In this document: positions 1-64,000 of the stretch, one piece after another
Layout: every line of letters starts with the position of its first letter
Position numbering within the stretch: position 1 is the stretch's first letter
Assembly: GCF_029224025.1 (NCBI RefSeq)
Contig: NZ_CP119392.1
Span: forward strand, 2,317,001-2,381,000
Source of the DNA: Rhodanobacter sp. AS-Z3
GTDB lineage: Bacteria > Pseudomonadota > Gammaproteobacteria > Xanthomonadales > Rhodanobacteraceae
DNA length: 64,000 nucleotides
Direction: 5' to 3'
Notes under the pieces: generated by a model
What the model saw: the letters and a program-made list of their open reading frames with translations, nothing else
Told to the model about the DNA's origin: nothing
The model's database searches: none
Made by a program: the position numbers and the translations under genes

Positions 1-147
1 GGGCCCTTGCCATTGGGGCGGCTGGGCAAGGGTCAGTGGCGCCGACTCGATGAGGACGAAGTGCGTTCCCTTACCATGCCTCGTCCCTAGGGGCCCGCTC
101 GCGGGCGCTGCTCCTGCTCCGATGCGCCGGGTATTCTCGGCCGCCCC

Positions 148-1347
148 TCAGCTTCCGATCACACCCAGCTTGCGCCCGACCTTGGTAAACGCGGCAATCG
201 CCTGGTCAAGATGTTCGCGGGTATGTGCTGCACTCATTTGCGTGCGAATGCGCGCCTGACCCTGCGGCACTACCGGAAAGAAGAAACCGGTGACGTAGAT
301 GCCTTCTTCGAGCAGGGCAGTGGCCATCGCCTGCGCTTTCGGCGCGTCGTAAATCATCACCGGCACGATCGGATGCACGCCCGGCTTGATGTCGAAACCG
401 GCGGCAGTCATCTGTTCGCGGAAGTAGCGCGTGTTTTCCTTGAGCTGGTTACGCAGATCGCCGGCACTGGCCAGCATGTCGAATACCTTGATGCCTGCAG
501 CAACCACATGCGGCGGCAAGGAGTTGGAGAACAGATAGGGGCGTGAGCGCTGCCGCAGCAGTTCGATGACTTCCTTGCGGCCAGTGGTGAAACCGCCCAA
601 GGCGCCACCGAGTGCCTTGCCGAGCGTGCCGGTGAAGATGTCGATCTTGTCCATCACGCCGTTGACCTCGGCGGCGCCGCGACCGGTGTCGCCGAGGAAG
701 CCGGTGCAATGACATTCGTCGATGTGCACCATCGCGCCGTATTTCGCGGCCAGTGCGGTGATTTGATCGAGCTTGGCGATGAAGCCGTCCATCGAAAACG
801 AGCCGTCGGTGGTGATCAGCTTGGTGCGCGCACCGGCCGTATCGGCGGCTTTGAGCTGGGCTTCCAGATCGGCCACGTCGCTATTCGCGTAACGGAAGCG
901 TTTGGCCTTGCACAGGCGGATGCCGTCGATGATCGATGCATGATTCAGTGCATCGGAAATCACCGCGTCTTCTTCGCCCAGCAACGGCTCGAACAGGCCG
1001 CCATTGGCATCGAAGCAGGCCGCATAGAGGATGGTGTCCTCGGTGCCGAAGAACTCGGCGATCTTCGCTTCGAGCTGCTTGTGCAGATCCTGGGTGCCGC
1101 AGATGAAGCGCACGCTGGCCATGCCGAAGCCGTGCGTGTCCAGCGCGTTCTTGGCCGCGGCAATCACTTCGGGATGGTCGGCCAGTCCCAGGTAATTGTT
1201 GGCGCAGAAGTTCAGTACCTTGCGGCCGCCTTCCAGCTCGATCTCGGCGGACTGCGGCGAGGTGATGATGCGCTCGGCCTTGAACAGTCCTTGCTCACGG
1301 ATGGATGCCAGCTCGGCGGTGTAACGGTCTTTCGCGGTATAGGTCAT
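148..1347 (-). CDS. kbl: Glycine C-acetyltransferase (2-amino-3-ketobutyrate CoA ligase)
   Basis: Second step of threonine catabolism: cleaves 2-amino-3-ketobutyrate with CoA to glycine and acetyl-CoA, in the cytoplasm. The 399-residue protein has the full length of the PLP-dependent alpha-oxoamine synthase family. Visible are the NHAS motif (His136), the HIDECH motif (Asp210) and the PLP-lysine motif [10 protein letters not shown] (Lys244, the same number as in E. coli Kbl). The start lies 1 nt after the tdh stop, so kbl is downstream of tdh in a coupled two-gene operon. Recognition is firm; the context (tdh) confirms it. Confidence 0.96.
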
Positions 1348-1348
1348 G

Positions 1349-2383
1349 TCAATTCCAGGAGCAGACGACTTTGCCGCAGACGCCGGCGTCCATCAGGTCG
1401 AAACCTTTCTGGAAGTCGTCGATGTGGATCTGGTGGGTCAGCACTTTTTGCAGCGGGAAGCCGGTCAGCACCATTTGCGTCATCTTGTACCAGGTCTCGT
1501 ACATCTTCCGGCCGTAGATGCCTTGCAGGGTAAGGCCCTTGAAGATCACCTTGTCCCAGTCGATGCCCGCACCGCGCGGCATGATGCCGAGCATGGCGAC
1601 CTTGCCGCCGTGGTACATGCAGTCGAGCATGTCACCGAACGCACGCGGGTTTCCGCTCATCTCCAGGCCCACGTCGAAGCCTTCCATGTGCAGGTCCTTC
1701 ATCACGTCCTTGAGCGACTGGTTGGTGACGTTGACCACGCGGGTGGCGCCCATGTCGGCGGCCAGTTTCAGGCGGAAATCATTGACGTCGGTGACCACCA
1801 CGTTGCGGGCGCCGATGTGTTTGCAGATGCCGGCCGCAATGATGCCGATGGGTCCGGCGCCGGTGATCAGCACGTCCTCGCCGATCACGTTGAATTCCAG
1901 CGCGCAGTGCGCGGCGTTGCCGTAGGGATCGAAGAACGCCGCCAGCTCGGACGGGATCTGGTCGGGAATCGGCCATAGATTCGACGCCGGCATGCTCATG
2001 TATTCGGCGAAGGCGCCATTACGGTTCACGCCGATGCCGATGGTGTTCGGGCACAGATGCTGGCGACCGCCGCGGCAGTTGCGACAGTGACCGCACACGA
2101 TGTGGCCTTCGGCCGAGACGCGATCGCCGATGTTGTAACCGGTCACGCCTGGGCCGATTTCCACGATACGTCCGACGAATTCATGGCCGATGGTGAGGCC
2201 TGGCTTGATCGTGCGCTGGCTCCACTCGTCCCACTTGTAGATGTGCAGGTCGGTGCCGCAGATCGCGGTTTTTTCGATCTTGATCAGCACTTCGTTGGGG
2301 CCGACCACGGGCATCGGCACTTCTTCCATCCAGATGCCCTGTTCGGGCTTGCGCTTGACCAGTGCTTTCATCGTCTGCGACAT
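1349..2383 (-). CDS. tdh: L-threonine 3-dehydrogenase
   Basis: NAD-dependent, zinc-containing dehydrogenase that oxidises threonine to 2-amino-3-ketobutyrate, the substrate of the adjacent Kbl. The 344-residue medium-chain dehydrogenase shows the catalytic zinc ligands Cys42 and His67-Glu68, the structural zinc cysteines Cys97, Cys100, Cys103 and Cys111, and a Rossmann GAGPIG at about 175-180. It is first in the tdh-kbl operon. Upstream on the same strand, a TATAAT -10 lies at 2428-2433 (read on the minus strand) but I see no good -35 at the right distance. Confidence 0.96.
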
Positions 2384-2636
2384 GGGGAATCCATTGGTGG
2401 GCCCGCGGAACGGGCAGGGAAACGTTGATTATAGAACGCAGCAGATTTCTTGCTGGCGTCAGCGGAACGGGGCTGAAGTGATGGCGCAGATTGTCGCGGG
2501 TCTCTCCGTGGCGAGGTCTGCAGAACGCATGCATGACTTGCGGCATATGCCGAAAGCGCTCGATTCGGTCATATATCGCAAGATATTACGCCATCACCTT
2601 CCGCCACTTCGGGCGGGAATTTCCCAGGAGAATGTC

Positions 2637-4799
2637 TTGCGTCGTCTATTGCTTGCTGCTGCCGTATCCCTCGGCTTGATCTCGTCCGCCGATGCTGTCG
2701 AAGGCATGTGGCAGCCCGCCCAGCTTCCGGGTATTGCCGCCACCTTGCAGCACCATGGTCTGAAGCTGGACCCGAAAGCGCTGACCGACCTTGCGGCTTA
2801 TCCGATGGGTGCGATCGTCAGCCTTGGCGGCTGCACCGCGTCCTTCGTTTCACCGGACGGTCTGGTGGTGAGCAATCATCATTGCGTTTACGGCGCCTTG
2901 CAGTTGAACTCCACGCCCGCAAACAACCTGATCGAGAAGGGCTTCCTGGCGAAGACGCGCGCTGAGGAGCTGTCCGCCGGGCCGTCCCAGCGGATTTACG
3001 TCACCGAAGAAATTCGTGATGTCAGCAACGACATCAACGCGAAGCTGAGCGATGGCATGACCGGTGCCGATCGCTACAAGGCGATCGAGCTGGCGATCAA
3101 GGAACAGGTGAAGGCGTGCGAAAGCGACGGCTACCGCTGTGGTGTGTACAGCTTCCATGGCGGTTACAGCTATCAGTTGATCAAGCAACTGGAAATCAAG
3201 GATGTGCGCCTGGTCTACGCGCCAGCGGACTCCATCGGCAAGTTCGGCGGTGATGTCGACAACTGGATGTGGCCACGCCACACCGGCGACTTCGGCTATT
3301 ACCGTGCCTACGTCTCCAAGGATGGCAAGTCGGCGGCGTATTCGAAGGACAACGTGCCGTACCAGCCGAAACATGTGCTCAAGGTCAATCCGCTCGGCGT
3401 GGAGCAGGGCGACTACGTGATGGTGGTGGGCTATCCGGGCCGCACCAATCGCTATCGCCTCGCCGAGGAAGTGCAAAGCGCGATCGACTGGACCTACCCG
3501 ACCCAGATCAAGGTCTACGAAGACACGCTGAACATCATCAACACGGCGGGCAAGGTCAACCCCGACGTGGCGGTGAAATACGCCAGCATGGTCGCGGGTC
3601 TCAATAATTATCTGAAGAACTTCGGGGGCCAGCTCGAAGGTCTGCATCGCGCTGAGGCGGTCGAGGTGAAGCGTGCGCAGGAAACGCGATTGGAGTCCTG
3701 GCTGAAGCAGCAGGGTGGAGCGGAGAATGCCGCACTGGCTGCAGACATCAACACGCTGCGTCAGCAGATCGCCGACAATCAGGCTCATCGTGATCGCGAC
3801 CTTGCCGTCGGTCTGGTCACGCGCGCCCAGTTGCTGAGTACGGCCGTGCGCCTGACCCAGCTGGCCAAGGAACGCCCCAAGGCCGATCTGGCACGCGATG
3901 CCGGTTATCAGGAGCGTGACTGGGTACGCATCGAAGGCGGACTGAAGCAGATGGATCGCCGTTTCGATGCAAAAGTTGACCAGCAGCTGATGGTCTACGG
4001 CCTCACGCGTTACGTGGCCCTGCCGCAAGCAGAACGTCTGCCGGCGCTGGACGCATGGCTGGCCGGTGCGAATACCAAGGCGCAACTGACGGCCAAGGTC
4101 GCCGCGCTGTATGCCGGCAGCACGCTGGACCATGTGGACCAGCGCATGAAGTGGTTTGCCGCCGACAGCAAAGCCATCGACGCCAGCAGCGACAGCATGC
4201 TCAAGCTGGCTCGTGCAGTGCAGCCACAACTGAAGACCCTGGAAGATGCCGCCGATGCCCGTGACGGTGAAATGAGCAAGCTGCGCCCGCGCTATATGCA
4301 GGCGATGATTGCCTGGAAGGATTCGCAGAAGCTGCCGGTCTATCCGGATGCGAACAGCTCGTTGCGGGTCACCTTCGGCAACGTACAGGGCGTGGCACCG
4401 CGCGATGGCGTCAGCTACGCAGCGTTCACCACCGCGCAGGGCATCGTCGAAAAGAACACCGGCGTCGAGCCGTTCAACGCGCCGAAGGCCGAGATCGCCG
4501 CGATCAAGGCGAAAGCATTCGACAGCTACGCCTCACCGAAGCTGGGCATCTTGCCGGTGAACTTCCTGGCCGATCTGGACATCACCGGCGGCAACTCCGG
4601 TTCGCCGGCGATGGACGCCAACGGACAGTTGGTTGGCCTGGCGTTCGACGGCAATTGGGAGTCGGTCAGCGGTGACTGGCTGTTCAACCCGGAGTTGAAC
4701 CGCTCGATCCAGGTCGATGTGCGCTACATGTTGTGGGTGATGCATCACCTCGACCATGCCGACAATCTGTTGAAGGAAATGGGCGTGCCGGCAAAGTAA
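2637..4799 (+). CDS. S46 family dipeptidyl-peptidase, secreted (DPP7-like)
   Basis: Periplasmic serine dipeptidyl-peptidase of family S46. I place the start at TTG 2637 because AGGAG at 2626-2630 lies 6 nt upstream and the product then begins with a signal peptide (MRRLLLAAAV..., cleavage probably after ADA at about residue 20); further upstream the frame is not signal-like. Catalytic residues expected for the family are visible: His81/82 in SNHHC, Asp218 in HTGDF, Ser654 in GGNSGSP. The residue that sets specificity in the family is Gly672 in FDGNW, the DPP7-type (hydrophobic P1) rather than the arginine of DPP11; that specificity is an inference. About 720 residues, normal length. Divergent from tdh. 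Confidence 0.9.
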   Translation: MRRLLLAAAVSLGLISSADAVEGMWQPAQLPGIAATLQHHGLKLDPKALTDLAAYPMGAIVSLGGCTASFVSPDGLVVSNHHCVYGALQLNSTPANNLIEKGFLAKTRAEELSAGPSQRIYVTEEIRDVSNDINAKLSDGMTGADRYKAIELAIKEQVKACESDGYRCGVYSFHGGYSYQLIKQLEIKDVRLVYAPADSIGKFGGDVDNWMWPRHTGDFGYYRAYVSKDGKSAAYSKDNVPYQPKHVLKVNPLGVEQGDYVMVVGYPGRTNRYRLAEEVQSAIDWTYPTQIKVYEDTLNIINTAGKVNPDVAVKYASMVAGLNNYLKNFGGQLEGLHRAEAVEVKRAQETRLESWLKQQGGAENAALAADINTLRQQIADNQAHRDRDLAVGLVTRAQLLSTAVRLTQLAKERPKADLARDAGYQERDWVRIEGGLKQMDRRFDAKVDQQLMVYGLTRYVALPQAERLPALDAWLAGANTKAQLTAKVAALYAGSTLDHVDQRMKWFAADSKAIDASSDSMLKLARAVQPQLKTLEDAADARDGEMSKLRPRYMQAMIAWKDSQKLPVYPDANSSLRVTFGNVQGVAPRDGVSYAAFTTAQGIVEKNTGVEPFNAPKAEIAAIKAKAFDSYASPKLGILPVNFLADLDITGGNSGSPAMDANGQLVGLAFDGNWESVSGDWLFNPELNRSIQVDVRYMLWVMHHLDHADNLLKEMGVPAK

Positions 4800-4820
4800 G
4801 CCGGGACAAGGATGGCCGGC

Positions 4821-4852
4821 AAGGCCTGCGTCCTCGACGCAGGCCTTCGTTG
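4821..4852 (+). terminator. Hairpin terminator after the S46 peptidase gene
   Basis: A perfect 12-bp stem (4821-4832 with 4836-4847) closes a 3-nt loop just 22 nt after the peptidase stop codon. The T-tract is weak, so the termination strength is uncertain. Confidence 0.55.
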
Positions 4853-4950
4853 CGTCTGTGGTTCGGGAAGTTCGCTCAGTGGCTTGATCGTCGGACTCGG
4901 GGTCATGGAAAACTCTCGGTATCCTCTGCGTCGACACCTACAATGGGCGC

Positions 4951-5919
4951 ATGCCTGTCGATCATCGTCCCCTTGCCATCTTTCTGATGGGCCCCACCGC
5001 CTCGGGCAAGACGGCGCTGGCCTGCGAGTTAAGCGAACGATTCCCGCTGGACTTGATCAGCGTCGATTCGGCGCTGGTTTACCGTGGCATGGATATCGGC
5101 ACGGCGAAGCCTGACACGGCGACGTTGGCGCGTTATCCACACGCGCTGGTGGATATCCGCGATCCGGCTCAACCTTATTCTGCCGCTGACTTTTGTGCCG
5201 ATGCCGTGCCCGTGATGGAGCGGATCAGTGCTCAGGGCAGGGTGCCCTTGCTGGTGGGTGGCACCGGGCTGTACTTCCGGGCGTTGCAGCAGGGCTTGTC
5301 CGACTTGCCCGAAGCCGACCCGGCCACGCGGGCGCGACTGGGTGCCGAAGCACTGCAATCGGGCTGGCCGGCGATGCACGCGCGCTTGGCACAAGTGGAC
5401 CCCGTTGCCGCGCGCCGCATCGACAGTAATGACACACAGCGGCTGCAACGGGCGCTGGAAGTATTCGAATTGACTGGCCGTCCGCTGTCTGAATTGCAGG
5501 GTGCCGGCAGGAGCGCTCCATTCCCGTGGCGAGTGCTGAAATTGGCCTTGCTTCCTGCCGACCGGCACCAGCTGCATGCGCGCATCGCCGGGCGCTTCGA
5601 TCTCATGCTGGCGGATGGCTTTCTTGACGAGGTGGGTGTGTTGCGCAAACGCGGCGACTTGAATGCGGACCTGCCGGCCATCCGTGCCGTGGGCTACCGT
5701 CAGGCATGGGAGCATCTGGACGGCCACACCAGCGCGACAGAATTCCGTGACCGGGCCATCTTTGCCACCCGGCAGCTGGCCAAGCGCCAGATCACCTGGC
5801 TGCGCAGTGACCATGGTGCACGCTTGTTCGAGCCGGATCAGGCGGGCTTGCTGACGCAGGCCTGCAGCGCGGTGGAGTTGTTTGTGCGCGAATCGGGCGC
5901 GGCAAGCGTGCAAGCGTGA
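4951..5919 (+). CDS. miaA: tRNA dimethylallyltransferase
   Basis: Transfers a dimethylallyl group to A37 of tRNAs that read codons starting with U. The 322-residue protein begins with a P-loop GPTASGKT (residues 14-21), followed by the [16 protein letters not shown] segment and the [10 protein letters not shown] motif typical of MiaA. It heads the conserved gammaproteobacterial run miaA-hfq-hflX-hflK-hflC-purA. Start ATG 4951 is the first methionine, and the P-loop sits at the expected distance from it. Confidence 0.96.
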
Positions 5920-6051
5920 CGTACTGCCCTTGCCGGGTGCAAAAATCTTCTTTCATCAAGCATTTGAAAGCAGCTAACATCGAACGATGTTGGGTCGGGG
6001 CGCCATTCGCGTTTTTTCTCCGATCTGTTCGTGGCAAGGGGAGAACAAGAA

Positions 6052-6333
6052 ATGTCCAAGGGGCAGTCATTGCAAGATCCATTTTTGAATGCGTTGCGGC
6101 GTGAGCGAGTGCCGGTAGCCATCTACCTGGTCAATGGGATCAAGTTGCAGGGAACCGTTGAATCGTTCGATCAGTTTGTGGTGCTGCTGCGCAATCAGGT
6201 CAGCCAGATGGTCTACAAACATGCGATTTCGACCGTGGTACCGAGTCGCAACGTGCGTATCGGCAACGGCCACGATGGGCACGAGGGTCATGATCCGGCC
6301 GATACCTCGGCAGCAGACGACACCCACGCTTGA
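6052..6333 (+). CDS. hfq: RNA chaperone Hfq
   Basis: Hexameric RNA-binding chaperone that pairs small RNAs with mRNAs. 93 residues; start ATG 6052 gives the usual [14 protein letters not shown]-terminus and has AGGGGAG about 9 nt upstream. Sm1 ([21 protein letters not shown] region) and Sm2 ([10 protein letters not shown]) are both intact. The C-terminal tail is short and unusually rich in His, Asp and Gly (GHDGHEGHD), unlike the E. coli tail. It lies between miaA and hflX as in most gammaproteobacteria. Confidence 0.97.
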
Positions 6334-6390
6334 TTCGGGGCGGTCCAGCCCGCATGACAGAGGTTTGCTCCTGAAGGATCATGCCCAATC

Positions 6391-7692
6391 GTGTTTGACC
6401 GTCAAAAGAGAGGCGATCGCGCCGTCCTCGTCCTGCCGCATTCGCGTGGCGAGGGCGACTCGTTGCGCCGTGCGGAGGAATTCGCCGAGCTGGTGAAGTC
6501 CGCCGGGGCCGAGGTGCTTGGCGTGATCAACGCCCGCGTCGAAGATCCCAACCCGCGTTATTACATCGGCAGCGGCAAGGCCAACGAGGTCGCCGAGGCG
6601 GCGCGTGCGCTTGAGGCTGATCTGGTGCTGGTTGACCACCTGTTGACTCCGGTGCAGGAACGCAACCTGGAGAAGCATCTGGGCGTGCGCGTGGTCGATC
6701 GCGCCGGCCTGATCCTGGACATCTTCGCCCAGCGCGCGCGCTCCCATGAAGGCAAGCTGGAAGTGGAGCTGGCCCAGCTCAAGCATCTGGCCACCCGGTT
6801 GGTGCGTGGCTGGACCCATCTCGATGCCCAGCGTGGCGGCGCCATCGGCAACCGCGGCCCGGGCGAAACCCAGCTGGAAACGGACCGCCGCCTGCTGGGC
6901 GAGCGCGTCAAGCAGCTCACCAAGCGGCTGGAAAAAGTGCAGGTTCAGCGCGGCCAACAACGCCGTTCGCGACTGCGCAACACGGTGCCGCGGGTGGCCC
7001 TCGTCGGCTATACCAATGCCGGCAAGTCGACCTTGTTCAATGCGCTCACGACGGGCGATGTCTATGCCGCCGACCTGCTGTTCGCCACCCTCGATCCCAC
7101 CGTACGCAAGCTGGAAAATCTCAGTTGCGGACCGGCAGTGATCGCTGACACGGTCGGTTTCATCCGCGAGCTGCCGCATGACCTGGTCGCGGCCTTCCGC
7201 GCCACCCTCGCCGAAGCGCGTGATGCCGACCTGCTGCTGCATGTCAGCGATGCAGCCGACGAAGAGCGCGAGCGACTGCACGGCGTGGTCGACAAGGTGC
7301 TGGAGGAAATCGACGCAGGCGACGTTCCCCAGTTGCATGTGATGAACAAGATCGACCTGGCCGGGGCCGAGCCGCGCATTGAGCGTGATGGCACTGGCAA
7401 GCCGGTACGCGTGTGGCTGTCGGCGGGCACGGGAGTTGGCTTGGAGCTGCTGCGTCAGGCGCTGGGTGAATTGCTCGGTGGCGATCGGGTGCAGGCGCCG
7501 CTGCACCTGCCGCTGTCAGCGGGGCGTTTGCATGCCCGGCTCAAGGCTGCCGGTGCGATCAGCAGCGAGACGATCGACGAGCACGGCTGGCAGCTTCTCA
7601 TCGATGCGCCACGCAGCGTGATTGCCCCGCTCAGCGGTGGCGATGCCAACGAGGCGCAGCTGTTACGCGAACTGTTGGCTGTGGCGGAATGA
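6391..7692 (+). CDS. hflX: GTPase HflX (ribosome-associated)
   Basis: GTPase that binds the large ribosomal subunit and rescues stalled or heat-damaged ribosomes. 433 residues: an N-terminal HflX domain with a glycine-rich linker (GAIGNRGPGETQLE), then a G domain with G1 GYTNAGKST (206-214), G3 DTVGFIRELPHDL and G4 NKID. The start is GTG 6391; no better in-frame start is available. It sits between hfq and hflKC, but the 181-nt gap before hflK suggests that hflKC has its own promoter. Confidence 0.95.
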   Translation: MFDRQKRGDRAVLVLPHSRGEGDSLRRAEEFAELVKSAGAEVLGVINARVEDPNPRYYIGSGKANEVAEAARALEADLVLVDHLLTPVQERNLEKHLGVRVVDRAGLILDIFAQRARSHEGKLEVELAQLKHLATRLVRGWTHLDAQRGGAIGNRGPGETQLETDRRLLGERVKQLTKRLEKVQVQRGQQRRSRLRNTVPRVALVGYTNAGKSTLFNALTTGDVYAADLLFATLDPTVRKLENLSCGPAVIADTVGFIRELPHDLVAAFRATLAEARDADLLLHVSDAADEERERLHGVVDKVLEEIDAGDVPQLHVMNKIDLAGAEPRIERDGTGKPVRVWLSAGTGVGLELLRQALGELLGGDRVQAPLHLPLSAGRLHARLKAAGAISSETIDEHGWQLLIDAPRSVIAPLSGGDANEAQLLRELLAVAE

Positions 7693-7873
7693 CATTGCGG
7701 CGTGGTACGCGACAACAGTCACGCTCTGATAGAATTGGCCCTGTTTGCGTGGCTGCGAGAGGCGGCGAACGCAGGATATCGACAGTCTTGGCTGAATCTC
7801 ATGTGTAACCCGGTTCAACACGCGTTTCGGCCGTGGTTGCCGGCCTCCGGACATCCCCAAAGGAGACTGACTC

Positions 7874-8941
7874 GTGGCATGGAATGAACCCGGCAACAAC
7901 GGGCAAAAAGATCCGTGGAACAGGAATCGCCAGGGCGGCAAGTCGCCCGTGGACGACCTGCTGAACAAAGCCAGAAAGCATGTTGGCAAGATGGGCCAGG
8001 GTCCGGGCAGCATCCTTACTGGCATTGTGGTTCTGCTGGTGGTCGGCCTGCTGTTCAGCAGCTACACCATCATCGGTGCACGCCAGCAGGGTGTGGTGCT
8101 GCGTTTTGGCCAGTACTCGCGCACGCTGTCACCGGGTTTTCACTTCAAGCTGCCGCAGCCAATCGAGTCGGTGAACAAGGTCGAAGCCACGCGCATACGC
8201 TCGGTCACCGACAAGGTGGCGATGCTGACCAAGGATGAGAACATCATCACGATCGACTTCACCGTGCAGTATCAGGTGGACGATTCGCGCAAGTATCTGT
8301 TCTCCCTGAACGACCCCGATGGAACCATCAGCGCGGCTGCCGAGGCTGCCGTGCGCGGAGTGATCGGCGGCAGCGATATGGATCAGATCCTCTCCGCGGC
8401 CGGCGCTAGCCTGGTCGCGCAGGCACAGGAAGCCTTGCAGAAGACGCTGGACGGGTACGATTCCGGCCTGCGTGTCACCGAAGTCAGCTTTCAGAACGTG
8501 GCGCCGCCGAACGAAGTGAAGGATGCCTTCGACGACGTCAACAATGCGCGCGAAGACAAGCAAAGCATCGAGAACGGTGCCCTGGCGTATGCCAGCAAAG
8601 TGGTGCCAGTGGCGCGTGGTGACGCCGCCCGCATTGCCGCTGAAGCTGCCGGTTACAAGGCGGAGCGCATCGCTCGTGCCGAGGGTGATGCGGCGCGCTT
8701 CGACCTGCTGTTGACCCAATACAAGGCTGCGCCAGAGGTAACCCGCAAGCGCTTGTGGCTGGAAACGATGGAGCAGGTGATGGCCAAGAACCCGAAGGTG
8801 ATCGACGGTTCCGGTGGTCGCAACATCATCAATCTGCCGACGCTGCAGGGCAGCCCGACGCCATCCCCCGAGCCAGCGACTACCACCGCTGTGGTGACAC
8901 CAAACGCCAGCGATGCCGGCAACAAGGGAGCACAGCCATGA
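7874..8941 (+). CDS. hflK: FtsH modulator HflK (SPFH membrane protein)
   Basis: Inner-membrane SPFH/prohibitin protein that forms a large complex with HflC around the FtsH protease. 355 residues starting at GTG 7874, 7 nt after a strong AAAGGAGA. A Gly/Asn/Lys-rich N-terminus is followed by one membrane helix (about 50-72) and the SPFH domain; the C-terminal tail is rich in Thr, Pro and Ala. The stop overlaps the hflC start (ATGATGA), so the two genes are translationally coupled. Confidence 0.95.
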   Translation: MAWNEPGNNGQKDPWNRNRQGGKSPVDDLLNKARKHVGKMGQGPGSILTGIVVLLVVGLLFSSYTIIGARQQGVVLRFGQYSRTLSPGFHFKLPQPIESVNKVEATRIRSVTDKVAMLTKDENIITIDFTVQYQVDDSRKYLFSLNDPDGTISAAAEAAVRGVIGGSDMDQILSAAGASLVAQAQEALQKTLDGYDSGLRVTEVSFQNVAPPNEVKDAFDDVNNAREDKQSIENGALAYASKVVPVARGDAARIAAEAAGYKAERIARAEGDAARFDLLLTQYKAAPEVTRKRLWLETMEQVMAKNPKVIDGSGGRNIINLPTLQGSPTPSPEPATTTAVVTPNASDAGNKGAQP

Positions 8942-9807
8942 TGAAGATGGGTTCCATCATTCTGGCGCTTGTGCTGGTTCTGCTCGGCCTGAACAGCATG
9001 TTCGTGGTCAGCGAAGGGCATAGTGCGTTGGTGCTGCAATTCGGCCGCATCGTGCAGACCGACTACCAGCCCGGCCTGCATTTCAAGTTGCCGGTGATCC
9101 AGCAGGTGATGAATTTCGACAAGCGCATCCTGTCGCTGGACGCCGCGCCGGAACGCTATTTCACCTCCGAGAAAAAGAGCGTCAACGTCGACTTTTACGT
9201 GAAGTGGCGCGTGGCCGACAACGCGGCCTACTACCGCGCGACGGGTGGCGACCAGCTGCAGGCAGCGCAGCGTTTGACGCCGATCGTCAAGGACGCGCTG
9301 CGCTTCGAGTTCAACGCGCGCACCTTGCCCGACCTGATTTCCGGTGGGCGCAAGGACATCACCGAGCGCGTGCGTGCCCAGACGGATGCTTCCGCCCGCA
9401 AGAACCTCGGTATCGCTGTGGTCGACGTGCGCATCAAGCGCATCGATCTGCCGAACGAGGTCAGCGAGTCGGTGTACAAGCGCATGCGCGCCGAGCGTCT
9501 GCAGCTGGCCAACGAGCTGCGCTTCACCGGCCAGGAGTCGGCCGAAACGATTCAGGCGGACGCCGATCGTCAGGGCCAGGTGTTGCGTGCCGATGCCCAG
9601 CGTGACGCGGCCAAGGTGCGCGGTGACGGTGATGCCCAGGCCGCCACGATCTACGCACAGGCCTACAGCAAGGACCCGGAGTTCTTCACTTTCTATCGCA
9701 GTCTGGCGGCGTATCGCAACTCGTTCGAGGACGGCAAGGGCGTGATGATCCTGAAGCCGGACGACGAATTCCTGCGTTACTTCGAACAGTCCAGCCCCAA
9801 GCGCTGA
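8938..9807 (+). CDS. hflC: FtsH modulator HflC (SPFH membrane protein)
   Basis: Partner of HflK in the membrane complex that controls FtsH proteolysis. ATG 8938 overlaps the hflK stop; ATG 8941 next to it is an equally possible start. The product is 289 residues with an N-terminal membrane helix (about 5-25), the SPFH domain, and a long Ala/Gln/Arg-rich helix (about 185-245) ending in the conserved SLAAYRNSF segment. Confidence 0.95.
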   Translation: MMKMGSIILALVLVLLGLNSMFVVSEGHSALVLQFGRIVQTDYQPGLHFKLPVIQQVMNFDKRILSLDAAPERYFTSEKKSVNVDFYVKWRVADNAAYYRATGGDQLQAAQRLTPIVKDALRFEFNARTLPDLISGGRKDITERVRAQTDASARKNLGIAVVDVRIKRIDLPNEVSESVYKRMRAERLQLANELRFTGQESAETIQADADRQGQVLRADAQRDAAKVRGDGDAQAATIYAQAYSKDPEFFTFYRSLAAYRNSFEDGKGVMILKPDDEFLRYFEQSSPKR

Positions 9808-9817
9808 GTCGAACCTG

Positions 9818-10000
9818 ATGCACCAGCTGATTGCGGCTTTGTGCCTGATGCTGGTGATCGAGGGCTTGTTCCTGTTCGCGGCACCGCAGGGCTGGCAAGC
9901 GATGATGCGCGAAGCGCTGAAACTGCCGCCGCGCAGCTTGCGACTGTTTGGCGCTGGCGCGATGGTGTTGGGACTGGTGCTTTTGCAGTTTTTTCATTGA
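9818..10000 (+). CDS. DUF2065 (YjeT-like) small membrane protein
   Basis: 60-residue protein with two predicted membrane helices (about 4-22 and 42-59) separated by a short loop containing PQGWQAMMREA and PPRSLR. This is the DUF2065/YjeT pattern, a family of unknown function typically found between hflC and purA, exactly as here. It starts 10 nt after hflC and is probably part of the same operon. Confidence 0.85.
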   Translation: MHQLIAALCLMLVIEGLFLFAAPQGWQAMMREALKLPPRSLRLFGAGAMVLGLVLLQFFH

Positions 10001-10055
10001 TAAGCGCCGCAGCTTCACGTGGGCGCGCAAACCTGATCGAAACCTCCCGGAGTAA

Positions 10056-11354
<1,299 letters not shown>

Positions 11355-11376
11355 TCGCTGATGGCTCGGAGTGAAA

Positions 11377-11406
11377 GAAAAAGGCCCCGCATTGCGGGGC
11401 CTTTTT
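11377..11406. terminator. Bidirectional terminator between purA and the secreted 118-aa gene
   Basis: An AAAAAGGCCCCGC / GCGGGGCCTTTTT inverted repeat with a 3-nt loop (11391-11393) is flanked by A-run and T-run, so it should terminate both purA and the convergent gene at 11419. Confidence 0.85.
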
Positions 11407-11418
11407 CATCTGCAGTGA

Positions 11419-11775
11419 TCAGTGGCGCTGGCGATGAATGGCTCGGCTGTTGCGATTTTCAGCCTTGTTCAGGCGGTGGGTTTCGCGCTTGGTAAGGTGG
11501 CCGTTGTGCTTGGCTTCGTCGGCACTTTCGCGCTGCGCGATGTTGGCGTCGCGCGATTCATCGTGCGCGGCCTGCTTGCCGGTGATGGTGCCGTTTGCAA
11601 GGCCGGCCTGGGTACGCGCCTGCTGGTTGTCGATGCGCTGGTTCACTTCGTTGACGCGGCCGTGGCCAGGCACTTTGGCCGCCGAGGTCGACTGAGCCAT
11701 CGCGGTACCGCAGGCGAGCGCGGCGGTGGCGGCCAGTGCGATCAGGCCGAAGCGGAAGGTGGAAGCTGTCTTCAT
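11419..11775 (-). CDS. Small secreted protein of unknown function
   Basis: 118 residues with a clear signal peptide (basic MKTASTFRFG, hydrophobic core, cleavage likely after GTAMA at about 27). The mature part is hydrophilic and rich in Arg, Asn, Gln and His, with a repeating helical pattern (RIDNQQARTQAG, ESRDANIAQRESADEAKHNG). It resembles the family of periplasmic proteins ending in an arginine-rich SRxIHRQRH-like tail that are common in Xanthomonadales and Burkholderiales and have no assigned role. It is convergent to purA. Confidence 0.7.
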   Translation of the reverse strand: MKTASTFRFGLIALAATAALACGTAMAQSTSAAKVPGHGRVNEVNQRIDNQQARTQAGLANGTITGKQAAHDESRDANIAQRESADEAKHNGHLTKRETHRLNKAENRNSRAIHRQRH

Positions 11776-12169
11776 GGTGGTGTCCTCTCAGGTGGAATGG
11801 ATGGAGTCGAACGTTTTCTCGGTGCGACGTGGCTTCCACAGGCGGGTGCACCCGCCGGTCACGGATCTCTCCGTTGAGTCAGCTCTTGCCGGCAACCACA
11901 TGCCCGGCTCGATTGACTGGTGCAGGTGGAAATAACGGGGCTGGTGACAAGGCGTTGACAGCGCCTCGTATCAACGGTTGGGTGGGATTGCTCGCTTCAG
12001 GTTCGCCTTTGAGTGCAGACGTGCATGACTTCCGGCCATGTCTGGACGGCCCAGACCAAGTCACCATGGGAGGGTGCACTGTTGAATGTGTCTCGCTGCA
12101 GTCCGTTCAATGCCCTTTCGCCGCGCTGTGCTTTGTGGCGCGCCAATCCCACATGAAAAAAGGATGGTC
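11776..12169. other. 394-bp gap without a recognisable gene
   Basis: Divergent spacer between the small secreted gene and the M1 aminopeptidase. It must hold both promoters. I see one TTGACA (around 11954) inside a GGCG-TTGACA-GCGCC inverted repeat but no matching -10, and no credible coding sequence on either strand. Confidence 0.4.
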
Positions 12170-14824
12170 ATGCGTAGATATCTGGTTTCCGCAATTGCCC
12201 TGGCGCTGGCCGGCGCGTCAATGACTTCGCTGGCGGCAACGCCCGCCGTTGCGGCGAAGGTCGAACTGGCCACCACGCAGCTGCCGCGCGGGGTGGTGCC
12301 AAGTCACTACGACGTGTCGATCACGCCGCATGCGGCGGCGATGAATTTCGATGGCAAGGTCACCGTGTCGTTGGAAGTCATGAAGCCGACTACCAGCATC
12401 ACGGTCAATGCGATCGACATGGCTTTCTCCAAGGTCAGCCTGACTTCGCTGAAGAACCGGATGGCTTTGGGTGAGCCCAAGGTGTCGATTGATGCCGAGG
12501 CGCAGACCGCTACCTTCACGTTCGACCACAGCTTGCCGCCCGGGCCGTACCAGCTGGCCATGACCTACACGGGCAAGATCGGTACCCAGGCGAACGGCCT
12601 GTTTGCGATGGACTACGACACCGCTACCGGCAAGAAGCGTGCGCTGTACACGCAGTTCGAAAATTCCGATGCGCGCCGATTCATTCCGTCATGGGATGAA
12701 CCGGCGTACAAGGCCACCTTCACGCTGGACGTGACCGTGCCCAGCGACGAGATGGCAGTGAACAACATGCCGGCGGCGTCGAAGAAGGATCTTGGCAACG
12801 GCATGACCAAGGTGACGTTCCAGCAGTCGCCAAAGATGTCCACCTACCTGCTGTTCTTCAGCCTGGGTGATTTCGACCGTGCCACCACGATGTCCGACGG
12901 CACCGAGATCGGCGTGATCACGCAGAAGGGCAAAACCGGTCAGGCGAAATTCGCGCTGGATTCGGCCAAGGCCATCCTGCACGAATACAACGATTACTTC
13001 GGCGTGCCGTATCCGCTGCCCAAGCTGGACAATATCGCCTCGCCGGGCAGCAGCCAGTTCTTCAGTGCAATGGAAAACTGGGGCGCGATCTACACCTTCG
13101 AATATTCCCTGCTGATGGATCCGGCGATCTCGACCGAGTCCGACAAGCAGCGCATCTTCAGCACTGCAGCCCATGAAATGGCGCACCAGTGGTTTGGCGA
13201 CCTGGTCACCATGCGCTGGTGGGACGACCTCTGGTTGAACGAAGGTTTTGCCTCGTGGATGGAGGCACGTACCACCGACAAGCTGCATCCGGAATGGCAT
13301 ACCAGCCTGGATGACGTAGGCACGCGCGAAGGGGCGATGTCGCGCGACGCGGTGGCGACCACCCATCCGGTGGTGCAGCACGTGGACACCGTCGAACAGG
13401 CCAGTCAGGCCTTCGACACGATCACCTACGCCAAGGGCCAGTCGGTGATCAACATGCTCGAGGTGTACGTAGGTCCGGACAAGTGGCGTGAAGGCGTGCG
13501 CAACTACATCAAGGCACATGCGTACGGAAACACGGTGTCTGACGACCTGTGGAAGTCGGTGCAGGCTGCCGCCGGCAAGCCGGTGACCCAGATCGCGCAT
13601 GACTTCACGCTGCAGCCGGGTATTCCGCTGATTCGCGTGGCCTCTTCCGCCTGCAGCAACGGCAAGACTACTTTGACCCTGACCCAGGGCGAGTTCACCA
13701 AGGATCGCCCGAACAAGACGCCGCTGCGCTGGCATGTGCCGGTCATCGCCAAGAGCATCGACAGCGGTGCCGAGGCGCGCACCGTGGTGGATGGCAAGGC
13801 AAATCTGGTCGTGTCAGGTTGTGGTCCCGTGTTGGTCAATGCCGGGCAGAGCGGCTATTACCGCACGCTGTACACGCCGGCTGAGTTCGCTGCCATCAAG
13901 GGCGAGTTCAACAAGTTGGCACCGATCGATCAGCTGGGCCTGATGGGCGAAAGCTGGGCCTTGGGCATGGCGGGTCTGCAACCGGCGTCGACCTATCTCG
14001 ATCTGGCGCAGCAGGCGCAAGCGGACGCTGATCCGCAGATCTGGGCGGAAATCGCCGGCACGTTCTCCGGTCTGCACGCTTACTACCATGGTGATCAGGC
14101 GCGTCAGGATCGCTTCGATGCCTTCGCGATCAAGCGTCTCAAGCCGGTGTTCGCACGGATCGGTTGGGAAGCCAAGCCGGGTGAGGGTGATCCGACCACG
14201 ATTCTGCGCACCGAAATGATCGGCGTGCTGGCCGATCTCGGCGACACCGACGTGATCAAGGAAGCGCAGCGTCGGGTGGCGGCAGCTGCAACGGATCCCG
14301 CAGCCGTGCCGACGGCCTTGCGCCGGACGATTTATGCCGTGGTGGCACGCAATGCGGATGCAGCCACCTGGGACAAACTGCATGCGATGGCCACGGCAGA
14401 GACCTCGGCACTGGTGAAGGATGGCCTCTATCAGCTGCTGGCCATCGCCAAGGACGATGCCTTGGCCCAGCGTGCGCTGGCCATGGCGATCACCGATGAG
14501 CCGGGAGCCACCAACAGCGCCGGCATGATTCGCAGCGTGGGCTACGAGCATCCGGAGATGGCATGGACGTTTGCCATGGCGCATCGAGCGGAGATCGACA
14601 AGCTGGTCGATTCCACCTCCAGCAGTCGCTATTACCCGGGTATCGGTGCCAGCTCGAATGATCCGGCGATGATCGACAAGATCCAGGCCTATGCCGATGC
14701 CCATATTGCGAAAAGTTCGCGTCGGGCGGCAGATACCGTGATTGCCGGCATCAAGTATCGTCAGATGGTGCGCAAGGAGCGACTGCCCGCCATCGACGCC
14801 TGGCTAGCCAGTAACGGCGGCTGA
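12170..14824 (+). CDS. M1 family metallo-aminopeptidase, secreted
   Basis: Zinc aminopeptidase that trims N-terminal residues from peptides, probably in the periplasm. I choose ATG 12170 (an ATG lies 6 nt earlier) because AAAAAAGGA ends about 6 nt upstream and the product starts with a signal peptide MRRYLVSAIALALAGASM. The M1 exopeptidase motif appears as SAMEN (299-303) instead of GAMEN; the zinc site HEMAH is at 335-339 with Glu358 in LNEGF. A C-terminal ERAP1_C-like helical domain completes the 884 residues. The gene appears to stand alone. Confidence 0.92.
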   Translation: MRRYLVSAIALALAGASMTSLAATPAVAAKVELATTQLPRGVVPSHYDVSITPHAAAMNFDGKVTVSLEVMKPTTSITVNAIDMAFSKVSLTSLKNRMALGEPKVSIDAEAQTATFTFDHSLPPGPYQLAMTYTGKIGTQANGLFAMDYDTATGKKRALYTQFENSDARRFIPSWDEPAYKATFTLDVTVPSDEMAVNNMPAASKKDLGNGMTKVTFQQSPKMSTYLLFFSLGDFDRATTMSDGTEIGVITQKGKTGQAKFALDSAKAILHEYNDYFGVPYPLPKLDNIASPGSSQFFSAMENWGAIYTFEYSLLMDPAISTESDKQRIFSTAAHEMAHQWFGDLVTMRWWDDLWLNEGFASWMEARTTDKLHPEWHTSLDDVGTREGAMSRDAVATTHPVVQHVDTVEQASQAFDTITYAKGQSVINMLEVYVGPDKWREGVRNYIKAHAYGNTVSDDLWKSVQAAAGKPVTQIAHDFTLQPGIPLIRVASSACSNGKTTLTLTQGEFTKDRPNKTPLRWHVPVIAKSIDSGAEARTVVDGKANLVVSGCGPVLVNAGQSGYYRTLYTPAEFAAIKGEFNKLAPIDQLGLMGESWALGMAGLQPASTYLDLAQQAQADADPQIWAEIAGTFSGLHAYYHGDQARQDRFDAFAIKRLKPVFARIGWEAKPGEGDPTTILRTEMIGVLADLGDTDVIKEAQRRVAAAATDPAAVPTALRRTIYAVVARNADAATWDKLHAMATAETSALVKDGLYQLLAIAKDDALAQRALAMAITDEPGATNSAGMIRSVGYEHPEMAWTFAMAHRAEIDKLVDSTSSSRYYPGIGASSNDPAMIDKIQAYADAHIAKSSRRAADTVIAGIKYRQMVRKERLPAIDAWLASNGG

Positions 14825-14841
14825 GTTCAACTTGGTGGTAT

Positions 14842-14875
14842 AAAAAGGCCCCGGCGTACTGCCAGGGCTTTTTTC
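14842..14875 (+). terminator. Intrinsic terminator after the M1 aminopeptidase
   Basis: The hairpin AAAGGCCCCGGC - GTACT - GCCAGGGCTTT, with one C/A mismatch, is followed by a run of six Ts starting 18 nt after the stop codon. Confidence 0.75.
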
Positions 14876-15011
14876 GTGTAGCAACGACACCTGTTTCAAG
14901 ATGACTTACGGTATCGCGGGGGGACGCGGCAATTTTGCCTGCGTATCTGCACCTCACGCGGGTGGCCCGGTGCACTTCGCTGGTGTTCGCATACTTTTGA
15001 GCCAGTAGACG

Positions 15012-15950
15012 ATGGTCGACTCTGAAAACAAGGCGGGTCCCGATAACGCGGCCTACACGACGCTGCTGGAATCGACCAAGGCCATTGCGTGGAAGATCGA
15101 CTGGGCCAGCAGGCAGTTCGCGTACATCGACCGGCAGATCGAATCGGTGTTGGGCTGGGCATCCTCAAGCTGGGTGACGATGGGCGACTGGGCCAGCCGC
15201 ATGCACCCACAGGATCGCGAATGGGTGCTGAAATTTTGCGTGACCCAATCCGAGGCAGGCATCGATCACGAAGCGGATTACCGAGCGTTGACCAGCGATG
15301 GCCGCTACGTGTGGATGCGCGACGTGGTGCATGTGGTACGCAACGCGGACGGCTCGGTCGATTCGTTGATTGGCTTCATGTTCGATATCAGTGAGCGCAA
15401 GGAGACCGAGCAGAAGCTGGCAAGCCTGCAGAAGCGGCTGGAAGAGCTGTCCTTCCTGGATGGTCTGACCGGTGTGGCGAATCGACGTCGCTTCGATGCG
15501 CTGATGGATCGCGAATGGATTCATTCACGACAGAGCCGGCAGCCGTTGTCCCTATTGCTGATGAATATCGACTATTTCAGGCAGTACAACGAAGGTTACG
15601 GCCACCTTGAGGGTGATGCCTGCTTGCAGCGCGTGGCAAAACTGCTGGCGTCGGTGGGTACGCGTTCGCACGATTTGCTGGCGCGCTTTGGTGGTGACGA
15701 GTTCGTGTTGTTGCTACCGGAAACCGATGTGTCAGCTGCGGGCAAATTGGCCGAGCGTTGCCGCAAGCTGATCCTCGCCGAGAAACTTCCACACCAGCAT
15801 TCCGAGGTTGGTCCGATGCTGACGATCAGTGTTGGTGTGGGCACCTGTACACCCGGTTACGTTGATGAAAAGCATACTTTCATCGATGTCATCGACAAAC
15901 GCTTGTGTCAGGCCAAACAGCAGGGCCGTAACCGCGTTGTCGCGGACTAG
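15012..15950 (+). CDS. PAS-GGDEF diguanylate cyclase
   Basis: Predicted soluble c-di-GMP synthase. The N-terminal half (about 18-128) is a PAS_3-type sensor ending in the characteristic DISERKETEQKL linker and a short coiled coil; the GGDEF domain covers about 145-310. The active site is intact: GGDEF at 227-231, Asp187 in the metal-binding NIDYF segment, and GHLEGD at 197-202. An inhibitory I-site RSHD (218-221) lies exactly five residues before GGDEF, so product inhibition is expected. There is no membrane segment. The stimulus cannot be read from the sequence. Confidence 0.9.
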   Translation: MVDSENKAGPDNAAYTTLLESTKAIAWKIDWASRQFAYIDRQIESVLGWASSSWVTMGDWASRMHPQDREWVLKFCVTQSEAGIDHEADYRALTSDGRYVWMRDVVHVVRNADGSVDSLIGFMFDISERKETEQKLASLQKRLEELSFLDGLTGVANRRRFDALMDREWIHSRQSRQPLSLLLMNIDYFRQYNEGYGHLEGDACLQRVAKLLASVGTRSHDLLARFGGDEFVLLLPETDVSAAGKLAERCRKLILAEKLPHQHSEVGPMLTISVGVGTCTPGYVDEKHTFIDVIDKRLCQAKQQGRNRVVAD

Positions 15951-15985
15951 ACAGAATGCATACGCCATTCCATGGAGGCACGCTG

Positions 15986-16387
15986 GTGAAACCCCTTATC
16001 TGCAGGATCATTCTGTTCGGAGCGCTAGCCGTTATGGTCGGCCCCGCTTTTGCGGCGGCGCCATCCTATGCCGCGGCGAAGGCGCAGGCCGATCGTGACG
16101 AGGCCTCCGTGACGAGGCTTCAGTCGCGTGATCTGCTCGCATCGCAAGGCGCGGTGATCGACCGGATCGTTCCGCAGTGCGCACAAACTGCCGGGCCCGG
16201 TGGCATGCCGCCGTTTGTCGTTGTGGTGGAGCTGGACGCGGCGGGCAAGGTGGTGATGACGTGGCGTGAAGGCGACTCCGATTTTGCCGTTTGCTTCGAA
16301 AGAAGGCTCGGCGCACTGTCGTTGATGGCGCCACCGCATGCACCGTTCTACACCTCGTTCGAGATGAGCATGTCGCACGAGCATTGA
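15986..16387 (+). CDS. Small secreted protein with TonB-C-like pattern, function unknown
   Basis: 133 residues if started at GTG 15986, which has GGAGG 7 nt upstream and yields a clean signal peptide (MKPLICRIILFGALAVMVGPAFA). An ATG at 15956 is in frame but has no ribosome-binding site. The mature part contains two cysteines (PQCAQ, AVCFERR) that may form a disulphide, and a VVVVELDAAGKVVMTW strand that recalls TonB C-terminal-like domains; I do not assign a function. It lies 35 nt after the diguanylate cyclase and may be co-transcribed with it. Confidence 0.65.
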   Translation: MKPLICRIILFGALAVMVGPAFAAAPSYAAAKAQADRDEASVTRLQSRDLLASQGAVIDRIVPQCAQTAGPGGMPPFVVVVELDAAGKVVMTWREGDSDFAVCFERRLGALSLMAPPHAPFYTSFEMSMSHEH

Positions 16388-16411
16388 TGCGCGAACGTAG
16401 TGTCCCCGATA

Positions 16412-16445
16412 CAAGAAAAGGCCCCGCATTCGGGGCCTTTTCTTG
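16412..16445. terminator. Bidirectional terminator between convergent genes
   Basis: The perfect inverted repeat AAGAAAAGGCCCCG / CGGGGCCTTTTCTT with a 4-nt loop lies between the secreted protein gene and the convergent gcvP. Confidence 0.85.
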
Positions 16446-16471
16446 CTGCATGTGTGAACGGTCGCGCGCGA

Positions 16472-19342
<2,871 letters not shown>

Positions 19343-19394
19343 GACTGGGCATCCGGAAATGGCCGATGAAGGCCGAGCGTGCCGTACCGCACGC

Positions 19395-19585
19395 GGGTGC
19401 CCCTCTGTCCTTTTGCCTGAGAGTTTGGAAGCGTGAGACGTGCGCTTCGTGCCCCTTCGGCGGCGGATTCAACCGCTCTCTCCAGAGTGTTCACGCATGG
19501 TGGTATGGGGGCCTGAGCGATTACGGGCGTTGCGTCTTCGGCAGCGGACTGGTCAATGACCGTCCGCTTCTCCCACCATGCGTTT
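19395..19585 (-). promoter_or_regulatory. Tandem glycine riboswitch controlling gcvP
   Basis: Read on the minus strand, two glycine aptamers lie in series. The promoter-proximal one (about 19,500-19,583) shows GGTGGGAGAAGCGGAC, CTGCCGAAG and CGCTCAGGC. The second (about 19,395-19,497) shows the textbook core: CTCTGGAGAGAG, GCCGCCGAAGGGGC, CTCAGGCAAAAGGACAGAGG. The gcvP start codon follows after about 50 nt. Tandem glycine aptamers normally switch gcv genes on when glycine is bound. The primary sequence match is strong; the fold was not computed. Confidence 0.95.
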
Positions 19586-19594
19586 ACCGCAGCG

Positions 19595-19600
19595 ATTATA
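19595..19600 (-). promoter_or_regulatory. -10 element of the gcvP riboswitch transcript
   Basis: A consensus TATAAT on the minus strand lies about 12-15 nt before the first aptamer stem, the right place for the start of the riboswitch RNA. No consensus -35 is seen 16-18 nt upstream. Confidence 0.6.
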
Positions 19601-19702
19601 CAGGGGGAACGGCTGTCGTTGCTGCTGACCAGGGTGCCATTGAAGGGGCGGCACGACGCGGCGCTATGCTGGATCTGCAGCAACCAACCGCCGGGAGTTC
19701 AG

Positions 19703-20110
19703 GTGATTCAGATTGGCGAGATCGACCATGTGGTATTGCGCGCCATCGACAGCGAAGCGATGCAGTGCTTTTATTGCGAGGTGCTGGGCTGCCGCGAGGA
19801 GCGCCGCCAGGAGGATATCGGTCTGGTGCAATTGCGCGCCGGACGTTCGCTGATTGATCTGGTTGCCATCGACAGCCCGCTGGGACGGCACGGCGGCGCC
19901 GCACCGGGGACGGAAGGCCACAACATGGATCATCTGTGCCTGCGTGTGGAAAACTACGACGAGGCGGCGATCCTGGCCCATTTGCAGGCGCACGGTGTAC
20001 GCATCGGCGAACTTGGCTCGCGCTATGGCGCCCAAGGCGAAGGCCCGTCGATCTACCTGTACGACCCGCAGGGCAACATGATCGAGCTGAAGGGCCCGCC
20101 CGTCGTCTGA
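19703..20110 (+). CDS. VOC (glyoxalase/bleomycin resistance) family protein
   Basis: 135-residue metal-dependent VOC-fold protein, one full repeat pair. Start GTG 19703 follows GGGAG by 5 nt. Typical strand-helix segments are visible: IDHVVLRAIDSEAMQCFYCEVLG at the start, HNMDHLCLRVENYD in the middle (His as a metal ligand) and LYDPQGNMIELKG at the end (Glu as a metal ligand). The substrate is unknown. The reading direction is divergent from gcvP, whose promoter lies about 100 nt away. Confidence 0.85.
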   Translation: MIQIGEIDHVVLRAIDSEAMQCFYCEVLGCREERRQEDIGLVQLRAGRSLIDLVAIDSPLGRHGGAAPGTEGHNMDHLCLRVENYDEAAILAHLQAHGVRIGELGSRYGAQGEGPSIYLYDPQGNMIELKGPPVV

Positions 20111-20170
20111 GAAGTCGGCGGGCAGTCCCCGCCCTACGACGCGACCGTGCAAAGCGGGCAAGGGCGGTGA

Positions 20171-20272
20171 GCCTTCCTGACTTTAATCAAACCCGGAAAA
20201 GACGAAGGCCCGCATTGCTACCGGCCTTCCTGACTTTAATCAAACTCTGAAAAGACGAAGGCCCGCATTGCT
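20171..20272 (+). repeat. Tandem direct repeat of about 50 bp beside the tRNA-Leu terminator
   Basis: Two near-identical copies (20,171-20,220 and 20,224-20,272), each starting GCCTTCCTGACTTTAATCAA and ending in AAGGCCCGCATTGCT. They differ at a few bases near the middle. The second copy forms the left half of the hairpin that terminates the tRNA-Leu; the first copy looks like a duplication of that tail. Confidence 0.85.
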
Positions 20273-20285
20273 GCGGGCCTTCGTT
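20256..20285. terminator. Terminator of tRNA-Leu (minus strand)
   Basis: An 11-bp perfect stem CGAAGGCCCGC / GCGGGCCTTCG with a 6-nt loop lies directly downstream of the minus-strand tRNA-Leu and is followed on that strand by TCTTTT. Confidence 0.8.
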
Positions 20286-20291
20286 TACAAT

Positions 20292-20378
20292 TGGTGCCCA
20301 GGAGAGGACTCGAACCTCCACGGAGTTGCCCCCGCTAGCACCTGAAGCTAGTGCGTCTACCAATTCCGCCACCTGGGC
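20292..20378 (-). tRNA. tRNA-Leu (anticodon CAG)
   Basis: The 87-nt minus-strand sequence folds as a type II tRNA: acceptor GCCCAGG/CCTGGGC, leucine-type D-loop with TTGGTAGACGC, anticodon loop TTCAGGT (CAG), a long variable arm, GGTTCGAGTCC T-loop and an encoded CCA end. It lies between the VOC gene and rnr. Confidence 0.96.
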
Positions 20379-20510
20379 AGGTGTCACGTTGCTCAACGAG
20401 CTGCGTGAGCCGCGTAATTTAGGCATCTGCCAGCGGCTTGTCAACACTTTTTCACAACCATCTATCGCGACGTGGCATTCTCCGCGTCGCAAACATCCAA
20501 AGGATACTGA

Positions 20511-23198
20511 GTGACCAGAAAAACTCCCCCCAAGTCCGGCCAGTCGCAGGACTCACGCCCCGCCAAGAAAACCGCCAGCCGCGCAGCGCGTGGCGCCGCA
20601 CCGTCGGACAAGCGCAACAAGGCCGCTGCAGGCGCCGTGCGCGATCCCCATGCCGATCGCGAGGCGCAGCGTTATGCGCGCCCGATTCCCAGCCGCGAGG
20701 CGATTCTCGCCTTGCTGGAGGATCGTGGCGAACTGCTGACCGAGGCGCGCATCGCCGAAGCCTTGCAGATCGACGAGGAAACCGACCTTGAAGCCTTGCG
20801 CAAGCGCCTCGGCGCGATGGTGCGCGATGGCCAGTTGCTGCTGGGCCGTCGCGGTGGCTATGCGCCAACGCAGAAACTCGACCTGATCGCCGGCCGCGTG
20901 CTGGCCAATGCTGAAGGCTACGGCTTCCTGCGGCCGGACGAGGGCGGCGATGATCTCTACCTGTCGCCGCAGCAGATGCGCGCAGTGATGCATGGTGATC
21001 GCGTGCTGGCCAGCGTGGTCGGTATCGATCGCCGTGGTCGCAAGCAGGGTGCGATTGCCGAAGTGCTGGAGCGTCGCTCGCCGCGCCTGGTTGGCCGCGT
21101 GGTGATCGATGACGGCGTGACCTTGGTGACGCCGGATGACCGTCGTCTCAATCACGACGTGATGATCAAGCCGGGCACGGAGCAGGGCGCGACGTCCGGT
21201 CAGATCGTGGTGGTCGAGATCACCGCGCCGCCCACCGCACAGCGGGGTCCGGTCGGCGAAATCCGCGCCGTACTTGGTGAACGTCTGCAGCCGTCGCTGG
21301 TGGTGGAAATGGCAATTGCCAGCCACGACTTGCCGCACGAATGGCCGGCTGAAGTGTTGCGTGACGCGGCCCAGGTGGAGTCGGTAGTGACCGCCGCCGA
21401 GCGCGAGGGTCGCACCGATATCCGCAAGCTGCCGCTGGTCACCATTGACGGGGCCGACGCACGCGACTTCGATGACGCGGTGTATGCCGAACCGAAACGG
21501 GGCGGGGGCTGGCGCCTGATCGTGGCAATTGCCGACGTCTCGCATTACGTGCAGGTTGGCAACGCGCTGGATCGCGAAGCCTACGAGCGCAGCACATCGA
21601 CCTATTTTCCCGGTTTCGTCGTACCGATGCTGCCGGAGACGCTGTCCAACGGCATCTGCTCGTTGATGCCGAAAGTTGAACGGATGTGCATGGTCTGCGA
21701 CATGCTGGTCGATGCCGAAGGCAACGTGACCAAGTCGAAGTTCTACGACGCGGTGATGCTTTCGCATGCGCGGCTTACCTATGACAAGGTCTGGCAGGCC
21801 GTGGGTTTGCGCGAGAAAGACGCGCGCAACGAAGTGGCCGACGTGCTGCCGCAGCTGGAGAACCTGCACGCGCTGTACAAGGCGATGGCTGGCCAGCGCA
21901 AGCGTCGCGGTGCGATCGACTTCGAGACGCCGGAAGTGAAGTTCCGTCTCGACCAGACCGGCAGCGTGGAGTCGATGGGCGCCACCGAGCGCAACGACGC
22001 GCACAAGCTGATCGAGGAATGCATGATCGCTGCCAATGTGCAGGCAGCGCTGTTCCTGGAAAAGAAGAAGATCCCCGCGTTGTTCCGCGCACACGAGCCG
22101 CCGCCGGCGGAGAAGTACGAAGACCTGCAGCAGTTCCTGCGCGAGTTCAAACTCAGCATGCCGCCGGTGGATCGGGTCACCCCCGGCGATTTCGCCGAAG
22201 TGTTGCGCATGGTGCACGACCGCCCCGAGCGCGAACTGATCCAGAACGTGCTGTTGCGTTCGCAAAGCATGGCCGCGTACCAACCGGATAACCGCGGCCA
22301 CTTTGGTTTGGCGCTTGAGGCTTACGCGCACTTCACCTCGCCGATTCGTCGTTATCCCGACCTGCTGGTACATCGGGCGATCCGCTTCGCACTCACGGGT
22401 CGCAAGGTCGTCGAGTACACCTACACACCGGCCGAGATGGCCGCGATGGCGGTGCATTGCTCCCAACGTGAGCGCCGTGCCGAAGAAGCCGAGCGCGACG
22501 TGGACGAGCGTTTCAAGTGCGCGTGGATGGAAAAACACATCGGCAGCGAGTTCGACGGCGTGGTCACCGGGGTCACCTCGTTTGGCCTGTTCGTGGAGCT
22601 GGACGAATCGAAGGTATCCGGCCTGGTTCATATCAGCCAGCTGGCCAACGACTATTACCACTTCGATGCGACGCGCAAGCTGCTGAAGGGCGAGCGCACC
22701 GGTGCGCAGTTCCGTCTCGGCGACCACGTGCGCATCCAGGTTCTGCGCGCGAGCCTGGAGGATCGCAAGATCGACTTCCGCTTGGTTTCGCCACGCAGCG
22801 CGGCCACGCCGCCGACGGTTAGCGGCAAGGCGTACGACTATGCATCCAGCGGCGAGCGTTATTCGCTGCCGAAGAAAGCCGCTGCCAAGGAAAAAGCGCC
22901 GGGCATGTTTGGGCGTGCCGCCAAGGCGATCGGTCGCGCGTTCGGTCGCAAGGAAGCTGAAGTCGTCGCGCCGGCGCCTGCGCCTGCACCTGCACCACGC
23001 AAGGCAGCGGTAAGCGATAATCCGCCGTCGCGTTTGCCATCCTCACGCGATGAGCAACGCCCGAGCCGCAAGGCGAAGGCGTCGTCTTCCCGCGGCCCGC
23101 GCAACGAGACGTCTTCCCAGCGTGGCCCGGCACCTGTTGCCGCGCCGGCAACGAAGAAGAGTCCGCGGCGTCGTCCGAAACCGAAAGGCAAGTCATGA
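20511..23198 (+). CDS. rnr: Ribonuclease R
   Basis: Processive 3'-5' exoribonuclease that degrades structured RNA. 895 residues from GTG 20511 (AAAGGA about 7 nt upstream). After a basic N-terminal tail come a winged-helix segment (about 60-120), cold-shock domains, the RNB catalytic domain with DGADARDFDDAVY (about 312-325, the metal-binding aspartates), an S1 domain (about 680-760) and a long Lys/Arg/Pro/Ala-rich tail. Its stop overlaps the rlmB start (ATGA), as in the classic rnr-rlmB pair. Confidence 0.96.
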   Translation: MTRKTPPKSGQSQDSRPAKKTASRAARGAAPSDKRNKAAAGAVRDPHADREAQRYARPIPSREAILALLEDRGELLTEARIAEALQIDEETDLEALRKRLGAMVRDGQLLLGRRGGYAPTQKLDLIAGRVLANAEGYGFLRPDEGGDDLYLSPQQMRAVMHGDRVLASVVGIDRRGRKQGAIAEVLERRSPRLVGRVVIDDGVTLVTPDDRRLNHDVMIKPGTEQGATSGQIVVVEITAPPTAQRGPVGEIRAVLGERLQPSLVVEMAIASHDLPHEWPAEVLRDAAQVESVVTAAEREGRTDIRKLPLVTIDGADARDFDDAVYAEPKRGGGWRLIVAIADVSHYVQVGNALDREAYERSTSTYFPGFVVPMLPETLSNGICSLMPKVERMCMVCDMLVDAEGNVTKSKFYDAVMLSHARLTYDKVWQAVGLREKDARNEVADVLPQLENLHALYKAMAGQRKRRGAIDFETPEVKFRLDQTGSVESMGATERNDAHKLIEECMIAANVQAALFLEKKKIPALFRAHEPPPAEKYEDLQQFLREFKLSMPPVDRVTPGDFAEVLRMVHDRPERELIQNVLLRSQSMAAYQPDNRGHFGLALEAYAHFTSPIRRYPDLLVHRAIRFALTGRKVVEYTYTPAEMAAMAVHCSQRERRAEEAERDVDERFKCAWMEKHIGSEFDGVVTGVTSFGLFVELDESKVSGLVHISQLANDYYHFDATRKLLKGERTGAQFRLGDHVRIQVLRASLEDRKIDFRLVSPRSAATPPTVSGKAYDYASSGERYSLPKKAAAKEKAPGMFGRAAKAIGRAFGRKEAEVVAPAPAPAPAPRKAAVSDNPPSRLPSSRDEQRPSRKAKASSSRGPRNETSSQRGPAPVAAPATKKSPRRRPKPKGKS

Positions 23199-23938
23199 GT
23201 GAGAGCTGGATCGTCGGGATCAACCCGGTCGAAGGTGCGCTGAGCAACGATGCCGAGCGCGTGCGCGAAGTGCTGGTCGAAAATGGCCAGCGCAATGCAC
23301 GCGTGCTGGAGCTGGCCGAGCATGCGAAGAAATTGAATATCCCGGTGCTCCATCGGCCGCGCGAAGAGCTGGACAAGCATGCCGGCGAAGCGCGTCACCA
23401 GGGCATCGTGGCACGTTACGAGGCGGCGCCCGCCGCGCACGAGAATGATCTGGCCGGCCTGCTTGAACGCGACGGCAGCGACGCGTTGGTGCTGGTGCTC
23501 GACGGCGTCACCGATCCGCACAACCTCGGCGCCTGCCTGCGTAGTGCAGCGGCGGCCAAGGTCACCGCCGTGATCGTGCCCAAGGATCGCGCGGTCGGAC
23601 TGACCCCCGTGGTACGTCGTGCTTCGGCGGGCGGCGCCGATCGGGTGCCGCTGATTGCGGTAACCAACCTCGCACGCACGCTGCGTGAACTGAAGGATGC
23701 TGGTGTGTGGATCACCGGCCTGGCCGGCGATACCGATACCACAGTCTACGGCGTCGACTTCAAAGGGCCGGTGGCCATCGTGTTGGGTAGTGAGGGCGAA
23801 GGCATTCGTCGTCTCACTCGCGAGCTGTGTGATTTCGTGGCAAAAATTCCGATGCCCGGCGTGATGGAAAGCCTCAACGTGTCGGTCGCCACCGGCGTCG
23901 TGCTGTTCGAGGCGTTGCGTCAGCGGAGTGCGAAATGA
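23195..23938 (+). CDS. rlmB: 23S rRNA (guanosine-2'-O)-methyltransferase RlmB
   Basis: SpoU-family methyltransferase that modifies G2251 of 23S rRNA using SAM. 247 residues with an N-terminal substrate-binding domain and the knotted SPOUT domain; motif 1 DPHNLGACLRSA, motif 2 VLGSEGEGIRRL and motif 3 IPMPGVMESLNVSVATG are all intact. It overlaps rnr by 4 nt and the next gene by 4 nt, forming a three-gene operon. Confidence 0.95.
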   Translation: MSESWIVGINPVEGALSNDAERVREVLVENGQRNARVLELAEHAKKLNIPVLHRPREELDKHAGEARHQGIVARYEAAPAAHENDLAGLLERDGSDALVLVLDGVTDPHNLGACLRSAAAAKVTAVIVPKDRAVGLTPVVRRASAGGADRVPLIAVTNLARTLRELKDAGVWITGLAGDTDTTVYGVDFKGPVAIVLGSEGEGIRRLTRELCDFVAKIPMPGVMESLNVSVATGVVLFEALRQRSAK

Positions 23939-24231
23939 TGAGCCTGTTCTGGTACGACTGGGCCGGCTATGTCGGCGTTCTTTTCATCTTGCTGGCGTAC
24001 TTTCTGCTGCAGGCACGCAAGTTGCCTGGACACAGCCTGATCTACCAGCTGTTGAATGTGTTTGGCGCGTTTGGCGTATTGCTGTCGCTGATCTTCAGCA
24101 AGAACTCCATGAACTGGCCGGCGTTTTTCATGGAGCTGGCTTGGATTGTGATTGGCGTTTACGGGATCGTGCGCGGGGTGATCAGGCGGCGCGATCCGGG
24201 TGATCAGCAGGGCACCCATTCCTCGGTCTGA
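23935..24231 (+). CDS. Small membrane protein, CBU_0592-like family
   Basis: 98-residue protein with three predicted membrane helices (about 8-25, 38-57, 63-82) and a hydrophilic C-terminal tail. The WAGYVGVLFILLAYFLLQ opening and the NVFGAFGVLLSL and AWIVIGVYGIVRG segments fit the CBU_0592-type family of unknown function. The ATGATG start overlaps the rlmB stop, so it is the third gene of the rnr operon. Confidence 0.75.
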   Translation: MMSLFWYDWAGYVGVLFILLAYFLLQARKLPGHSLIYQLLNVFGAFGVLLSLIFSKNSMNWPAFFMELAWIVIGVYGIVRGVIRRRDPGDQQGTHSSV

Positions 24232-24242
24232 AACGCATACGA

Positions 24243-24276
24243 AAAAGCCTTGCCGGGTTCATTCGGCAAGGCTTGA
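24243..24276. terminator. Terminator between the rnr operon and rnt
   Basis: An 11-bp stem AAGCCTTGCCG / CGGCAAGGCTT with an 8-nt loop; the minus strand continues into TTTTTC, so it serves mainly rnt. It lies between convergent transcription units. Confidence 0.75.
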
Positions 24277-24303
24277 ATGCTCAACCGTGAGGGTGGCTTT
24301 TGC

Positions 24304-24963
24304 TCAGCGCGCACTCAGCCCGTCATGCGCCTGCTCCAGCAGTTCCAGCTGGCGCCAGCGGTTGACCACGCTGCAAAACAACTGCGCGGTGCGCTCGGTG
24401 TCGTAGACCGCTGAATGCGCCTCGCGGCCGTCGAACTCGAGTCCGGCAGCGAGCACGGCCTTGCTCAGCACGGTTTGCCCGTAGGCCAGGCCCCCGAAAC
24501 TGACCGTGTCAAAGCAACTGAACGGGTGGAACGGGTTGCGCTTGTGCCCGGTGCGCCGCACCGCCTGGTTGAGAAAGCCGAGGTCGAACGCGGCGTTGTG
24601 GCCGACCAGAATGGCCCGTTGGCAACCCGCGTCGCGCACCGCATCCCGCACGACCTGGAAGATGTGATCCAGCGCCAGCTTTTCGGCGAGTGCGCCACGC
24701 AGTGGATTGGTCGGATCGATGCCGGTGATTTCCAGCGAGCGCGGATCAAGGTTCGCCCCGGGGAATGGTTCGACGTGTGTCGATACCGTAGGCAGCAGAT
24801 GCAAAAATCCACCTTCGTCCATCGCCAGCGGAATCGCGGCAATTTCCAGCAGGGCGTCGTGTTCGGCGTCGAAACCGCCGGTTTCGACATCCACCACTAC
24901 AGGCAGGAAGCCGCGAAACCGGTCGGCCATGCGGGGCGAATTGCTATTGCTCGGTGTATCCAT
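24304..24963 (-). CDS. rnt: Ribonuclease T
   Basis: DEDDh 3'-5' exoribonuclease that trims the 3' ends of tRNA and other stable RNAs. 219 residues. Catalytic residues are visible as DVETGGF (first Asp and Glu), [11 protein letters not shown] (Asp) and [11 protein letters not shown] (His, Asp), and the [19 protein letters not shown] segment is typical of RNase T. The start ATG rc 24963 gives an N-terminal extension of about 20 residues compared with the core. Confidence 0.93.
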
Positions 24964-25022
24964 CGGCGAAGCATATCAGCCGGCTTGTTGTCACCGTGCC
25001 GAAATTGCCTGCAACCGAAGTG

Positions 25023-25646
25023 TCAGCGACGATCCAGTGTCGCGCCGGTCAACAAGCCGCGTGCCAGCATGCTGCACTGGCGCCGGTACAACAGCAGTTG
25101 CCACTGGCGGCCACCGAGTTGCCGCCACAGCACGGCTGAGCGCATCGCGGCGAGCAGGTTGGTACGGACCTTTTCCACCACCAGCGGGATTTGCAGTTGC
25201 TGCGGATTGCCGCTGACCATCACGCGTGGAGTGAGCAGTGAAAGCGTCGATGCATACAGCTCGGCCAGCCGGCTGTGGACCTGGCTGGAGTCCGGGCCGA
25301 AATGCTCGACCTGACGCTGCGCGGCCACGATGCCTTGCTGCAGTTTTGCGAGCAGCTCTGGCCGCGCGGCCAGACTGCGCTCCAGGCGCATCACGGTAAC
25401 CGTCATGCGAGTCACCGCCATATCTCGGCCGGTTTCGTCGAGTTGGGCGATCAGTGTGCGCAAGCCCAGTCGCACATTCGAGGTGTCGCCATATACCGCG
25501 ACTACAGACGGTGCGTCGATGCGGAATACGCTGGCCACGCTGGCTTCCATCGCGCCGTCGTCGCAACGTCCGTCATTGGCCAGTTGCTGGGCCAGTGTGC
25601 AGGCCTGGAACAAGCCGGCGAGTGCGAGCACGCGCTCTTCGGTCAT
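25023..25646 (-). CDS. hflD: High-frequency lysogenization protein HflD
   Basis: 207-residue mostly helical, membrane-associated protein; in E. coli HflD (YcfC) binds the CII protein of phage lambda. The start ATG rc 25646 (MTEERVLALAGLFQACTLAQQL) matches the family N-terminus; no Shine-Dalgarno is seen. The DIAVTRMTVTVMRLERSL-like segment and the FLLYRRQCSMLARGLLTG-like C-terminus fit. It follows mnmA after 52 nt, the usual mnmA-hflD order. Confidence 0.88.
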   Translation of the reverse strand: MTEERVLALAGLFQACTLAQQLANDGRCDDGAMEASVASVFRIDAPSVVAVYGDTSNVRLGLRTLIAQLDETGRDMAVTRMTVTVMRLERSLAARPELLAKLQQGIVAAQRQVEHFGPDSSQVHSRLAELYASTLSLLTPRVMVSGNPQQLQIPLVVEKVRTNLLAAMRSAVLWRQLGGRQWQLLLYRRQCSMLARGLLTGATLDRR

Positions 25647-25698
25647 GGAGAAAGTTTCAAACACAGCGTGAAAACACTCTTGCGGGGAATGAGGAGAA

Positions 25699-26802
25699 TC
25701 AGACGGAAGGCAGCAGGCCGCCATAGGCAGCGTCGGTGGCAGCGATGACAGCGCCGCCGAGGCAGACCTCTCCATCGTAGAGCACCAGCGACTGTCCGGG
25801 GGTGACTGCACGTTGGGTGTCGTCGAAGCTTACGTCAAGGCCGTTGTCAGTGACGGTGACGGTGCAAGACTGGTCGGTCTGGCGATAACGGGTGCGGGCG
25901 GTGCAGCGGAAGTGGGTAGCGGGGGCGATTCCATCGACCCAGGTGGGTGCTTCGGACTGCAGCCGGCGCGAATGCAGCCAGCGGCTTTCGCCGCCCTGCG
26001 CCACAAACAGCACGTTCGCCGCCACATCCTTGCCGACCACGTACCACGGCTCACTGCTGGCACCATGACGACCGCCGATGCCCAGCCCGTTGCGCTGGCC
26101 CAGGGTGTAGTACATCACGCCCTCGTGCTCGCCGATCAGTTCACCATCCGGGCTGCGCATTTCGCCGCGACGGGCGGGAATGTACTGCGACAGAAAACCA
26201 CGGAAGTCGCGCTCACCGATGAAGCAGATGCCGGTGGAGTCTTTCTTGGCGTGGGTGGGCAGGTTCGCTTCGCGAGCCAGTTCGCGCACGCGTGGCTTTT
26301 CGATTCCGCCCAACGGAAACAGGGTGGCAGCCAATGGTTTTTGGCCCAGTGCGTGCAGGAAGTAACTCTGATCCTTGGCTGCGTCGACGGCACGCAGCAG
26401 ACGATAGCGACCGTCCCTGCAGTCGACCCGGGCGTAGTGGCCCGTAGCGATTTTTTCCGCGCCCAGGGCGTGAGCTTCATCGAGGAAGGTCTTGAACTTG
26501 ATCTCGCGATTGCACAGTACGTCGGGGTTGGGCGTGCGGCCGGCGCGATACTCGGCGAGGAAATGCTCGAACACGCCATCCCAATACTCGCCGGCGAAAT
26601 TGCGCGCATGAAACGGGATGCCCAGTCGTCCGCACACCGCCACGGCGTCCTTGCGGTCGGCATCGGTGGTGCAGGGGCCGGAGCGTTCGTCCTCCTCCCA
26701 GTTCTGCATGAACAGGCCTTCGACCTGGTGGCCGGCGCGCAGCAGCAGCAGGGCGGCCACCGAGGAATCGACGCCGCCGGAAATGCCCAGCATCACCTTC
26801 AC
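25699..26802 (-). CDS. mnmA: tRNA-specific 2-thiouridylase MnmA
   Basis: Thiolates U34 of tRNA Lys, Glu and Gln (s2U). 367 residues; PP-loop GISGGVDSS at 6-14, catalytic cysteines in [12 protein letters not shown] and in [12 protein letters not shown]. Its start overlaps the nudJ stop by 4 nt (ATGA), so nudJ-mnmA-hflD form one transcription unit. Confidence 0.96.
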
Positions 26803-27284
26803 GCCGCTGCGCCTTCAGTCAGGTGGCTGAGGCAGTTCAGCGGCAAGCGCTGCCCACCCAGCCACAGGTCGATGCTTTGCAGGATCATCGGGCTGCGCAG
26901 GCGATCACCCAGTGCGGCAATCTCGGCACGGGTCAGCCACAACGCGCGGGCGATGTCGCTGTCCAGTGGGCGCTTCGGGTCGTGGCTCACCGCTTCGGCG
27001 GCAAAGCTGAAGCGCACCACCGCGTCGCCGTGTTCGGTGCTGCGCCACTGGTGCACCCCGATCAGATGCTTCAGTTCCACCGTCCAGCCGGTTTCTTCCA
27101 GGGTCTCGCGCTGTGCGGCTGCCAGCAAGGTTTCGCCGTCATCCAGATGGCCGGCTGGCTGGTTATAGACCAACCGCCCGCTGACCTCTTCCTCGACCAT
27201 CAGAAAACGATCACCCATGGCCACCACGCAAGCGACGGTGACGTGCGGGCGCCAAATTTCACTGCGGGAACGGGAAGCGGTCAT
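26799..27284 (-). CDS. nudJ: Nudix hydrolase, NudJ-like phosphatase
   Basis: Nudix pyrophosphatase resembling E. coli NudJ, which acts on hydroxymethylpyrimidine pyrophosphate and nucleoside di- and triphosphates. About 161 residues. The PHVTVACVV strand, the [20 protein letters not shown] and ETGW parts of the Nudix box, HQWRS and LRSPM segments closely follow NudJ. I take ATG rc 27284; an in-frame GTG two codons earlier is equally possible. It is the first gene of the mnmA operon. The function is inferred from the family. Confidence 0.88.
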
Positions 27285-27404
27285 CAACACGAATGCGGGG
27301 GTGGAAAAGTGGCCATTGTGCCATCACCTCTGCTCACGCACCGTTGCGGAGAGACAGATCCACTGCGGCGTATACTTCGTAGCTGAGAATAGACACTGAC
27401 AAAC

Positions 27405-27731
27405 ATGGCCCACGAACCTGAACATGAGCACGACAGCGGCCGCGGACTGGCGCTGGAGACGGCAAAGCCTGAAGTGGCGCGACCACCGCTATTCCAGGTG
27501 CTGTTGCTGAACGATGATTTCACCCCGATGGACTTCGTGGTCGAGGTGCTGCGTAGCTTTTTCAACCTTGACCAGGAGCAGGCGGTACAGGTAATGCTGC
27601 ACGTACATACCCGCGGTCGCGGTGTTTGCGGTGTATTTACGCGTGAAGTGGCCGAAACAAAGGTAACCCACGTCAACGAATACGCACGCACCCATCAGCA
27701 TCCGTTGTTGTGCACTATGGAAAAGCTCTGA
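27405..27731 (+). CDS. clpS: ATP-dependent Clp protease adaptor ClpS
   Basis: N-degron adaptor that hands proteins with destabilising N-termini to ClpAP. 108 residues; a disordered acidic N-terminus is followed by the ClpS core: [18 protein letters not shown] (Asn and Asp of the N-end pocket), [21 protein letters not shown], and the C-terminal LLCTMEKL. It is followed by clpA as usual. Confidence 0.96.
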
Positions 27732-27798
27732 GCAACCCCATTACGTGCTCATTGCGGCGTTGAAGGCCGCTCCCACTGCAAGGCAGGAGATGATCCGC

Positions 27799-30069
27799 AT
27801 GTTCAGCAAGGATCTGGAAGTCACCATCGGCCACTGTTACAAACAGGCCCGCGAACAGCGGCATGAGTTCATGACGGTCGAGCACTTGCTGCTGGCCCTC
27901 ACTGAAAACCAGTCGGCGGTAGGCGCGCTGCGCGCCTGTGGCGTCGATCTGCCGCGGTTGTCGGCTGATCTGCAGCGCATCATTGGCGAAACCGTACCGG
28001 TGTTGCCGGCCGGCGATGAGCGCGATACGCAACCCACGCTGGGTTTCCAGCGCGTGCTGCAGCGGGCCGTTTACCATGTGCAATCCTCGGGGCGGAAGGA
28101 AGTCACCGGCGCCAACGTGCTGGTGGCGATCTTCGGCGAGAAGGACTCGCACGCGGTGTATTTCATGCATCAGCAGGAAATCACCCGGCTCGACGTGGTC
28201 AATTACATCTCGCACGGTATCGCCAAGATCGGCGACGAGCCGGCCGCCGGCGTGTCCAGTGGCGAGCGCGAAGGCGAGGAGGGCGGTGAGCCCAAGGGCA
28301 ATCCGCTGCACGAATTTGCCAGCAACCTCAACGAACTGGCCCTGGAAGGCAAGATCGATCCGCTGATCGGCCGTGCCGACGAGATCGAGCGCACCATCCA
28401 GGTGTTGTGTCGCCGGCGCAAGAACAATCCCCTGTACGTGGGCGAAGCCGGCGTGGGCAAGACCGCGCTGGCCGAAGGTCTGGCCAAGCGCATCGTCGAT
28501 GGCGAGGTGCCTGAAGTGCTGGAGAGCGCCACGATCTGGTCGCTCGATCTGGGCTCGCTAGTCGCCGGTACCAAATATCGCGGCGATTTCGAGAAGCGCC
28601 TGAAAGGCGTGATCGCCCAGTTGAAGAAGCAACCGGGCGCGATCCTGTTCATCGATGAAATCCACACCATCATCGGTGCCGGTTCGGCTTCGGGCGGCAC
28701 CATGGATGCCTCGAACCTGATCAAGCCAATGCTCGCCTCGGGTGAGTTGCGCTGCATTGGTTCGACCACGTTCCAGGAATACCGTGGCGTGTTCGAGAAG
28801 GACCGTGCGCTGGCCCGCCGTTTCCAGAAGATCGACGTGGTCGAGCCGACGGTTGCCGACAGTATCGAGATCCTCAAGGGCCTGCGCTCGCGCTTCGAAG
28901 AGCATCACCACGTTGCCTATACCAACGAGGCGCTGAAGGCGGCGGTCGACCTGTCGGTGAAGCACATTCCTGACCGCTTGCTGCCGGACAAGGCCATCGA
29001 CGTGATCGACGAGGCTGGTGCACGTCAGCGGTTGCTGCCCGTTGATCAACGCACCGGCACGGTGGATGTCAGCGAGGTCGAGTACATCGTGGCCAAGATG
29101 GCGCGCATTCCGGCCAAGCAGGTTTCGGCCTCCGATCGCGACGTGCTGCGGAATCTGGAACGCAATCTGAAAATGGTGGTGTTTGGTCAGGACCCGGCGA
29201 TCGAGGCGCTGGCCGCATCGATCAAGATGGCCCGCTCGGGTCTGGCCGATCCGTCCAAGCCGATCGGCTGCTTCCTGCTTGCTGGCCCCACTGGTGTGGG
29301 CAAGACCGAGGTGACCAAGCAACTGGCGATGCAGCTGGGCATCGAAATGATCCGCTTCGACATGTCCGAATACATGGAAGGCCACTCGGTTTCGCGGCTG
29401 GTCGGTGCGCCTCCGGGCTATGTCGGTTTCGACCAGGGTGGCCTGTTGACCGAGGCGGTGGTCAAGCACCCGCACGCGGTATTGCTGCTGGACGAGATAG
29501 AGAAGGCGCACCCGGATGTTTTCAACATCCTGCTGCAAGTGATGGATCGCGGCGTGCTGACCGACACCAACGGTCGCGAGGCGAACTTCAAGAACGTGGT
29601 GGTAGTGATGACCACCAATGCCGGTGCGGCGATTGCTTCGCGGCGCAGCATGGGTTTCGTCGAGCAGAAGCACGAGTCCGATGCGATGGAAGTGATTCGG
29701 CGCATCTTCACACCGGAGTTCCGCAACCGGCTGGACGCGATCATCCAGTTCGGTGCGCTGGATTTCGAGCACATCCTGCGCGTGGTCGACAAGTTCCTGA
29801 TCGAACTGGAAAGCCAGTTGACCGAGAAGCGGGTGAGCCTGGACGTGGATGCCGATGCGCGGCGCTGGCTGGCCGAGCATGGCTTCGATCCGCAGATGGG
29901 CGCCCGCCCGATGGCGCGGGTCATTCAGGAAAAGGTCAAGCGTGCACTGGCTGACGAACTGCTGTTCGGCAAGTTGGCCGACGGTGGCGTGGTTCGCTTG
30001 AGCGTGGTCGACGGCGAGCTGAAGGTCGACTGCAAGGCGGCCGAGCAGTTGCCGGTGGTGGTCGAATAG
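27799..30069 (+). CDS. clpA: ATP-dependent Clp protease ATP-binding subunit ClpA
   Basis: Unfoldase partner of ClpP and ClpS. Start ATG 27799 is chosen because AGGAG at 27785-27789 lies 9 nt upstream and the product begins like other ClpA proteins (MFSKDLEVTIGHCYKQAREQ). 756 residues: N-domain (1-145), AAA+ D1 with GEAGVGKTAL, AAA+ D2 with GPTGVGKTEV and LLDEIEKAHPDVF, and the C-terminal small domain. All ATPase motifs are intact. Confidence 0.96.
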   Translation: MFSKDLEVTIGHCYKQAREQRHEFMTVEHLLLALTENQSAVGALRACGVDLPRLSADLQRIIGETVPVLPAGDERDTQPTLGFQRVLQRAVYHVQSSGRKEVTGANVLVAIFGEKDSHAVYFMHQQEITRLDVVNYISHGIAKIGDEPAAGVSSGEREGEEGGEPKGNPLHEFASNLNELALEGKIDPLIGRADEIERTIQVLCRRRKNNPLYVGEAGVGKTALAEGLAKRIVDGEVPEVLESATIWSLDLGSLVAGTKYRGDFEKRLKGVIAQLKKQPGAILFIDEIHTIIGAGSASGGTMDASNLIKPMLASGELRCIGSTTFQEYRGVFEKDRALARRFQKIDVVEPTVADSIEILKGLRSRFEEHHHVAYTNEALKAAVDLSVKHIPDRLLPDKAIDVIDEAGARQRLLPVDQRTGTVDVSEVEYIVAKMARIPAKQVSASDRDVLRNLERNLKMVVFGQDPAIEALAASIKMARSGLADPSKPIGCFLLAGPTGVGKTEVTKQLAMQLGIEMIRFDMSEYMEGHSVSRLVGAPPGYVGFDQGGLLTEAVVKHPHAVLLLDEIEKAHPDVFNILLQVMDRGVLTDTNGREANFKNVVVVMTTNAGAAIASRRSMGFVEQKHESDAMEVIRRIFTPEFRNRLDAIIQFGALDFEHILRVVDKFLIELESQLTEKRVSLDVDADARRWLAEHGFDPQMGARPMARVIQEKVKRALADELLFGKLADGGVVRLSVVDGELKVDCKAAEQLPVVVE

Positions 30070-30096
30070 CGCGGGTTGCCCGGATTACGGGCAAAG

Positions 30097-30124
30097 CAAA
30101 GGCGGCGCAGGCGCCGCCTTTGTC
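30097..30124 (+). terminator. Terminator after clpA
   Basis: The inverted repeat CAAAGGCGGCGC / GCGCCGCCTTTG begins 28 nt after the clpA stop. It has a short T-run and a very tight loop. Confidence 0.6.
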
Positions 30125-30180
30125 ATGTATGCACTTCACCACGTGTCTGTTGCGCCGAATGGCGCGTGCCGACGTGCCGC

Positions 30181-30399
30181 TTACTTCATGCGGTAAGTGA
30201 TGCGTCCCTTGCTCAGGTCGTACGGGGTCATTTCAATCTTGACCTTGTCGCCCGTGAGAATGCGGATGTAGTGCTTGCGCATACGGCCGGAAATGTGGGC
30301 AATGATGACATGCCCGTTCTCCAGCTGTACGCGAAACATGGTGTTGGGCAGGGTCTCCTGGACCGTGCCTTCCATTTCGATGACGTCGTCTTTGGCCAT
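30181..30399 (-). CDS. infA: Translation initiation factor IF-1
   Basis: 72-residue S1/OB-fold factor that binds the ribosomal A site during initiation. The sequence is canonical: [19 protein letters not shown] at the start, [19 protein letters not shown] in the middle and KGRITYRMK at the end. It is convergent with clpA, a usual neighbour. Confidence 0.97.
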
Positions 30400-30445
30400 G
30401 TGTTCCGAGGTTCACGCGCAGCCGTCATGGCCGCGTAAGCCGACG

Positions 30446-30474
30446 ATTATGTCACGAATGAGCCGCTGGTTAAA
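30446..30474 (-). promoter_or_regulatory. Candidate infA promoter
   Basis: On the minus strand, CATAAT (30446-30451) lies 17 nt after TTTAAC (30469-30474), about 40 nt upstream of infA. The -35 is a poor match, so this is moderate evidence only. Confidence 0.45.
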
Positions 30475-30506
30475 GAAACATCACAAGCCAGCCAGCCCCC
30501 TGTGGG

Positions 30507-30782
30507 TCAGGCGAAATGCTCGTCCAGCTTGCGCCGGATCTCCTGCTCGACCATGCCCTTGAGCGGCGCCAGCATCAGGCCCAGCTCGGCCTTGACGTGG
30601 ATGACGTCGCTGTCGACCGCAATCGAGCCGTTGACACCGGAGCGTGTGAACAAAAGTGTGTTGTCCTGCCAGCGTCCGTCGATCCCAAATTTTTCGCGCA
30701 TGCGCGCGGCCACTTTGTCGACCACCGAGCGAGCTTCGTTGATGGAGAGCTGGTGGGGGCGGCGAATATCAATCGTGGGCAT
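30507..30782 (-). CDS. Polyhydroxyalkanoic acid system (PHA_gran_rgn-like) family protein
   Basis: 91-residue soluble alpha/beta protein beginning MPTIDIRRPHQLSINEARSV and ending in an amphipathic helix (KGMVEQEIRRKLDEHF). This pattern (IxRxHxLxxxEAxxxxxxxAxxLxxxFG...) is that of the polyhydroxyalkanoic acid system family, small proteins of unclear role often found away from PHA genes. No PHA genes are nearby. It lies upstream of infA on the same strand. Confidence 0.75.
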   Translation of the reverse strand: MPTIDIRRPHQLSINEARSVVDKVAARMREKFGIDGRWQDNTLLFTRSGVNGSIAVDSDVIHVKAELGLMLAPLKGMVEQEIRRKLDEHFA

Positions 30783-30876
30783 GGCGGGTTCCAGTGTTTT
30801 TGACGGGATATGGAAGGGCATCTTAGCGGCATGAATCGGCATGGTAGAGTTCCGCGATCCATCGACCGGTTTGTGC

Positions 30877-31644
30877 ATGCGTATCGAATTTCCCCATGTG
30901 GCCCGTGAAGATTTTCGCTGGGCGCAGGCGTTGTTGCGTATCGGCAGCGCCCCCGACAATGATCTGGTACTGGCTTCCGGCCAGGCCGCGCCGGAGCATT
31001 TGCGCATCCACCAGGACCGTCGCGGCTGGGTACTGCAGGTTGTCCCGTCAGCCGATCGCATTTACGTCAATGCGCGGCCAGTGCGCGAGCAAGCGTTGTT
31101 GCGTGCCGGCGACGTGGTCAGCGTTGGCGATTGTCGGCTGCTGTTGCGTGCCGACGAAGACCCCGTGCAACGCCCGCCACTGCAGGTTTCCGAAGAGGGG
31201 CGCGGCACGGTGGCTTTGCGTGCCGTGGCCGGACCGCTCTCGGGACGGGTTTGGTCGTTGCTGGGCAACCTGGAACTCGGTGCGCCGGGCGGCGTTCCGC
31301 TGGAGCTGCCGCAAGGCGATGTGGTGGTACTGCGAATCGGCTGGGAAGCCGGGCAATTGTGTCTGGAAGCCGTTCGCCCGTGTGAGCGCCATCCGCTGCG
31401 GGTCAACGGGGCATGTGTGGATAAACTTGCGCTGCAGCCCGGCGACCAGGTCGGCGTGGCCATGCACCGCTTCGTCATTGACGGCCCGGGCATGAGGCCG
31501 GAGCCGGAGTTGTTGATACCCGAATCATGGTCGCAGCCGTTACCAGAGGAGTCGGCCGGTCCGAGCAGCGAGGTGTGGTGGCTGATTGTCACTGCTGCAG
31601 TGTTGGCATTGGGTATTGCGCTGGTGCTGCTGATCCGTTTCTAG
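30877..31644 (+). CDS. FHA-domain protein with C-terminal membrane anchor
   Basis: About 255 residues. An N-terminal forkhead-associated domain is visible (LLRIGSAPDNDLVL, HLRIHQDRRGW, IYVNARPVREQALL, GDVVSVGDCRLLL), which usually binds phosphothreonine. A second, degenerate FHA-like half follows (GRVWSLLGNLELG..., LRVNGACVDKLAL), and the protein ends in one hydrophobic helix (WWLIVTAAVLALGIALVLLI), so it is probably tail-anchored in the inner membrane. I prefer ATG 30877 because the first FHA strand begins right after it; ATG 30841 is the alternative. Partners are unknown. Confidence 0.78.
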   Translation: MRIEFPHVAREDFRWAQALLRIGSAPDNDLVLASGQAAPEHLRIHQDRRGWVLQVVPSADRIYVNARPVREQALLRAGDVVSVGDCRLLLRADEDPVQRPPLQVSEEGRGTVALRAVAGPLSGRVWSLLGNLELGAPGGVPLELPQGDVVVLRIGWEAGQLCLEAVRPCERHPLRVNGACVDKLALQPGDQVGVAMHRFVIDGPGMRPEPELLIPESWSQPLPEESAGPSSEVWWLIVTAAVLALGIALVLLIRF

Positions 31645-31738
31645 CCGGTCATTCCGGGGCGCCCGTTGCGGTAGTTGACCATGCCATGCTGCGCCGCGGC
31701 ATAATGCGGGTACCACCTTCTTCAGGATGCGGGCGCAA

Positions 31739-32824
31739 GTGAACAGAGTCTGGAACTTCAGTGCCGGTCCGGCAGCGTTGCCGCCGGCCGTCCTTGAGCG
31801 TGCACAACGCGAGTTGCTCGACTGGAACGGCAGCGGCGCATCGGTGATGGAACAGTCGCATCGCGGCAAGCGATTCATCGCGATGGCCGAGCAGGCAGAA
31901 GCCGACCTGCGTGCCTTGATGGACATTCCAGCGGACTACGCAGTGCTGTTTTTGCAGGGCGGTGCGACCCAGCATTTCGCGCAGATTCCGATGAACCTCG
32001 CCGGTCCCGGTGACAGCGCCGACTATATTGTCAGCGGACATTGGAGTGCCAAGGCCGTCAGCGAAGCGGGCCCTTACCTGCACGTCAACGTGGCAGCCAG
32101 CAGTGTTGCAGACGATTACCTGATGCTGCCGGCGCGCGACAACTGGCAGCTCGATCCGAACGCGGCCTACGTGCACTACACGCCGAACGAGACGATTCAT
32201 GGCGTCGAGTTTCACGAGGTACCCGAGGTCGGTGCGGTGCCGCTGGTGGCCGACCTGTCCTCGAATATCCTGTCCGAGCCGCTCGACGTGAACCGGTTTG
32301 GACTGATCTACGCAGGCGCGCAGAAGAACATCGGCCCGTCGGGGTTGGTGGTCATGATCATCCGTCGCGACCTGTTGCAGCGTGCCGGTCGGCCGATGGC
32401 GAAGATTTTTCGCTACGCCGAGCACGCTGCCGCCGGCTCCATGCTCAATACCCCGAACACCTGGGGCTGGTATCTGTCCGGGCTGACCTTCCAATGGCTA
32501 TTGGGGCAGGGTGGCCTGGAGGCGATGGCCAAACTCAATCATGCAAAGGCCGATGCGCTGTATCAGGCCATCGATGGTTCGGGCGGCTATTACCGCAATC
32601 CCATCGATCTGGCAGCACGTTCGCGCATGAACGTGCGCTTTGAACTGCATGATACGGCACTGGATGCGGCCTTCCTGCAGGAGACCGAGGCGGCTGGCTT
32701 GCTTGCGCTGAAAGGTCACAAGGCGCTGGGTGGCATGCGCGCGTCGCTGTACAACGCAGTACCACTGGCTGCGGTCGAGGCGCTGGTCGAATTCATGCGT
32801 GACTTTGCGCGTCGGCACGGTTGA
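31739..32824 (+). CDS. serC: Phosphoserine aminotransferase
   Basis: PLP aminotransferase of serine and pyridoxine biosynthesis. GTG 31739 gives the family-like N-terminus MNRVWNFSAGPAALP and 361 residues; an ATG four codons upstream is possible. The PLP lysine is Lys196 in YAGAQKNIGPSG. It begins a serC-pheA-aroA cluster, a common arrangement that couples serine and aromatic amino acid synthesis. Confidence 0.94.
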   Translation: MNRVWNFSAGPAALPPAVLERAQRELLDWNGSGASVMEQSHRGKRFIAMAEQAEADLRALMDIPADYAVLFLQGGATQHFAQIPMNLAGPGDSADYIVSGHWSAKAVSEAGPYLHVNVAASSVADDYLMLPARDNWQLDPNAAYVHYTPNETIHGVEFHEVPEVGAVPLVADLSSNILSEPLDVNRFGLIYAGAQKNIGPSGLVVMIIRRDLLQRAGRPMAKIFRYAEHAAAGSMLNTPNTWGWYLSGLTFQWLLGQGGLEAMAKLNHAKADALYQAIDGSGGYYRNPIDLAARSRMNVRFELHDTALDAAFLQETEAAGLLALKGHKALGGMRASLYNAVPLAAVEALVEFMRDFARRHG

Positions 32825-32870
32825 CCGCGCAATAGTTGAAGTTTTCAGGCAGGATGCAGGCTTACCTTTT

Positions 32871-32897
32871 GGACGTCCATCAAAACGGACGTCCATC
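32871..32897 (+). repeat. Direct repeat of a palindromic octamer before pheA
   Basis: Two copies of GGACGTCCATC (32871-32881 and 32887-32897), period 16 bp, each containing the palindrome GGACGTCC, 19 nt before the pheA start. The spacing and symmetry suggest a protein-binding site; the regulator is not known. Confidence 0.5.
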
Positions 32898-32915
32898 CAT
32901 CCAGGCAATCATCGC

Positions 32916-34019
32916 ATGACCGATTCAAGCGCTATCGATCCCCAGACCCCGTTGAGCGAGATGCGCGAGCGCATCGACAGCATTGACCGGCAGATCCAGC
33001 AGCTTATTTCCGAGCGCGCCAATCACGCGCGCACCGTGGCCAAGGTCAAGGGTGAAGGGCTTTCGGCGATTGACTACTACCGCCCGGAGCGGGAAGCGCA
33101 TGTCTTGCGCATGGTGGTGGATCGCAACCATGGTCCGTTGTCCGACACCGAAGTGGTGCGCCTGTTCCGCGAAATCATGTCCTCGTGCCTGGCGCAGGAA
33201 GACCCGCTGAAGATCGGATTCCTGGGGCCGGAAGGCACCTTCAGCGAGCAGGCCGTGCGCAAGCATTTCGGTCATGCCGCCTATGGCTTGCCGCTGGGCA
33301 GTATCGAAGAGGTTTTCCAGGAAGTGGCGGCTGGCCATGCTGACTTCGGCGTGGTGCCGGTGGAAAATTCCGGGCAGGGCATGATCCAGATGACGCTGGA
33401 CATGTTCCTCACCTCCGAGGCCACCATCTGCGGTGAAATCGAGTTGCGCGTGCACCAGTGTCTGCATTCGCGCAGTGGCAAGCTGGAAGACGTGCGTCGC
33501 GTGTACGCGCATGCGCAGTCGTTGCAACAGTGCAAAACGTGGCTGCGCATCAATTTGCCGAATGTTGAGTGCGTTGCTGTATCGAGCAATGCCGAGGCAG
33601 CGCGACTGGCCGTGCATGCCGACGATGTGGCGGCGATTGCCGGAGAGACGGCGGGCAAGGTCTATCGACTGAAAACCGTGGCCAGGGGTATCGAGGATCG
33701 CGCCGACAACACCACACGCTTCCTGGTGATTGGGCGCTCGCTGTTCCCGCCTTCAGGCAATGACCGCACCTCGTTGCTGATCACCGTGAACGATAAGCCA
33801 GGTGCCTTGTACGACGTGCTCAGTCCGTTTGCCAAGCACGGCGTCAGCCTGAACCGCATCGAGTCGCGACCGGCGCACACCGGTAAGTGGCAGTACGCGT
33901 TCTTCATCGACGTGTCCGGGCATATCGACGAAGGTTCGTTGCGTGCAGCGGTGCAGGACATTGGCGAATCGACGGCGACCGTGCGCGTGCTCGGTTCCTA
34001 TCCGGTGGCGTTGCCTTGA
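32916..34019 (+). CDS. pheA: Chorismate mutase / prephenate dehydratase (P-protein)
   Basis: Bifunctional enzyme of phenylalanine synthesis. From ATG 32916 it has 367 residues: an AroQ chorismate mutase domain (about 10-95, MRERIDSIDRQIQQLISERA), a prephenate dehydratase domain (about 100-280, GFLGPEGTFSEQA and the TTRFLVIG motif) and a C-terminal ACT domain (about 290-365) with the LNRIESRP segment that binds phenylalanine. Feedback inhibition is therefore expected. The stop overlaps the aroA start. Confidence 0.95.
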   Translation: MTDSSAIDPQTPLSEMRERIDSIDRQIQQLISERANHARTVAKVKGEGLSAIDYYRPEREAHVLRMVVDRNHGPLSDTEVVRLFREIMSSCLAQEDPLKIGFLGPEGTFSEQAVRKHFGHAAYGLPLGSIEEVFQEVAAGHADFGVVPVENSGQGMIQMTLDMFLTSEATICGEIELRVHQCLHSRSGKLEDVRRVYAHAQSLQQCKTWLRINLPNVECVAVSSNAEAARLAVHADDVAAIAGETAGKVYRLKTVARGIEDRADNTTRFLVIGRSLFPPSGNDRTSLLITVNDKPGALYDVLSPFAKHGVSLNRIESRPAHTGKWQYAFFIDVSGHIDEGSLRAAVQDIGESTATVRVLGSYPVALP

Positions 34020-35326
34020 GCGGGCAACGGGACTGGAGCAGCCGTCCGGGTGGCGCGCTGCATGGCAGTTTGCAGGTGCCGGGCGACAAGTCGGTGTCCC
34101 ATCGCGCGTTGATGCTGGCTTCGATCGCCGAAGGCAGTTCGCGCATTCGCGGGTTCCTTGAAGGCGAAGATACCCGCGCCACTGCCGCGGTGTTGACCCA
34201 GTTGGGCGTGCGGATCGAGACGCCGTCGTCCGGCGAACGGCTGGTGCACGGCGTGGGCCTGCATGGCCTTCGCGGCACGACGCAGCCGCTGGATTGCGGC
34301 AACGCGGGCACCGGCATGCGTTTGCTGGCGGGTTTGCTGGCGGGGCAGGCGTTCGACAGTCGTCTGATGGGTGACGCCTCCCTGTCGAAACGTCCGATGC
34401 GTCGGGTGACGGAGCCGCTCGCTTCGATGGGCGCACGCATCGATACGCGTGACGGCCTGCCGCCGCTGGATATTCACGGTGGCCAACCGTTGCGCGGCAT
34501 CCGTTACGAGTTGCCGGTGGCCAGCGCCCAGGTGAAGTCGGCGCTGCTGCTGGCTGGGCTGTATGCGGCAGGTGAAACCGAGATCATCGAACCGCATCCG
34601 ACCCGTGATTACACCGAACGCATGCTCGCTGCGTTCGGCTGGCCCGTCGTCTTTTCGCCGGGTCACGCCACCCTTGAAGGTGGCCATGCACTACGCGCCA
34701 CCGACGTCGATGTGCCGGCCGACTTTTCCTCGGCCGCGTTTTTCCTCGTTGCAGCCAGCATCGTTCCGGGTTCTGAACTGCGTCTACAGAGCGTCGGGCT
34801 CAATCCGCGTCGTACCGGTTTGCTGCAAGCGCTGCAGTTGATGGGGGCCGATATCACGATCGAACGTGAGCGTGAGGCAGGTGGCGAACCGGTCGGTGAC
34901 CTGTTGGTACGTCATGCCCCGCTGCACGGCATCGAGTTACCCGAGGCGATCGTGCCGGACATGATCGACGAGTTGCCCGTGTTGTTCATCGCGGCGGCCG
35001 TCGCCAGTGGCCGCACGATCATTCGCGGAGCGGCCGAGCTGCGGGTGAAAGAGTCTGATCGCATCGCAACCATGGCCACCGGGTTGCGCGCGCTGGGTGC
35101 GCAGATCGAGGAAACTCCCGATGGGGCGATCATCCAGGGTGGTCGACTCGGTGGTGGCGTCATTGAAACCCATCTCGACCATCGCATCGCGATGAGCTTT
35201 GCGGTCGCCGGGCTGGTGGCTGCGGCGCCGGTTCGAATCAACGATTGCGGCCATGTCGCGACATCGTTCCCGGGCTTTCTGGCGTTGGCCAATGGTTGCG
35301 GCTTCAAGCTGGGCGATGCCGGCTGA
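34016..35326 (+). CDS. aroA: 3-phosphoshikimate 1-carboxyvinyltransferase (EPSP synthase)
   Basis: Makes EPSP from shikimate-3-phosphate and phosphoenolpyruvate. The start is the TTG at 34016 that overlaps the pheA stop (TTGA); no ATG or GTG is available before the conserved VPGDKSVSHRAL (Lys25). 436 residues. GNAGTGMR, SAQVKSALLLAGL, RDYTERML, and DEFP-like DMIDELPV and LRVKESDR motifs are present. SAQ-x-K and GDKS resemble the class II enzymes, an inference only. Confidence 0.94.
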   Translation: MSGQRDWSSRPGGALHGSLQVPGDKSVSHRALMLASIAEGSSRIRGFLEGEDTRATAAVLTQLGVRIETPSSGERLVHGVGLHGLRGTTQPLDCGNAGTGMRLLAGLLAGQAFDSRLMGDASLSKRPMRRVTEPLASMGARIDTRDGLPPLDIHGGQPLRGIRYELPVASAQVKSALLLAGLYAAGETEIIEPHPTRDYTERMLAAFGWPVVFSPGHATLEGGHALRATDVDVPADFSSAAFFLVAASIVPGSELRLQSVGLNPRRTGLLQALQLMGADITIEREREAGGEPVGDLLVRHAPLHGIELPEAIVPDMIDELPVLFIAAAVASGRTIIRGAAELRVKESDRIATMATGLRALGAQIEETPDGAIIQGGRLGGGVIETHLDHRIAMSFAVAGLVAAAPVRINDCGHVATSFPGFLALANGCGFKLGDAG

Positions 35327-35389
35327 GCCGTCGCCGCCGCAGCATGTATCTTGGCGGCAACCTTGAGTCCGTTATTGAAGGCATTGTCC

Positions 35390-36169
35390 ATGTCGAACAT
35401 CGTCGCTCCGTTCATTGTCGCCATTCCCGCCCGATTTGGTTCAACCCGCCTGCCGGGCAAGCCACTGCGCGAAATCGGTGGCGTACCGATGGTGGTTAGG
35501 GTGGCCCACCGTGCGCTGCAGGCCGGCGCCGTCCAGGTGGTAGTGGCGGTGGATGATCAGCGCATTGCCGATGCGCTGGCGGGGCAGCCCGGCATCGAGA
35601 TCTGCATGACCCGTACAGACCATGCTTCCGGCAGCGACCGGCTAGCCGAGTGTGCGCAGCACTACGGCTGGAGTAATGACAGCATCGTGGTCAACCTGCA
35701 GGGTGACGAGCCATTTGCACCCGCAGCGGGGATTCGTGCGGTAGCGCAAGCACTGGTCGATGACGATGCGCCGATGGCAACACTGGCCACGGCCATTGTC
35801 GATGCAGAGGAACTGTTCGACCCCAATGCGGTGAAGTTGGTGTGCGCCGTTGGCGGTCGTGCGCTTTATTTCAGTCGCGCGCCGATGCCATGGGCACGTG
35901 ATGCGTTTGCTGGTGATCGCACGGTGCTGCCAGCTGGCCTGCCGTTTCTGCGGCATATCGGCATCTACGCCTATCGCGCCGGCTTCCTCGATCGCTATAC
36001 GCGCTTGTCGCGCACGCCGCTGGAGCAGATCGAATCGCTGGAGCAGTTGCGCGTGCTTGAACACGGTCACGCGATCGCCGTGCGGCTGACCCCCGAGCCG
36101 TTCCCGCCAGGGATCGACACCGAGGCCGATCTGATTCGTGCCGAGCAATGGTTGAGCGCGAGGCACTGA
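35390..36169 (+). CDS. kdsB: 3-deoxy-manno-octulosonate cytidylyltransferase
   Basis: Activates Kdo as CMP-Kdo for lipopolysaccharide inner-core synthesis. 259 residues from ATG 35390 (GAAGG 9 nt upstream). [33 protein letters not shown], the YFSRAPMPW segment and the C-terminal [12 protein letters not shown] are characteristic. Confidence 0.95.
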
Positions 36170-36207
36170 GCCACCATATCGGGCGCGTCGCCATCTAGAA
36201 TCGAGCC

Positions 36208-38034
36208 ATGCAACCCGCGCAACTCCCACCGTTCGACGGCAAGGCCTTCGTCCGCACGCTCACTTCCGCGCCGGGCGTCTATCGTCACTTCGACGCTGCC
36301 GGCGAACTGCTTTACGTGGGCAAGGCGGGCAACCTCAAGAAGCGGGTCAGCAGTTATTTCCTGAAGCCGCGGATGGAACCGCGCATCGCCGCGATGGTGG
36401 CGCAGATTGCCCGCGTCGAAATCACCGTAACGCGCACCGAGGGCGAAGCGCTGCTGCTGGAATCACAGCTGATCAAGTCGCTGAAGCCGCGTTACAACAT
36501 CCTGCTGCGCGACGACAAAAGCTATCCCTACATCTACCTGTCCACTGGCGAGGACTATCCGCGGCTGGCCTTCCACCGCGGCGCGAAGAATTTGCCGGGG
36601 CGTTATTTCGGGCCGTATCCAAGTACCTATGCGGTGCGCGAAAGCCTCAGCCTGATGCAGAAGTTGTTCAAGGTACGCCAATGTGAGGACAGCTATTTCC
36701 GCAACCGTACGCGGCCGTGCCTGCAATACCAGATCGGCCGCTGCAGCGCGCCCTGCGTCGGCTTGATCAGTGTCGAGGACTATCGCAACGACGTGCGCCA
36801 TGCCGAGATGTTCCTGGAAGGGCGCAGCAACGCGGTGATCGACGAACTGGCCGAGGCGATGGAGCAGGCCAGCCATGCGCTGCAATTCGAGCGTGCCGCG
36901 AAACTGCGCGATCAAGTGGCGGCAATGCGCCAACTGCAGGCACAGCATCATGTGCAAGGCGCCAGCGCCGACATGGACGTGATTGCCTGCCGGATCGAAG
37001 CGGGCATGGCCTGTGTCAGCGTGCTGTTCTTCCGTGACGGCATCAGCCTGGGCACGCGCGAGTTCTTTCCGCGACTGCCACTGGATGCCGAGCCGGCGGA
37101 TGTGCTGGCGCAATTCATCGCGCAGTACTACCTCGACCGGCCGGTGCCGCGTGAACTGATTCTCGGCGAGGTGCTGGCCGACCGCGAGATCCTCGCCGAA
37201 TTGCTGAGCCAGCATGCCGGTCGCGCGGTGGAACTGAAATCCAGTGTGCGCGGCGACCGTGCGCAGTTCCTGCAGATGGCCGAGCGCAATGCACAAGCCT
37301 CGCTGACGGCGCGTCTGGCCAGTCGCCAGACCCTGGGCGCACGATTCGACGATCTACAGAAAGTATTGGGTCTGGAAGCACCTCCTCGTCGCATCGAGTG
37401 TTTCGACATAAGCCACACGATGGGCGAACTCACGGTGGCCTCATGCGTGGTGTTTGGTGCAGAAGGGCCGGAGAAGTCGCACTACCGGCGCTTCAATATT
37501 GCCGGCATCACCCCGGGCGACGATTACGCGGCGATGCATCAGGCGCTGACTCGACGCTTCCGCAAGGTTGCCGAAGGTGAGGGCGCGCGGCCGGACGTGT
37601 TGTTGATTGATGGCGGTGGCGGGCAGGTGGCGCAGGCGCTCGACGTATTGCGCGAACTTGGCGTCAACGGAATACAGGTCATTGGCGTGGCGAAAGGGCC
37701 GGGCCGGCGAGCGGGCGAGGAAACGCTGGTGTTGGCGGACACGGGGCGCGAACTGCACCCGGGCTCGGCGTCACCGGCACTGCACCTGGTGGCGGCGGTG
37801 CGTGACGAGGCTCATCGTTTCGCCATCAGTGGTCATCGCAAACGTCGTGAGAAGGCGCGCGAGCACAGCGTGCTGGAAGACGTGCCAGGTGTGGGGGCAA
37901 GGCGGCGCTCGGCGCTGCTGAAGGCGTTTGGCGGCATGCAGGGCGTCGAAGGTGCCGGTGTCGAGGAGTTGATGCAGGTAAGAGGCATTGACCGTGGGCT
38001 CGCTGAACGGATCTACGCCAGCCTGCATGGCTGA
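36208..38034 (+). CDS. uvrC: Excinuclease ABC subunit C
   Basis: Dual-incision nuclease of nucleotide excision repair. 608 residues: an N-terminal GIY-YIG domain (GVYRHFDAAGELLYVGKAGNLKKRV, about 20-48), a cysteine-containing segment CLQYQIGRCSAPCVG, the UVR motif that binds UvrB (about 205-240), an RNase H-like C-terminal nuclease (RRIECFDISHTMG, LLIDGGGGQV) and two helix-hairpin-helix motifs at the end. Confidence 0.95.
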   Translation: MQPAQLPPFDGKAFVRTLTSAPGVYRHFDAAGELLYVGKAGNLKKRVSSYFLKPRMEPRIAAMVAQIARVEITVTRTEGEALLLESQLIKSLKPRYNILLRDDKSYPYIYLSTGEDYPRLAFHRGAKNLPGRYFGPYPSTYAVRESLSLMQKLFKVRQCEDSYFRNRTRPCLQYQIGRCSAPCVGLISVEDYRNDVRHAEMFLEGRSNAVIDELAEAMEQASHALQFERAAKLRDQVAAMRQLQAQHHVQGASADMDVIACRIEAGMACVSVLFFRDGISLGTREFFPRLPLDAEPADVLAQFIAQYYLDRPVPRELILGEVLADREILAELLSQHAGRAVELKSSVRGDRAQFLQMAERNAQASLTARLASRQTLGARFDDLQKVLGLEAPPRRIECFDISHTMGELTVASCVVFGAEGPEKSHYRRFNIAGITPGDDYAAMHQALTRRFRKVAEGEGARPDVLLIDGGGGQVAQALDVLRELGVNGIQVIGVAKGPGRRAGEETLVLADTGRELHPGSASPALHLVAAVRDEAHRFAISGHRKRREKAREHSVLEDVPGVGARRRSALLKAFGGMQGVEGAGVEELMQVRGIDRGLAERIYASLHG

Positions 38035-38105
38035 ATTGCGGCAAACCTTCGACTCGGCAAGCGCGTGCTGGCGTGCGAAACTGCAGCAAATTCTCGGGAT
38101 AACTC

Positions 38106-38717
38106 ATGCGCATCAACCTGCCGACCTGGCTGACCCTGTTTCGCGTGGCACTGTTGCCGGTGATGGTGGTGGTTTTTTATCTGCCGTTCCCCGGTCACAA
38201 CATCACCGCGGCCATCGTGTTCGTGCTGGCCGCGTTTACCGACTGGCTGGATGGTTACCTGGCGCGAAGGATGAATCTCACCTCGGCGTTCGGTGCTTTC
38301 CTCGATCCGGTGGCTGACAAGTTGATGGTGGCGGTGACCCTGTTCCTGCTGGTGGAGGCGCACCGTGGTGGATGGCCGGGTGTGCTGATGGCGGTGACGG
38401 CAGCAATTATTGTCGGTCGCGAAATCAGCGTTTCCGCCTTGCGCGAGTGGATGGCTGAAATCGGCATGCGCGCGACGGTCAAGGTTGCGTTCATCGGCAA
38501 GCTCAAGACGGTGATGCAGATGGTTGCGCTGGTGGTGCTGATCGTGCAGCACGAGAAGGCTGCCGAGGCACTGCGGCTGTACCACATTGGCGAAGCTTTG
38601 CTGGTGATTGCCGGCATACTCACCATCTGGTCTGGCCTCAGTTATCTGCGCGCCGCGTGGCCGATTCTCAGTGGCGAGACACCGCAGCCGCGGCCGGTCG
38701 AAAGGGACGATATCTGA
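38106..38717 (+). CDS. pgsA: CDP-diacylglycerol-glycerol-3-phosphate 3-phosphatidyltransferase
   Basis: Integral membrane enzyme that starts phosphatidylglycerol synthesis. 203 residues with several membrane helices and the CDP-alcohol phosphotransferase signature: DWLDGYLARR followed by FGAFLDPVADK (the DG-AR-G-D-D pattern). The uvrC-pgsA order followed by tRNA-Gly and tRNA-Cys is the same as in many gammaproteobacteria. Confidence 0.93.
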   Translation: MRINLPTWLTLFRVALLPVMVVVFYLPFPGHNITAAIVFVLAAFTDWLDGYLARRMNLTSAFGAFLDPVADKLMVAVTLFLLVEAHRGGWPGVLMAVTAAIIVGREISVSALREWMAEIGMRATVKVAFIGKLKTVMQMVALVVLIVQHEKAAEALRLYHIGEALLVIAGILTIWSGLSYLRAAWPILSGETPQPRPVERDDI

Positions 38718-38747
38718 GCGTCCCTCGATCTTGGTATCGATCCGGGC

Positions 38748-38775
38748 TTGACGATCGGCATTCACGTATTAGAAT
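38748..38775 (+). promoter_or_regulatory. Promoter of the first tRNA-Gly
   Basis: TTGACG (38748-38753), 16-bp spacer, TAGAAT (38770-38775), ending 13 nt before the tRNA. Confidence 0.75.
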
Positions 38776-38788
38776 GCGCGGCTCCAAT

Positions 38789-38864
<76 letters not shown>

Positions 38865-38949
38865 GTTCAAAGACAGGGCCCTGACATGTTCGGGGCCTTG
38901 TTGTATCGGAACCAGGATGAATCTCGTCAGGAATATGTTGTCGAGGCTA

Positions 38950-38977
38950 TTCACAAGTCACTTCGTTCTGGTATGAT
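38950..38977 (+). promoter_or_regulatory. Promoter of the second tRNA-Gly
   Basis: TTCACA (38950-38955), 16-bp spacer, TATGAT (38972-38977), ending 13 nt before the second tRNA-Gly; the same geometry as the first promoter. Confidence 0.6.
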
Positions 38978-38990
38978 TCCGGGCTCAGAT

Positions 38991-39066
<76 letters not shown>

Positions 39067-39078
39067 GTTTCAACGCAG

Positions 39079-39107
39079 AACCTCGGCTTTCCGGGGTTTT
39101 GTTTTTT
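39079..39107 (+). terminator. Terminator after the second tRNA-Gly
   Basis: ACCTCGG - CTTT - CCGGGGT stem (one T-G pair) followed by TTTGTTTTTT, 13 nt after the tRNA. Confidence 0.75.
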
Positions 39108-39149
39108 AGAGACAAGCTGCGATCATCATGGTCGCGCTCACGAAGCAAT

Positions 39150-39223
39150 GGCCTGGTGGCAGAGTGGTCATGCAGCGGACTGCAAATCCGCGTACGCCGG
39201 TTCGATTCCGACCTAGGCCTCCA
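39150..39223 (+). tRNA. tRNA-Cys (anticodon GCA), probable phage attachment site
   Basis: 74-nt cloverleaf: acceptor GGCCTGG with CTAGGCC (one G-T pair), anticodon loop CTGCAAA (GCA), T-loop GTTCGATTC, encoded CCA. The integrase gene begins 145 nt downstream, and phage genes follow without interruption, so the 3' half of this tRNA is the likely attL core. The matching attR lies outside the window and could not be compared. Confidence 0.95.
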
Positions 39224-39239
39224 TTGCAATCAACGACTT

Positions 39240-39262
39240 AGCGCCTATATGGCGCTTTTTCT
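39240..39262 (+). terminator. Terminator after tRNA-Cys
   Basis: AGCGCC - TATAT - GGCGCT followed by TTTTCTTT, 16 nt after the tRNA. It would separate host tRNA transcription from the integrase. Confidence 0.75.
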
Positions 39263-39301
39263 TTGCCTGTAATCCGGCGATTGTGGTACAAAATCGGGCG
39301 C

Positions 39302-39325
39302 TTGCCACCCGTTTTTGGGTGGCAA
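39302..39325. repeat. Inverted repeat in the attachment region
   Basis: TTGCCACCC - GTTTTT - GGGTGGCAA, a perfect 9-bp inverted repeat between tRNA-Cys and the integrase. It may be an integrase arm-type or excisionase-binding site, or a hairpin in the int leader. Confidence 0.5.
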
Positions 39326-39367
39326 ACTCGCGTTAGCTTCTCAATTATCCGTGTACGGGGGTTTTCG

Positions 39368-40489
39368 ATGGCCATGAAACGGCGGCGTGGTGACGCCTGG
39401 CATTACACGGTGAAGCGGGCGGGGTTGTTGCCGCGACCGTTGTATTTGAGTTTCACGGATGAGGCGGAGGGCGATGAGTATGTGCGCCGGGTGGAAGCGT
39501 TGCTGGATCGCGGCGTGGTGCCCGATGAGTTCGGGGCGAAGCGTGAGTTGCGCCCGACGCTGCGCGATGGCGTGCGGCGGTATCTGGCGGGGCAGCATGT
39601 GGCGGCGGATGATCCGAAGGTGTTGGGCGTAGTGTTACAGCGATTGCCGATGGATATGCGTCTGGCCGAGTTGTCGTTTACGTGGGCGACGCGCTGGGTG
39701 GGTGAGTTGAAGCGCAAGCAGAATCTGGCACCGTCGACGATTCGCAAGCATGTGGGCGCGTTGTCGCGTTGTCTGGACTGGCTGGCTGGGCATGGTGATG
39801 TGCCGTTCAACGCGTTGCGCTCGCTGCCGAAGGGCTACGCGAGTTACACGCCGGATGATGCGGCGGCCGTCGCGCAGGTGGAGGGCGTGGCGAAGGATGA
39901 TGTTGAGCGCGATCGGCGGCTGGAGCTGGGCGAGGAAGCGCGGATCCGTGCGGTGCTGGACGGCATGCGGCCGGATGATCGGCAACGAGCGCTGGAGTTG
40001 CGTGAGGCGGACGCGCTGCGGCTGCTGTTTGAGATGGCGCTGGAGTCGGCGATGCGGATGCGCGAGATGTTCACGTTGTCGGTCGATCAGGTCGACTTGA
40101 AGCGTCGCACGATCTTCCTGGACAAGACGAAGAATGGAAGCAAGCGCCAGGTGCCGATCACGACTGTGTTGCGGACGCAGTTGGCGGTACGGTTGAAGAG
40201 TGCGGAGCCCGGTGAGCTGGTGTTTCCGTGGTGGGATGGCGACGCCCGCCTGCCGAGCTTGCGGCGGACCACGTCGCTGCTGTCACGGCAGTTTGCGCGG
40301 GTGTTCAGCGCGGCGAAATGCGAGGGGCTGCACTTTCATGATCTTCGGCATGAGGCGACCAGCCGTCTGTTTGAGCGGACGAAGCTGAGCGATCTGGAAA
40401 TTGCCAAGATAACGGGACATAAAAGCCTGGCGCAGCTGGCGCGGTATGCGAACCTGCGCGGGTCCAACTTGGCGGCTCGGCTGTGGTAA
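39368..40489 (+). CDS. int: Phage tyrosine recombinase (integrase)
   Basis: Site-specific recombinase presumed to integrate the phage at tRNA-Cys. From ATG 39368 it has 373 residues: an N-terminal arm and core-binding domain (about 65-150) and a catalytic domain with the first Arg in ESAMRMREMFTLS, a Lys in DKTKNGSKRQVPI, HDLRH, GHKS and the nucleophile Tyr in LARYANLR. It lacks the extra helix insertion that marks integron integrases, so it is not IntI. It reads toward, and is convergent with, the gene at 40522. Confidence 0.93.
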   Translation: MAMKRRRGDAWHYTVKRAGLLPRPLYLSFTDEAEGDEYVRRVEALLDRGVVPDEFGAKRELRPTLRDGVRRYLAGQHVAADDPKVLGVVLQRLPMDMRLAELSFTWATRWVGELKRKQNLAPSTIRKHVGALSRCLDWLAGHGDVPFNALRSLPKGYASYTPDDAAAVAQVEGVAKDDVERDRRLELGEEARIRAVLDGMRPDDRQRALELREADALRLLFEMALESAMRMREMFTLSVDQVDLKRRTIFLDKTKNGSKRQVPITTVLRTQLAVRLKSAEPGELVFPWWDGDARLPSLRRTTSLLSRQFARVFSAAKCEGLHFHDLRHEATSRLFERTKLSDLEIAKITGHKSLAQLARYANLRGSNLAARLW

Positions 40490-40521
40490 CTGCTTGGGCA
40501 TAGCTGCTGCTGCCCGGCGGA

Positions 40522-40830
40522 TCATTCGCCGCCGTTATTTCGTGGACTCAACAGGCGCGGAAGTGCGCGGCGAAGACCGTCGAGCACCCGCGACCAGCCG
40601 ATGCCAGCGTGCCACTCCGCGCCGTTGACCACGGCGCGGTAGCTATCGATGCGCCGCGTTCGGAATAGCTCGATCGTGTGGATAGTCGGCTCGGCGTCGT
40701 CGAAGTCTTCGATCGTGATACGGCGGCGGAGAAGTGGCGGCTGCCATGTGGGCGGGCGCTGATCTCCGGGCGCGATGTCGGGGCGGTGGCGATCGCGCCT
40801 GGCTTGGTACTTCCGTGTGCGTCGGTACAT
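40522..40830 (-). CDS. Phage protein of unknown function, last gene of the leftward operon
   Basis: 102 residues, basic N-terminus and a folded-looking core (ITIEDFDDAEPTIHTIELFRTRRIDSYRAVV region, WHAGIGWSRVLDGLRRAL). GAAGG lies 6-7 nt before the ATG. It has the strand of all other early leftward genes. The array of cassettes starts only 30 nt upstream of its start codon, so the cassettes separate it from the rest of its operon. Confidence 0.6.
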   Translation of the reverse strand: MYRRTRKYQARRDRHRPDIAPGDQRPPTWQPPLLRRRITIEDFDDAEPTIHTIELFRTRRIDSYRAVVNGAEWHAGIGWSRVLDGLRRALPRLLSPRNNGGE

Positions 40831-40887
40831 GACAGACCTTCAGCGGTTCGGATAATGAGGGTTAGACCTTACAAGGAACACCTCTCC

Positions 40888-41103
40888 ATGGTCGTAAAGA
40901 AAAAGCGTGAAGGTTTTGGCCTTGAAATGAAAACGTTCGAGGGTGAGGACGGTAATTCGTACTTGGTCTTTCGTACTGGCACAGGCTCCTTCCATGTGTT
41001 CATGGAGGTCGAGGCTAAAGAGGCTGCGCGTCAGTGCGGAGCCACTTCCGGCAAGAACACTCGTGGTATGTGGTCGGATGTCTGGCGCGGCGGTAAGGTC
41101 TAA
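40888..41103 (+). CDS. Cassette 1 protein, unknown function
   Basis: 71 residues (MVVKKKREGFGLEMKTFEGE...). It is the only cassette gene in canonical orientation: the TAA stop is part of the R'' box GTCTAAC of its own attC at its right. A weak AAGGA lies about 11 nt upstream of ATG 40888. The product is mixed alpha/beta in pattern with no family I recognise. Confidence 0.6.
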   Translation: MVVKKKREGFGLEMKTFEGEDGNSYLVFRTGTGSFHVFMEVEAKEAARQCGATSGKNTRGMWSDVWRGGKV

Positions 41104-41153
41104 CATCTCATCCAAGCGGACGGCTGCGCCGCCGCTTAATTCCAGCGTTAGGC
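41098..41153 (+). repeat. attC site 1
   Basis: R'' GTCTAAC at 41098-41104 and R' GTTAGGC at 41147-41153, with arms CCAAGCGGACGGC and GCCGCCGCTTAAT. The R'' complements GTTAGAC at the start of the same cassette (40861). Confidence 0.85.
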
Positions 41154-41154
41154 G

Positions 41155-41373
41155 TCACTTGTAGCGTTCGGCGTAGGTGCCGTCTTCTAACCACTTCATT
41201 CGCTTCGTCGCCCTGCTCAGCGCAGCACCGGGAGTAGCGCACTTGTTCGGCATCCCGCAGAACTCGTGTCTCACGCCTTTGTGTGTAATTGCAAAGCGCC
41301 ACGGGTATGGGTGCACTAGATCGCCGTAATCGTCACGGATCAGTTCAATTGAGGTTGCGCGTTCGTCTTTCAT
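41155..41373 (-). CDS. Cassette 2 protein, unknown function
   Basis: 72 residues (MKDERATSIELIRDDYGDLVHPY...), containing WRFAITHKGVRHEFC and ending WLEDGTYAERYK. The gene runs on the minus strand, against the attC orientation; its stop lies immediately inside the left cassette boundary and its start about 26 nt from the right one, so it fills the cassette. GGGA about 8 nt upstream may be the ribosome-binding site. No family recognised. Confidence 0.65.
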   Translation of the reverse strand: MKDERATSIELIRDDYGDLVHPYPWRFAITHKGVRHEFCGMPNKCATPGAALSRATKRMKWLEDGTYAERYK

Positions 41374-41392
41374 TTGAGTTCCCGTAGGTGCC

Positions 41393-41455
41393 GCCTAACA
41401 CTGCGGTCAAGCGGACCGGCGAAAAGCCGCCGGCCGCTTACCTCAAGGGTTAGGC
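41393..41455 (+). repeat. attC site 2
   Basis: 63 bp; R'' GCCTAAC 41393-41399, R' GTTAGGC 41449-41455; arms TCAAGCGGACCGGC and GCCGGCCGCTTACC around a GAAAAGCC loop. It belongs to the same subtype as attC 6. Confidence 0.85.
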
Positions 41456-41679
41456 CGCTGTGGCGGTTCCTCCGTCAGACGCCAGTCTGTTTTGCTACTG
41501 TCCATGAGTTTCGCGGCGGTCTTTCGATTTACAAAGCAACAACCGCATTGCGGGCAAACGACCTGATCGGCGCCTTCAAAGACTTTCTGGGCCGCTTGCT
41601 GGCAGCCAAGACAGTAGTCCACTTGAGGGCTGTTATCACCGCCTGCCAACCCGAATAATTTCATCAACTTTTTTAACAT
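41443..41679 (-). CDS. Cassette 3 protein, small zinc-ribbon protein
   Basis: 78 residues from ATG rc 41679, which has TTGGAG 8 nt upstream. Two CxxC pairs (YCLGCQ and VCPQCGCC) suggest a zinc ribbon. The C-terminal residues RPNP are encoded by the R'' box and spacer of the neighbouring attC, in which the stop lies. Minus strand, against the attC orientation. Confidence 0.65.
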   Translation of the reverse strand: MLKKLMKLFGLAGGDNSPQVDYCLGCQQAAQKVFEGADQVVCPQCGCCFVNRKTAAKLMDSSKTDWRLTEEPPQRPNP

Positions 41680-41707
41680 GCGTTTTCTCCAAGTTCTTGG
41701 CATAGCG

Positions 41708-41764
41708 GCCTAACACGTAGGTCGAGCGGACGGCTTTCAGCCGCCGCTCACCACAGGGTTAGGC
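41708..41764 (+). repeat. attC site 3
   Basis: 57 bp; R'' GCCTAAC 41708-41714, R' GTTAGGC 41758-41764; arms TCGAGCGGACGGC and GCCGCCGCTCACC. ATAGCGGCCTAAC just before and at R'' complements GTTAGGCCGCT at the start of cassette 3. Confidence 0.85.
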
Positions 41765-41973
41765 CGCTCAATGATGTATTCGGGAAACGGCCAGCCTTCT
41801 TCTTCCGTTGCCCGCCTTGCGCCGAGTTCACCCCATCGCGCATTGCACAAGCAACAGTCGCTCGGGTCGGCGCTCACGTCTGCTGGCTGCAGGTCAAGCG
41901 CCGTAGCAAGCTGCCCAACGGTTTCGCACTCAATTGCTTCGCCAGCGCGTATCACGTTCACTTCGGTACACAT
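41737..41973 (-). CDS. Cassette 4 protein, unknown function (duplicated as cassette 8)
   Basis: 78 residues from ATG rc 41973 with a strong GGAGG 6 nt upstream. An acidic protein with a Cys-rich core (SDCCLCNARWGEL) and the tail GWPFPEYIIERPN. The C-terminal residues are read from attC 3. The whole cassette is repeated exactly at 42,929-43,221. Minus strand, against the attC orientation. No family recognised. Confidence 0.7.
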   Translation of the reverse strand: MCTEVNVIRAGEAIECETVGQLATALDLQPADVSADPSDCCLCNARWGELGARRATEEEGWPFPEYIIERPNPVVSGG

Positions 41974-41994
41974 TGCAAACCTCCGGGCAGCGCG

Positions 41995-42051
41995 GCCTAA
42001 CACTACATTCAAGGCGGACGGCTACGCCGCCGCTTAATTCAGGGGTTAGGC
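41995..42051 (+). repeat. attC site 4
   Basis: 57 bp; R'' GCCTAAC 41995-42001, R' GTTAGGC 42045-42051; arms CAAGGCGGACGGC and GCCGCCGCTTAAT around TAC. Identical to attC 8. Confidence 0.88.
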
Positions 42052-42198
42052 GTCGTCGCGAAGTTGTCCGCAAGTCTTGGCGTATGCTCGCGCTTCGATT
42101 ATCAGCGTCATCAGCTTGCGCAGTTTCTTTGCACCCTTCATGTCCGAATCCATCACGGCCATCAGGTCTTTGAAAAATAGGTCAAGGGAAAATCCCAT
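42046..42198 (-). CDS. Cassette 5 protein, 50 residues, unknown function
   Basis: A very short gene: 50 residues starting MGFSLDLFFKDLMAV and ending CGQLRDDA, a basic helical protein with KGAKKLRKLM in the middle. GGAGAA lies 4-5 nt before ATG rc 42198. The TAA stop is the TTA of the left cassette boundary itself. Minus strand. The perfect fit between the cassette ends and the ribosome-binding site support it despite its size. Confidence 0.6.
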   Translation of the reverse strand: MGFSLDLFFKDLMAVMDSDMKGAKKLRKLMTLIIEARAYAKTCGQLRDDA

Positions 42199-42223
42199 GT
42201 TGTTCTCCTTTTGTGGTTTCCAC

Positions 42224-42279
42224 GCCTAACACGTCATTCAAGCGGACGGCTGCGCCGCCGCTTAATTCAAGGGTTAGGC
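42224..42279 (+). repeat. attC site 5
   Basis: 56 bp; R'' GCCTAAC 42224-42230, R' GTTAGGC 42273-42279; arms TCAAGCGGACGGC and GCCGCCGCTTAAT around TGC. ACGCCTAAC complements GTTAGGCGT at the start of cassette 5. Confidence 0.88.
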
Positions 42280-42524
42280 CGCAGGGCGTCTCGCGCAATT
42301 TGCACAAGACATCTCCAGCGGTCATCGCTTCCTGTGGTGGCTGCGATCTTGTCGAGCGCCGCGCGCAGCCTGGCTATCTCCGCATCCGCATCAATTTTCG
42401 CCACGAGTGCAATCGTTTCATCCGGCGGCGCGTCGTCCCATTTTTTCGGCAGCGGGTCGGTCCGGTCGTGGTACTGCATCCAGCCGGTGTCGTCCCATGT
42501 GCATCTGTACGCTTCAATTTTCAT
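42267..42524 (-). CDS. Cassette 6 protein, unknown function
   Basis: 85 residues from ATG rc 42524, with GGAG 6 nt upstream. The N-terminus MKIEAYRCTWDDTGWMQYHD is followed by an acidic helical stretch with a coiled-coil pattern (TIALVAKIDADAEIARLRAALDKI within it). The stop lies in attC 5. Minus strand. No family recognised; the composition resembles small phage early proteins. Confidence 0.65.
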   Translation of the reverse strand: MKIEAYRCTWDDTGWMQYHDRTDPLPKKWDDAPPDETIALVAKIDADAEIARLRAALDKIAATTGSDDRWRCLVQIARDALRPNP

Positions 42525-42541
42525 TGTTCTCTCCAATTGCG

Positions 42542-42603
42542 CCCTAACACGGTGGTCAAGCGGACCGGCGAAAAGCGCCGGCCGCTTACCTCAAGGGTTA
42601 GGC
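42542..42603 (+). repeat. attC site 6
   Basis: 62 bp; R'' CCCTAAC 42542-42548, R' GTTAGGC 42597-42603; arms TCAAGCGGACCGGC and GCCGGCCGCTTACC around GAAAAGC. Confidence 0.85.
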
Positions 42604-42849
42604 GGCGTCTGAAACATCCAGTTTCCCAGGCCAATCCGCACCCATGTCTATTCCGATCTCGCCGGCAACATCGAGCAGTGCCTTTTCGGCAAACTGCGCC
42701 GTCTCCATCGGCCCATCATGCTTGTGCGGCGTCAGTGGCAATCCGGCCTGTTTCCTGATGCTCATAATCGCGTAGCGCAAATGCATGGACACGCCGAGCA
42801 GCGCGCGCTGGTCAATCGTGAATTGCTGGGTTGGTGCGTGGTACTTCAT
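42598..42849 (-). CDS. Cassette 7 protein, unknown function
   Basis: 83 residues (MKYHAPTQQFTIDQRALLGV...), mostly helical, with GGAG 8-9 nt before the start. The stop codon uses the TTA of the left cassette boundary. The leader GAACTTGGAGAA is shared with cassettes 3 and 11. Minus strand. No family recognised. Confidence 0.65.
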   Translation of the reverse strand: MKYHAPTQQFTIDQRALLGVSMHLRYAIMSIRKQAGLPLTPHKHDGPMETAQFAEKALLDVAGEIGIDMGADWPGKLDVSDAA

Positions 42850-42877
42850 TCGGGTTCTCCAAGTTCGTGGCGCCGCC

Positions 42878-42934
42878 GCATAACACGTAGGTCAAGCCGA
42901 TGGCGTTCCGCCACGGCTTACCATTGGGTTAGGC
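42878..42934 (+). repeat. attC site 7
   Basis: 57 bp; R'' GCATAAC 42878-42884, R' GTTAGGC 42928-42934; arms TCAAGCCGATGGC and GCCACGGCTTACC. The most divergent arms in the array, but structurally regular. Confidence 0.8.
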
Positions 42935-43143
42935 CGCTCAATGATGTATTCGGGAAACGGCCAGCCTTCTTCTTCCGTTGCCCGCCTTGCGCCGAGTTCA
43001 CCCCATCGCGCATTGCACAAGCAACAGTCGCTCGGGTCGGCGCTCACGTCTGCTGGCTGCAGGTCAAGCGCCGTAGCAAGCTGCCCAACGGTTTCGCACT
43101 CAATTGCTTCGCCAGCGCGTATCACGTTCACTTCGGTACACAT
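42892..43143 (-). CDS. Cassette 8 protein, copy of the cassette 4 protein
   Basis: 83 residues from ATG rc 43143. Identical to the cassette 4 protein up to IIERPNP; it then differs because translation runs into a different attC (site 7) before the stop. GGAGG 6 nt upstream. Minus strand. Confidence 0.68.
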   Translation of the reverse strand: MCTEVNVIRAGEAIECETVGQLATALDLQPADVSADPSDCCLCNARWGELGARRATEEEGWPFPEYIIERPNPMVSRGGTPSA

Positions 43144-43164
43144 TGCAAACCTCCGGGCAGCGCG

Positions 43165-43221
43165 GCCTAACACTACATTCAAGGCGGACGGCTACGCCGC
43201 CGCTTAATTCAGGGGTTAGGC
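43165..43221 (+). repeat. attC site 8
   Basis: 57 bp, identical to attC 4 (offset 1170 bp); R'' GCCTAAC 43165-43171, R' GTTAGGC 43215-43221. Confidence 0.88.
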
Positions 43222-43401
43222 CGCAGTGGCGGTGTCTCTTGCCGCAAGCCATGACAAGTGCAGCATTCGGCTTTCCTCGGCAAAAAAGACTCCGTTCTTG
43301 TCACGGCCCCATGCGCGTGTAATGTGCGGCTGGGCTTTTACCCACCACTCGCGGCATTCTGTCTGCGTTGGGGTTTCCTGTGGTGCGTCTTTGTGGCTCA
43401 T
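43216..43401 (-). CDS. Cassette 9 protein, unknown function
   Basis: 61 residues (MSHKDAPQETPTQTECREWW...), Trp-rich with a WLAARDTATAA end. GAGGA lies 5-6 nt before the ATG, and the stop codon is the TTA of the left cassette boundary. Minus strand. No family recognised; the size and style fit small phage proteins. Confidence 0.62.
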   Translation of the reverse strand: MSHKDAPQETPTQTECREWWVKAQPHITRAWGRDKNGVFFAEESRMLHLSWLAARDTATAA

Positions 43402-43417
43402 AATTCCTCGCGTTGCG

Positions 43418-43473
43418 GCCTAACACGTCATCCAAGCGGACGGCTGCGCCGCCGCTTAATTCAGGCGTTAGCT
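43418..43473 (+). repeat. attC site 9
   Basis: 56 bp; R'' GCCTAAC 43418-43424, R' GTTAGCT 43467-43473; arms CCAAGCGGACGGC and GCCGCCGCTTAAT. TGCGGCCTAAC complements GTTAGGCCGCA at the start of cassette 9. Confidence 0.86.
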
Positions 43474-43656
43474 CGCTATCCGCGGCGGGATATTCCATGC
43501 CGCCACGGCCTGCGCACTGTCATCCGGCTCACCATCGGTAATGCTTGTGCCGGTTGCATCGCATTCGTTGCATCGCACAAACCAAGCAGATCCACTGCAT
43601 GTCAATTCAACGTGTGCGCTTCCGCAAAATGGGCAGTTCAGAATTTCGTTTTCCAT
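43468..43656 (-). CDS. Cassette 10 protein, Lar-like zinc-ribbon protein
   Basis: 62 residues from ATG rc 43656 (AAAGGA 7 nt upstream). The sequence LNCPFCGSAHVELTC, then WFVRCNECDATG and AVAAWN, has the layout of Lar-type restriction-alleviation zinc ribbons found in phages and prophages. Whether it alleviates restriction is not shown. The stop is the TTA of the cassette boundary. Minus strand. Confidence 0.68.
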   Translation of the reverse strand: MENEILNCPFCGSAHVELTCSGSAWFVRCNECDATGTSITDGEPDDSAQAVAAWNIPPRIAS

Positions 43657-43680
43657 TTCATTTCCTTTGGTTGCATCGCA

Positions 43681-43738
43681 AGCTAACACTGCGTCCGAGC
43701 GGACAACGTACCGTTGCCGCTCAACTTAATCGTTAGGC
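43681..43738 (+). repeat. attC site 10
   Basis: 58 bp; R'' AGCTAAC 43681-43687, R' GTTAGGC 43732-43738; arms CCGAGCGGACAACG and CGTTGCCGCTCAAC. GCAAGCTAAC complements GTTAGCTCGC at the start of cassette 10 with one mismatch, an R'' sequence different from the rest and yet matched to its own cassette. Confidence 0.83.
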
Positions 43739-43992
43739 CGCGGCAATCTGAATCCGTAGTCCTGTTGCATCCGTTGCACCATGTCCACCGGATCGGCGTC
43801 GGCGGACAGCCGGACAAATCCTCGGACGGCCATTTCACGCCCAAGCGAGAACTCCTGCAGAGCCATCGGGGTTACTGGCTCGGAAACCTTCCTGGTGGGG
43901 TGCAATATCGAAATTGCTCCCCACAGGAAAAGCTCCTGCGCCTTCCATTTATCCATTGCCACTTTCTTTGCTTTTGACCAATTAACAGCCAC
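43726..43992 (-). CDS. Cassette 11 protein, unknown function
   Basis: 88 residues from GTG rc 43992, with GGAG 6 nt upstream (leader GAACTTGGAGAA). The start MAVNWSKAKKVAMDKW and the later SADADPVDMVQRMQQDYGF helix are notable; no family recognised. The stop lies inside attC 10. Minus strand. Confidence 0.62.
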   Translation of the reverse strand: MAVNWSKAKKVAMDKWKAQELFLWGAISILHPTRKVSEPVTPMALQEFSLGREMAVRGFVRLSADADPVDMVQRMQQDYGFRLPRPND

Positions 43993-44019
43993 TTCATTCT
44001 CCAAGTTCGTCGCAACGCG

Positions 44020-44075
44020 GCCTAACACGTCATCCAAGCGGACGGCTGCGCCGCCGCTTAATTCAGGCGTTATGC
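44020..44075 (+). repeat. attC site 11 (right end of the array)
   Basis: 56 bp; R'' GCCTAAC 44020-44026, R' GTTATGC 44069-44075; arms CCAAGCGGACGGC and GCCGCCGCTTAAT. Its R' is joined to the phage sequence TTATGC, so this is the junction with the phage genome. Confidence 0.86.
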
Positions 44076-44249
44076 TGCAAGTTCGATGTCGATCGTTACG
44101 GTTCGAAACATCACTGGCGGCAGCGCGGCAATCTGCTCGCGAGTCAGCCCGCTTATCACAATGAACTGGTCGCCCGATTCGGTGCGTATGCCTGGCGTTG
44201 TCATGCCTTCAAGGTCGCCCATTTCAACAACCGTTCCTTCAATCTTCAT
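44070..44249 (-). CDS. Small phage protein of unknown function at the array junction
   Basis: 59 residues (MKIEGTVVEMGDLEGMTTPG...), beta-rich, ending FRTVTIDIELAA. Its TAA stop is the TTA of the phage-array junction GTTATGC. The start overlaps the next gene by 11 nt. Before the array arrived, this gene would have been followed after 30 nt by the gene now at 40,522-40,830. Confidence 0.6.
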   Translation of the reverse strand: MKIEGTVVEMGDLEGMTTPGIRTESGDQFIVISGLTREQIAALPPVMFRTVTIDIELAA

Positions 44250-44436
44250 TTCGTGCCGCCTCGGTTGCCACCGCCCTGACGCGCTTCGCTTCGCGCTCAA
44301 GCGCTGCCGCTGCCATATCAATCGCCACACCCAGCCGGCGTGGGTTTGTTTGTACGTGTGGTTCGTCGTCGCTGTCACGCCGCCACGCGTTGTGGCTGCG
44401 CAGTATTTCGGCGGCCTCGCTTGCGGTCATCTTCAT
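44239..44436 (-). CDS. Small phage protein of unknown function
   Basis: 65 residues, helical and charged (MKMTASEAAEILRSHNAWRR..., AIDMAAAALEREAKRVRAV). It overlaps both neighbours by a few bases in the tightly packed leftward operon. No family recognised beyond the general style of phage early proteins. Confidence 0.6.
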   Translation of the reverse strand: MKMTASEAAEILRSHNAWRRDSDDEPHVQTNPRRLGVAIDMAAAALEREAKRVRAVATEAARNED

Positions 44437-44738
44437 CGGTCACCACCGGTGCGCTCGTATGCGTCGAGGTTCGGCTTGCTGGTGGATCGTTTGGCGCGGG
44501 TCGGTGGTGCGTCGATGGGTTTTCGACTGCGGCGGCGTGCTGCCTGGGCGCGGCCTTGTTCGCGCACGTAGGCGATGAGGTCGTCGCGCAGCAGGATGGT
44601 GTGTTTCTGATTGAGCGACAGGGCCGGAACCGCGCCGCTGTCGACCAGTTCTTTCATGGATTTCAGGCCAAGATGCAGGAAGTCGGCGGCTTGCTGCAGG
44701 TCCATCGTCGGATCGTTGGCGGCGGGTTGCGTGTTCAT
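44433..44738 (-). CDS. Excisionase-like HTH DNA-binding protein
   Basis: 101 residues from ATG rc 44738, overlapping the methyltransferase stop by 4 nt (ATGA). The N-terminal half has the MerR-like HTH_17 pattern of excisionases: LQQAADFLHLGLKSMKELVDSGAVPAL, then KHTILLRDDLIAYV. The tail is very basic (RAQAARRRSRKP). It may be the phage excisionase or an early regulator; the position near the integrase end favours the former. Confidence 0.7.
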   Translation of the reverse strand: MNTQPAANDPTMDLQQAADFLHLGLKSMKELVDSGAVPALSLNQKHTILLRDDLIAYVREQGRAQAARRRSRKPIDAPPTRAKRSTSKPNLDAYERTGGDR

Positions 44739-46570
44739 GCGGCGATCCGTTCCGGCATGGTGACCGGGTCGAGGTTGGCGCGGGCCAGTGCGCAGAGTGG
44801 TGGTGGGCTGACGCTGTTGCCGACCATGCGCACGGACTGGCTGATGGTGAGGCGCTGGCCGCTGGCGGTGCGATCGATGATGTAGTCGGCGGGGAAGCCT
44901 TGGGCGCGGAACAGTTCCTCGCGCCGCAGCATGCGCAGGCCGATGTCGACGATGACGTAGGGCGTGCCATGAATGACGACGGTCACCAGTGCGATGCGAT
45001 CGCGGGTGGTGATGGTGTCGAGCGGTTCGCGCAGGTCGAGCGCGGTGCCGTTGCCGTAGTAATTCACCATGAATGCTGCGACACGCAGCGCGCCGGTTTC
45101 GTGTTCCGGTGACAAGGTGCACTCGATCAGCGCGTGGTGCTCGCCGCCGGCGCTGATGGTGGCCAGCGGGTCGGCTACGTCTGCCGCGTTGCTGGTGCCG
45201 CGCAGCTTGGCCATGTGCGCGGTGACCAGTCGCTGCTGGCTGCCGGTGGCGGTGACTGAGCTGACGGGTTCGTCACAACCGCGAGCGCGTGCGGGGTTTC
45301 CGTTGGGGCCACCGCCGTTGGCTTGCTCGAGGAATGCGGTGACCACCGCGCAGTCTGCTTTGCTGGTGATCGTGATCAGCGGTTCATTGCCGGGGCGCTG
45401 GTCGGTCTGCGCAGCCCGGCCACCGACCCCGACCAGCGTCGGTGACACCACCGCGAAGTGGCCACCCTTCACCCCGGCGCAGATCGTGCGCAGCGGTTCA
45501 TCCGCTGGCATGGTGCGCTGGTTGCTGGCGTTGGCCATCTCAGTGATCAGCGGCGCGAGCGTGGCAGTTCCGAGACAACTGTCCGCCTTGGCGGTGATCG
45601 TCTGCATGGGTTGCGATGTGCCGCGTTCGGAGGTCTGCGACATGCGGCCACCACAGCCCACAATGAACGGCTCCGCCGCATCGATCACGTACCGCTGAAT
45701 GCCCTTGGCGATCCGCCGCATGGTGGCTTCGGCCAGCGGCTTCTTGCGGGTGAAGATGGACGGGCACGGCACGGTGAAGTCGATGCAATCGGCGGCGGTC
45801 ACCAGCGGCAGCAGGCCGGGTGCTTTGCCGTGGGTAGGCGCAGGCCAGACGATGGGCTGGCCGTCGCGGCGGGCGATGAGGAACAACCGTTTGCGGATGG
45901 TGCCGGCGCCGTAGTCGCTGGCCACCAGCTTGCGCCATTCGACCACGTAGCCGATGGCGCGCAGCGCGGCGACAAACTGCGACCAGGTACGGCCGGCGTG
46001 GCGTTTGTCGGGCACCAGTTGCTGGTCCCACACGCTGACCATCTCGCCCTTGCTGGCCACGCTGCCGTCCAGTTTCAGCACGCGGCCGGTGGTTTTGCAG
46101 CGCTTGGCCACCAGCGGCCCCCATGTGAGGATCTGTTCGACGTTTTCGAGGCTGATGATGCGCGGCGCAAGGCCTGCTGCCGCCAGCGTGCCGGCAACCT
46201 TGAGCACCACCCAGCTCAGCGATCGCGTGGCACGCGCCCGCGGCTGGCCGCCTTTGGCTTGGCTGAAGTGGGTGCAGTCGGGGCTGGCGTGGAACCAGCC
46301 GACCTTGCGGCGCGCTACCTCACGCAGAATGTCGACGGTCCACACGTCGGCTTGCATATGGTGGGTGAATGGATGGTTGGCGGCGTGCAGGCCGATGGCC
46401 ATGGGGTCGTGGTTGACGGCCATGTCGGGGTCGCGGCCCAACGCCTGCCGCAGCGCTTCGCTGGCGCCGCCGCCGCCGGCGAAGAAGTCGAGCACGATTT
46501 CACCGGGGCGAAGCGCGGATGTGAAAGCCTGGCGTGGGAAGTTGAAGCCGTGCTGGGTTCCGTCAGCCAT
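44735..46570 (-). CDS. Phage DNA (cytosine-5) methyltransferase
   Basis: 611 residues from ATG rc 46570. Motif I LDFFAGGGGASEA (27-39), motif IV with catalytic Cys99 in SPDC (PDC rather than the usual PPC), motif VI ENVEQ, motif VIII IRKRLFLIARR and motif X GNSVSPPPLCALARANL are all present, so the enzyme should be active. The target-recognition region between VIII and X is long and made of several related units (TIT/TIS followed by ALV-type strands). No restriction enzyme gene is nearby; the likely role is protection of phage DNA from host restriction. Confidence 0.9.
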   Translation of the reverse strand: MADGTQHGFNFPRQAFTSALRPGEIVLDFFAGGGGASEALRQALGRDPDMAVNHDPMAIGLHAANHPFTHHMQADVWTVDILREVARRKVGWFHASPDCTHFSQAKGGQPRARATRSLSWVVLKVAGTLAAAGLAPRIISLENVEQILTWGPLVAKRCKTTGRVLKLDGSVASKGEMVSVWDQQLVPDKRHAGRTWSQFVAALRAIGYVVEWRKLVASDYGAGTIRKRLFLIARRDGQPIVWPAPTHGKAPGLLPLVTAADCIDFTVPCPSIFTRKKPLAEATMRRIAKGIQRYVIDAAEPFIVGCGGRMSQTSERGTSQPMQTITAKADSCLGTATLAPLITEMANASNQRTMPADEPLRTICAGVKGGHFAVVSPTLVGVGGRAAQTDQRPGNEPLITITSKADCAVVTAFLEQANGGGPNGNPARARGCDEPVSSVTATGSQQRLVTAHMAKLRGTSNAADVADPLATISAGGEHHALIECTLSPEHETGALRVAAFMVNYYGNGTALDLREPLDTITTRDRIALVTVVIHGTPYVIVDIGLRMLRREELFRAQGFPADYIIDRTASGQRLTISQSVRMVGNSVSPPPLCALARANLDPVTMPERIAA

Positions 46571-46739
46571 GCAGCTCACCCACGGCGCCAATGGCTTGTT
46601 CTGCCTGCTCGATGGCTATGGCTAGTTGCGTGGCCAGTGACCGCGCCGCTTCAAGAGGCAGCTGCTGGTATCCGGCACCGATGTAGACAGCTACACGGCC
46701 ATCGGTGGTGGCATGGGCGATGGGCTTGAAGTCAGGCAC
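46563..46739 (-). CDS. Small phage protein, 58 residues
   Basis: Begins at GTG rc 46739 inside the end of the upstream gene and overlaps the methyltransferase start by 8 nt. The product starts MPDFKPIAHATTDGRVAVYI and continues with a helical stretch (LEAARSLATQLAIAIEQAEQ). The tight overlaps on both sides and regular composition support a real gene. Function unknown. Confidence 0.55.
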   Translation of the reverse strand: MPDFKPIAHATTDGRVAVYIGAGYQQLPLEAARSLATQLAIAIEQAEQAIGAVGELHG

Positions 46740-46980
46740 GGGGCAGTGCCTTCTGGTCGGCTAGCTGGCTGATGCCGTGCACGACGGCTTCGACACGCTC
46801 AAGGCATTCAGAGGCAGCGGCGGATGGTGTGGCATGTGTCGTTTCAGAATCGACGTTTACCTCGGCACCCTTGGCTTGCACGAAAAGGTTGCAGCGGGCC
46901 CACCAGCCGCGATCCATGCGGACTACCTTGGGGGATCCGTAGCGGTTCAGCTCGATGAGCGTGGTTTCGAGATCACGCAT
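46732..46980 (-). CDS. Small phage protein of unknown function
   Basis: 82 residues from ATG rc 46980, with AAGGAG 8 nt upstream. MRDLETTLIELNRYGSPKVV is followed by WWARCNLFVQAKGAEVNV and a helical C-terminus (AAASECLERVEAVVHGISQL). The start overlaps the gene at 46,973 by 8 nt. No family recognised. Confidence 0.65.
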   Translation of the reverse strand: MRDLETTLIELNRYGSPKVVRMDRGWWARCNLFVQAKGAEVNVDSETTHATPSAAASECLERVEAVVHGISQLADQKALPRA

Positions 46981-47218
46981 GGGCTTGCTCCTTTCGATCC
47001 GCCTTGCGCAGCAGCCTTTGGCGGCATTGTTCGGCGTGTTTGATGGCGCGTTCGGTGGCGGCGATGGATTTGTTGAGGTCATCGATGACCGCGATGTCGT
47101 GGCGGCCTTCGGTGGCCAGTTGCAGGGCTTTGTTGAGGTGGCTTTGCGCGATGGTGGCGCTGGAGGCGACCAGCACGGCCAGTTGAGCGCGGTGGTGGAG
47201 TTGTTCGGTGCTGTTCAT
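46973..47218 (-). CDS. Small helical phage protein
   Basis: 81 residues, almost entirely helical with coiled-coil character (MNSTEQLHHRAQLAVLVASS..., NKSIAATERAIKHAEQCRQR). It overlaps both neighbours (ATGA with the upstream gene). No function can be assigned. Confidence 0.65.
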   Translation of the reverse strand: MNSTEQLHHRAQLAVLVASSATIAQSHLNKALQLATEGRHDIAVIDDLNKSIAATERAIKHAEQCRQRLLRKADRKEQAHA

Positions 47219-47412
47219 CGGATGGCCTTTTTGCGGAGTGCCTGTAGGCGGGTTTTGCAGGGCTGGCAGATGCGCCGGCCGCGCCAGGTGGTTGCTTCGG
47301 CGCGGGTGTAATGGTGGGATGAGGTGCAGTACCACTCGCCGGTGCTGCGCTGCAGGGCTTCGCTTTGCTGGCGAGCATGCTGGGCGGTGGAGTCTTTGCC
47401 GGTGGCGCTCAT
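47215..47412 (-). CDS. Small phage protein with a CxxC zinc-binding pattern
   Basis: 65 residues from ATG rc 47412. Cys in WYCTSSHHY and CxxC in ICQPCKTRL make a small treble-clef or zinc-ribbon-like pattern with His residues between. Overlaps of 4 nt on both sides. Function unknown. Confidence 0.6.
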   Translation of the reverse strand: MSATGKDSTAQHARQQSEALQRSTGEWYCTSSHHYTRAEATTWRGRRICQPCKTRLQALRKKAIR

Positions 47413-47735
47413 GCGGCGGCCTCGCTGGCTTCGTGCAGGGTGCGCTGGGCGAACGCGGCCCGGGCCTGGCGCAGGTCGTCGGTGATGTCGGTGGCGGTGC
47501 ACGGGAACGGTGCCTGGCGCGGTTTGCGGTAGGTGTTGACGCGCTGTTCCTGCGCGTGGCGCAGCATGGCGTTGGCGCGTGGGTGGCTGGTGAGCGCGAG
47601 GTAGACGCAGCCGTCGTCATCGACCCAGCACACGTACTGCCGTGCGTCGTTGGCCATGCGCACGCGATACACGATGGTGACCGCGAGGATGGGCAGGTTG
47701 CCGGCGATGTGGCCGATGGGGCGCAGAGGGGTCAT
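47409..47735 (-). CDS. Phage protein of unknown function
   Basis: 108 residues from ATG rc 47735 (MTPLRPIGHIAGNLPILAVT...), with a strand-rich centre (VCWVDDDGCVYLALTSHPRA) and a helical C-terminus. The ribosome-binding site is weak; a second methionine (MANDARQ) about 26 codons downstream is an alternative start. First gene after a 286-nt break in the leftward operon. Confidence 0.6.
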   Translation of the reverse strand: MTPLRPIGHIAGNLPILAVTIVYRVRMANDARQYVCWVDDDGCVYLALTSHPRANAMLRHAQEQRVNTYRKPRQAPFPCTATDITDDLRQARAAFAQRTLHEASEAAA

Positions 47736-47899
47736 GGTGGTGCTCAACACGTTGTGGGATGACTCAGCAGCGCCCTGCAGATCGCGGGGAGTCGACCGGC
47801 TGCATGCCAGGGGAAACATGCGCAGGGCGCTGGTGGGTGCAGCCTGTGGAACAGGCGAGGCTGCGACACCGCTGGGGCGTAACCGAGAGGAATACTGAG

Positions 47900-48052
47900 A
47901 TGGATTCAGCCGCATCGACGATGCGCTCGGTGTTCCCAACTGCCGGGGTTGTTGCGGATGCAGACGCGAGGCACTGGCCGGCTGGCCTCACCCGTTGGGG
48001 CCGACGGGCGGCGGTGGTTGTTCATGCGTGTGGCCAGTGGCTGACGAAGTAG
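47900..48052 (+). CDS. Possible small plus-strand gene in the operon break
   Basis: 50 codons from ATG 47900, with AGAGGA about 9 nt upstream (MDSAASTMRSVFPTAGVVAD...). It opposes the surrounding genes and overlaps the 3' end of the next one. It fills part of an otherwise empty 286-nt stretch (47,736-48,021) but may be chance. Confidence 0.25.
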   Translation: MDSAASTMRSVFPTAGVVADADARHWPAGLTRWGRRAAVVVHACGQWLTK

Positions 48053-48270
48053 GCGATGTAGCCGATCACGAAGGCGGCAGTGAAGCTTTTCCACAGCAGG
48101 CTGCTGTTTTCGACCGTGTTGCAGACGCGCAGGAAGCGGGCGAGCTTGCTGGGTCGCGGCGGCGCGGTGGCGCGTTGCTGGCGTGCGATCGCCTGGCGCT
48201 TCTGGCGATTGGTCCAGCGGGTGTTGGCGCGCTGCAGGGCGGTGATCTGGCGGATGGTGTGGACGGTCAT
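48022..48270 (-). CDS. Small phage membrane protein (single helix)
   Basis: 82 residues; a basic, Gln/Arg-rich N-terminal half (MTVHTIRQITALQRANTRWT...) and a C-terminal membrane helix (about 59-76, SFTAAFVIGYIAYFV). Overlaps the upstream gene by 4 nt. The topology suggests a cytoplasmic nucleic-acid- or protein-binding head anchored in the membrane. Function unknown. Confidence 0.6.
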   Translation of the reverse strand: MTVHTIRQITALQRANTRWTNRQKRQAIARQQRATAPPRPSKLARFLRVCNTVENSSLLWKSFTAAFVIGYIAYFVSHWPHA

Positions 48271-48398
48271 GGGGTTTCATCCTTGTCCGTGGGGGTGTTG
48301 TGGCTGTCGTTTTGCGCGGCGATGGTGAGCACGGAGTAGGCGACCAGCAGCACCAGCACCACGACCAGAACGATGACGAAGACGAGCAGCGGGCTCAT
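48267..48398 (-). CDS. 43-residue phage membrane protein
   Basis: MSPLLVFVIVLVVVLVLLVA continues into a short polar tail; essentially one membrane helix with 15 hydrophilic residues. It overlaps both neighbours by 4 nt (ATGA). Too short for a family call. Confidence 0.55.
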   Translation of the reverse strand: MSPLLVFVIVLVVVLVLLVAYSVLTIAAQNDSHNTPTDKDETP

Positions 48399-48715
48399 AG
48401 AGCACCGCCGGCCGGATCGGCGGCGTAGCGTTGCTGTTTGAACGCCCACAGGCGGTTCGCGCCGTCGATGGCTTTGTCGCTGGTGGCGTACAGGTTGACG
48501 GTGCGGGTGAGCACGTGGCCTTCGGCGTCGGTGATCAGCCCACGCCAGCCGTCGGCTTCGTGTTTGGCAGTGGCGGTGGCGCTCATGCGGGCGGCTCCCT
48601 GGGTGCGTGCATCGCGGGCGAGGTAACTGGGGTTGTGCTTGCGGTAGTAGCGCTGCAGCAGGCCTTCCATCTGGTCGATGGCGTGGTGCTGGTCGGCGGT
48701 GAGTTGCACGTTCAT
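48395..48715 (-). CDS. Phage protein of unknown function
   Basis: 106 residues from ATG rc 48715 (MNVQLTADQHHAIDQMEGLL...), helical start, then a strand-rich part with WRGLITDAEGHVLTRTVNLY and DGANRLWAFKQQRY. An internal methionine preceded by basic residues (MSATATAKHEADGW) is a possible second start. Overlaps the 49-residue membrane protein gene by 4 nt. Confidence 0.6.
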   Translation of the reverse strand: MNVQLTADQHHAIDQMEGLLQRYYRKHNPSYLARDARTQGAARMSATATAKHEADGWRGLITDAEGHVLTRTVNLYATSDKAIDGANRLWAFKQQRYAADPAGGAL

Positions 48716-48861
48716 CCATGCAGCGCCTTGAAGACGCACAACACGACGAACGCGAGCGATGCCAGCACGATCAGGCCCAGGCCGATCAGCAGGGCGCGGT
48801 CGGGCGTTTTCGGCGCGGGGATCGGCGGCGGGTAGCGGAAGGTGGGGTCGACGCGGTTCAT
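48712..48861 (-). CDS. 49-residue phage membrane protein
   Basis: MNRVDPTFRYPPPIPAPKTP followed by a single membrane helix (about 23-45, ALLIGLGLIVLASLAFVVL) and KALHG. Overlaps of 4 nt with both neighbours support it. The third single-helix protein in this operon. Confidence 0.55.
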   Translation of the reverse strand: MNRVDPTFRYPPPIPAPKTPDRALLIGLGLIVLASLAFVVLCVFKALHG

Positions 48862-49079
48862 GCGTCGTCACCGAGGTAGTAGACGCGGGCGGCGGCGAAC
48901 GCGGCCATGGCGTGGTCCTGCACGGTCATGCGCAGGCACAGGCCGAACCCTTGCATGCCGCGGGTTTCAGCTGACACCGCCTGGCTCAAGCCCTGTTCCG
49001 TGAGCACCGCGTGCTTGAGCACTTCAGCACGCATGCGGCGACGGTTGGGCATGGGGTAGGTGATCTGGCGGCTGGCCAT
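48858..49079 (-). CDS. Phage protein of unknown function
   Basis: 73 residues (MASRQITYPMPNRRRMRAEV...), basic at the start, then helical (HAVLTEQGLSQAVSAE, MTVQDHAMAAFAAARVYYLG). It shares 1 nt (TGATG) with the promoter-proximal gene. No family recognised. Confidence 0.62.
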   Translation of the reverse strand: MASRQITYPMPNRRRMRAEVLKHAVLTEQGLSQAVSAETRGMQGFGLCLRMTVQDHAMAAFAAARVYYLGDDA

Positions 49080-49348
49080 CACGCCACCTTCCGGCGGCGC
49101 GAGACGCGCAGCGGCAGCGCGAGCTGCGCGTGGTCGCTGCCCCACTCGGCTTCGGCGGCGGTGAGGGTGTCGTGGCGGGCGGTGCGCGAACCGCAGCGGC
49201 ATTCGATGCCGTGGCGCTGGGCGGTGGCGAGGAACTGGACCGGCTCGCGGCTGCTGCGGCCACTTGCGCGGATGTGCCGCGGCTCGGCGTTGCAGGTGCG
49301 GCAGCGGGCGAAGCGGCCGGCGGGGTGAGGTATGACGCGCTCGATCAT
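49079..49348 (-). CDS. First gene of the leftward operon, zinc-ribbon protein
   Basis: 89 residues with a strong GGGAG 6-8 nt before the ATG. The CRTCNAEPRHI and ECRCGSRTARHD segments form a probable four-cysteine zinc site; a basic tail follows. Its position directly after the leftward promoter recalls lambda N, but no arginine-rich N-peptide is evident, so antitermination is only a possibility. Confidence 0.65.
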   Translation of the reverse strand: MIERVIPHPAGRFARCRTCNAEPRHIRASGRSSREPVQFLATAQRHGIECRCGSRTARHDTLTAAEAEWGSDHAQLALPLRVSRRRKVA

Positions 49349-49385
49349 GGTGATCTCCCTGGCCGCGATGTGCGGCGCAGGGGAG

Positions 49386-49428
49386 ATTACACACCACGTT
49401 TAATCATCTTGTCAACACTACGTTTAAC
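49386..49428 (-). promoter_or_regulatory. Leftward early promoter (PL-like) with two operators
   Basis: On the minus strand: TTGACA (49410-49415), 18-bp spacer, TGTAAT (49386-49391). Two copies of the operator motif RTTAAACGYNRTGT overlap it (49391-49404 and 49415-49428). The same motif occurs twice between cI and cro, so the repressor should silence the whole leftward operon. Confidence 0.8.
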
Positions 49429-49454
49429 AACCTGATGCGCGCGTAGTGAACGAC

Positions 49455-49479
49455 AATAAAAAGCCCGCCGAAGCGGGCA
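49455..49479 (-). terminator. Terminator of the repressor-lipoprotein transcript
   Basis: On the minus strand GCCCGC - TTCG - GCGGGC followed by TTTTTATT, after the lipoprotein gene and before the leftward promoter. A textbook tetraloop terminator. Confidence 0.85.
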
Positions 49480-49550
49480 GTGGTTGCGTTTGTGGTTGAA
49501 ATGGCGCCCGCAACTGGCGTAGGTGCCTGTCCGGGCGCCCTCGCGGATGC

Positions 49551-49967
49551 CTACGGCTGCTCGGGTGCGGGCATCATGAACTCGAGTGGCACCCAGTAAT
49601 CGTCCTGGCCAATGTTTGGTGCCGCGTCTTTCCCGGCTTCATATTGAGACGTAGTGTGAAAGCCGATCTGAGCGGCGCCGTCTCGCACTTGCAGTACCGT
49701 CCACCGCAAATCCGGTGGCAGATCGTAGAAGCAACCAGGGCCGTTGACGGTCGATGCCCAGGCTGTGAACTCGTGCCGATTGTAATGGTCGATCGCGGCG
49801 GATAGGACGATGGGGTATATGCATCCGTAGCTGGAGCGTGCGAGCTGCACCTCTTGATCAGCCTTGATTACCGGGCCTGCAACGGCTGATGTTCCCGTGG
49901 TGGCGTCATTTGGCTGGCATCCGCCCAGAAGCGCCAACATCAGCGGGGCGAGTAGGGTCCATTTCAT
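49551..49967 (-). CDS. Prophage lipoprotein expressed with the repressor
   Basis: 138 residues with a lipoprotein signal: MKWTLLAPLMLALLGGC, lipobox LLGGC with Cys17; after it a linker and a small folded domain with two further cysteines (YGCIYP, PGCFYDL) that may pair. It overlaps the repressor stop by 4 nt (ATGA), so it is translated from the lysogenic transcript. Lipoproteins made in lysogens often modify the surface or exclude related phages; that role is inferred from position only. Confidence 0.75.
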   Translation of the reverse strand: MKWTLLAPLMLALLGGCQPNDATTGTSAVAGPVIKADQEVQLARSSYGCIYPIVLSAAIDHYNRHEFTAWASTVNGPGCFYDLPPDLRWTVLQVRDGAAQIGFHTTSQYEAGKDAAPNIGQDDYWVPLEFMMPAPEQP

Positions 49968-50686
49968 GAATCGACCCCCAAACCATGCATGCTGAAATTA
50001 CCTCGAACAAAATGAGCTGATTCGACCTCGCTGGCCGAAATGGTTGTGCGCTCGCCGCTGTTGGTGATGCTCTGAAGCTTGTATTCATGCTGATTGTAGA
50101 CCCGAAGTCGCTGAATGGTGCTTCGACCATCCTTCAGGCAGATCAAGACACGGCCATCAATGCGAAGCGCGACGCTCGGTTCGATCAGAACACAATCGTC
50201 CGCCTCGATCGCGGGATCATAGCTGTCACCTTTGATGCGTATGGCATATGCCGCGGGGTCAGTGGTTGGGTAAAAAAAGCTTTCGAATGCGCTGTCATTG
50301 TCCAGTTGAAACCAGAATCCCTGTTTGTTCACTCCGGCGTTCCCCCTGATAGGAACCCGCCACAACGGCGGTCTGCCAAGGTAGCCGATAGAATCGTCAT
50401 CTGGTGAGATTGGCGCAGTAGATCGGCCTGAGCTGTAAGGCGCTTCGGATTCACGCACCGATAGTCTCGCATCGGTGGTCGATCCAAGAATCCAGTTGGC
50501 ATCGACGTTGTAAGCAGCCTGGGCTTCAAGCGCGCCTTCTTTCGATACGCCGCGCGAGATCCAGTTGGATACCTTCTGGACGGAAACATTCAGGCGCCTG
50601 GCGATCGCCGTCGGCGAAGAATCCCCCATGCGCTCAGCGGCCTCCGCCAGTCGGATCGATGATGGGTGCGCGCGGGGTTCATTCAT
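49964..50686 (-). CDS. CI-like repressor, HTH and S24 peptidase
   Basis: 240 residues from ATG rc 50686. N-terminal helix-turn-helix (SSPTAIARRLNVSVQKVSNWISRG, about 22-45) and a C-terminal LexA/S24 domain: probable self-cleavage site at the Ala-Gly of RGNAGVN, catalytic Ser in GDSYDP and Lys in LICLKDGRS. This makes it an SOS-inducible repressor. It is divergent from cro and followed by a coupled lipoprotein gene. Confidence 0.9.
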   Translation of the reverse strand: MNEPRAHPSSIRLAEAAERMGDSSPTAIARRLNVSVQKVSNWISRGVSKEGALEAQAAYNVDANWILGSTTDARLSVRESEAPYSSGRSTAPISPDDDSIGYLGRPPLWRVPIRGNAGVNKQGFWFQLDNDSAFESFFYPTTDPAAYAIRIKGDSYDPAIEADDCVLIEPSVALRIDGRVLICLKDGRSTIQRLRVYNQHEYKLQSITNSGERTTISASEVESAHFVRGNFSMHGLGVDS

Positions 50687-50769
50687 AAGTGGAATTGTTC
50701 GGCAATTAAACGCAGTGTTGTTACACGCGCCGTTGACAATGCTGCTACACATGGCGTTTAATGACCGCC
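50687..50769. promoter_or_regulatory. Divergent cI-cro control region with two operators
   Basis: Rightward promoter: TTGACA 50733-50738, 18-bp spacer, TTTAAT 50757-50762. Operator copies RTTAAACGYNRTGT at 50705-50718 (plus) and 50749-50762 (minus); the latter covers the rightward -10, the former the probable leftward -10 (TTTAAT on the minus strand). This geometry lets one protein shut both directions. Confidence 0.75.
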
Positions 50770-51039
50770 ATGCCCAAATACCACGCAGACAAAGCAGTAA
50801 TCGACGCCCTTGGTGGGCCGGCAGAGGTTGCTCGCCGGTTGGAACTTGAGGGAACTGGATCTACGCAACGCGTCCACAACTGGACGGTGCGAGGTATTCC
50901 CGCGGAAGTACGTCTGGCGCACCTGGACATGTTCGGGCTGCCAGGCGCTCGCGTGGCCGGGGGCCGCGAAAACTCGGAGTGCGATGTCACGAGATCTGGT
51001 GGCCGCGCCGCAGCGCTGCAACTTTCGACAACTGGTTGA
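50770..51039 (+). CDS. Cro/YdaS-like HTH protein
   Basis: 89 residues from ATG 50770; ATG 50761 is upstream in frame but lies within the promoter -10. The HTH pattern AVIDALGGPAEVARRLELEG with RVHNWTVRGIPAEVRLAHL is that of YdaS/Cro-type phage repressors. With a -10 at 50757-50762 the transcript would begin at or next to this ATG, so the mRNA may be leaderless. First gene of the rightward operon. Confidence 0.8.
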   Translation: MPKYHADKAVIDALGGPAEVARRLELEGTGSTQRVHNWTVRGIPAEVRLAHLDMFGLPGARVAGGRENSECDVTRSGGRAAALQLSTTG

Positions 51040-51052
51040 TTCATTTTTCTGT

Positions 51053-51078
51053 GCGGTGCTCATGCGCCGCATTTTTTC
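51053..51078 (+). terminator. tR1-like terminator after cro
   Basis: GCGGTGC - TCAT - GCGCCGC (one T-G pair) followed by ATTTTTTC, 14 nt after the cro stop. Position equals tR1 of lambda. Confidence 0.75.
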
Positions 51079-51092
51079 AGATGTTCAGGGGT

Positions 51093-51120
51093 TTTCTTGG
51101 GAACACGTGTTCCCAAGAAA
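51093..51120. promoter_or_regulatory. Perfect 28-bp palindrome upstream of the CII-like gene
   Basis: TTTCTTGGGAACAC followed directly by its exact reverse complement, centred on CACGTG, 20 nt before the CII-like start codon. There is no T-tract, so it is more likely an operator for a dimeric regulator than a terminator. Confidence 0.7.
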
Positions 51121-51139
51121 TACCCGGAAGGGGTCAACG

Positions 51140-51523
51140 ATGCAGCAGATGAGCCTCACCTTTGAACCCGGACTGGCGCAGCGATCGCGCAACCTGCGGG
51201 ATCACATGGCCAACGGCGTCTATAGCCGTGGGTTGGTTTTCGTGGCGGGTCAGATGGACCTGTCGCCGTCGCGCCTGACCGAGAAACTGGCCGGCTTCGA
51301 CAGCGCCGGCAAATCTCGCGGCATGACCATCGACGAACTCGAGACCTACATCCAGCGCACCGGCGACATGAGCCCGGTGCATTACCTGGCGGACAAGTAT
51401 CTGCGTGATCCTGCGGTGGCTCAGCAGGAAGCCTCGGCGAAGCTGACGGCCATGCTTGAAGCGCTGCCGGCGTTGTTGGCGGCGGCGGGTGTGGATGCGT
51501 CCGCGCCGAAGCGGAAGCGCTGA
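51140..51523 (+). CDS. Phage CII-like regulatory protein
   Basis: 127 residues from ATG 51140 with GGAAGGGG 7 nt upstream. A helix-turn-helix-like region LVFVAGQMDLSPSRLTEKLAG is followed by MTIDELETYIQRTGDMSPVHYLADKYL and an Ala-rich end, the usual layout of short CII-type regulators of Xanthomonadales and Pseudomonas prophages. It follows cro, the terminator and the palindrome, as cII does in lambda. The assignment rests on pattern and place. Confidence 0.7.
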   Translation: MQQMSLTFEPGLAQRSRNLRDHMANGVYSRGLVFVAGQMDLSPSRLTEKLAGFDSAGKSRGMTIDELETYIQRTGDMSPVHYLADKYLRDPAVAQQEASAKLTAMLEALPALLAAAGVDASAPKRKR

Positions 51524-51524
51524 C

Positions 51525-51743
51525 ATGGACGTCATCGACGTAGCACAACGCCGGCAGCAGGAAGATATCGACCACGTGTTGGCCAGTCGCAAGCCTACCG
51601 GGGCAGGGCGCACGCATTGCGCGAACCTGGACTGCGGGGAAGCGATCGCGCCGATACGCCAACAGATGGGCGCCACGTTGTGCATTGACTGCCAGCGTGA
51701 TGCGGAACAGGGCACGCACGCGTGCGCACGTACGGCGGTCTGA
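51525..51743 (+). CDS. TraR/DksA-type C4 zinc-finger protein
   Basis: 72 residues from ATG 51525, 1 nt after the CII-like gene. VAQRRQQEDIDHVLASRKPT forms the helical part, and HCANLDCGE with LCIDCQRDAEQ the four-cysteine zinc finger typical of short phage and plasmid TraR proteins, which bind RNA polymerase through the secondary channel. Confidence 0.82.
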   Translation: MDVIDVAQRRQQEDIDHVLASRKPTGAGRTHCANLDCGEAIAPIRQQMGATLCIDCQRDAEQGTHACARTAV

Positions 51744-51916
51744 CATGCAGATATCGCAAACCACCACCGTCGCGCACGGTGATCGAAACCATCGACGCCA
51801 TTCGACGCGTGTTAGAGCAGGGCTGCACGCCGCAGGAGTTGGCACAGGCACGTGCCAACCTGGACGCGCTGAACCAGCCACGACAACCGCAACTGGATCT
51901 GAAGGTGCGCGGGTGA
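51722..51916 (+). CDS. Small phage protein of unknown function
   Basis: 64 residues from GTG 51722, overlapping the TraR-like gene. The second half is regular and helical (TVIETIDAIRRVLEQGCTPQ, ELAQARANLDALNQP). Its stop overlaps the next start (GTGA). The real start is uncertain because no clear ribosome-binding site is visible. Confidence 0.5.
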   Translation: MRTYGGLTCRYRKPPPSRTVIETIDAIRRVLEQGCTPQELAQARANLDALNQPRQPQLDLKVRG

Positions 51917-52242
51917 CCGACTGGTCGGAGCTGCTACCGGACGGGCTGGGTAAGGCAGGCGTGAAGCTGTTCGAAGCGGGCACGGACCCGCGCCGGATTG
52001 CCGGTGTGATCTGTGAACGCGCATGGCAGGCGCAGGGCGTGCGTGTGTTCCGCTGGCCACTCGGCGCCATCGCGGTGGTGAACGTCGGCTCACGTGCCGA
52101 TGCGCAACTGCTGGCCACATGCGTCGACGCACTGCTGGTCACGTACGCCCGGCACACGCTGTTCGGTGATGTGTTGCGCGGTGATGGTCCATCGCTGGCC
52201 GACGTGCTGCGTGACCTCACCTGGGCGAGGGCGTCAGCATGA
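51913..52242 (+). CDS. Phage protein of unknown function
   Basis: 109 residues from GTG 51913 (MTDWSELLPDGLGKAGVKLF...). A compact mixed fold with VFRWPLGAIAVVNVGSRADA and a helical C-terminus (LLATCVDALLVTYARHTLF). Coupled to both neighbours by 4-nt overlaps. No family recognised. Confidence 0.65.
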   Translation: MTDWSELLPDGLGKAGVKLFEAGTDPRRIAGVICERAWQAQGVRVFRWPLGAIAVVNVGSRADAQLLATCVDALLVTYARHTLFGDVLRGDGPSLADVLRDLTWARASA

Positions 52243-52421
52243 TCGCCCCATCTCCCCGAGTGAGGAACGGCAGCGGCGCGGGGCACGATTTGCGGCCCTG
52301 CACCAATTCACGCGAAGTTAATGAAACATTAACAATCCGTTCAGGGTCCTCCCTGTCGCTGCCCACATGCGGGTGGCACGGCCGCAGAAACCGTGTAGTT
52401 AGTGGCTTGGGGAGTTACTGA
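52239..52421 (+). CDS. Possible small gene before the primase
   Basis: 60 codons, ATG overlapping the previous stop (ATGA) and stop directly adjoining the primase ATG. The product (MIAPSPRVRNGSGAGHDLRP...) has low complexity and no recognisable motif. The exact fit between two genes is the main argument; the stretch may instead be a leader with the inverted repeat at 52,317. Confidence 0.35.
   Translation: MIAPSPRVRNGSGAGHDLRPCTNSREVNETLTIRSGSSLSLPTCGWHGRRNRVVSGLGSY
52317..52333. repeat. AT-rich inverted repeat upstream of the primase
   Basis: GTTAATG - AAA - CATTAAC, perfect 7-bp arms in an AT-rich patch of an otherwise GC-rich region, 89 nt before the primase gene. It could be an operator or part of an unwinding element. 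Confidence 0.45.
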
Positions 52422-54821
52422 ATGGCCGCCAGCAACTACGGCGACGTGCTGGACCAGCTGCGCGGCATCGGCCTGCAGGTAGATCACCTCGAGATCGGGC
52501 GCATGGTGCGCTGTCGTATCGAGGGCGATCGCGAGCAGCGCGGCTGGTACATGCTCCACGAACTGCAGGCGGGCACCGGTGATCTGCTGATCGTCGGCAG
52601 CTTCGGCGTGTGGCGTGGGCAGGACAACGGCGCGATGAAGGTCGCGCTGAGCAAGTCGTCACAGCTCACCACCGAACAGCGCGAGGCGATCCGCAAGCGC
52701 CAGGCCGAAGACCGCAAGCGTGTCGACGCCGATCGCGCGCGCACTGCAGCCCGCGCTGCTGACAAGGCTGCCGCCGCCTGGGCGAAGTGCAACCCCACTG
52801 GCGAATCCGACTACCTCACCCGCAAGGGCGTGCAAGCGCACGGCCTGCGGTTCTCACCCAGCGGCGCGTGCGTGGTGCCGATGCTGGATGCTGCCGGCAA
52901 GATCCACGGCCTGCAGATCATCCGTCCGAAGAAAGAGAACGGCCGCGACAAAGACTTCTGGCCGGCCGGGCTGGCCAAGAAAGGCCACTTTCACCTGATC
53001 GGTTCGCCCACCTGGCTGGTGCTGATCGCCGAAGGTTATGCCACCGCCGCCACGTTGCACGAAGCCACCGGCCTGCCAGTGGCGGTCGCGTTCGATGCCG
53101 GCAACATCGGCCCGGTGGCCACCGCGCTGCACAAGCGCTACAAGCAAGCGAAGATCCTGATCTGCGCCGATGACGACGTCTTCGGCAAATGCCAGCACTG
53201 CGGCACGCGCGTCGACCTGTCGCCGTACCGCGACGGCAACACCTGCGGCAGCCCCGCCTGCGCCAAAGAACACGGCCGTACCAACACCGGCGTGGTCGCG
53301 GCTAGCAGCACGGCGCTGGAAGTCAACGGCGCCTGGGTCGTGCCCGTGTTTGCTGATGCCAACGGCCGCCACAACGCCTTCATCGAACGCGGCGCCAAGC
53401 TCAGCGACTTCAACGACCTCCACGCGCTCGAAGGTCTGCACGTCGTGCGCACCCAGCTCGAGGCCCGCCTGTCGGAGCTGTCGTGGACGCCGGGCGCGAA
53501 AGGCTCGCGCTTGCGCAACAAGAGGGGGGAGGGGAATGGCGATCTGCGCCCCATCGAAACCCTCGACGAATTGCTCGAGCGGTACGCGCTCATCTACGGC
53601 CACGACAGCACCGTGTTCGATCGCACCGAACACCAGCTGGTGAAGATGGGCGACATGCGCGACATCTGCCTGGCACGTGACCTGCACCGTGGCTGGGCCG
53701 AACACCCCGACCGGTGCATCGTGCGCGTGCGCGAAGTGGGCTTTGACCCCGCCTGCACCGATCCCAACATCAAGTGCAACCTGTGGTCCGGCTGGCCAAC
53801 GTCACCCACACAAGGCAACTGCGACAAATTGCTCGAACTGCTGCGCCACATGTGCAGCGGTGATGGTGCGCCCACCACCCTCTACAACTGGGTGCTCAAC
53901 TGGCTGGCGTATCCGCTGCAGCACCATGGCGTGAAGCTCAAGACCACCATCGTGCTGCATGGTCCGCAGGGCACCGGCAAGAACGTGTTCTTCGAAGCGA
54001 TCATGGCGATCTACGGGCGCTACGGTCGGGTGATCGATCAGAAGGCCGTCGAAGACCGCTTCAACGAATGGGCCAGCCGCAAGCTGTTCATCATCGCCGA
54101 CGAAGTCGTCGCCCGCTCCGACCTGTACCACATCAAGAATGCGCTCAAGGGTCTCATCACCGGCACCGAGATCCTGATCAACCCCAAAGGCCTGCCCAGC
54201 TACTGGGAAAGCAACCACCTCAACATGGTCTTCCTCAGCAACGAAACCATGCCGGTCGTCGTCGAGGAAGACGACCGCCGCCATGCCGTCATCTGGACGC
54301 CCGAAAAACTGGCGCAAAGCTTCTACGCCGAAGTGTTCGATGAAATCGCCAACGGCGGCGTGGCAGCGCTCCACCACTTCCTGCTCCACCGCGACACCGG
54401 CGATTTCAACGCCGGCACGCTGCCGCCCTACACCGACGCCAAGGCTGACCTGATCAACCTCAGCCTGGACAGCACCGTGCGTTTCTACCAGGAGCTGGTC
54501 GCCGGTGAGCTCAACGGCGTGCGCCCACGGGCCGCGCTGGCCACCGACGTGTATGACCTCTACCGCGTGTGGTGCGTGCGCACCGGCCACCGTGCCGGCC
54601 CCCAGCCGAAGCTCATCAACGCGATCGAACGCAAGTGCCGGGTCACCAGCGCCCGCAAGCGCTACGTGGACGTCATGGGCACCACCCGCGGGCCGCATGG
54701 CGTGCTCTACCTCGGCGCCGACGCCTGCCCACCTGGCGAAGCCGAAACCGCGTGGCTCGGTGAACAGATCGCCGGCTTCCGCAAATCCGTCGGCGTCTAC
54801 AAGGGCGACAACTATGACTGA
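52422..54821 (+). CDS. Phage primase-helicase (Toprim + D5/DUF5906 helicase)
   Basis: 799 residues from ATG 52422 (GGGGAG 7 nt upstream). The N-terminal half is a Toprim-type primase (IAEGYATAATLHEATGLPV near 205, CADDD near 248). A four-cysteine insertion (CQHCG ... TCGSPAC) follows directly after the DDD strand. The C-terminal half is a D5-like superfamily 3 helicase with Walker A GPQGTGKN (about 513) and FIIADEV. This is the replication initiator of many temperate siphoviruses; an iteron-rich region follows immediately. Confidence 0.88.
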   Translation: MAASNYGDVLDQLRGIGLQVDHLEIGRMVRCRIEGDREQRGWYMLHELQAGTGDLLIVGSFGVWRGQDNGAMKVALSKSSQLTTEQREAIRKRQAEDRKRVDADRARTAARAADKAAAAWAKCNPTGESDYLTRKGVQAHGLRFSPSGACVVPMLDAAGKIHGLQIIRPKKENGRDKDFWPAGLAKKGHFHLIGSPTWLVLIAEGYATAATLHEATGLPVAVAFDAGNIGPVATALHKRYKQAKILICADDDVFGKCQHCGTRVDLSPYRDGNTCGSPACAKEHGRTNTGVVAASSTALEVNGAWVVPVFADANGRHNAFIERGAKLSDFNDLHALEGLHVVRTQLEARLSELSWTPGAKGSRLRNKRGEGNGDLRPIETLDELLERYALIYGHDSTVFDRTEHQLVKMGDMRDICLARDLHRGWAEHPDRCIVRVREVGFDPACTDPNIKCNLWSGWPTSPTQGNCDKLLELLRHMCSGDGAPTTLYNWVLNWLAYPLQHHGVKLKTTIVLHGPQGTGKNVFFEAIMAIYGRYGRVIDQKAVEDRFNEWASRKLFIIADEVVARSDLYHIKNALKGLITGTEILINPKGLPSYWESNHLNMVFLSNETMPVVVEEDDRRHAVIWTPEKLAQSFYAEVFDEIANGGVAALHHFLLHRDTGDFNAGTLPPYTDAKADLINLSLDSTVRFYQELVAGELNGVRPRAALATDVYDLYRVWCVRTGHRAGPQPKLINAIERKCRVTSARKRYVDVMGTTRGPHGVLYLGADACPPGEAETAWLGEQIAGFRKSVGVYKGDNYD

Positions 54822-55209
54822 CCATTTTCCCGACGCCAAGAAAATGAACTGCAAGTCACTTTTCAGTTCACTTAATGCCCAATCTGTGCGGCATGTGCGG
54901 CATAGTGTGCGGCATCCTGTGCGGTATCAAATCCGCGCTTTTGCAGGCTGTGCGGCATGTGCGGCATGCCCCGCGCAGACGCCCACCCGCGCCTATGCGT
55001 GCCTGCGCACATGGGGGCGCGTGTGCGCCCCCGCAGGTATGCCGCACATGCCGCACACCCGCACCGCTACGCCATCCGTTGCCGCACAACATGCCGCACA
55101 GACACCCGCACACCTCGCCGCCATGCCGCACAGTCGCGTGCGCGCCAACTACCTACCCCAACACGTTGTTGGAAAAAAAGTAGTAGTGGTGAAGGGAGTA
55201 AGGGCATGA
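54814..55209 (+). CDS. Possible coding sequence over the iteron region
   Basis: 131 codons, ATG overlapping the primase stop and stop overlapping the terminase small subunit ATG. The protein has repetitive VRHVRH, CAACAAC and MPHMPH segments that simply reflect the DNA iterons, so coding may be secondary to the DNA function. The terminase gene has its own ribosome-binding site, so it does not need this frame. Confidence 0.35.
   Translation: MTDHFPDAKKMNCKSLFSSLNAQSVRHVRHSVRHPVRYQIRAFAGCAACAACPAQTPTRAYACLRTWGRVCAPAGMPHMPHTRTATPSVAAQHAAQTPAHLAAMPHSRVRANYLPQHVVGKKVVVVKGVRA
54885..55132. repeat. Iteron cluster, candidate phage replication origin
   Basis: Six copies of TGTGCGGCAT (one with T for C) at 54885, 54894, 54906, 54918, 54949 and 54958, and five of the reverse complement ATGCCGCACA at 55039, 55048, 55079 (T for A), 55091 and 55123. 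Between the two groups is a perfect hairpin GGGGGCGC - GTGT - GCGCCCCC (55013-55032). Spacings of 9 or 12 bp are common. The symmetric layout directly after the primase-helicase gene is that of an origin. Confidence 0.75.
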
Positions 55210-55796
55210 CCGGGCAAGAAACCGCCAGCTTCGCCGGCTTCGCCCGGATCCTCGGCGTCAAGCCCCAGGCTGTCACCGCGCTGCGGCACGCTGATCGCCT
55301 GGTGCTCACGCCGGATGGCAAGCGCGTGTTGGTGCTGGAAAGCCAGCAGCGCCTGGTCGCCACCGCCGACCCCAGCAAAGCCGGCGTGGTGGCACGTCAT
55401 GCCGCTGCGCGGCAAGCATCGGCGGGGGAGGGGGAAGCCCCGCCCGCCGGTGGTCAGCCACCGCCCGCCAACGAGCCCGACGACGACACCCACGCCAGCA
55501 CCGGCTTCCAGCACTGGCGTGAGCGCAATGAGCGGGCCAAGGCATTGGCCGGTGAGCGCGACAACCTCATCGCCGAAGGCAAGCTGATGGACGCCGGCGA
55601 AGTCGCCGCCGCCGTCGCCGCCGCCACCACCCAGCTGCGCGCCAGGCTCGAAGGCCTGCCCAACGTGCTGGGCCCGCAGCTCGCCGCCATCCACGACGAA
55701 GGCGAAGCCCGCGCCATCCTCGCCGAAGCCATCGAGCACGCGCTCGAAGAAACGGCGCGGCAGTTTTCCAATCTCAGCAAGCAGGTGAATGCATGA
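55206..55796 (+). CDS. Phage terminase small subunit (Nu1-like)
   Basis: 196 residues from ATG 55206 with AAGGGAG 5-10 nt upstream. The N-terminal segment ASFAGFARILGVKPQAVTALRHADRL is a winged-helix type of DNA recognition domain, followed by a Pro/Gly-rich linker and a C-terminal helical region (HWRERNERAKALAGERDNLI..., LAEAIEHALEETARQF), as in Nu1/DUF1441 small subunits. One gene separates it from the large subunit. Confidence 0.8.
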   Translation: MTGQETASFAGFARILGVKPQAVTALRHADRLVLTPDGKRVLVLESQQRLVATADPSKAGVVARHAAARQASAGEGEAPPAGGQPPPANEPDDDTHASTGFQHWRERNERAKALAGERDNLIAEGKLMDAGEVAAAVAAATTQLRARLEGLPNVLGPQLAAIHDEGEARAILAEAIEHALEETARQFSNLSKQVNA

Positions 55797-56410
55797 ACGC
55801 AAAAGCAACCATCATCACAGGGCCGCAGGGTTCCGGTAAGAACACCCGTGCGCGTGCGATCGCCGCAGCGTTGGGTCCATTTACGGAAATATCGTGGTCA
55901 CAACTTTATGAGCAGTTCGGTCTTGAATCATTGCACCGGAAGGCAGTCGTCATCGTCGACGAGGTTCCTGCCATGGAACACTGTCTTTCTAAGATCAAGG
56001 GGCTAATCAGCAGTCCGAAAATAACGATCAATCGTAAGGTCCATGCCCCGTTGGAGATATACACGCCGAGTTTCATTTTCTGCACCAGCTCGAAGTGGGA
56101 GTGTGGCGATGGGCGGCGCTTTGACGTCATCGATCTTTGGGAAAAGGTTCCGCTATATCGAGACATTCCAAGCCTCGACTACAACTTTCCGGCCGAACAA
56201 AACGAACGGATCTACGGCTGGTCGGCTCATATGGGTCATCGCTGCGTGCGATGCGCCAACCCGCTTGGCCCCTTCGGCATAGGGCATGGCACTAAGCAGG
56301 AACAATGGGGCTGCGTCGACTGTGGTGTAGGTGTTTGTTTCGGCGAAGAGAATCAGCCATCGATCAATGCAGCCGCCGACATGTTTGTGAGCATGCTTCG
56401 CACCGCATGA
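55793..56410 (+). CDS. P-loop NTPase with zinc ribbon, inserted between terminase subunits
   Basis: 205 residues, 4-nt overlaps with both neighbours. Walker A GPQGSGKN (10-17) and Walker B VVIVDEV are clear, an SF3-helicase-like pattern similar to the core of the upstream primase-helicase (GPQGTGKN, FIIADEV). The C-terminal third has CVRCANPLG and WGCVDCGVGVC, a four-cysteine zinc ribbon. Base composition is visibly lower in GC than the flanking terminase genes. A small NTPase is not a usual member of this place; it is probably an acquired accessory gene. Confidence 0.78.
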   Translation: MNAKATIITGPQGSGKNTRARAIAAALGPFTEISWSQLYEQFGLESLHRKAVVIVDEVPAMEHCLSKIKGLISSPKITINRKVHAPLEIYTPSFIFCTSSKWECGDGRRFDVIDLWEKVPLYRDIPSLDYNFPAEQNERIYGWSAHMGHRCVRCANPLGPFGIGHGTKQEQWGCVDCGVGVCFGEENQPSINAAADMFVSMLRTA

Positions 56411-58320
56411 CCGCCGCCGCCGCCCCGCGCATCCACGCCGCCATTGCCCGCGCCATCGCGCCGCGCAAGCCGCTCACTGTTTCCCAGTGGGCCGATGCGG
56501 AGCGCGTGCTGTCGGCGAAGGGCAGCGCGGAGCCTGGCCGCTGGCGCACCCATCGCAACCCGCCGCTGCGCGAGCCGATGGATTGCATGAGCGCCCGCAG
56601 CACCGTGCAAGACGTGGTGTGCATGTTCCCGATCCAGTTCGGCAAAACGGAAATTGCCGTCAACGGCCTCGGCTACACCATGGACCACAACCCCGGCCCG
56701 GTCATGGTCTGCCTGCCCGGTGAAGTGGGCCGCGACAAGTGGGTGGCGCAAAAGCTCAACCCCATGCTGGAAGAAACGCCCGCCGCCCAGCGCGCACTCA
56801 CCAGCGTGGCCAGCCGCGACAGCAGCAACACGCGCACCTTCAAGGACTTCGCCGGCGGCCAGCTCTACCTGGAGCACGCCGGCAGCCCCAGCCGCCTGAA
56901 GTCCACCAGCGTGCGCACCCTCATCGTGGATGAGCTCGACGAATTCGCCGGCAACCTGATCGGCGGCGACGACCCCGTGGAAATGCTCAACGGCCGCACC
57001 AGCGCGTTCCCGGCCACCTACAAGCGCCTGTACATCAGCACACCTGGCATGCAGGGCACCAGCCGCATCGAATACCTGTGGAACGAAAGCGACCAGCGCC
57101 GCTACCACATCACCTGTCCGGACTGCGGCCACGAACAACCGCTGGAATGGGCGGGCCTGCATTACGCGCCCGACGCCAGCGCGTGTTGGTACGCCTGCCG
57201 CGAATGCGGCGTGGTGATCGAGGAGCACCAGAAAACCGCGCTCATCGCCGGCGGCAGGTGGATCGCCGAACACCCCGAACGCAAAATGCGTGGCTACACC
57301 ATCAACTGCCTGTACTACCCCATCGGCCTGGGCCCGCGCTGGCTGGATCTGGTGCGCAGCTGGCGTGCCGCGCAAAACGATCCCGCCCGCCTCAAAACCT
57401 TCGTCAACGACCGCCTGGCCGAGCCGTGGGAAGACCCCGCCATGCGCGCCGTCAAGCACAACGTCATCGCCGATCGCGCCGAACCGTGGGCACTGCGCAC
57501 CGCGCCGCTGGGCGTGCTGGCCGTCACCGCCGGCGTGGACACGCAAGACAACCGCCTGGCCGTGCACATCACCGGCTGGGGCCGCGGCATGGCCGCGTGG
57601 ACGCTGGACTACATCGAACTGCCCGGCGACCCCGCCGAAGACAAAGTGTGGGACGACCTCACCGACCTGCTCAACCGCGGCATCGAGCACGCCACCGGCG
57701 CGCTGATCCGCGTCGAATGCACCGCCATCGACGCCGGTGGCCACCGCACCGAAGACGTCAAAGCGTTCGTGCGCGCCCGCCGCATCCGCCGCCCGCTGTG
57801 CATCTTCGGCGCCGTGCCCAACAATGCGCCCGTACTCAGCAAAGGCAAACTGGTCGACGTCACTTGGCGCCAGAAAACGGACAAGCGCGGCGTGATGATC
57901 CACCACGTCGGCACCGTCGGCATCAAGCACTGGCTCTACGCCCGCCTCAGCGTCGACGCCGACAAGCCCATCGACACCCGCCTGATCCACCTGAGCGACG
58001 AACTGCCACCCGAATACTTCGGCGGGCTGGTCAGCGAAACCTACAACCCCACCAAAAACCGCTTTGAAAAACGCAAAGGCGGCGCCCGCAACGAACCGCT
58101 GGATACCTGGGTGTACAGCTACGCCGCCGCCCACAGCCCCGAGCTGCGCCTGCACCGTCTGAGCAAAGCGGACTGGGATGCACGCGAAGCGCGGCTGTTC
58201 GCCAGCGTCACAGGGAAGGGCGAGCCACCCGCCGACGAAACAGACGTCCAGCCGTCCACACCCAACGTTCCCCGTGGAACACCCCCGCGCCGCCGCGGCA
58301 GCTTCGCTACCAACTGGTAA
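56407..58320 (+). CDS. Phage terminase large subunit (GpA family)
   Basis: ATPase and nuclease that packages DNA. 637 residues from ATG 56407, overlapping the NTPase gene. The ATPase part has FPIQFGKTE (74-82, the GpA variant of Walker A) and LIVDELDEF (Walker B); two CxxC pairs (CPDCG, CRECG) form the usual zinc finger, and VDTQDNRLAVHITGW starts the nuclease part. The end is Arg/Pro-rich. The lambda GpA type implies cos or headful packaging; which one cannot be told. Confidence 0.92.
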   Translation: MTAAAAPRIHAAIARAIAPRKPLTVSQWADAERVLSAKGSAEPGRWRTHRNPPLREPMDCMSARSTVQDVVCMFPIQFGKTEIAVNGLGYTMDHNPGPVMVCLPGEVGRDKWVAQKLNPMLEETPAAQRALTSVASRDSSNTRTFKDFAGGQLYLEHAGSPSRLKSTSVRTLIVDELDEFAGNLIGGDDPVEMLNGRTSAFPATYKRLYISTPGMQGTSRIEYLWNESDQRRYHITCPDCGHEQPLEWAGLHYAPDASACWYACRECGVVIEEHQKTALIAGGRWIAEHPERKMRGYTINCLYYPIGLGPRWLDLVRSWRAAQNDPARLKTFVNDRLAEPWEDPAMRAVKHNVIADRAEPWALRTAPLGVLAVTAGVDTQDNRLAVHITGWGRGMAAWTLDYIELPGDPAEDKVWDDLTDLLNRGIEHATGALIRVECTAIDAGGHRTEDVKAFVRARRIRRPLCIFGAVPNNAPVLSKGKLVDVTWRQKTDKRGVMIHHVGTVGIKHWLYARLSVDADKPIDTRLIHLSDELPPEYFGGLVSETYNPTKNRFEKRKGGARNEPLDTWVYSYAAAHSPELRLHRLSKADWDAREARLFASVTGKGEPPADETDVQPSTPNVPRGTPPRRRGSFATNW

Positions 58321-58325
58321 CCACC

Positions 58326-58622
58326 ATGGCCCATCTCGATCTAGTTGCCGACATCCTGCAGCGCATTGGCCTGCACGCCAAGCTGCCCGCCAAGGTCGCC
58401 CAGGCGGTAGAGCGCGAAGTGCGCGATGACTGGGGCGGCGAGCGCCATTACATCGCCAAGGTGGGCGAAAGCGGCAAGGCGCAGCTCACCGAACGCGATA
58501 AGCAAATCCGCGACGCCTACCGCCAGGGCGAACACATCGAACTGCTGGCGCGCCGGCACGGCATCAGCGTGAAGCGGGTGCAGCAAATCGTGGCCATCGA
58601 CGCAGGAAACGCTTTGCCTTAA
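58326..58622 (+). CDS. Mor-like transcription activator domain protein
   Basis: 98 residues, 5 nt after the terminase. An N-terminal helical segment (ADILQRIGLHAKLPAKVAQAV), the DDWGGERHYIAK core and a C-terminal HTH (ELLARRHGISVKRVQQIV) follow the Mor/C family of Mu-like activators. Here it sits within the head operon rather than before it; it may regulate late genes. The last codons overlap a repeated 26-bp element. Confidence 0.78.
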   Translation: MAHLDLVADILQRIGLHAKLPAKVAQAVEREVRDDWGGERHYIAKVGESGKAQLTERDKQIRDAYRQGEHIELLARRHGISVKRVQQIVAIDAGNALP

Positions 58623-58630
58623 CCGTTTCC
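58605..58630 (+). repeat. 26-bp element, copy 1
   Basis: GGAAACGCTTTGCCTTA followed by ACCGTTTCC, at the end of the Mor-like gene and 25 nt before the next start. A second copy with two mismatches is at 60,807-60,832. Confidence 0.7.
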
Positions 58631-58654
58631 ATAAACCCGGTCAGCCTGCCCAGC

Positions 58655-59200
58655 ATGACCGCCACTCCCGCTGACAGCATCCCGTCCGGCCTCACCGCCG
58701 GCGACACCGCGATCTGGTCGCGGTCCCTGCCGGACTACCCGGCCAGCGCTGGCTGGGTGCTGGCGTACACGCTGGTCGGGCTGACCACCGCCTACAACTT
58801 CAGCGCCACCGCCGACGGCGACAACTTCGCCATCAGCGTGCCGGCCGGCACCACCGCCGCATGGACGCCAGGCACCTACAAAGTGCAGGAATATGTCGCG
58901 CTGGCCGGTGAGCGGCACACCATCGGCATCACCGTGTTGCGCGTGGCGCCCAACCTGTCCGTGATGACCGCCGGGCAAGACCTGCGCACCCATGCCCGCA
59001 AGGTGCTCGACAGCATCGAAACCTGGCTGGAAACCAAGGCGCCAGTGGCCGGCAGCATGGAAATCAACGGCCGCAAAATCGCCTGGTACCCCATCGCCGA
59101 CCTGCTGAAGCTGCGCGATCGCTACCGGGTTGACGTGATGCGCGAAGAAAACGTCAGCCAGCCCGGCCGCTACGGCCATCGCATCAACTCGGTGCTGTGA
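58655..59200 (+). CDS. Head-tail connector-like phage protein (gpW-like C-terminus)
   Basis: 181 residues. The N-terminal two thirds are strand-rich (WVLAYTLVGLTTAYNFSATA, TYKVQEYVALAGERHTIGIT), an Ig-like pattern; the C-terminus GRKIAWYPIADLLKLRDRYR resembles gpW-type head-joining proteins. It lies where gpW lies in lambda, between terminase large subunit and portal. Function is inferred from place and C-terminal pattern. Confidence 0.65.
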   Translation: MTATPADSIPSGLTAGDTAIWSRSLPDYPASAGWVLAYTLVGLTTAYNFSATADGDNFAISVPAGTTAAWTPGTYKVQEYVALAGERHTIGITVLRVAPNLSVMTAGQDLRTHARKVLDSIETWLETKAPVAGSMEINGRKIAWYPIADLLKLRDRYRVDVMREENVSQPGRYGHRINSVL

Positions 59201-60795
59201 TGCTCAAATTCTTGCGCCACTTCCGTAGCACGCCACCGCCGCCGCCGCGCACCGCGGCGCGCAGTTTCGACGGCGCCGCCGTCAACGCGTTGACCATGTC
59301 GTGGCGCACCACCAACTACGCCATCGACGCCGAGCTGCGCACGGATCTGGACCGCTTGCGAGCGCGCAGCCGTGACCTGTTCAAAAACAACGAATACGGC
59401 GCCAAGTTCCGGCGCCTGGTGCGCAACAACGTGGTGGGCCCGGAAGGCTTCGGCCTGCAGGTACGTTCGCAAGACCCCGGCGGCAAGATGGACGACGGCG
59501 CGAATCGCGCCATTGAAAGCGCGTTCTGGAAGTGGAGCCGCCCGGATCAGTGCGACGTCACCGGCAAGCGCAGCTTTGCCGATATCTGCCGCGCCGCCGT
59601 CGAAGCCCTGGCCCGCGACGGTGAATTCCTGATCCGCAAGCGCCGCGGTGCCGGCGCCGGCGACTTCAGCTACCAGCTGCAACTGCTCGACGTGGATCGC
59701 CTGGACACCATCTACAACGTATGGCCCGCCGATGGCCGCAACGCCGTCATCATGGGCGTGGAAATCGACGTGTGGCGCAAGCCCGTTGCCTACCACCTGT
59801 GGAACCGCCACCCCACCGAAGCGCCCAGCACCAGCCGGGTGCGCGAGCGCGTGCCGGCGGAGGAAATCTTCCACGGCTACATCGCCATGGAAGACGAGCA
59901 GTCGCGCGGTATCCCGTGGCTGCACGCCGCCATGCGCCGCATGAATGATTTGAACGGCTACCGCGAGGCGGCCGTGATCGCCGCCCGCGTGGGCGCCGCA
60001 AAAATGGGCGTCTGGGAAACCCCGGACGGCCTACCGCCACCCGGCGCGGAGGAAGCCACCCCCGGCAGCGGCGACTACTTCAGCGAAGCCACACCCGGCC
60101 ACTTCGACTTCGCGCCGCCCGGCTACAAGCTCACCACCTTCAACCCGGAGTACCCCCACGCGCAGTTCGAAGCGTTCTGTGCTGGGGCGTTGCGCGGCAT
60201 TGCCAGCGGCATAGGCGTGGCCTATCACAGCCTTGCCAACGACCTCAGCAGCGTCAACTACAGCAGTATCCGCAGTGGTGCGCTGGAAGAGCGCGACGAA
60301 TGGATGGTGATCCAGAACTGGCTGATCACCAACCTGCTGGTGCCGGTGTACGAAGAGTGGTTGACCATGGCACTGCTGCGCGGCGCCATCCTGCTGAACA
60401 ACGGCAGCGCCTTGCCGCTGGCCAAGAAATCCAAATTCATGGACCACCAGTGGCAGGGTCGCCGCTGGCAGTGGGTGGACCCGCTCAAAGACATGGCCGC
60501 CAGCGTGCTGGCCATCGAGAACGGCCTGGCCAGCCCGCAGCAGATCGCCGCGCAAACCGGCCGCGACATCGAGGAAGTGATCGATGACATGGCCCGCTTC
60601 CAGGCCCTGCTGAAAGCCAAGGGCGTCACCCTCACCGGCACCACCGCGCCCACCGGCACCGTGGCCAGCGCTGTGAAGGAATCCGGCAACGACGCCGGCA
60701 AGCAAGACGCCGCCGGCAAACAGACGGCCAAAAAATCACGCGCCAGCGGGCGGTTGCGGGCGCTTGTCGATGCGCTGAATGCGTCGGACGAATGA
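59200..60795 (+). CDS. Phage portal protein (lambda GpB family)
   Basis: Forms the ring through which DNA enters the head. 531 residues from ATG 59200, which shares 1 nt with the upstream stop. NNEYGAKFRRLVRNNVVGPEGF, GEFLIRKRR, PAEEIFHGYIAMEDEQSRGIP and the YSSIRSGALEERDEWM segment are typical of the lambda portal family. The C-terminus is Lys/Ala/Gly-rich and probably flexible. Confidence 0.92.
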   Translation: MLKFLRHFRSTPPPPPRTAARSFDGAAVNALTMSWRTTNYAIDAELRTDLDRLRARSRDLFKNNEYGAKFRRLVRNNVVGPEGFGLQVRSQDPGGKMDDGANRAIESAFWKWSRPDQCDVTGKRSFADICRAAVEALARDGEFLIRKRRGAGAGDFSYQLQLLDVDRLDTIYNVWPADGRNAVIMGVEIDVWRKPVAYHLWNRHPTEAPSTSRVRERVPAEEIFHGYIAMEDEQSRGIPWLHAAMRRMNDLNGYREAAVIAARVGAAKMGVWETPDGLPPPGAEEATPGSGDYFSEATPGHFDFAPPGYKLTTFNPEYPHAQFEAFCAGALRGIASGIGVAYHSLANDLSSVNYSSIRSGALEERDEWMVIQNWLITNLLVPVYEEWLTMALLRGAILLNNGSALPLAKKSKFMDHQWQGRRWQWVDPLKDMAASVLAIENGLASPQQIAAQTGRDIEEVIDDMARFQALLKAKGVTLTGTTAPTGTVASAVKESGNDAGKQDAAGKQTAKKSRASGRLRALVDALNASDE

Positions 60796-60806
60796 GCCCG
60801 CCGCGC

Positions 60807-60832
60807 GGAAACGCTTTGCCTTATCCATTTCC
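60807..60832 (+). repeat. 26-bp element, copy 2
   Basis: GGAAACGCTTTGCCTTA followed by TCCATTTCC, between the portal stop and the capsid operon start. It differs from copy 1 at two positions. Confidence 0.7.
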
Positions 60833-60889
60833 CGAAACCGCTGCAACCTGCAATTCACCATCGCACACCACCGCACCGAGGATTTCCAT

Positions 60890-62785
60890 GTGACCACGCC
60901 CGCAGCACTCCAACCCGGTAGCAAAGGCGAGCGCCTGCTGCGCATCGGCAGCGAGCGCGCCGTGGTTGATGAAGCCGCCCGCACCGTCACGCTGGCGTTT
61001 GCCAGCGAAACGCCGGTGGACCGCTACTGGGGCGTTGAAGTGCTCGACACACAAGCCCGCAGCATGCGCCTGGACCGCCTCAAGAGTGGCGGCGCGCTGC
61101 TGATGGACCACGACCCGCGCGATCAGGTGGGCGTTATCGAATCGGTACAGATCGGTGCGGACAAGGTTGCCCGCGCCGTGGTGCGCTTTGGGAAAAGCGT
61201 CCGTGCCAATGAGGTCTTCCAGGATGTGGTTGACGGCATCCGTCAGAACGTCTCGGTGGGCTACCAGATCCACGACGCGAAGCTCGAGTCCGAAACCGAC
61301 GGTGTGGGCACCTATCGGGTGATGGATTGGGAGCCGTACGAAATTTCCATGGTGGCCGTACCCGCCGACACCAAGGCCGGCATTGGCCGCAGCACCGAAT
61401 CCATCCCTTTCAAGAATATCTCGGAGACTCGCATGACCCCTGAAGAAATCGCAGCGGCCGAAGCCGTCAAAGCCGCGCAGCGTGATGCTGTCCTGAACGC
61501 CACCGCCGCCGCTGAGCGCAGCGGCGCCGAAGCCGAGCGCAAGCGCAGCACCGACATCACCGGCATGGCCGATCAGCTGAAGGCGTACGACGTGCGCGAG
61601 CTGGCCAGCGAAGCCCTGCGCAGCGGTTGGAGCGCCGACCAGTTCCGCGCCAAGGCACTGGAGCTGGTGGCCACCAAGCCACTGCCCACCGCCAACATCG
61701 GCCTCACCACCGGCGAAGTGCGCAACTACAGCTTCACCCGCGCGCTGGCCGCACTGGCCAACCCCCAGGATGCACGTGCGCAGGAAGCGGCCCGCTTCGA
61801 ATTCGAAGCCAGCAGCGCGGCGGCCGACAAGCAGAACCGCTCGGTGAAGGGCTTGCTGATTCCGCACGACGTGCTGCAGCACAACCAGCGTGCCGACAAC
61901 ATGGTGGTCGGTACCGCCAGTGCCGGCGGCAACCTGGTGGCCACCAACCTGCTCACCGGCAGCTTCATCGACCTGCTGCGCAATGCCATGGTCATCAACC
62001 GCATGGGTGCGCGTTACCTGACCGGCTTGGTCGGCAACATCGCCATCCCGAAACAGACCGGCGGCGCCACCTTCGCGTTCGTCTCCGAAAGCGGCACCGG
62101 CAGCCCATCCGGCCAGACCATCGGCCAGGTGCCGATGACGCCAAAGACCGGCATGGCGCGCACCCAGCTCAGCCGCAAGCTGCTGCTGCAAAGCTCGCTG
62201 GACGTGGAAAGCTTCATCCGCAACGACCTCGCCACCATCGTCGGCTTGGGCATTCAGCAGGCCGCCATCAACGGCAGCGGCTCGGCACCGATCCCCATGG
62301 GCATCCTCAACCAGTCGGGCATTGGCTCGGTGGTGGGTGGTACCAACGGCTTGGCACCGACGTGGGGCAACATCGTGGGGCTGGAATCCGCGGTGGCCAT
62401 CGCCAATGCTGACGTGGGCAGCCTCGGCTACCTCACCAACGCCGGTGTGCGCGGCAAGTTGAAGACCACGCAGAAGTTCCCCACCAGCAACGGCGATGCC
62501 ATCTGGGCCGACGGCAATACGCCGCTGAACGGCTATCAGGTGGGCGTCACCAACGCCGTGCCCAGCAACGGCACAAAAGGCACCAGCACCGGTAACTGCA
62601 GCTCGATCATTTTCGGCAACTTCGCCGACCTGATCGTGGGCATGTGGGGCGGTCTGGAGCTGCAGGTGGACCCGTACAGCCAGGGCGATTCCGGCTCCGT
62701 CGTCATTCGCGCCTTCCAGGACGTAGACGTCGCGGTGCGCCACCCGGAAAGCTTCGCCGCCATGATCGACGCGCTCACCGCGTAA
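60890..62785 (+). CDS. Prohead protease - major capsid protein fusion (HK97-type)
   Basis: 631 residues from GTG 60890 (GAGG 8 nt upstream). Residues 1-185 are an HK97-type prohead protease (His74 in LMDHDP, Ser122 in NVSVGY); a helical scaffold-like delta region (about 185-290) and the HK97 capsid fold follow. A strong internal ribosome-binding site GGAG (61423-61426) with an in-frame ATG 61433 (Met182, MTPEEIAAAEAV) lies exactly at the protease-capsid joint, so capsid protein may also be made on its own. Confidence 0.9.
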   Translation: MTTPAALQPGSKGERLLRIGSERAVVDEAARTVTLAFASETPVDRYWGVEVLDTQARSMRLDRLKSGGALLMDHDPRDQVGVIESVQIGADKVARAVVRFGKSVRANEVFQDVVDGIRQNVSVGYQIHDAKLESETDGVGTYRVMDWEPYEISMVAVPADTKAGIGRSTESIPFKNISETRMTPEEIAAAEAVKAAQRDAVLNATAAAERSGAEAERKRSTDITGMADQLKAYDVRELASEALRSGWSADQFRAKALELVATKPLPTANIGLTTGEVRNYSFTRALAALANPQDARAQEAARFEFEASSAAADKQNRSVKGLLIPHDVLQHNQRADNMVVGTASAGGNLVATNLLTGSFIDLLRNAMVINRMGARYLTGLVGNIAIPKQTGGATFAFVSESGTGSPSGQTIGQVPMTPKTGMARTQLSRKLLLQSSLDVESFIRNDLATIVGLGIQQAAINGSGSAPIPMGILNQSGIGSVVGGTNGLAPTWGNIVGLESAVAIANADVGSLGYLTNAGVRGKLKTTQKFPTSNGDAIWADGNTPLNGYQVGVTNAVPSNGTKGTSTGNCSSIIFGNFADLIVGMWGGLELQVDPYSQGDSGSVVIRAFQDVDVAVRHPESFAAMIDALTA

Positions 62786-62820
62786 GCATGAAAGCACTGG
62801 CCTGCCAGCGCGAACAAGCC

Positions 62821-62847
62821 CACCACCCGGCGCCATGCCGGGTGGTG
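62821..62847 (+). terminator. Stem-loop after the capsid gene
   Basis: CACCACCCGGC - GCCAT - GCCGGGTGGTG, a perfect 11-bp stem without a T-run, 35 nt after the capsid stop. It more likely stabilises or attenuates the capsid mRNA than ends it. Confidence 0.5.
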
Positions 62848-62870
62848 GCACGCGTGTGCGGGGCCCAGTC

Positions 62871-63173
62871 ATGACCACAGCAGCACCCGAATTCAATGCG
62901 CTCGATGACGAGTTGTTTGGCGAGTTTGCCGAACAGTGCAGCATCGTGCGCGGTACCGACGCACCCGTCATCACCCGCTGCCTTGTCGACGACGGCGCGC
63001 AGACGCTGGGCCAGCACGGCCGCATCATCGGCAACAAACGCGTACTGACCTTCATCAAATCCGAATGGTCGCCCGCCCGTGCCGACCAGATCACCGTGCG
63101 CGGCGCCATGCGCAAAGTCGACGAAATCCTGATTGACGATGGCTACACCGTGCAGGCGGTGATGCATGGGTAA
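62871..63173 (+). CDS. Head-tail joining protein (putative)
   Basis: 100 residues from ATG 62871 (MTTAAPEFNALDDELFGEFA...). The CSIVRGTDAPVITRCLVDDG and GQHGRIIGNKRVLTFI segments resemble small gpFII-like tail-attachment proteins that lie after the capsid gene. Overlaps the next gene by 8 nt. Confidence 0.68.
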   Translation: MTTAAPEFNALDDELFGEFAEQCSIVRGTDAPVITRCLVDDGAQTLGQHGRIIGNKRVLTFIKSEWSPARADQITVRGAMRKVDEILIDDGYTVQAVMHG

Positions 63174-63636
63174 CGCACTGGTCGCCACCGCCTCGCGCAC
63201 TTGGACCATCATCCAGGCGCTGGCCGTGCAACTGGCCACCATCACCGTGGCCAACGGCTACCTCACCGACGTGGGCAACAACGTCTGGACCACTGACAAC
63301 CAGCGCACCGACACCGATGCGCTGGGGCTGATGATTTACAGCGAATCCATCACTGGCGCCGGCCTCGACCTCGAGCGGCCCGGCAAGGGCGTGCGTGATT
63401 TCGGGCTGCTGGTGGAAGCTGCCATCGGCACTGATATCGACGACGCGCAGCAGCAGATCCACAGCATCATCGAAGACATCGACAACTGCATGATCGCCTA
63501 CGGCCGTCTGCTGCAAAAATCGCCGAACCTGCAGCAGGCATCCGTGCACGTGGCGGATATCGCCATTCTCGACCGGCCCGAAGGCATGGCGGTGGTCATC
63601 ATGCAGGCGCGCATTGTGACGAGATATTTTCGATAA
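63166..63636 (+). CDS. Minor tail / tail completion protein (putative)
   Basis: 156 residues from ATG 63166. Helical start (MGNALVATASRTWTIIQALA), then strand-rich (DALGLMIYSESITGAGLDLE) and a DIAILDRPEGMAVVIMQARI end. Place and pattern suit a tail terminator (gpU/gpZ-like) protein. The call is by context. Confidence 0.6.
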   Translation: MGNALVATASRTWTIIQALAVQLATITVANGYLTDVGNNVWTTDNQRTDTDALGLMIYSESITGAGLDLERPGKGVRDFGLLVEAAIGTDIDDAQQQIHSIIEDIDNCMIAYGRLLQKSPNLQQASVHVADIAILDRPEGMAVVIMQARIVTRYFR

Positions 63637-63643
63637 ATGTCGC

Positions 63644-63672
63644 TTGCATAGGGCAAATAGCCCTGTTATAGT
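63644..63672 (+). promoter_or_regulatory. Promoter of the phage DNA ligase gene, with an operator-like repeat
   Basis: TTGCAT (63644-63649), 17-bp spacer, TATAGT (63667-63672), 41 nt before the ligase ATG. The spacer contains an inverted repeat AGGGC - AAATA - GCCCT. A strong sigma-70 type promoter inside a late operon is unusual. Confidence 0.75.
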
Positions 63673-63713
63673 CAACCCATACCAGCGCACCATGCGCTGA
63701 AAAGGTGACCACC

Positions 63714-64000
63714 ATGTCCGCCGATTCTGTTTTTTCCGTCATGCTTGCCGATCGTTATCAGGCCGCTGCGATTACCCATTGGCCAGTCCAGGTCGAGCCG
63801 AAGATTGACGGCGTTCGTTGCCTTGCTGAAGTAGACCTGGCCGCCGGCAAGGTGCAGTTGCATACCCGCAACGGCAACCTGATCAGCCACATGGAAAGCT
63901 TGAACCACGGCGTGCTTGAGTTGGCCCGCAGGCTGGCCGCACCAGTCGGTGCGGGTGTGGTGATCATTGATAGTGAACTCACCGCCGGCAATTTCGCGCA
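63714..64000 (+). CDS. ATP-dependent DNA ligase (partial, runs off the window)
   Basis: The first 95 codons of a gene starting at ATG 63714 (AAGG 9 nt upstream). The adenylation motif EPKIDGVRC (K-x-D-G-x-R, Lys at about 30) is intact, followed by HTRNGN (motif Ia-like) and VVIIDSELTAG (motif III-like), the order found in small T7-like or Xanthomonad-phage ATP ligases. Base composition is lower in GC than the tail genes. Its own promoter and location between tail genes mark it as a moron. Confidence 0.85.
   Translation, partial: MSADSVFSVMLADRYQAAAITHWPVQVEPKIDGVRCLAEVDLAAGKVQLHTRNGNLISHMESLNHGVLELARRLAAPVGAGVVIIDSELTAGNFA

What the first reader, a model, noticed from the sequence alone, without database searches (positions are those of the whole stretch)
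40861..44075. Integron cassette array without an integron integrase, embedded in a temperate phage
Eleven attC sites with R'', extra-base arm, loop, arm and R' delimit eleven small-gene cassettes. Ten or eleven of the unit ends show extended complementarity between the 5' start and the R'' side of the same unit, as true cassettes require. The neighbouring tyrosine recombinase is a phage type without the IntI-specific insertion. Known integron arrays are chromosomal or on plasmids and transposons; a sizeable array in a prophage early operon is not something I know to be described.
Basis: partly seen in the sequence, partly recalled or inferred. Interest (0 to 1): 0.92.

Follow-up and report, generated by a model that had tools for sequence, protein, structure and literature searches.

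The report
Back-to-front integron cassettes in phage
A virus lying dormant in a soil-type bacterium carries eleven swappable gene cassettes of the integron kind, ten with the gene facing the opposite way from bacterial cassettes, and the same reversal recurs in many environmental phage sequences, which suggests that phages keep a swappable gene pool of their own.

Summary
Eleven attC sites (41098-44075) delimit eleven units in a ~40-kb prophage (genus Rhodanobacter, inferred). A covariance model built only from the host's chromosomal attC sites finds 10 of 11; a structure-only finder finds 11 of 11 plus one other site in the window. Boundaries are real: unit 1 is identical (286 bp) to a cassette of a chromosomal array in the same genome; units 4 and 8 are identical (287 bp); within-unit complementarity exceeds all 20,000 permutations. 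The host encodes an intact IntI elsewhere. An orthologous prophage has one cassette at this place; one related phage has int and xis adjoining with none. One caller gives 236 forward: 10 reversed in Rhodanobacter chromosomal arrays, but 13: 100 in IMG/VR contigs (non-redundant 11: 87) and 8: 33 in a second pattern set. Best explanation: IntI acting in trans on a phage pool of reversed cassettes that read with the phage operon. Catalysis, expression and the cause of the reversal are inferred.

The parts
39180..39227 (.). attL: 3' end of tRNA-Cys (39150-39223); exact 48-bp copy at C1:2396143-2396190, about 40 kb to the right, outside the window
39263..40489 (+). phage tyrosine integrase (not IntI)
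   Evidence: PHROG integrase; 20.4 bits against TIGR02249, cut-off 265
40522..40830 (-). small ORF left of the array, no PHROG match
40861..40862 (+). left edge of the array: G|TT junction before unit 1 (no attC to its left)
40862..41147 (+). unit 1, gene 40888-41103 on + (bacterial polarity); identical to chromosomal cassette L005:7575-7860; attC 41098-41153
41148..41449 (-). unit 2, reversed gene 41155-41373; attC 41393-41455
41450..41758 (-). unit 3, reversed gene 41443-41679 (or start 41703); attC 41708-41764
41759..42045 (-). unit 4, reversed gene 41737-41973 (scored unclear, 120 to 100); identical to unit 8; attC 41995-42051
42046..42273 (-). unit 5, reversed gene 42046-42198; attC 42224-42279
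42274..42597 (-). unit 6, reversed gene 42267-42524; attC 42542-42603
42598..42928 (-). unit 7, reversed gene 42598-42849; attC 42878-42934 (missed by R1, found by the structural finder)
42929..43215 (-). unit 8, reversed gene 42892-43143, copy of unit 4; attC 43165-43221
43216..43467 (-). unit 9, reversed gene 43216-43401, DNA relative in Xanthomonas phage Pfeifenkraut; attC 43418-43473
43468..43732 (-). unit 10, reversed gene 43468-43656, Lar-type restriction alleviation protein; attC 43681-43738
   Evidence: PF14354 39.8 bits, cut-off 28.6; phrog_599
43733..44069 (-). unit 11, reversed gene 43726-43992; attC 44020-44075
44070..44378 (-). first phage gene right of the array; its TAA stop lies in the last R' core
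44433..44738 (-). excisionase-like gene (weak match)
   Evidence: phrog_66, 20.1 bits, E 0.00081
44735..46591 (-). C5 DNA methyltransferase of the leftward phage genes
49964..50752 (-). CI-like repressor
52422..62785 (+). primase, terminase small and large subunits, head-tail joining, portal, major head protein

Best explanation
This is an integron cassette array without integrase (a CALIN) at the int-xis junction of a temperate phage. Its cassettes 2-11 come from a phage cassette pool in which the gene points the opposite way relative to its attC from bacterial cassettes. The chromosomal IntI of this host, or of earlier hosts, acts in trans on the folded attC bottom strand and inserts, deletes and duplicates single cassettes. 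Unit 1, at the left edge, equals a cassette of the host chromosome and is the only gene in bacterial polarity, so it is probably a recent addition from the host. Because the attC sites face the leftward phage genes, reversed cassettes read with them; on that strand the core reads RYYTAA|C and can supply an upstream gene's stop codon, so insertion need not break the operon. Shown: sites, boundaries, exact host-phage identity, exact duplication, presence and absence among relatives, reversed polarity here and in IMG/VR contigs. Inferred: IntI as the catalyst, direction of transfer of unit 1, transcription with the phage genes, and the cause of the reversal (operon fit, or a recombinogenic strand that is also the coding strand and so more often single-stranded).
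For: attC. Boundaries. Unit 1 = chromosomal cassette. Units 4 = 8. Intact IntI at C1:435769-436710, 483.9 bits, no internal stop. Orthologous prophage G019 with one attC and one reversed gene. Polarity: Rhodanobacter chromosomal arrays 236 forward, 10 reversed, 33 unclear, 8 none, 20 regions; IMG/VR 100 reversed, 13 forward, 42 unclear, 3 none, non-redundant 87, 11, 37, 3; second pattern set 33, 8, 15 in metagenomic contigs. Single cassettes shared by otherwise different contigs. Viral cassettes keep the cassette signature: 115 better, 22 worse, 21 equal of 158. No DNA relative of 41160-44010 in the other 44 Rhodanobacter genomes at E 1e-20.
Against: No recombination or transcription was measured. 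The left edge has no recognised attI. The gene caller is crude: 42 of 158 viral cassettes are unclear. Phage contigs with forward genes exist: TJE1 is canonical at its one strong site; in the second set some forward calls look real (for example L212) and isolate-derived contigs are 8 forward, 1 reversed, 4 unclear. IMG/VR membership was checked only on 20 flanking ORFs, 13 with a PHROG match, some of them not phage-specific. The viral sets were retrieved with three attC patterns, so other attC types are untested.
Confidence: 0.78

Rival explanations
1. The phage captured a piece of an ordinary chromosomal integron by illegitimate or homologous recombination, as PMC9892861 suggests for other phages, and carries it as frozen cargo.
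For: Unit 1 is a host cassette; the genus is rich in attC, 43 of 45 genomes.
Against: Units 2-11 have no DNA relative in the other 44 genomes of the genus; ten of eleven genes are reversed while chromosomal arrays are 236 to 10 forward; the AACAC start occurs in 10 of 11 window sites, the exception being unit 1, and about 1 of 244 chromosomal sites.
Confidence: 0.1
2. The palindromes are not IntI substrates but phage intergenic repeats (terminators or small mobile elements) that resemble attC.
For: They sit between small phage genes and form hairpins; single sites without neighbours occur in many of the IMG/VR loci.
Against: Core, arms and extra base match the host attC model; unit starts pair with their own R''; a whole cassette is identical between chromosome and phage, ending at the cut site apart from shared core bases.
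Confidence: 0.05
3. The array is real and IntI-made, but the reversed polarity seen in many contigs reflects one founder lineage of phage cassettes or related hosts, not a general rule for phages.
For: Contigs share cassettes and were retrieved with only three attC patterns; TJE1 is canonical.
Against: 87 reversed to 11 forward remain among 138 non-redundant cassettes from 55 loci; a different attC arm gives 33 to 8; the genes belong to unrelated families.
Confidence: 0.35

Closest known systems
Phage-borne CALINs and integrons (Qi et al. 2023, PMC9892861; abstract and Results section read)
   Same: attC clusters without integrase in phage genomes, with methyltransferase cassettes; phage attC sites recombined by IntI1 in assay
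   Different: Cassettes there are described as mostly in the typical orientation or with divergent attC sites; no class of reversed genes is described in the section read. Here 10 of 11 genes are reversed, one cassette is shared exactly with the host chromosome, and the locus is compared with and without cassettes
Sedentary chromosomal integrons and CALINs of Xanthomonas (PMC12444791; passages only)
   Same: attC arrays near to and far from intI in the same order of bacteria
   Different: Chromosomal; the words 'orientation' and 'inverted' do not occur in its main text by the term search
Inverted Vibrio cholerae superintegron (PMC11023631; passages only)
   Same: Shows that the strand carrying the recombinogenic attC affects cassette excision
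   Different: There the whole array is turned relative to replication; the genes are not turned relative to their attC
Cassette insertion at attG sites (recalled; named in a passage of PMC12444791)
   Same: A route by which cassettes land outside integrons
   Different: Not tested here whether the left edge is an attG-like site

Membership tests
Integron gene cassette array | attC sites with R''/R' cores, imperfect palindrome and extra base | tested here: met
   10 of 11 by an independent model, 11 of 11 by structure
Integron gene cassette array | unit boundaries at G|TT, unit start complementary to its own R'' | tested here: met
Integron gene cassette array | gene in the same polarity as attC | tested here: not met
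   met by unit 1 only; units 2-11 reversed, unit 4 scored unclear but identical to unit 8. A usual, not a strictly defining, feature
Integron gene cassette array | recombination by an integron integrase | not testable with these tools
   needs an assay; host IntI is intact in sequence
CALIN | at least two attC, no neighbouring intI | tested here: met
   wording of the definition seen
Complete integron | intI and attI beside the array | tested here: not met
   no IntI in the window (at E 1e-5 found it only in L094); attI was not searched by model
Temperate phage | integrase, repressor, packaging and head genes, att repeats | tested here: met
   inducibility not testable, and the part beyond 64000 was not annotated

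The most novel reading that the evidence does not exclude
Phages keep a cassette pool of their own, built on integron attC sites but with reversed gene polarity so that cassettes read with phage operons; host integrases acting in trans shuffle methyltransferase, restriction-alleviation, RNA-ligase and other accessory genes between phages, and now and then between phage and host chromosome: in effect a parallel integron system without an integrase of its own.
Probability: 0.65. Interest if true: 0.9.

Novelty: new variant of a known kind. Interest (0 to 1): 0.83.

Why it matters
Integrons are studied as bacterial gene stores, partly of phage defence. A phage pool that uses the same recombination sites in opposite polarity would be the other side of it: a way for phages to swap counter-defence genes one at a time with the host's own enzyme. 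The polarity is a simple marker to scan for, and the shared unit 1 shows traffic across the host-phage border. It also makes two questions testable: whether attC polarity relative to transcription sets the recombination rate, and whether prophage induction and IntI induction together reshuffle phage genes.

Tried and rejected
Rfam at the gathering threshold lists only tRNAs and a glycine riboswitch in the window. One exact attC string had no match in viral contigs, so degenerate patterns were used. Two cassette proteins (L084:345-602 and unit 7) had no match in the INPHARED phages. The two kinds of phage record similar to unit 9 (Pfeifenkraut, Cy-LDV1) show no attC in the stretches fetched. 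The AACAC start was considered as a phage mark and rejected: 13% of the viral sites have it, and of the loci it found in other genomes L202 and L203 are mostly forward arrays and L204 is a single site. A first crude caller was replaced by that. A replication-strand argument was left open; only local skew was computed. Structure prediction, fold search, PADLOC and promoter scans were not used.

Rows dropped: one search was given 80 of the 101 loci; of its matches I copied 244 sites in 77 loci by hand, those of about 29.7 bits and more, leaving out reverse-strand echoes, one site cut by a contig end (L071) and weaker rows, 21 of which the tool did not print. Cassettes under 120 or over 1600 bases were not scored. 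Chromosomal control regions were chosen from the best-scoring matches printed. Isolate-derived contigs were separated by name only, not.
Full report
What is there. The window lies at C1:2317001-2381000 of a 4.09-Mb single-contig genome. The genus is Rhodanobacter by inference: G019, placed in the same genus, has a contig of the same length (497548) as the named Rhodanobacter MAG contig found. A prophage begins at the 3' end of tRNA-Cys (39180-39227) and ends at an exact 48-bp repeat at C1:2396143-2396190, so it is about 40 kb. It has an integrase, a CI-like repressor, primase, terminases, head-tail joining, portal and major head proteins. The part beyond the window was not annotated.

The sites. 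Eleven attC sites lie between the integrase and a weakly matched excisionase-like gene. A covariance model from eight chromosomal attC sites of the same genome finds ten of the eleven at 32.8-63.5 bits, against at most 21.4 bits for reverse-strand echoes and 17.2 bits for the best other match in the window; it misses 42878-42934. A structural finder that demands cores, arms and a left-arm bulge finds all eleven and one more site in the 64 kb.

The boundaries. In cassettes the start of each unit should match the R'' side of the same unit. It does: 8.0 of 10 positions within units, 5.95 between, 0 of 20,000 permutations as good. Unit 1 (286 bp) is identical to a cassette in a chromosomal integrase-less array near C1:3517.6 kb; apart from shared core bases the flanks differ on both sides. 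Units 4 and 8 are identical over 287 bp, with 30 of 40 matching bases to the left (attC sequence) and 13 of 40 to the right. Such module-exact identity is what IntI recombination leaves behind.

Who could catalyse it. The phage integrase is not an integron integrase (20.4 bits, cut-off 265). The genome has one at C1:435769-436710, 483.9 bits, no internal stop, with an array beside it. Action in trans is thus possible and remains inferred. Among 120 viral loci plus the window only L094 encodes a relative of this IntI at E up to 1e-5.

With and without the array. In G019 the orthologous prophage at the same tRNA site (integrase 70%, xis 59%, methyltransferase 71%) has about 650 bp between int and xis, one attC (37.5 bits), and a unit whose only called gene, 58 codons, reads against the attC. 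In L043 and L044, which are the same phage (99.99% identical), int and xis overlap at their ends. In L045 about 120 bp separate the aligned ends. None of the 19 IMG/VR stretches with a related integrase has an attC at E up to 5, though the contig of one of them (L055, 44% integrase) has one elsewhere (L133). A related methyltransferase region in G002 gives only a 12.9-bit fragment. The array therefore seems to have been built at this junction.

The polarity. By the extra base the + strand is the canonical attC orientation (orientation of the aadA-type site recalled). Unit 1's gene is on the + strand. Of units 2-11 the caller scores nine reversed and one unclear (unit 4, identical to unit 8). 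To see whether this is a local oddity I scored gene direction with one caller elsewhere. Twenty chromosomal array regions of Rhodanobacter give 236 forward, 10 reversed, 33 unclear, 8 none. IMG/VR contigs found with an orientation-defined attC pattern give 58 reversed, 14 forward, 31 unclear, 1 none with the structural finder (101 loci), and 100 reversed, 13 forward, 42 unclear, 3 none with covariance-model sites (77 loci; majority reversed in 48 loci, forward in 3, tied in 3). Without redundant cassettes: 87 reversed, 11 forward, 37 unclear, 3 none of 138; by ORF length alone 66, 16, 55 and 1. Two further attC patterns (69 new loci) give 33 reversed, 8 forward, 15 unclear in metagenomic contigs, while nine loci from isolate genomes give 1 reversed, 8 forward, 4 unclear, seven of the forward ones from one array, L250.

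Is the polarity an artefact? Ten of the 100 reversed genes, hand-picked among the larger ones, were scanned with Pfam: eight matched (D12, C5 and N6/N4 methyltransferases, RNA ligases, DUF1643, phosphoesterase). The ten longest of the 13 forward calls matched nothing and look like shadows of the other strand. The forward calls of the second set were not scanned; by eye some look real, for example L212. Of 20 flanking ORFs from 20 loci, 13 match PHROG families, among them large terminase, baseplate, tail, RecE, DNA polymerase and primase; some of these are not phage-specific, and 7 matched nothing. Viral cassettes keep the cassette signature about as well as chromosomal ones: same-unit match better in 115 of 158, worse in 22, equal in 21; chromosomal 234 of 287, 29 and 24; second set 44 of 68, 12 and 12.

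Movement between phages. Single cassettes are shared by otherwise different contigs: L115/L109 98.3% over 351 columns and L062/L100 92.7% over 688, each starting and ending inside attC. In 41 of 100 reversed genes the stop codon is the TAA of the recombination core, and 21 more run into the attC, which then encodes their last residues. The array region has no DNA relative in the other 44 genomes of the genus at E 1e-20.

What is known. The section read does not describe a class of genes reversed against attC; it mentions divergent attC sites in one phage. Its phage TJE1 is canonical at the one strong site found here. PMC12444791 and PMC11023631 were seen as passages only. Eight searches turned up no title or abstract on reversed phage cassettes (listings only, and one search listed 20 of 53). 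The library lacks most subscription journals and all preprints, so this is weak evidence of absence.

Reading. The best account is a phage cassette array fed by a phage cassette pool of reversed polarity and worked by IntI in trans. Why the polarity is reversed is open. Two causes fit: operon compatibility, since the core read in the phage's direction carries a stop codon; and strand exposure, since the recombinogenic bottom strand is then the coding strand. A founder effect is the main rival for the generality, not for the array itself.

Noticed in passing
L014:14250-15816 (genome C1 about 439250-440815): An insertion of about 1.5 kb splits an attC in the array beside the host IntI; the remainder of that site was found at 41 bits.
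   Followed up: no
genome C1:600066, 607387, 614709: Three recombinase genes with identical scores spaced by about 7.3 kb, which looks like a tandem triplication.
   Followed up: no
L094:9633-12069: A viral contig that encodes an IntI relative (about 54% identity) beside two attC sites.
   Followed up: partly
window 41737-41759 and 42892-42929; also L105, L135, L244: Reversed genes that run into the attC get C-terminal tails encoded by it, often ending in residues like NASLSGGRRPSA or GGTPSA.
   Followed up: partly
window 19401-19585: Tandem glycine riboswitch aptamers on the minus strand.
   Followed up: no
genome C1:3655740-3655779 and 3256028-3256070: Short attC-like matches away from the two chromosomal arrays.
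   Followed up: no
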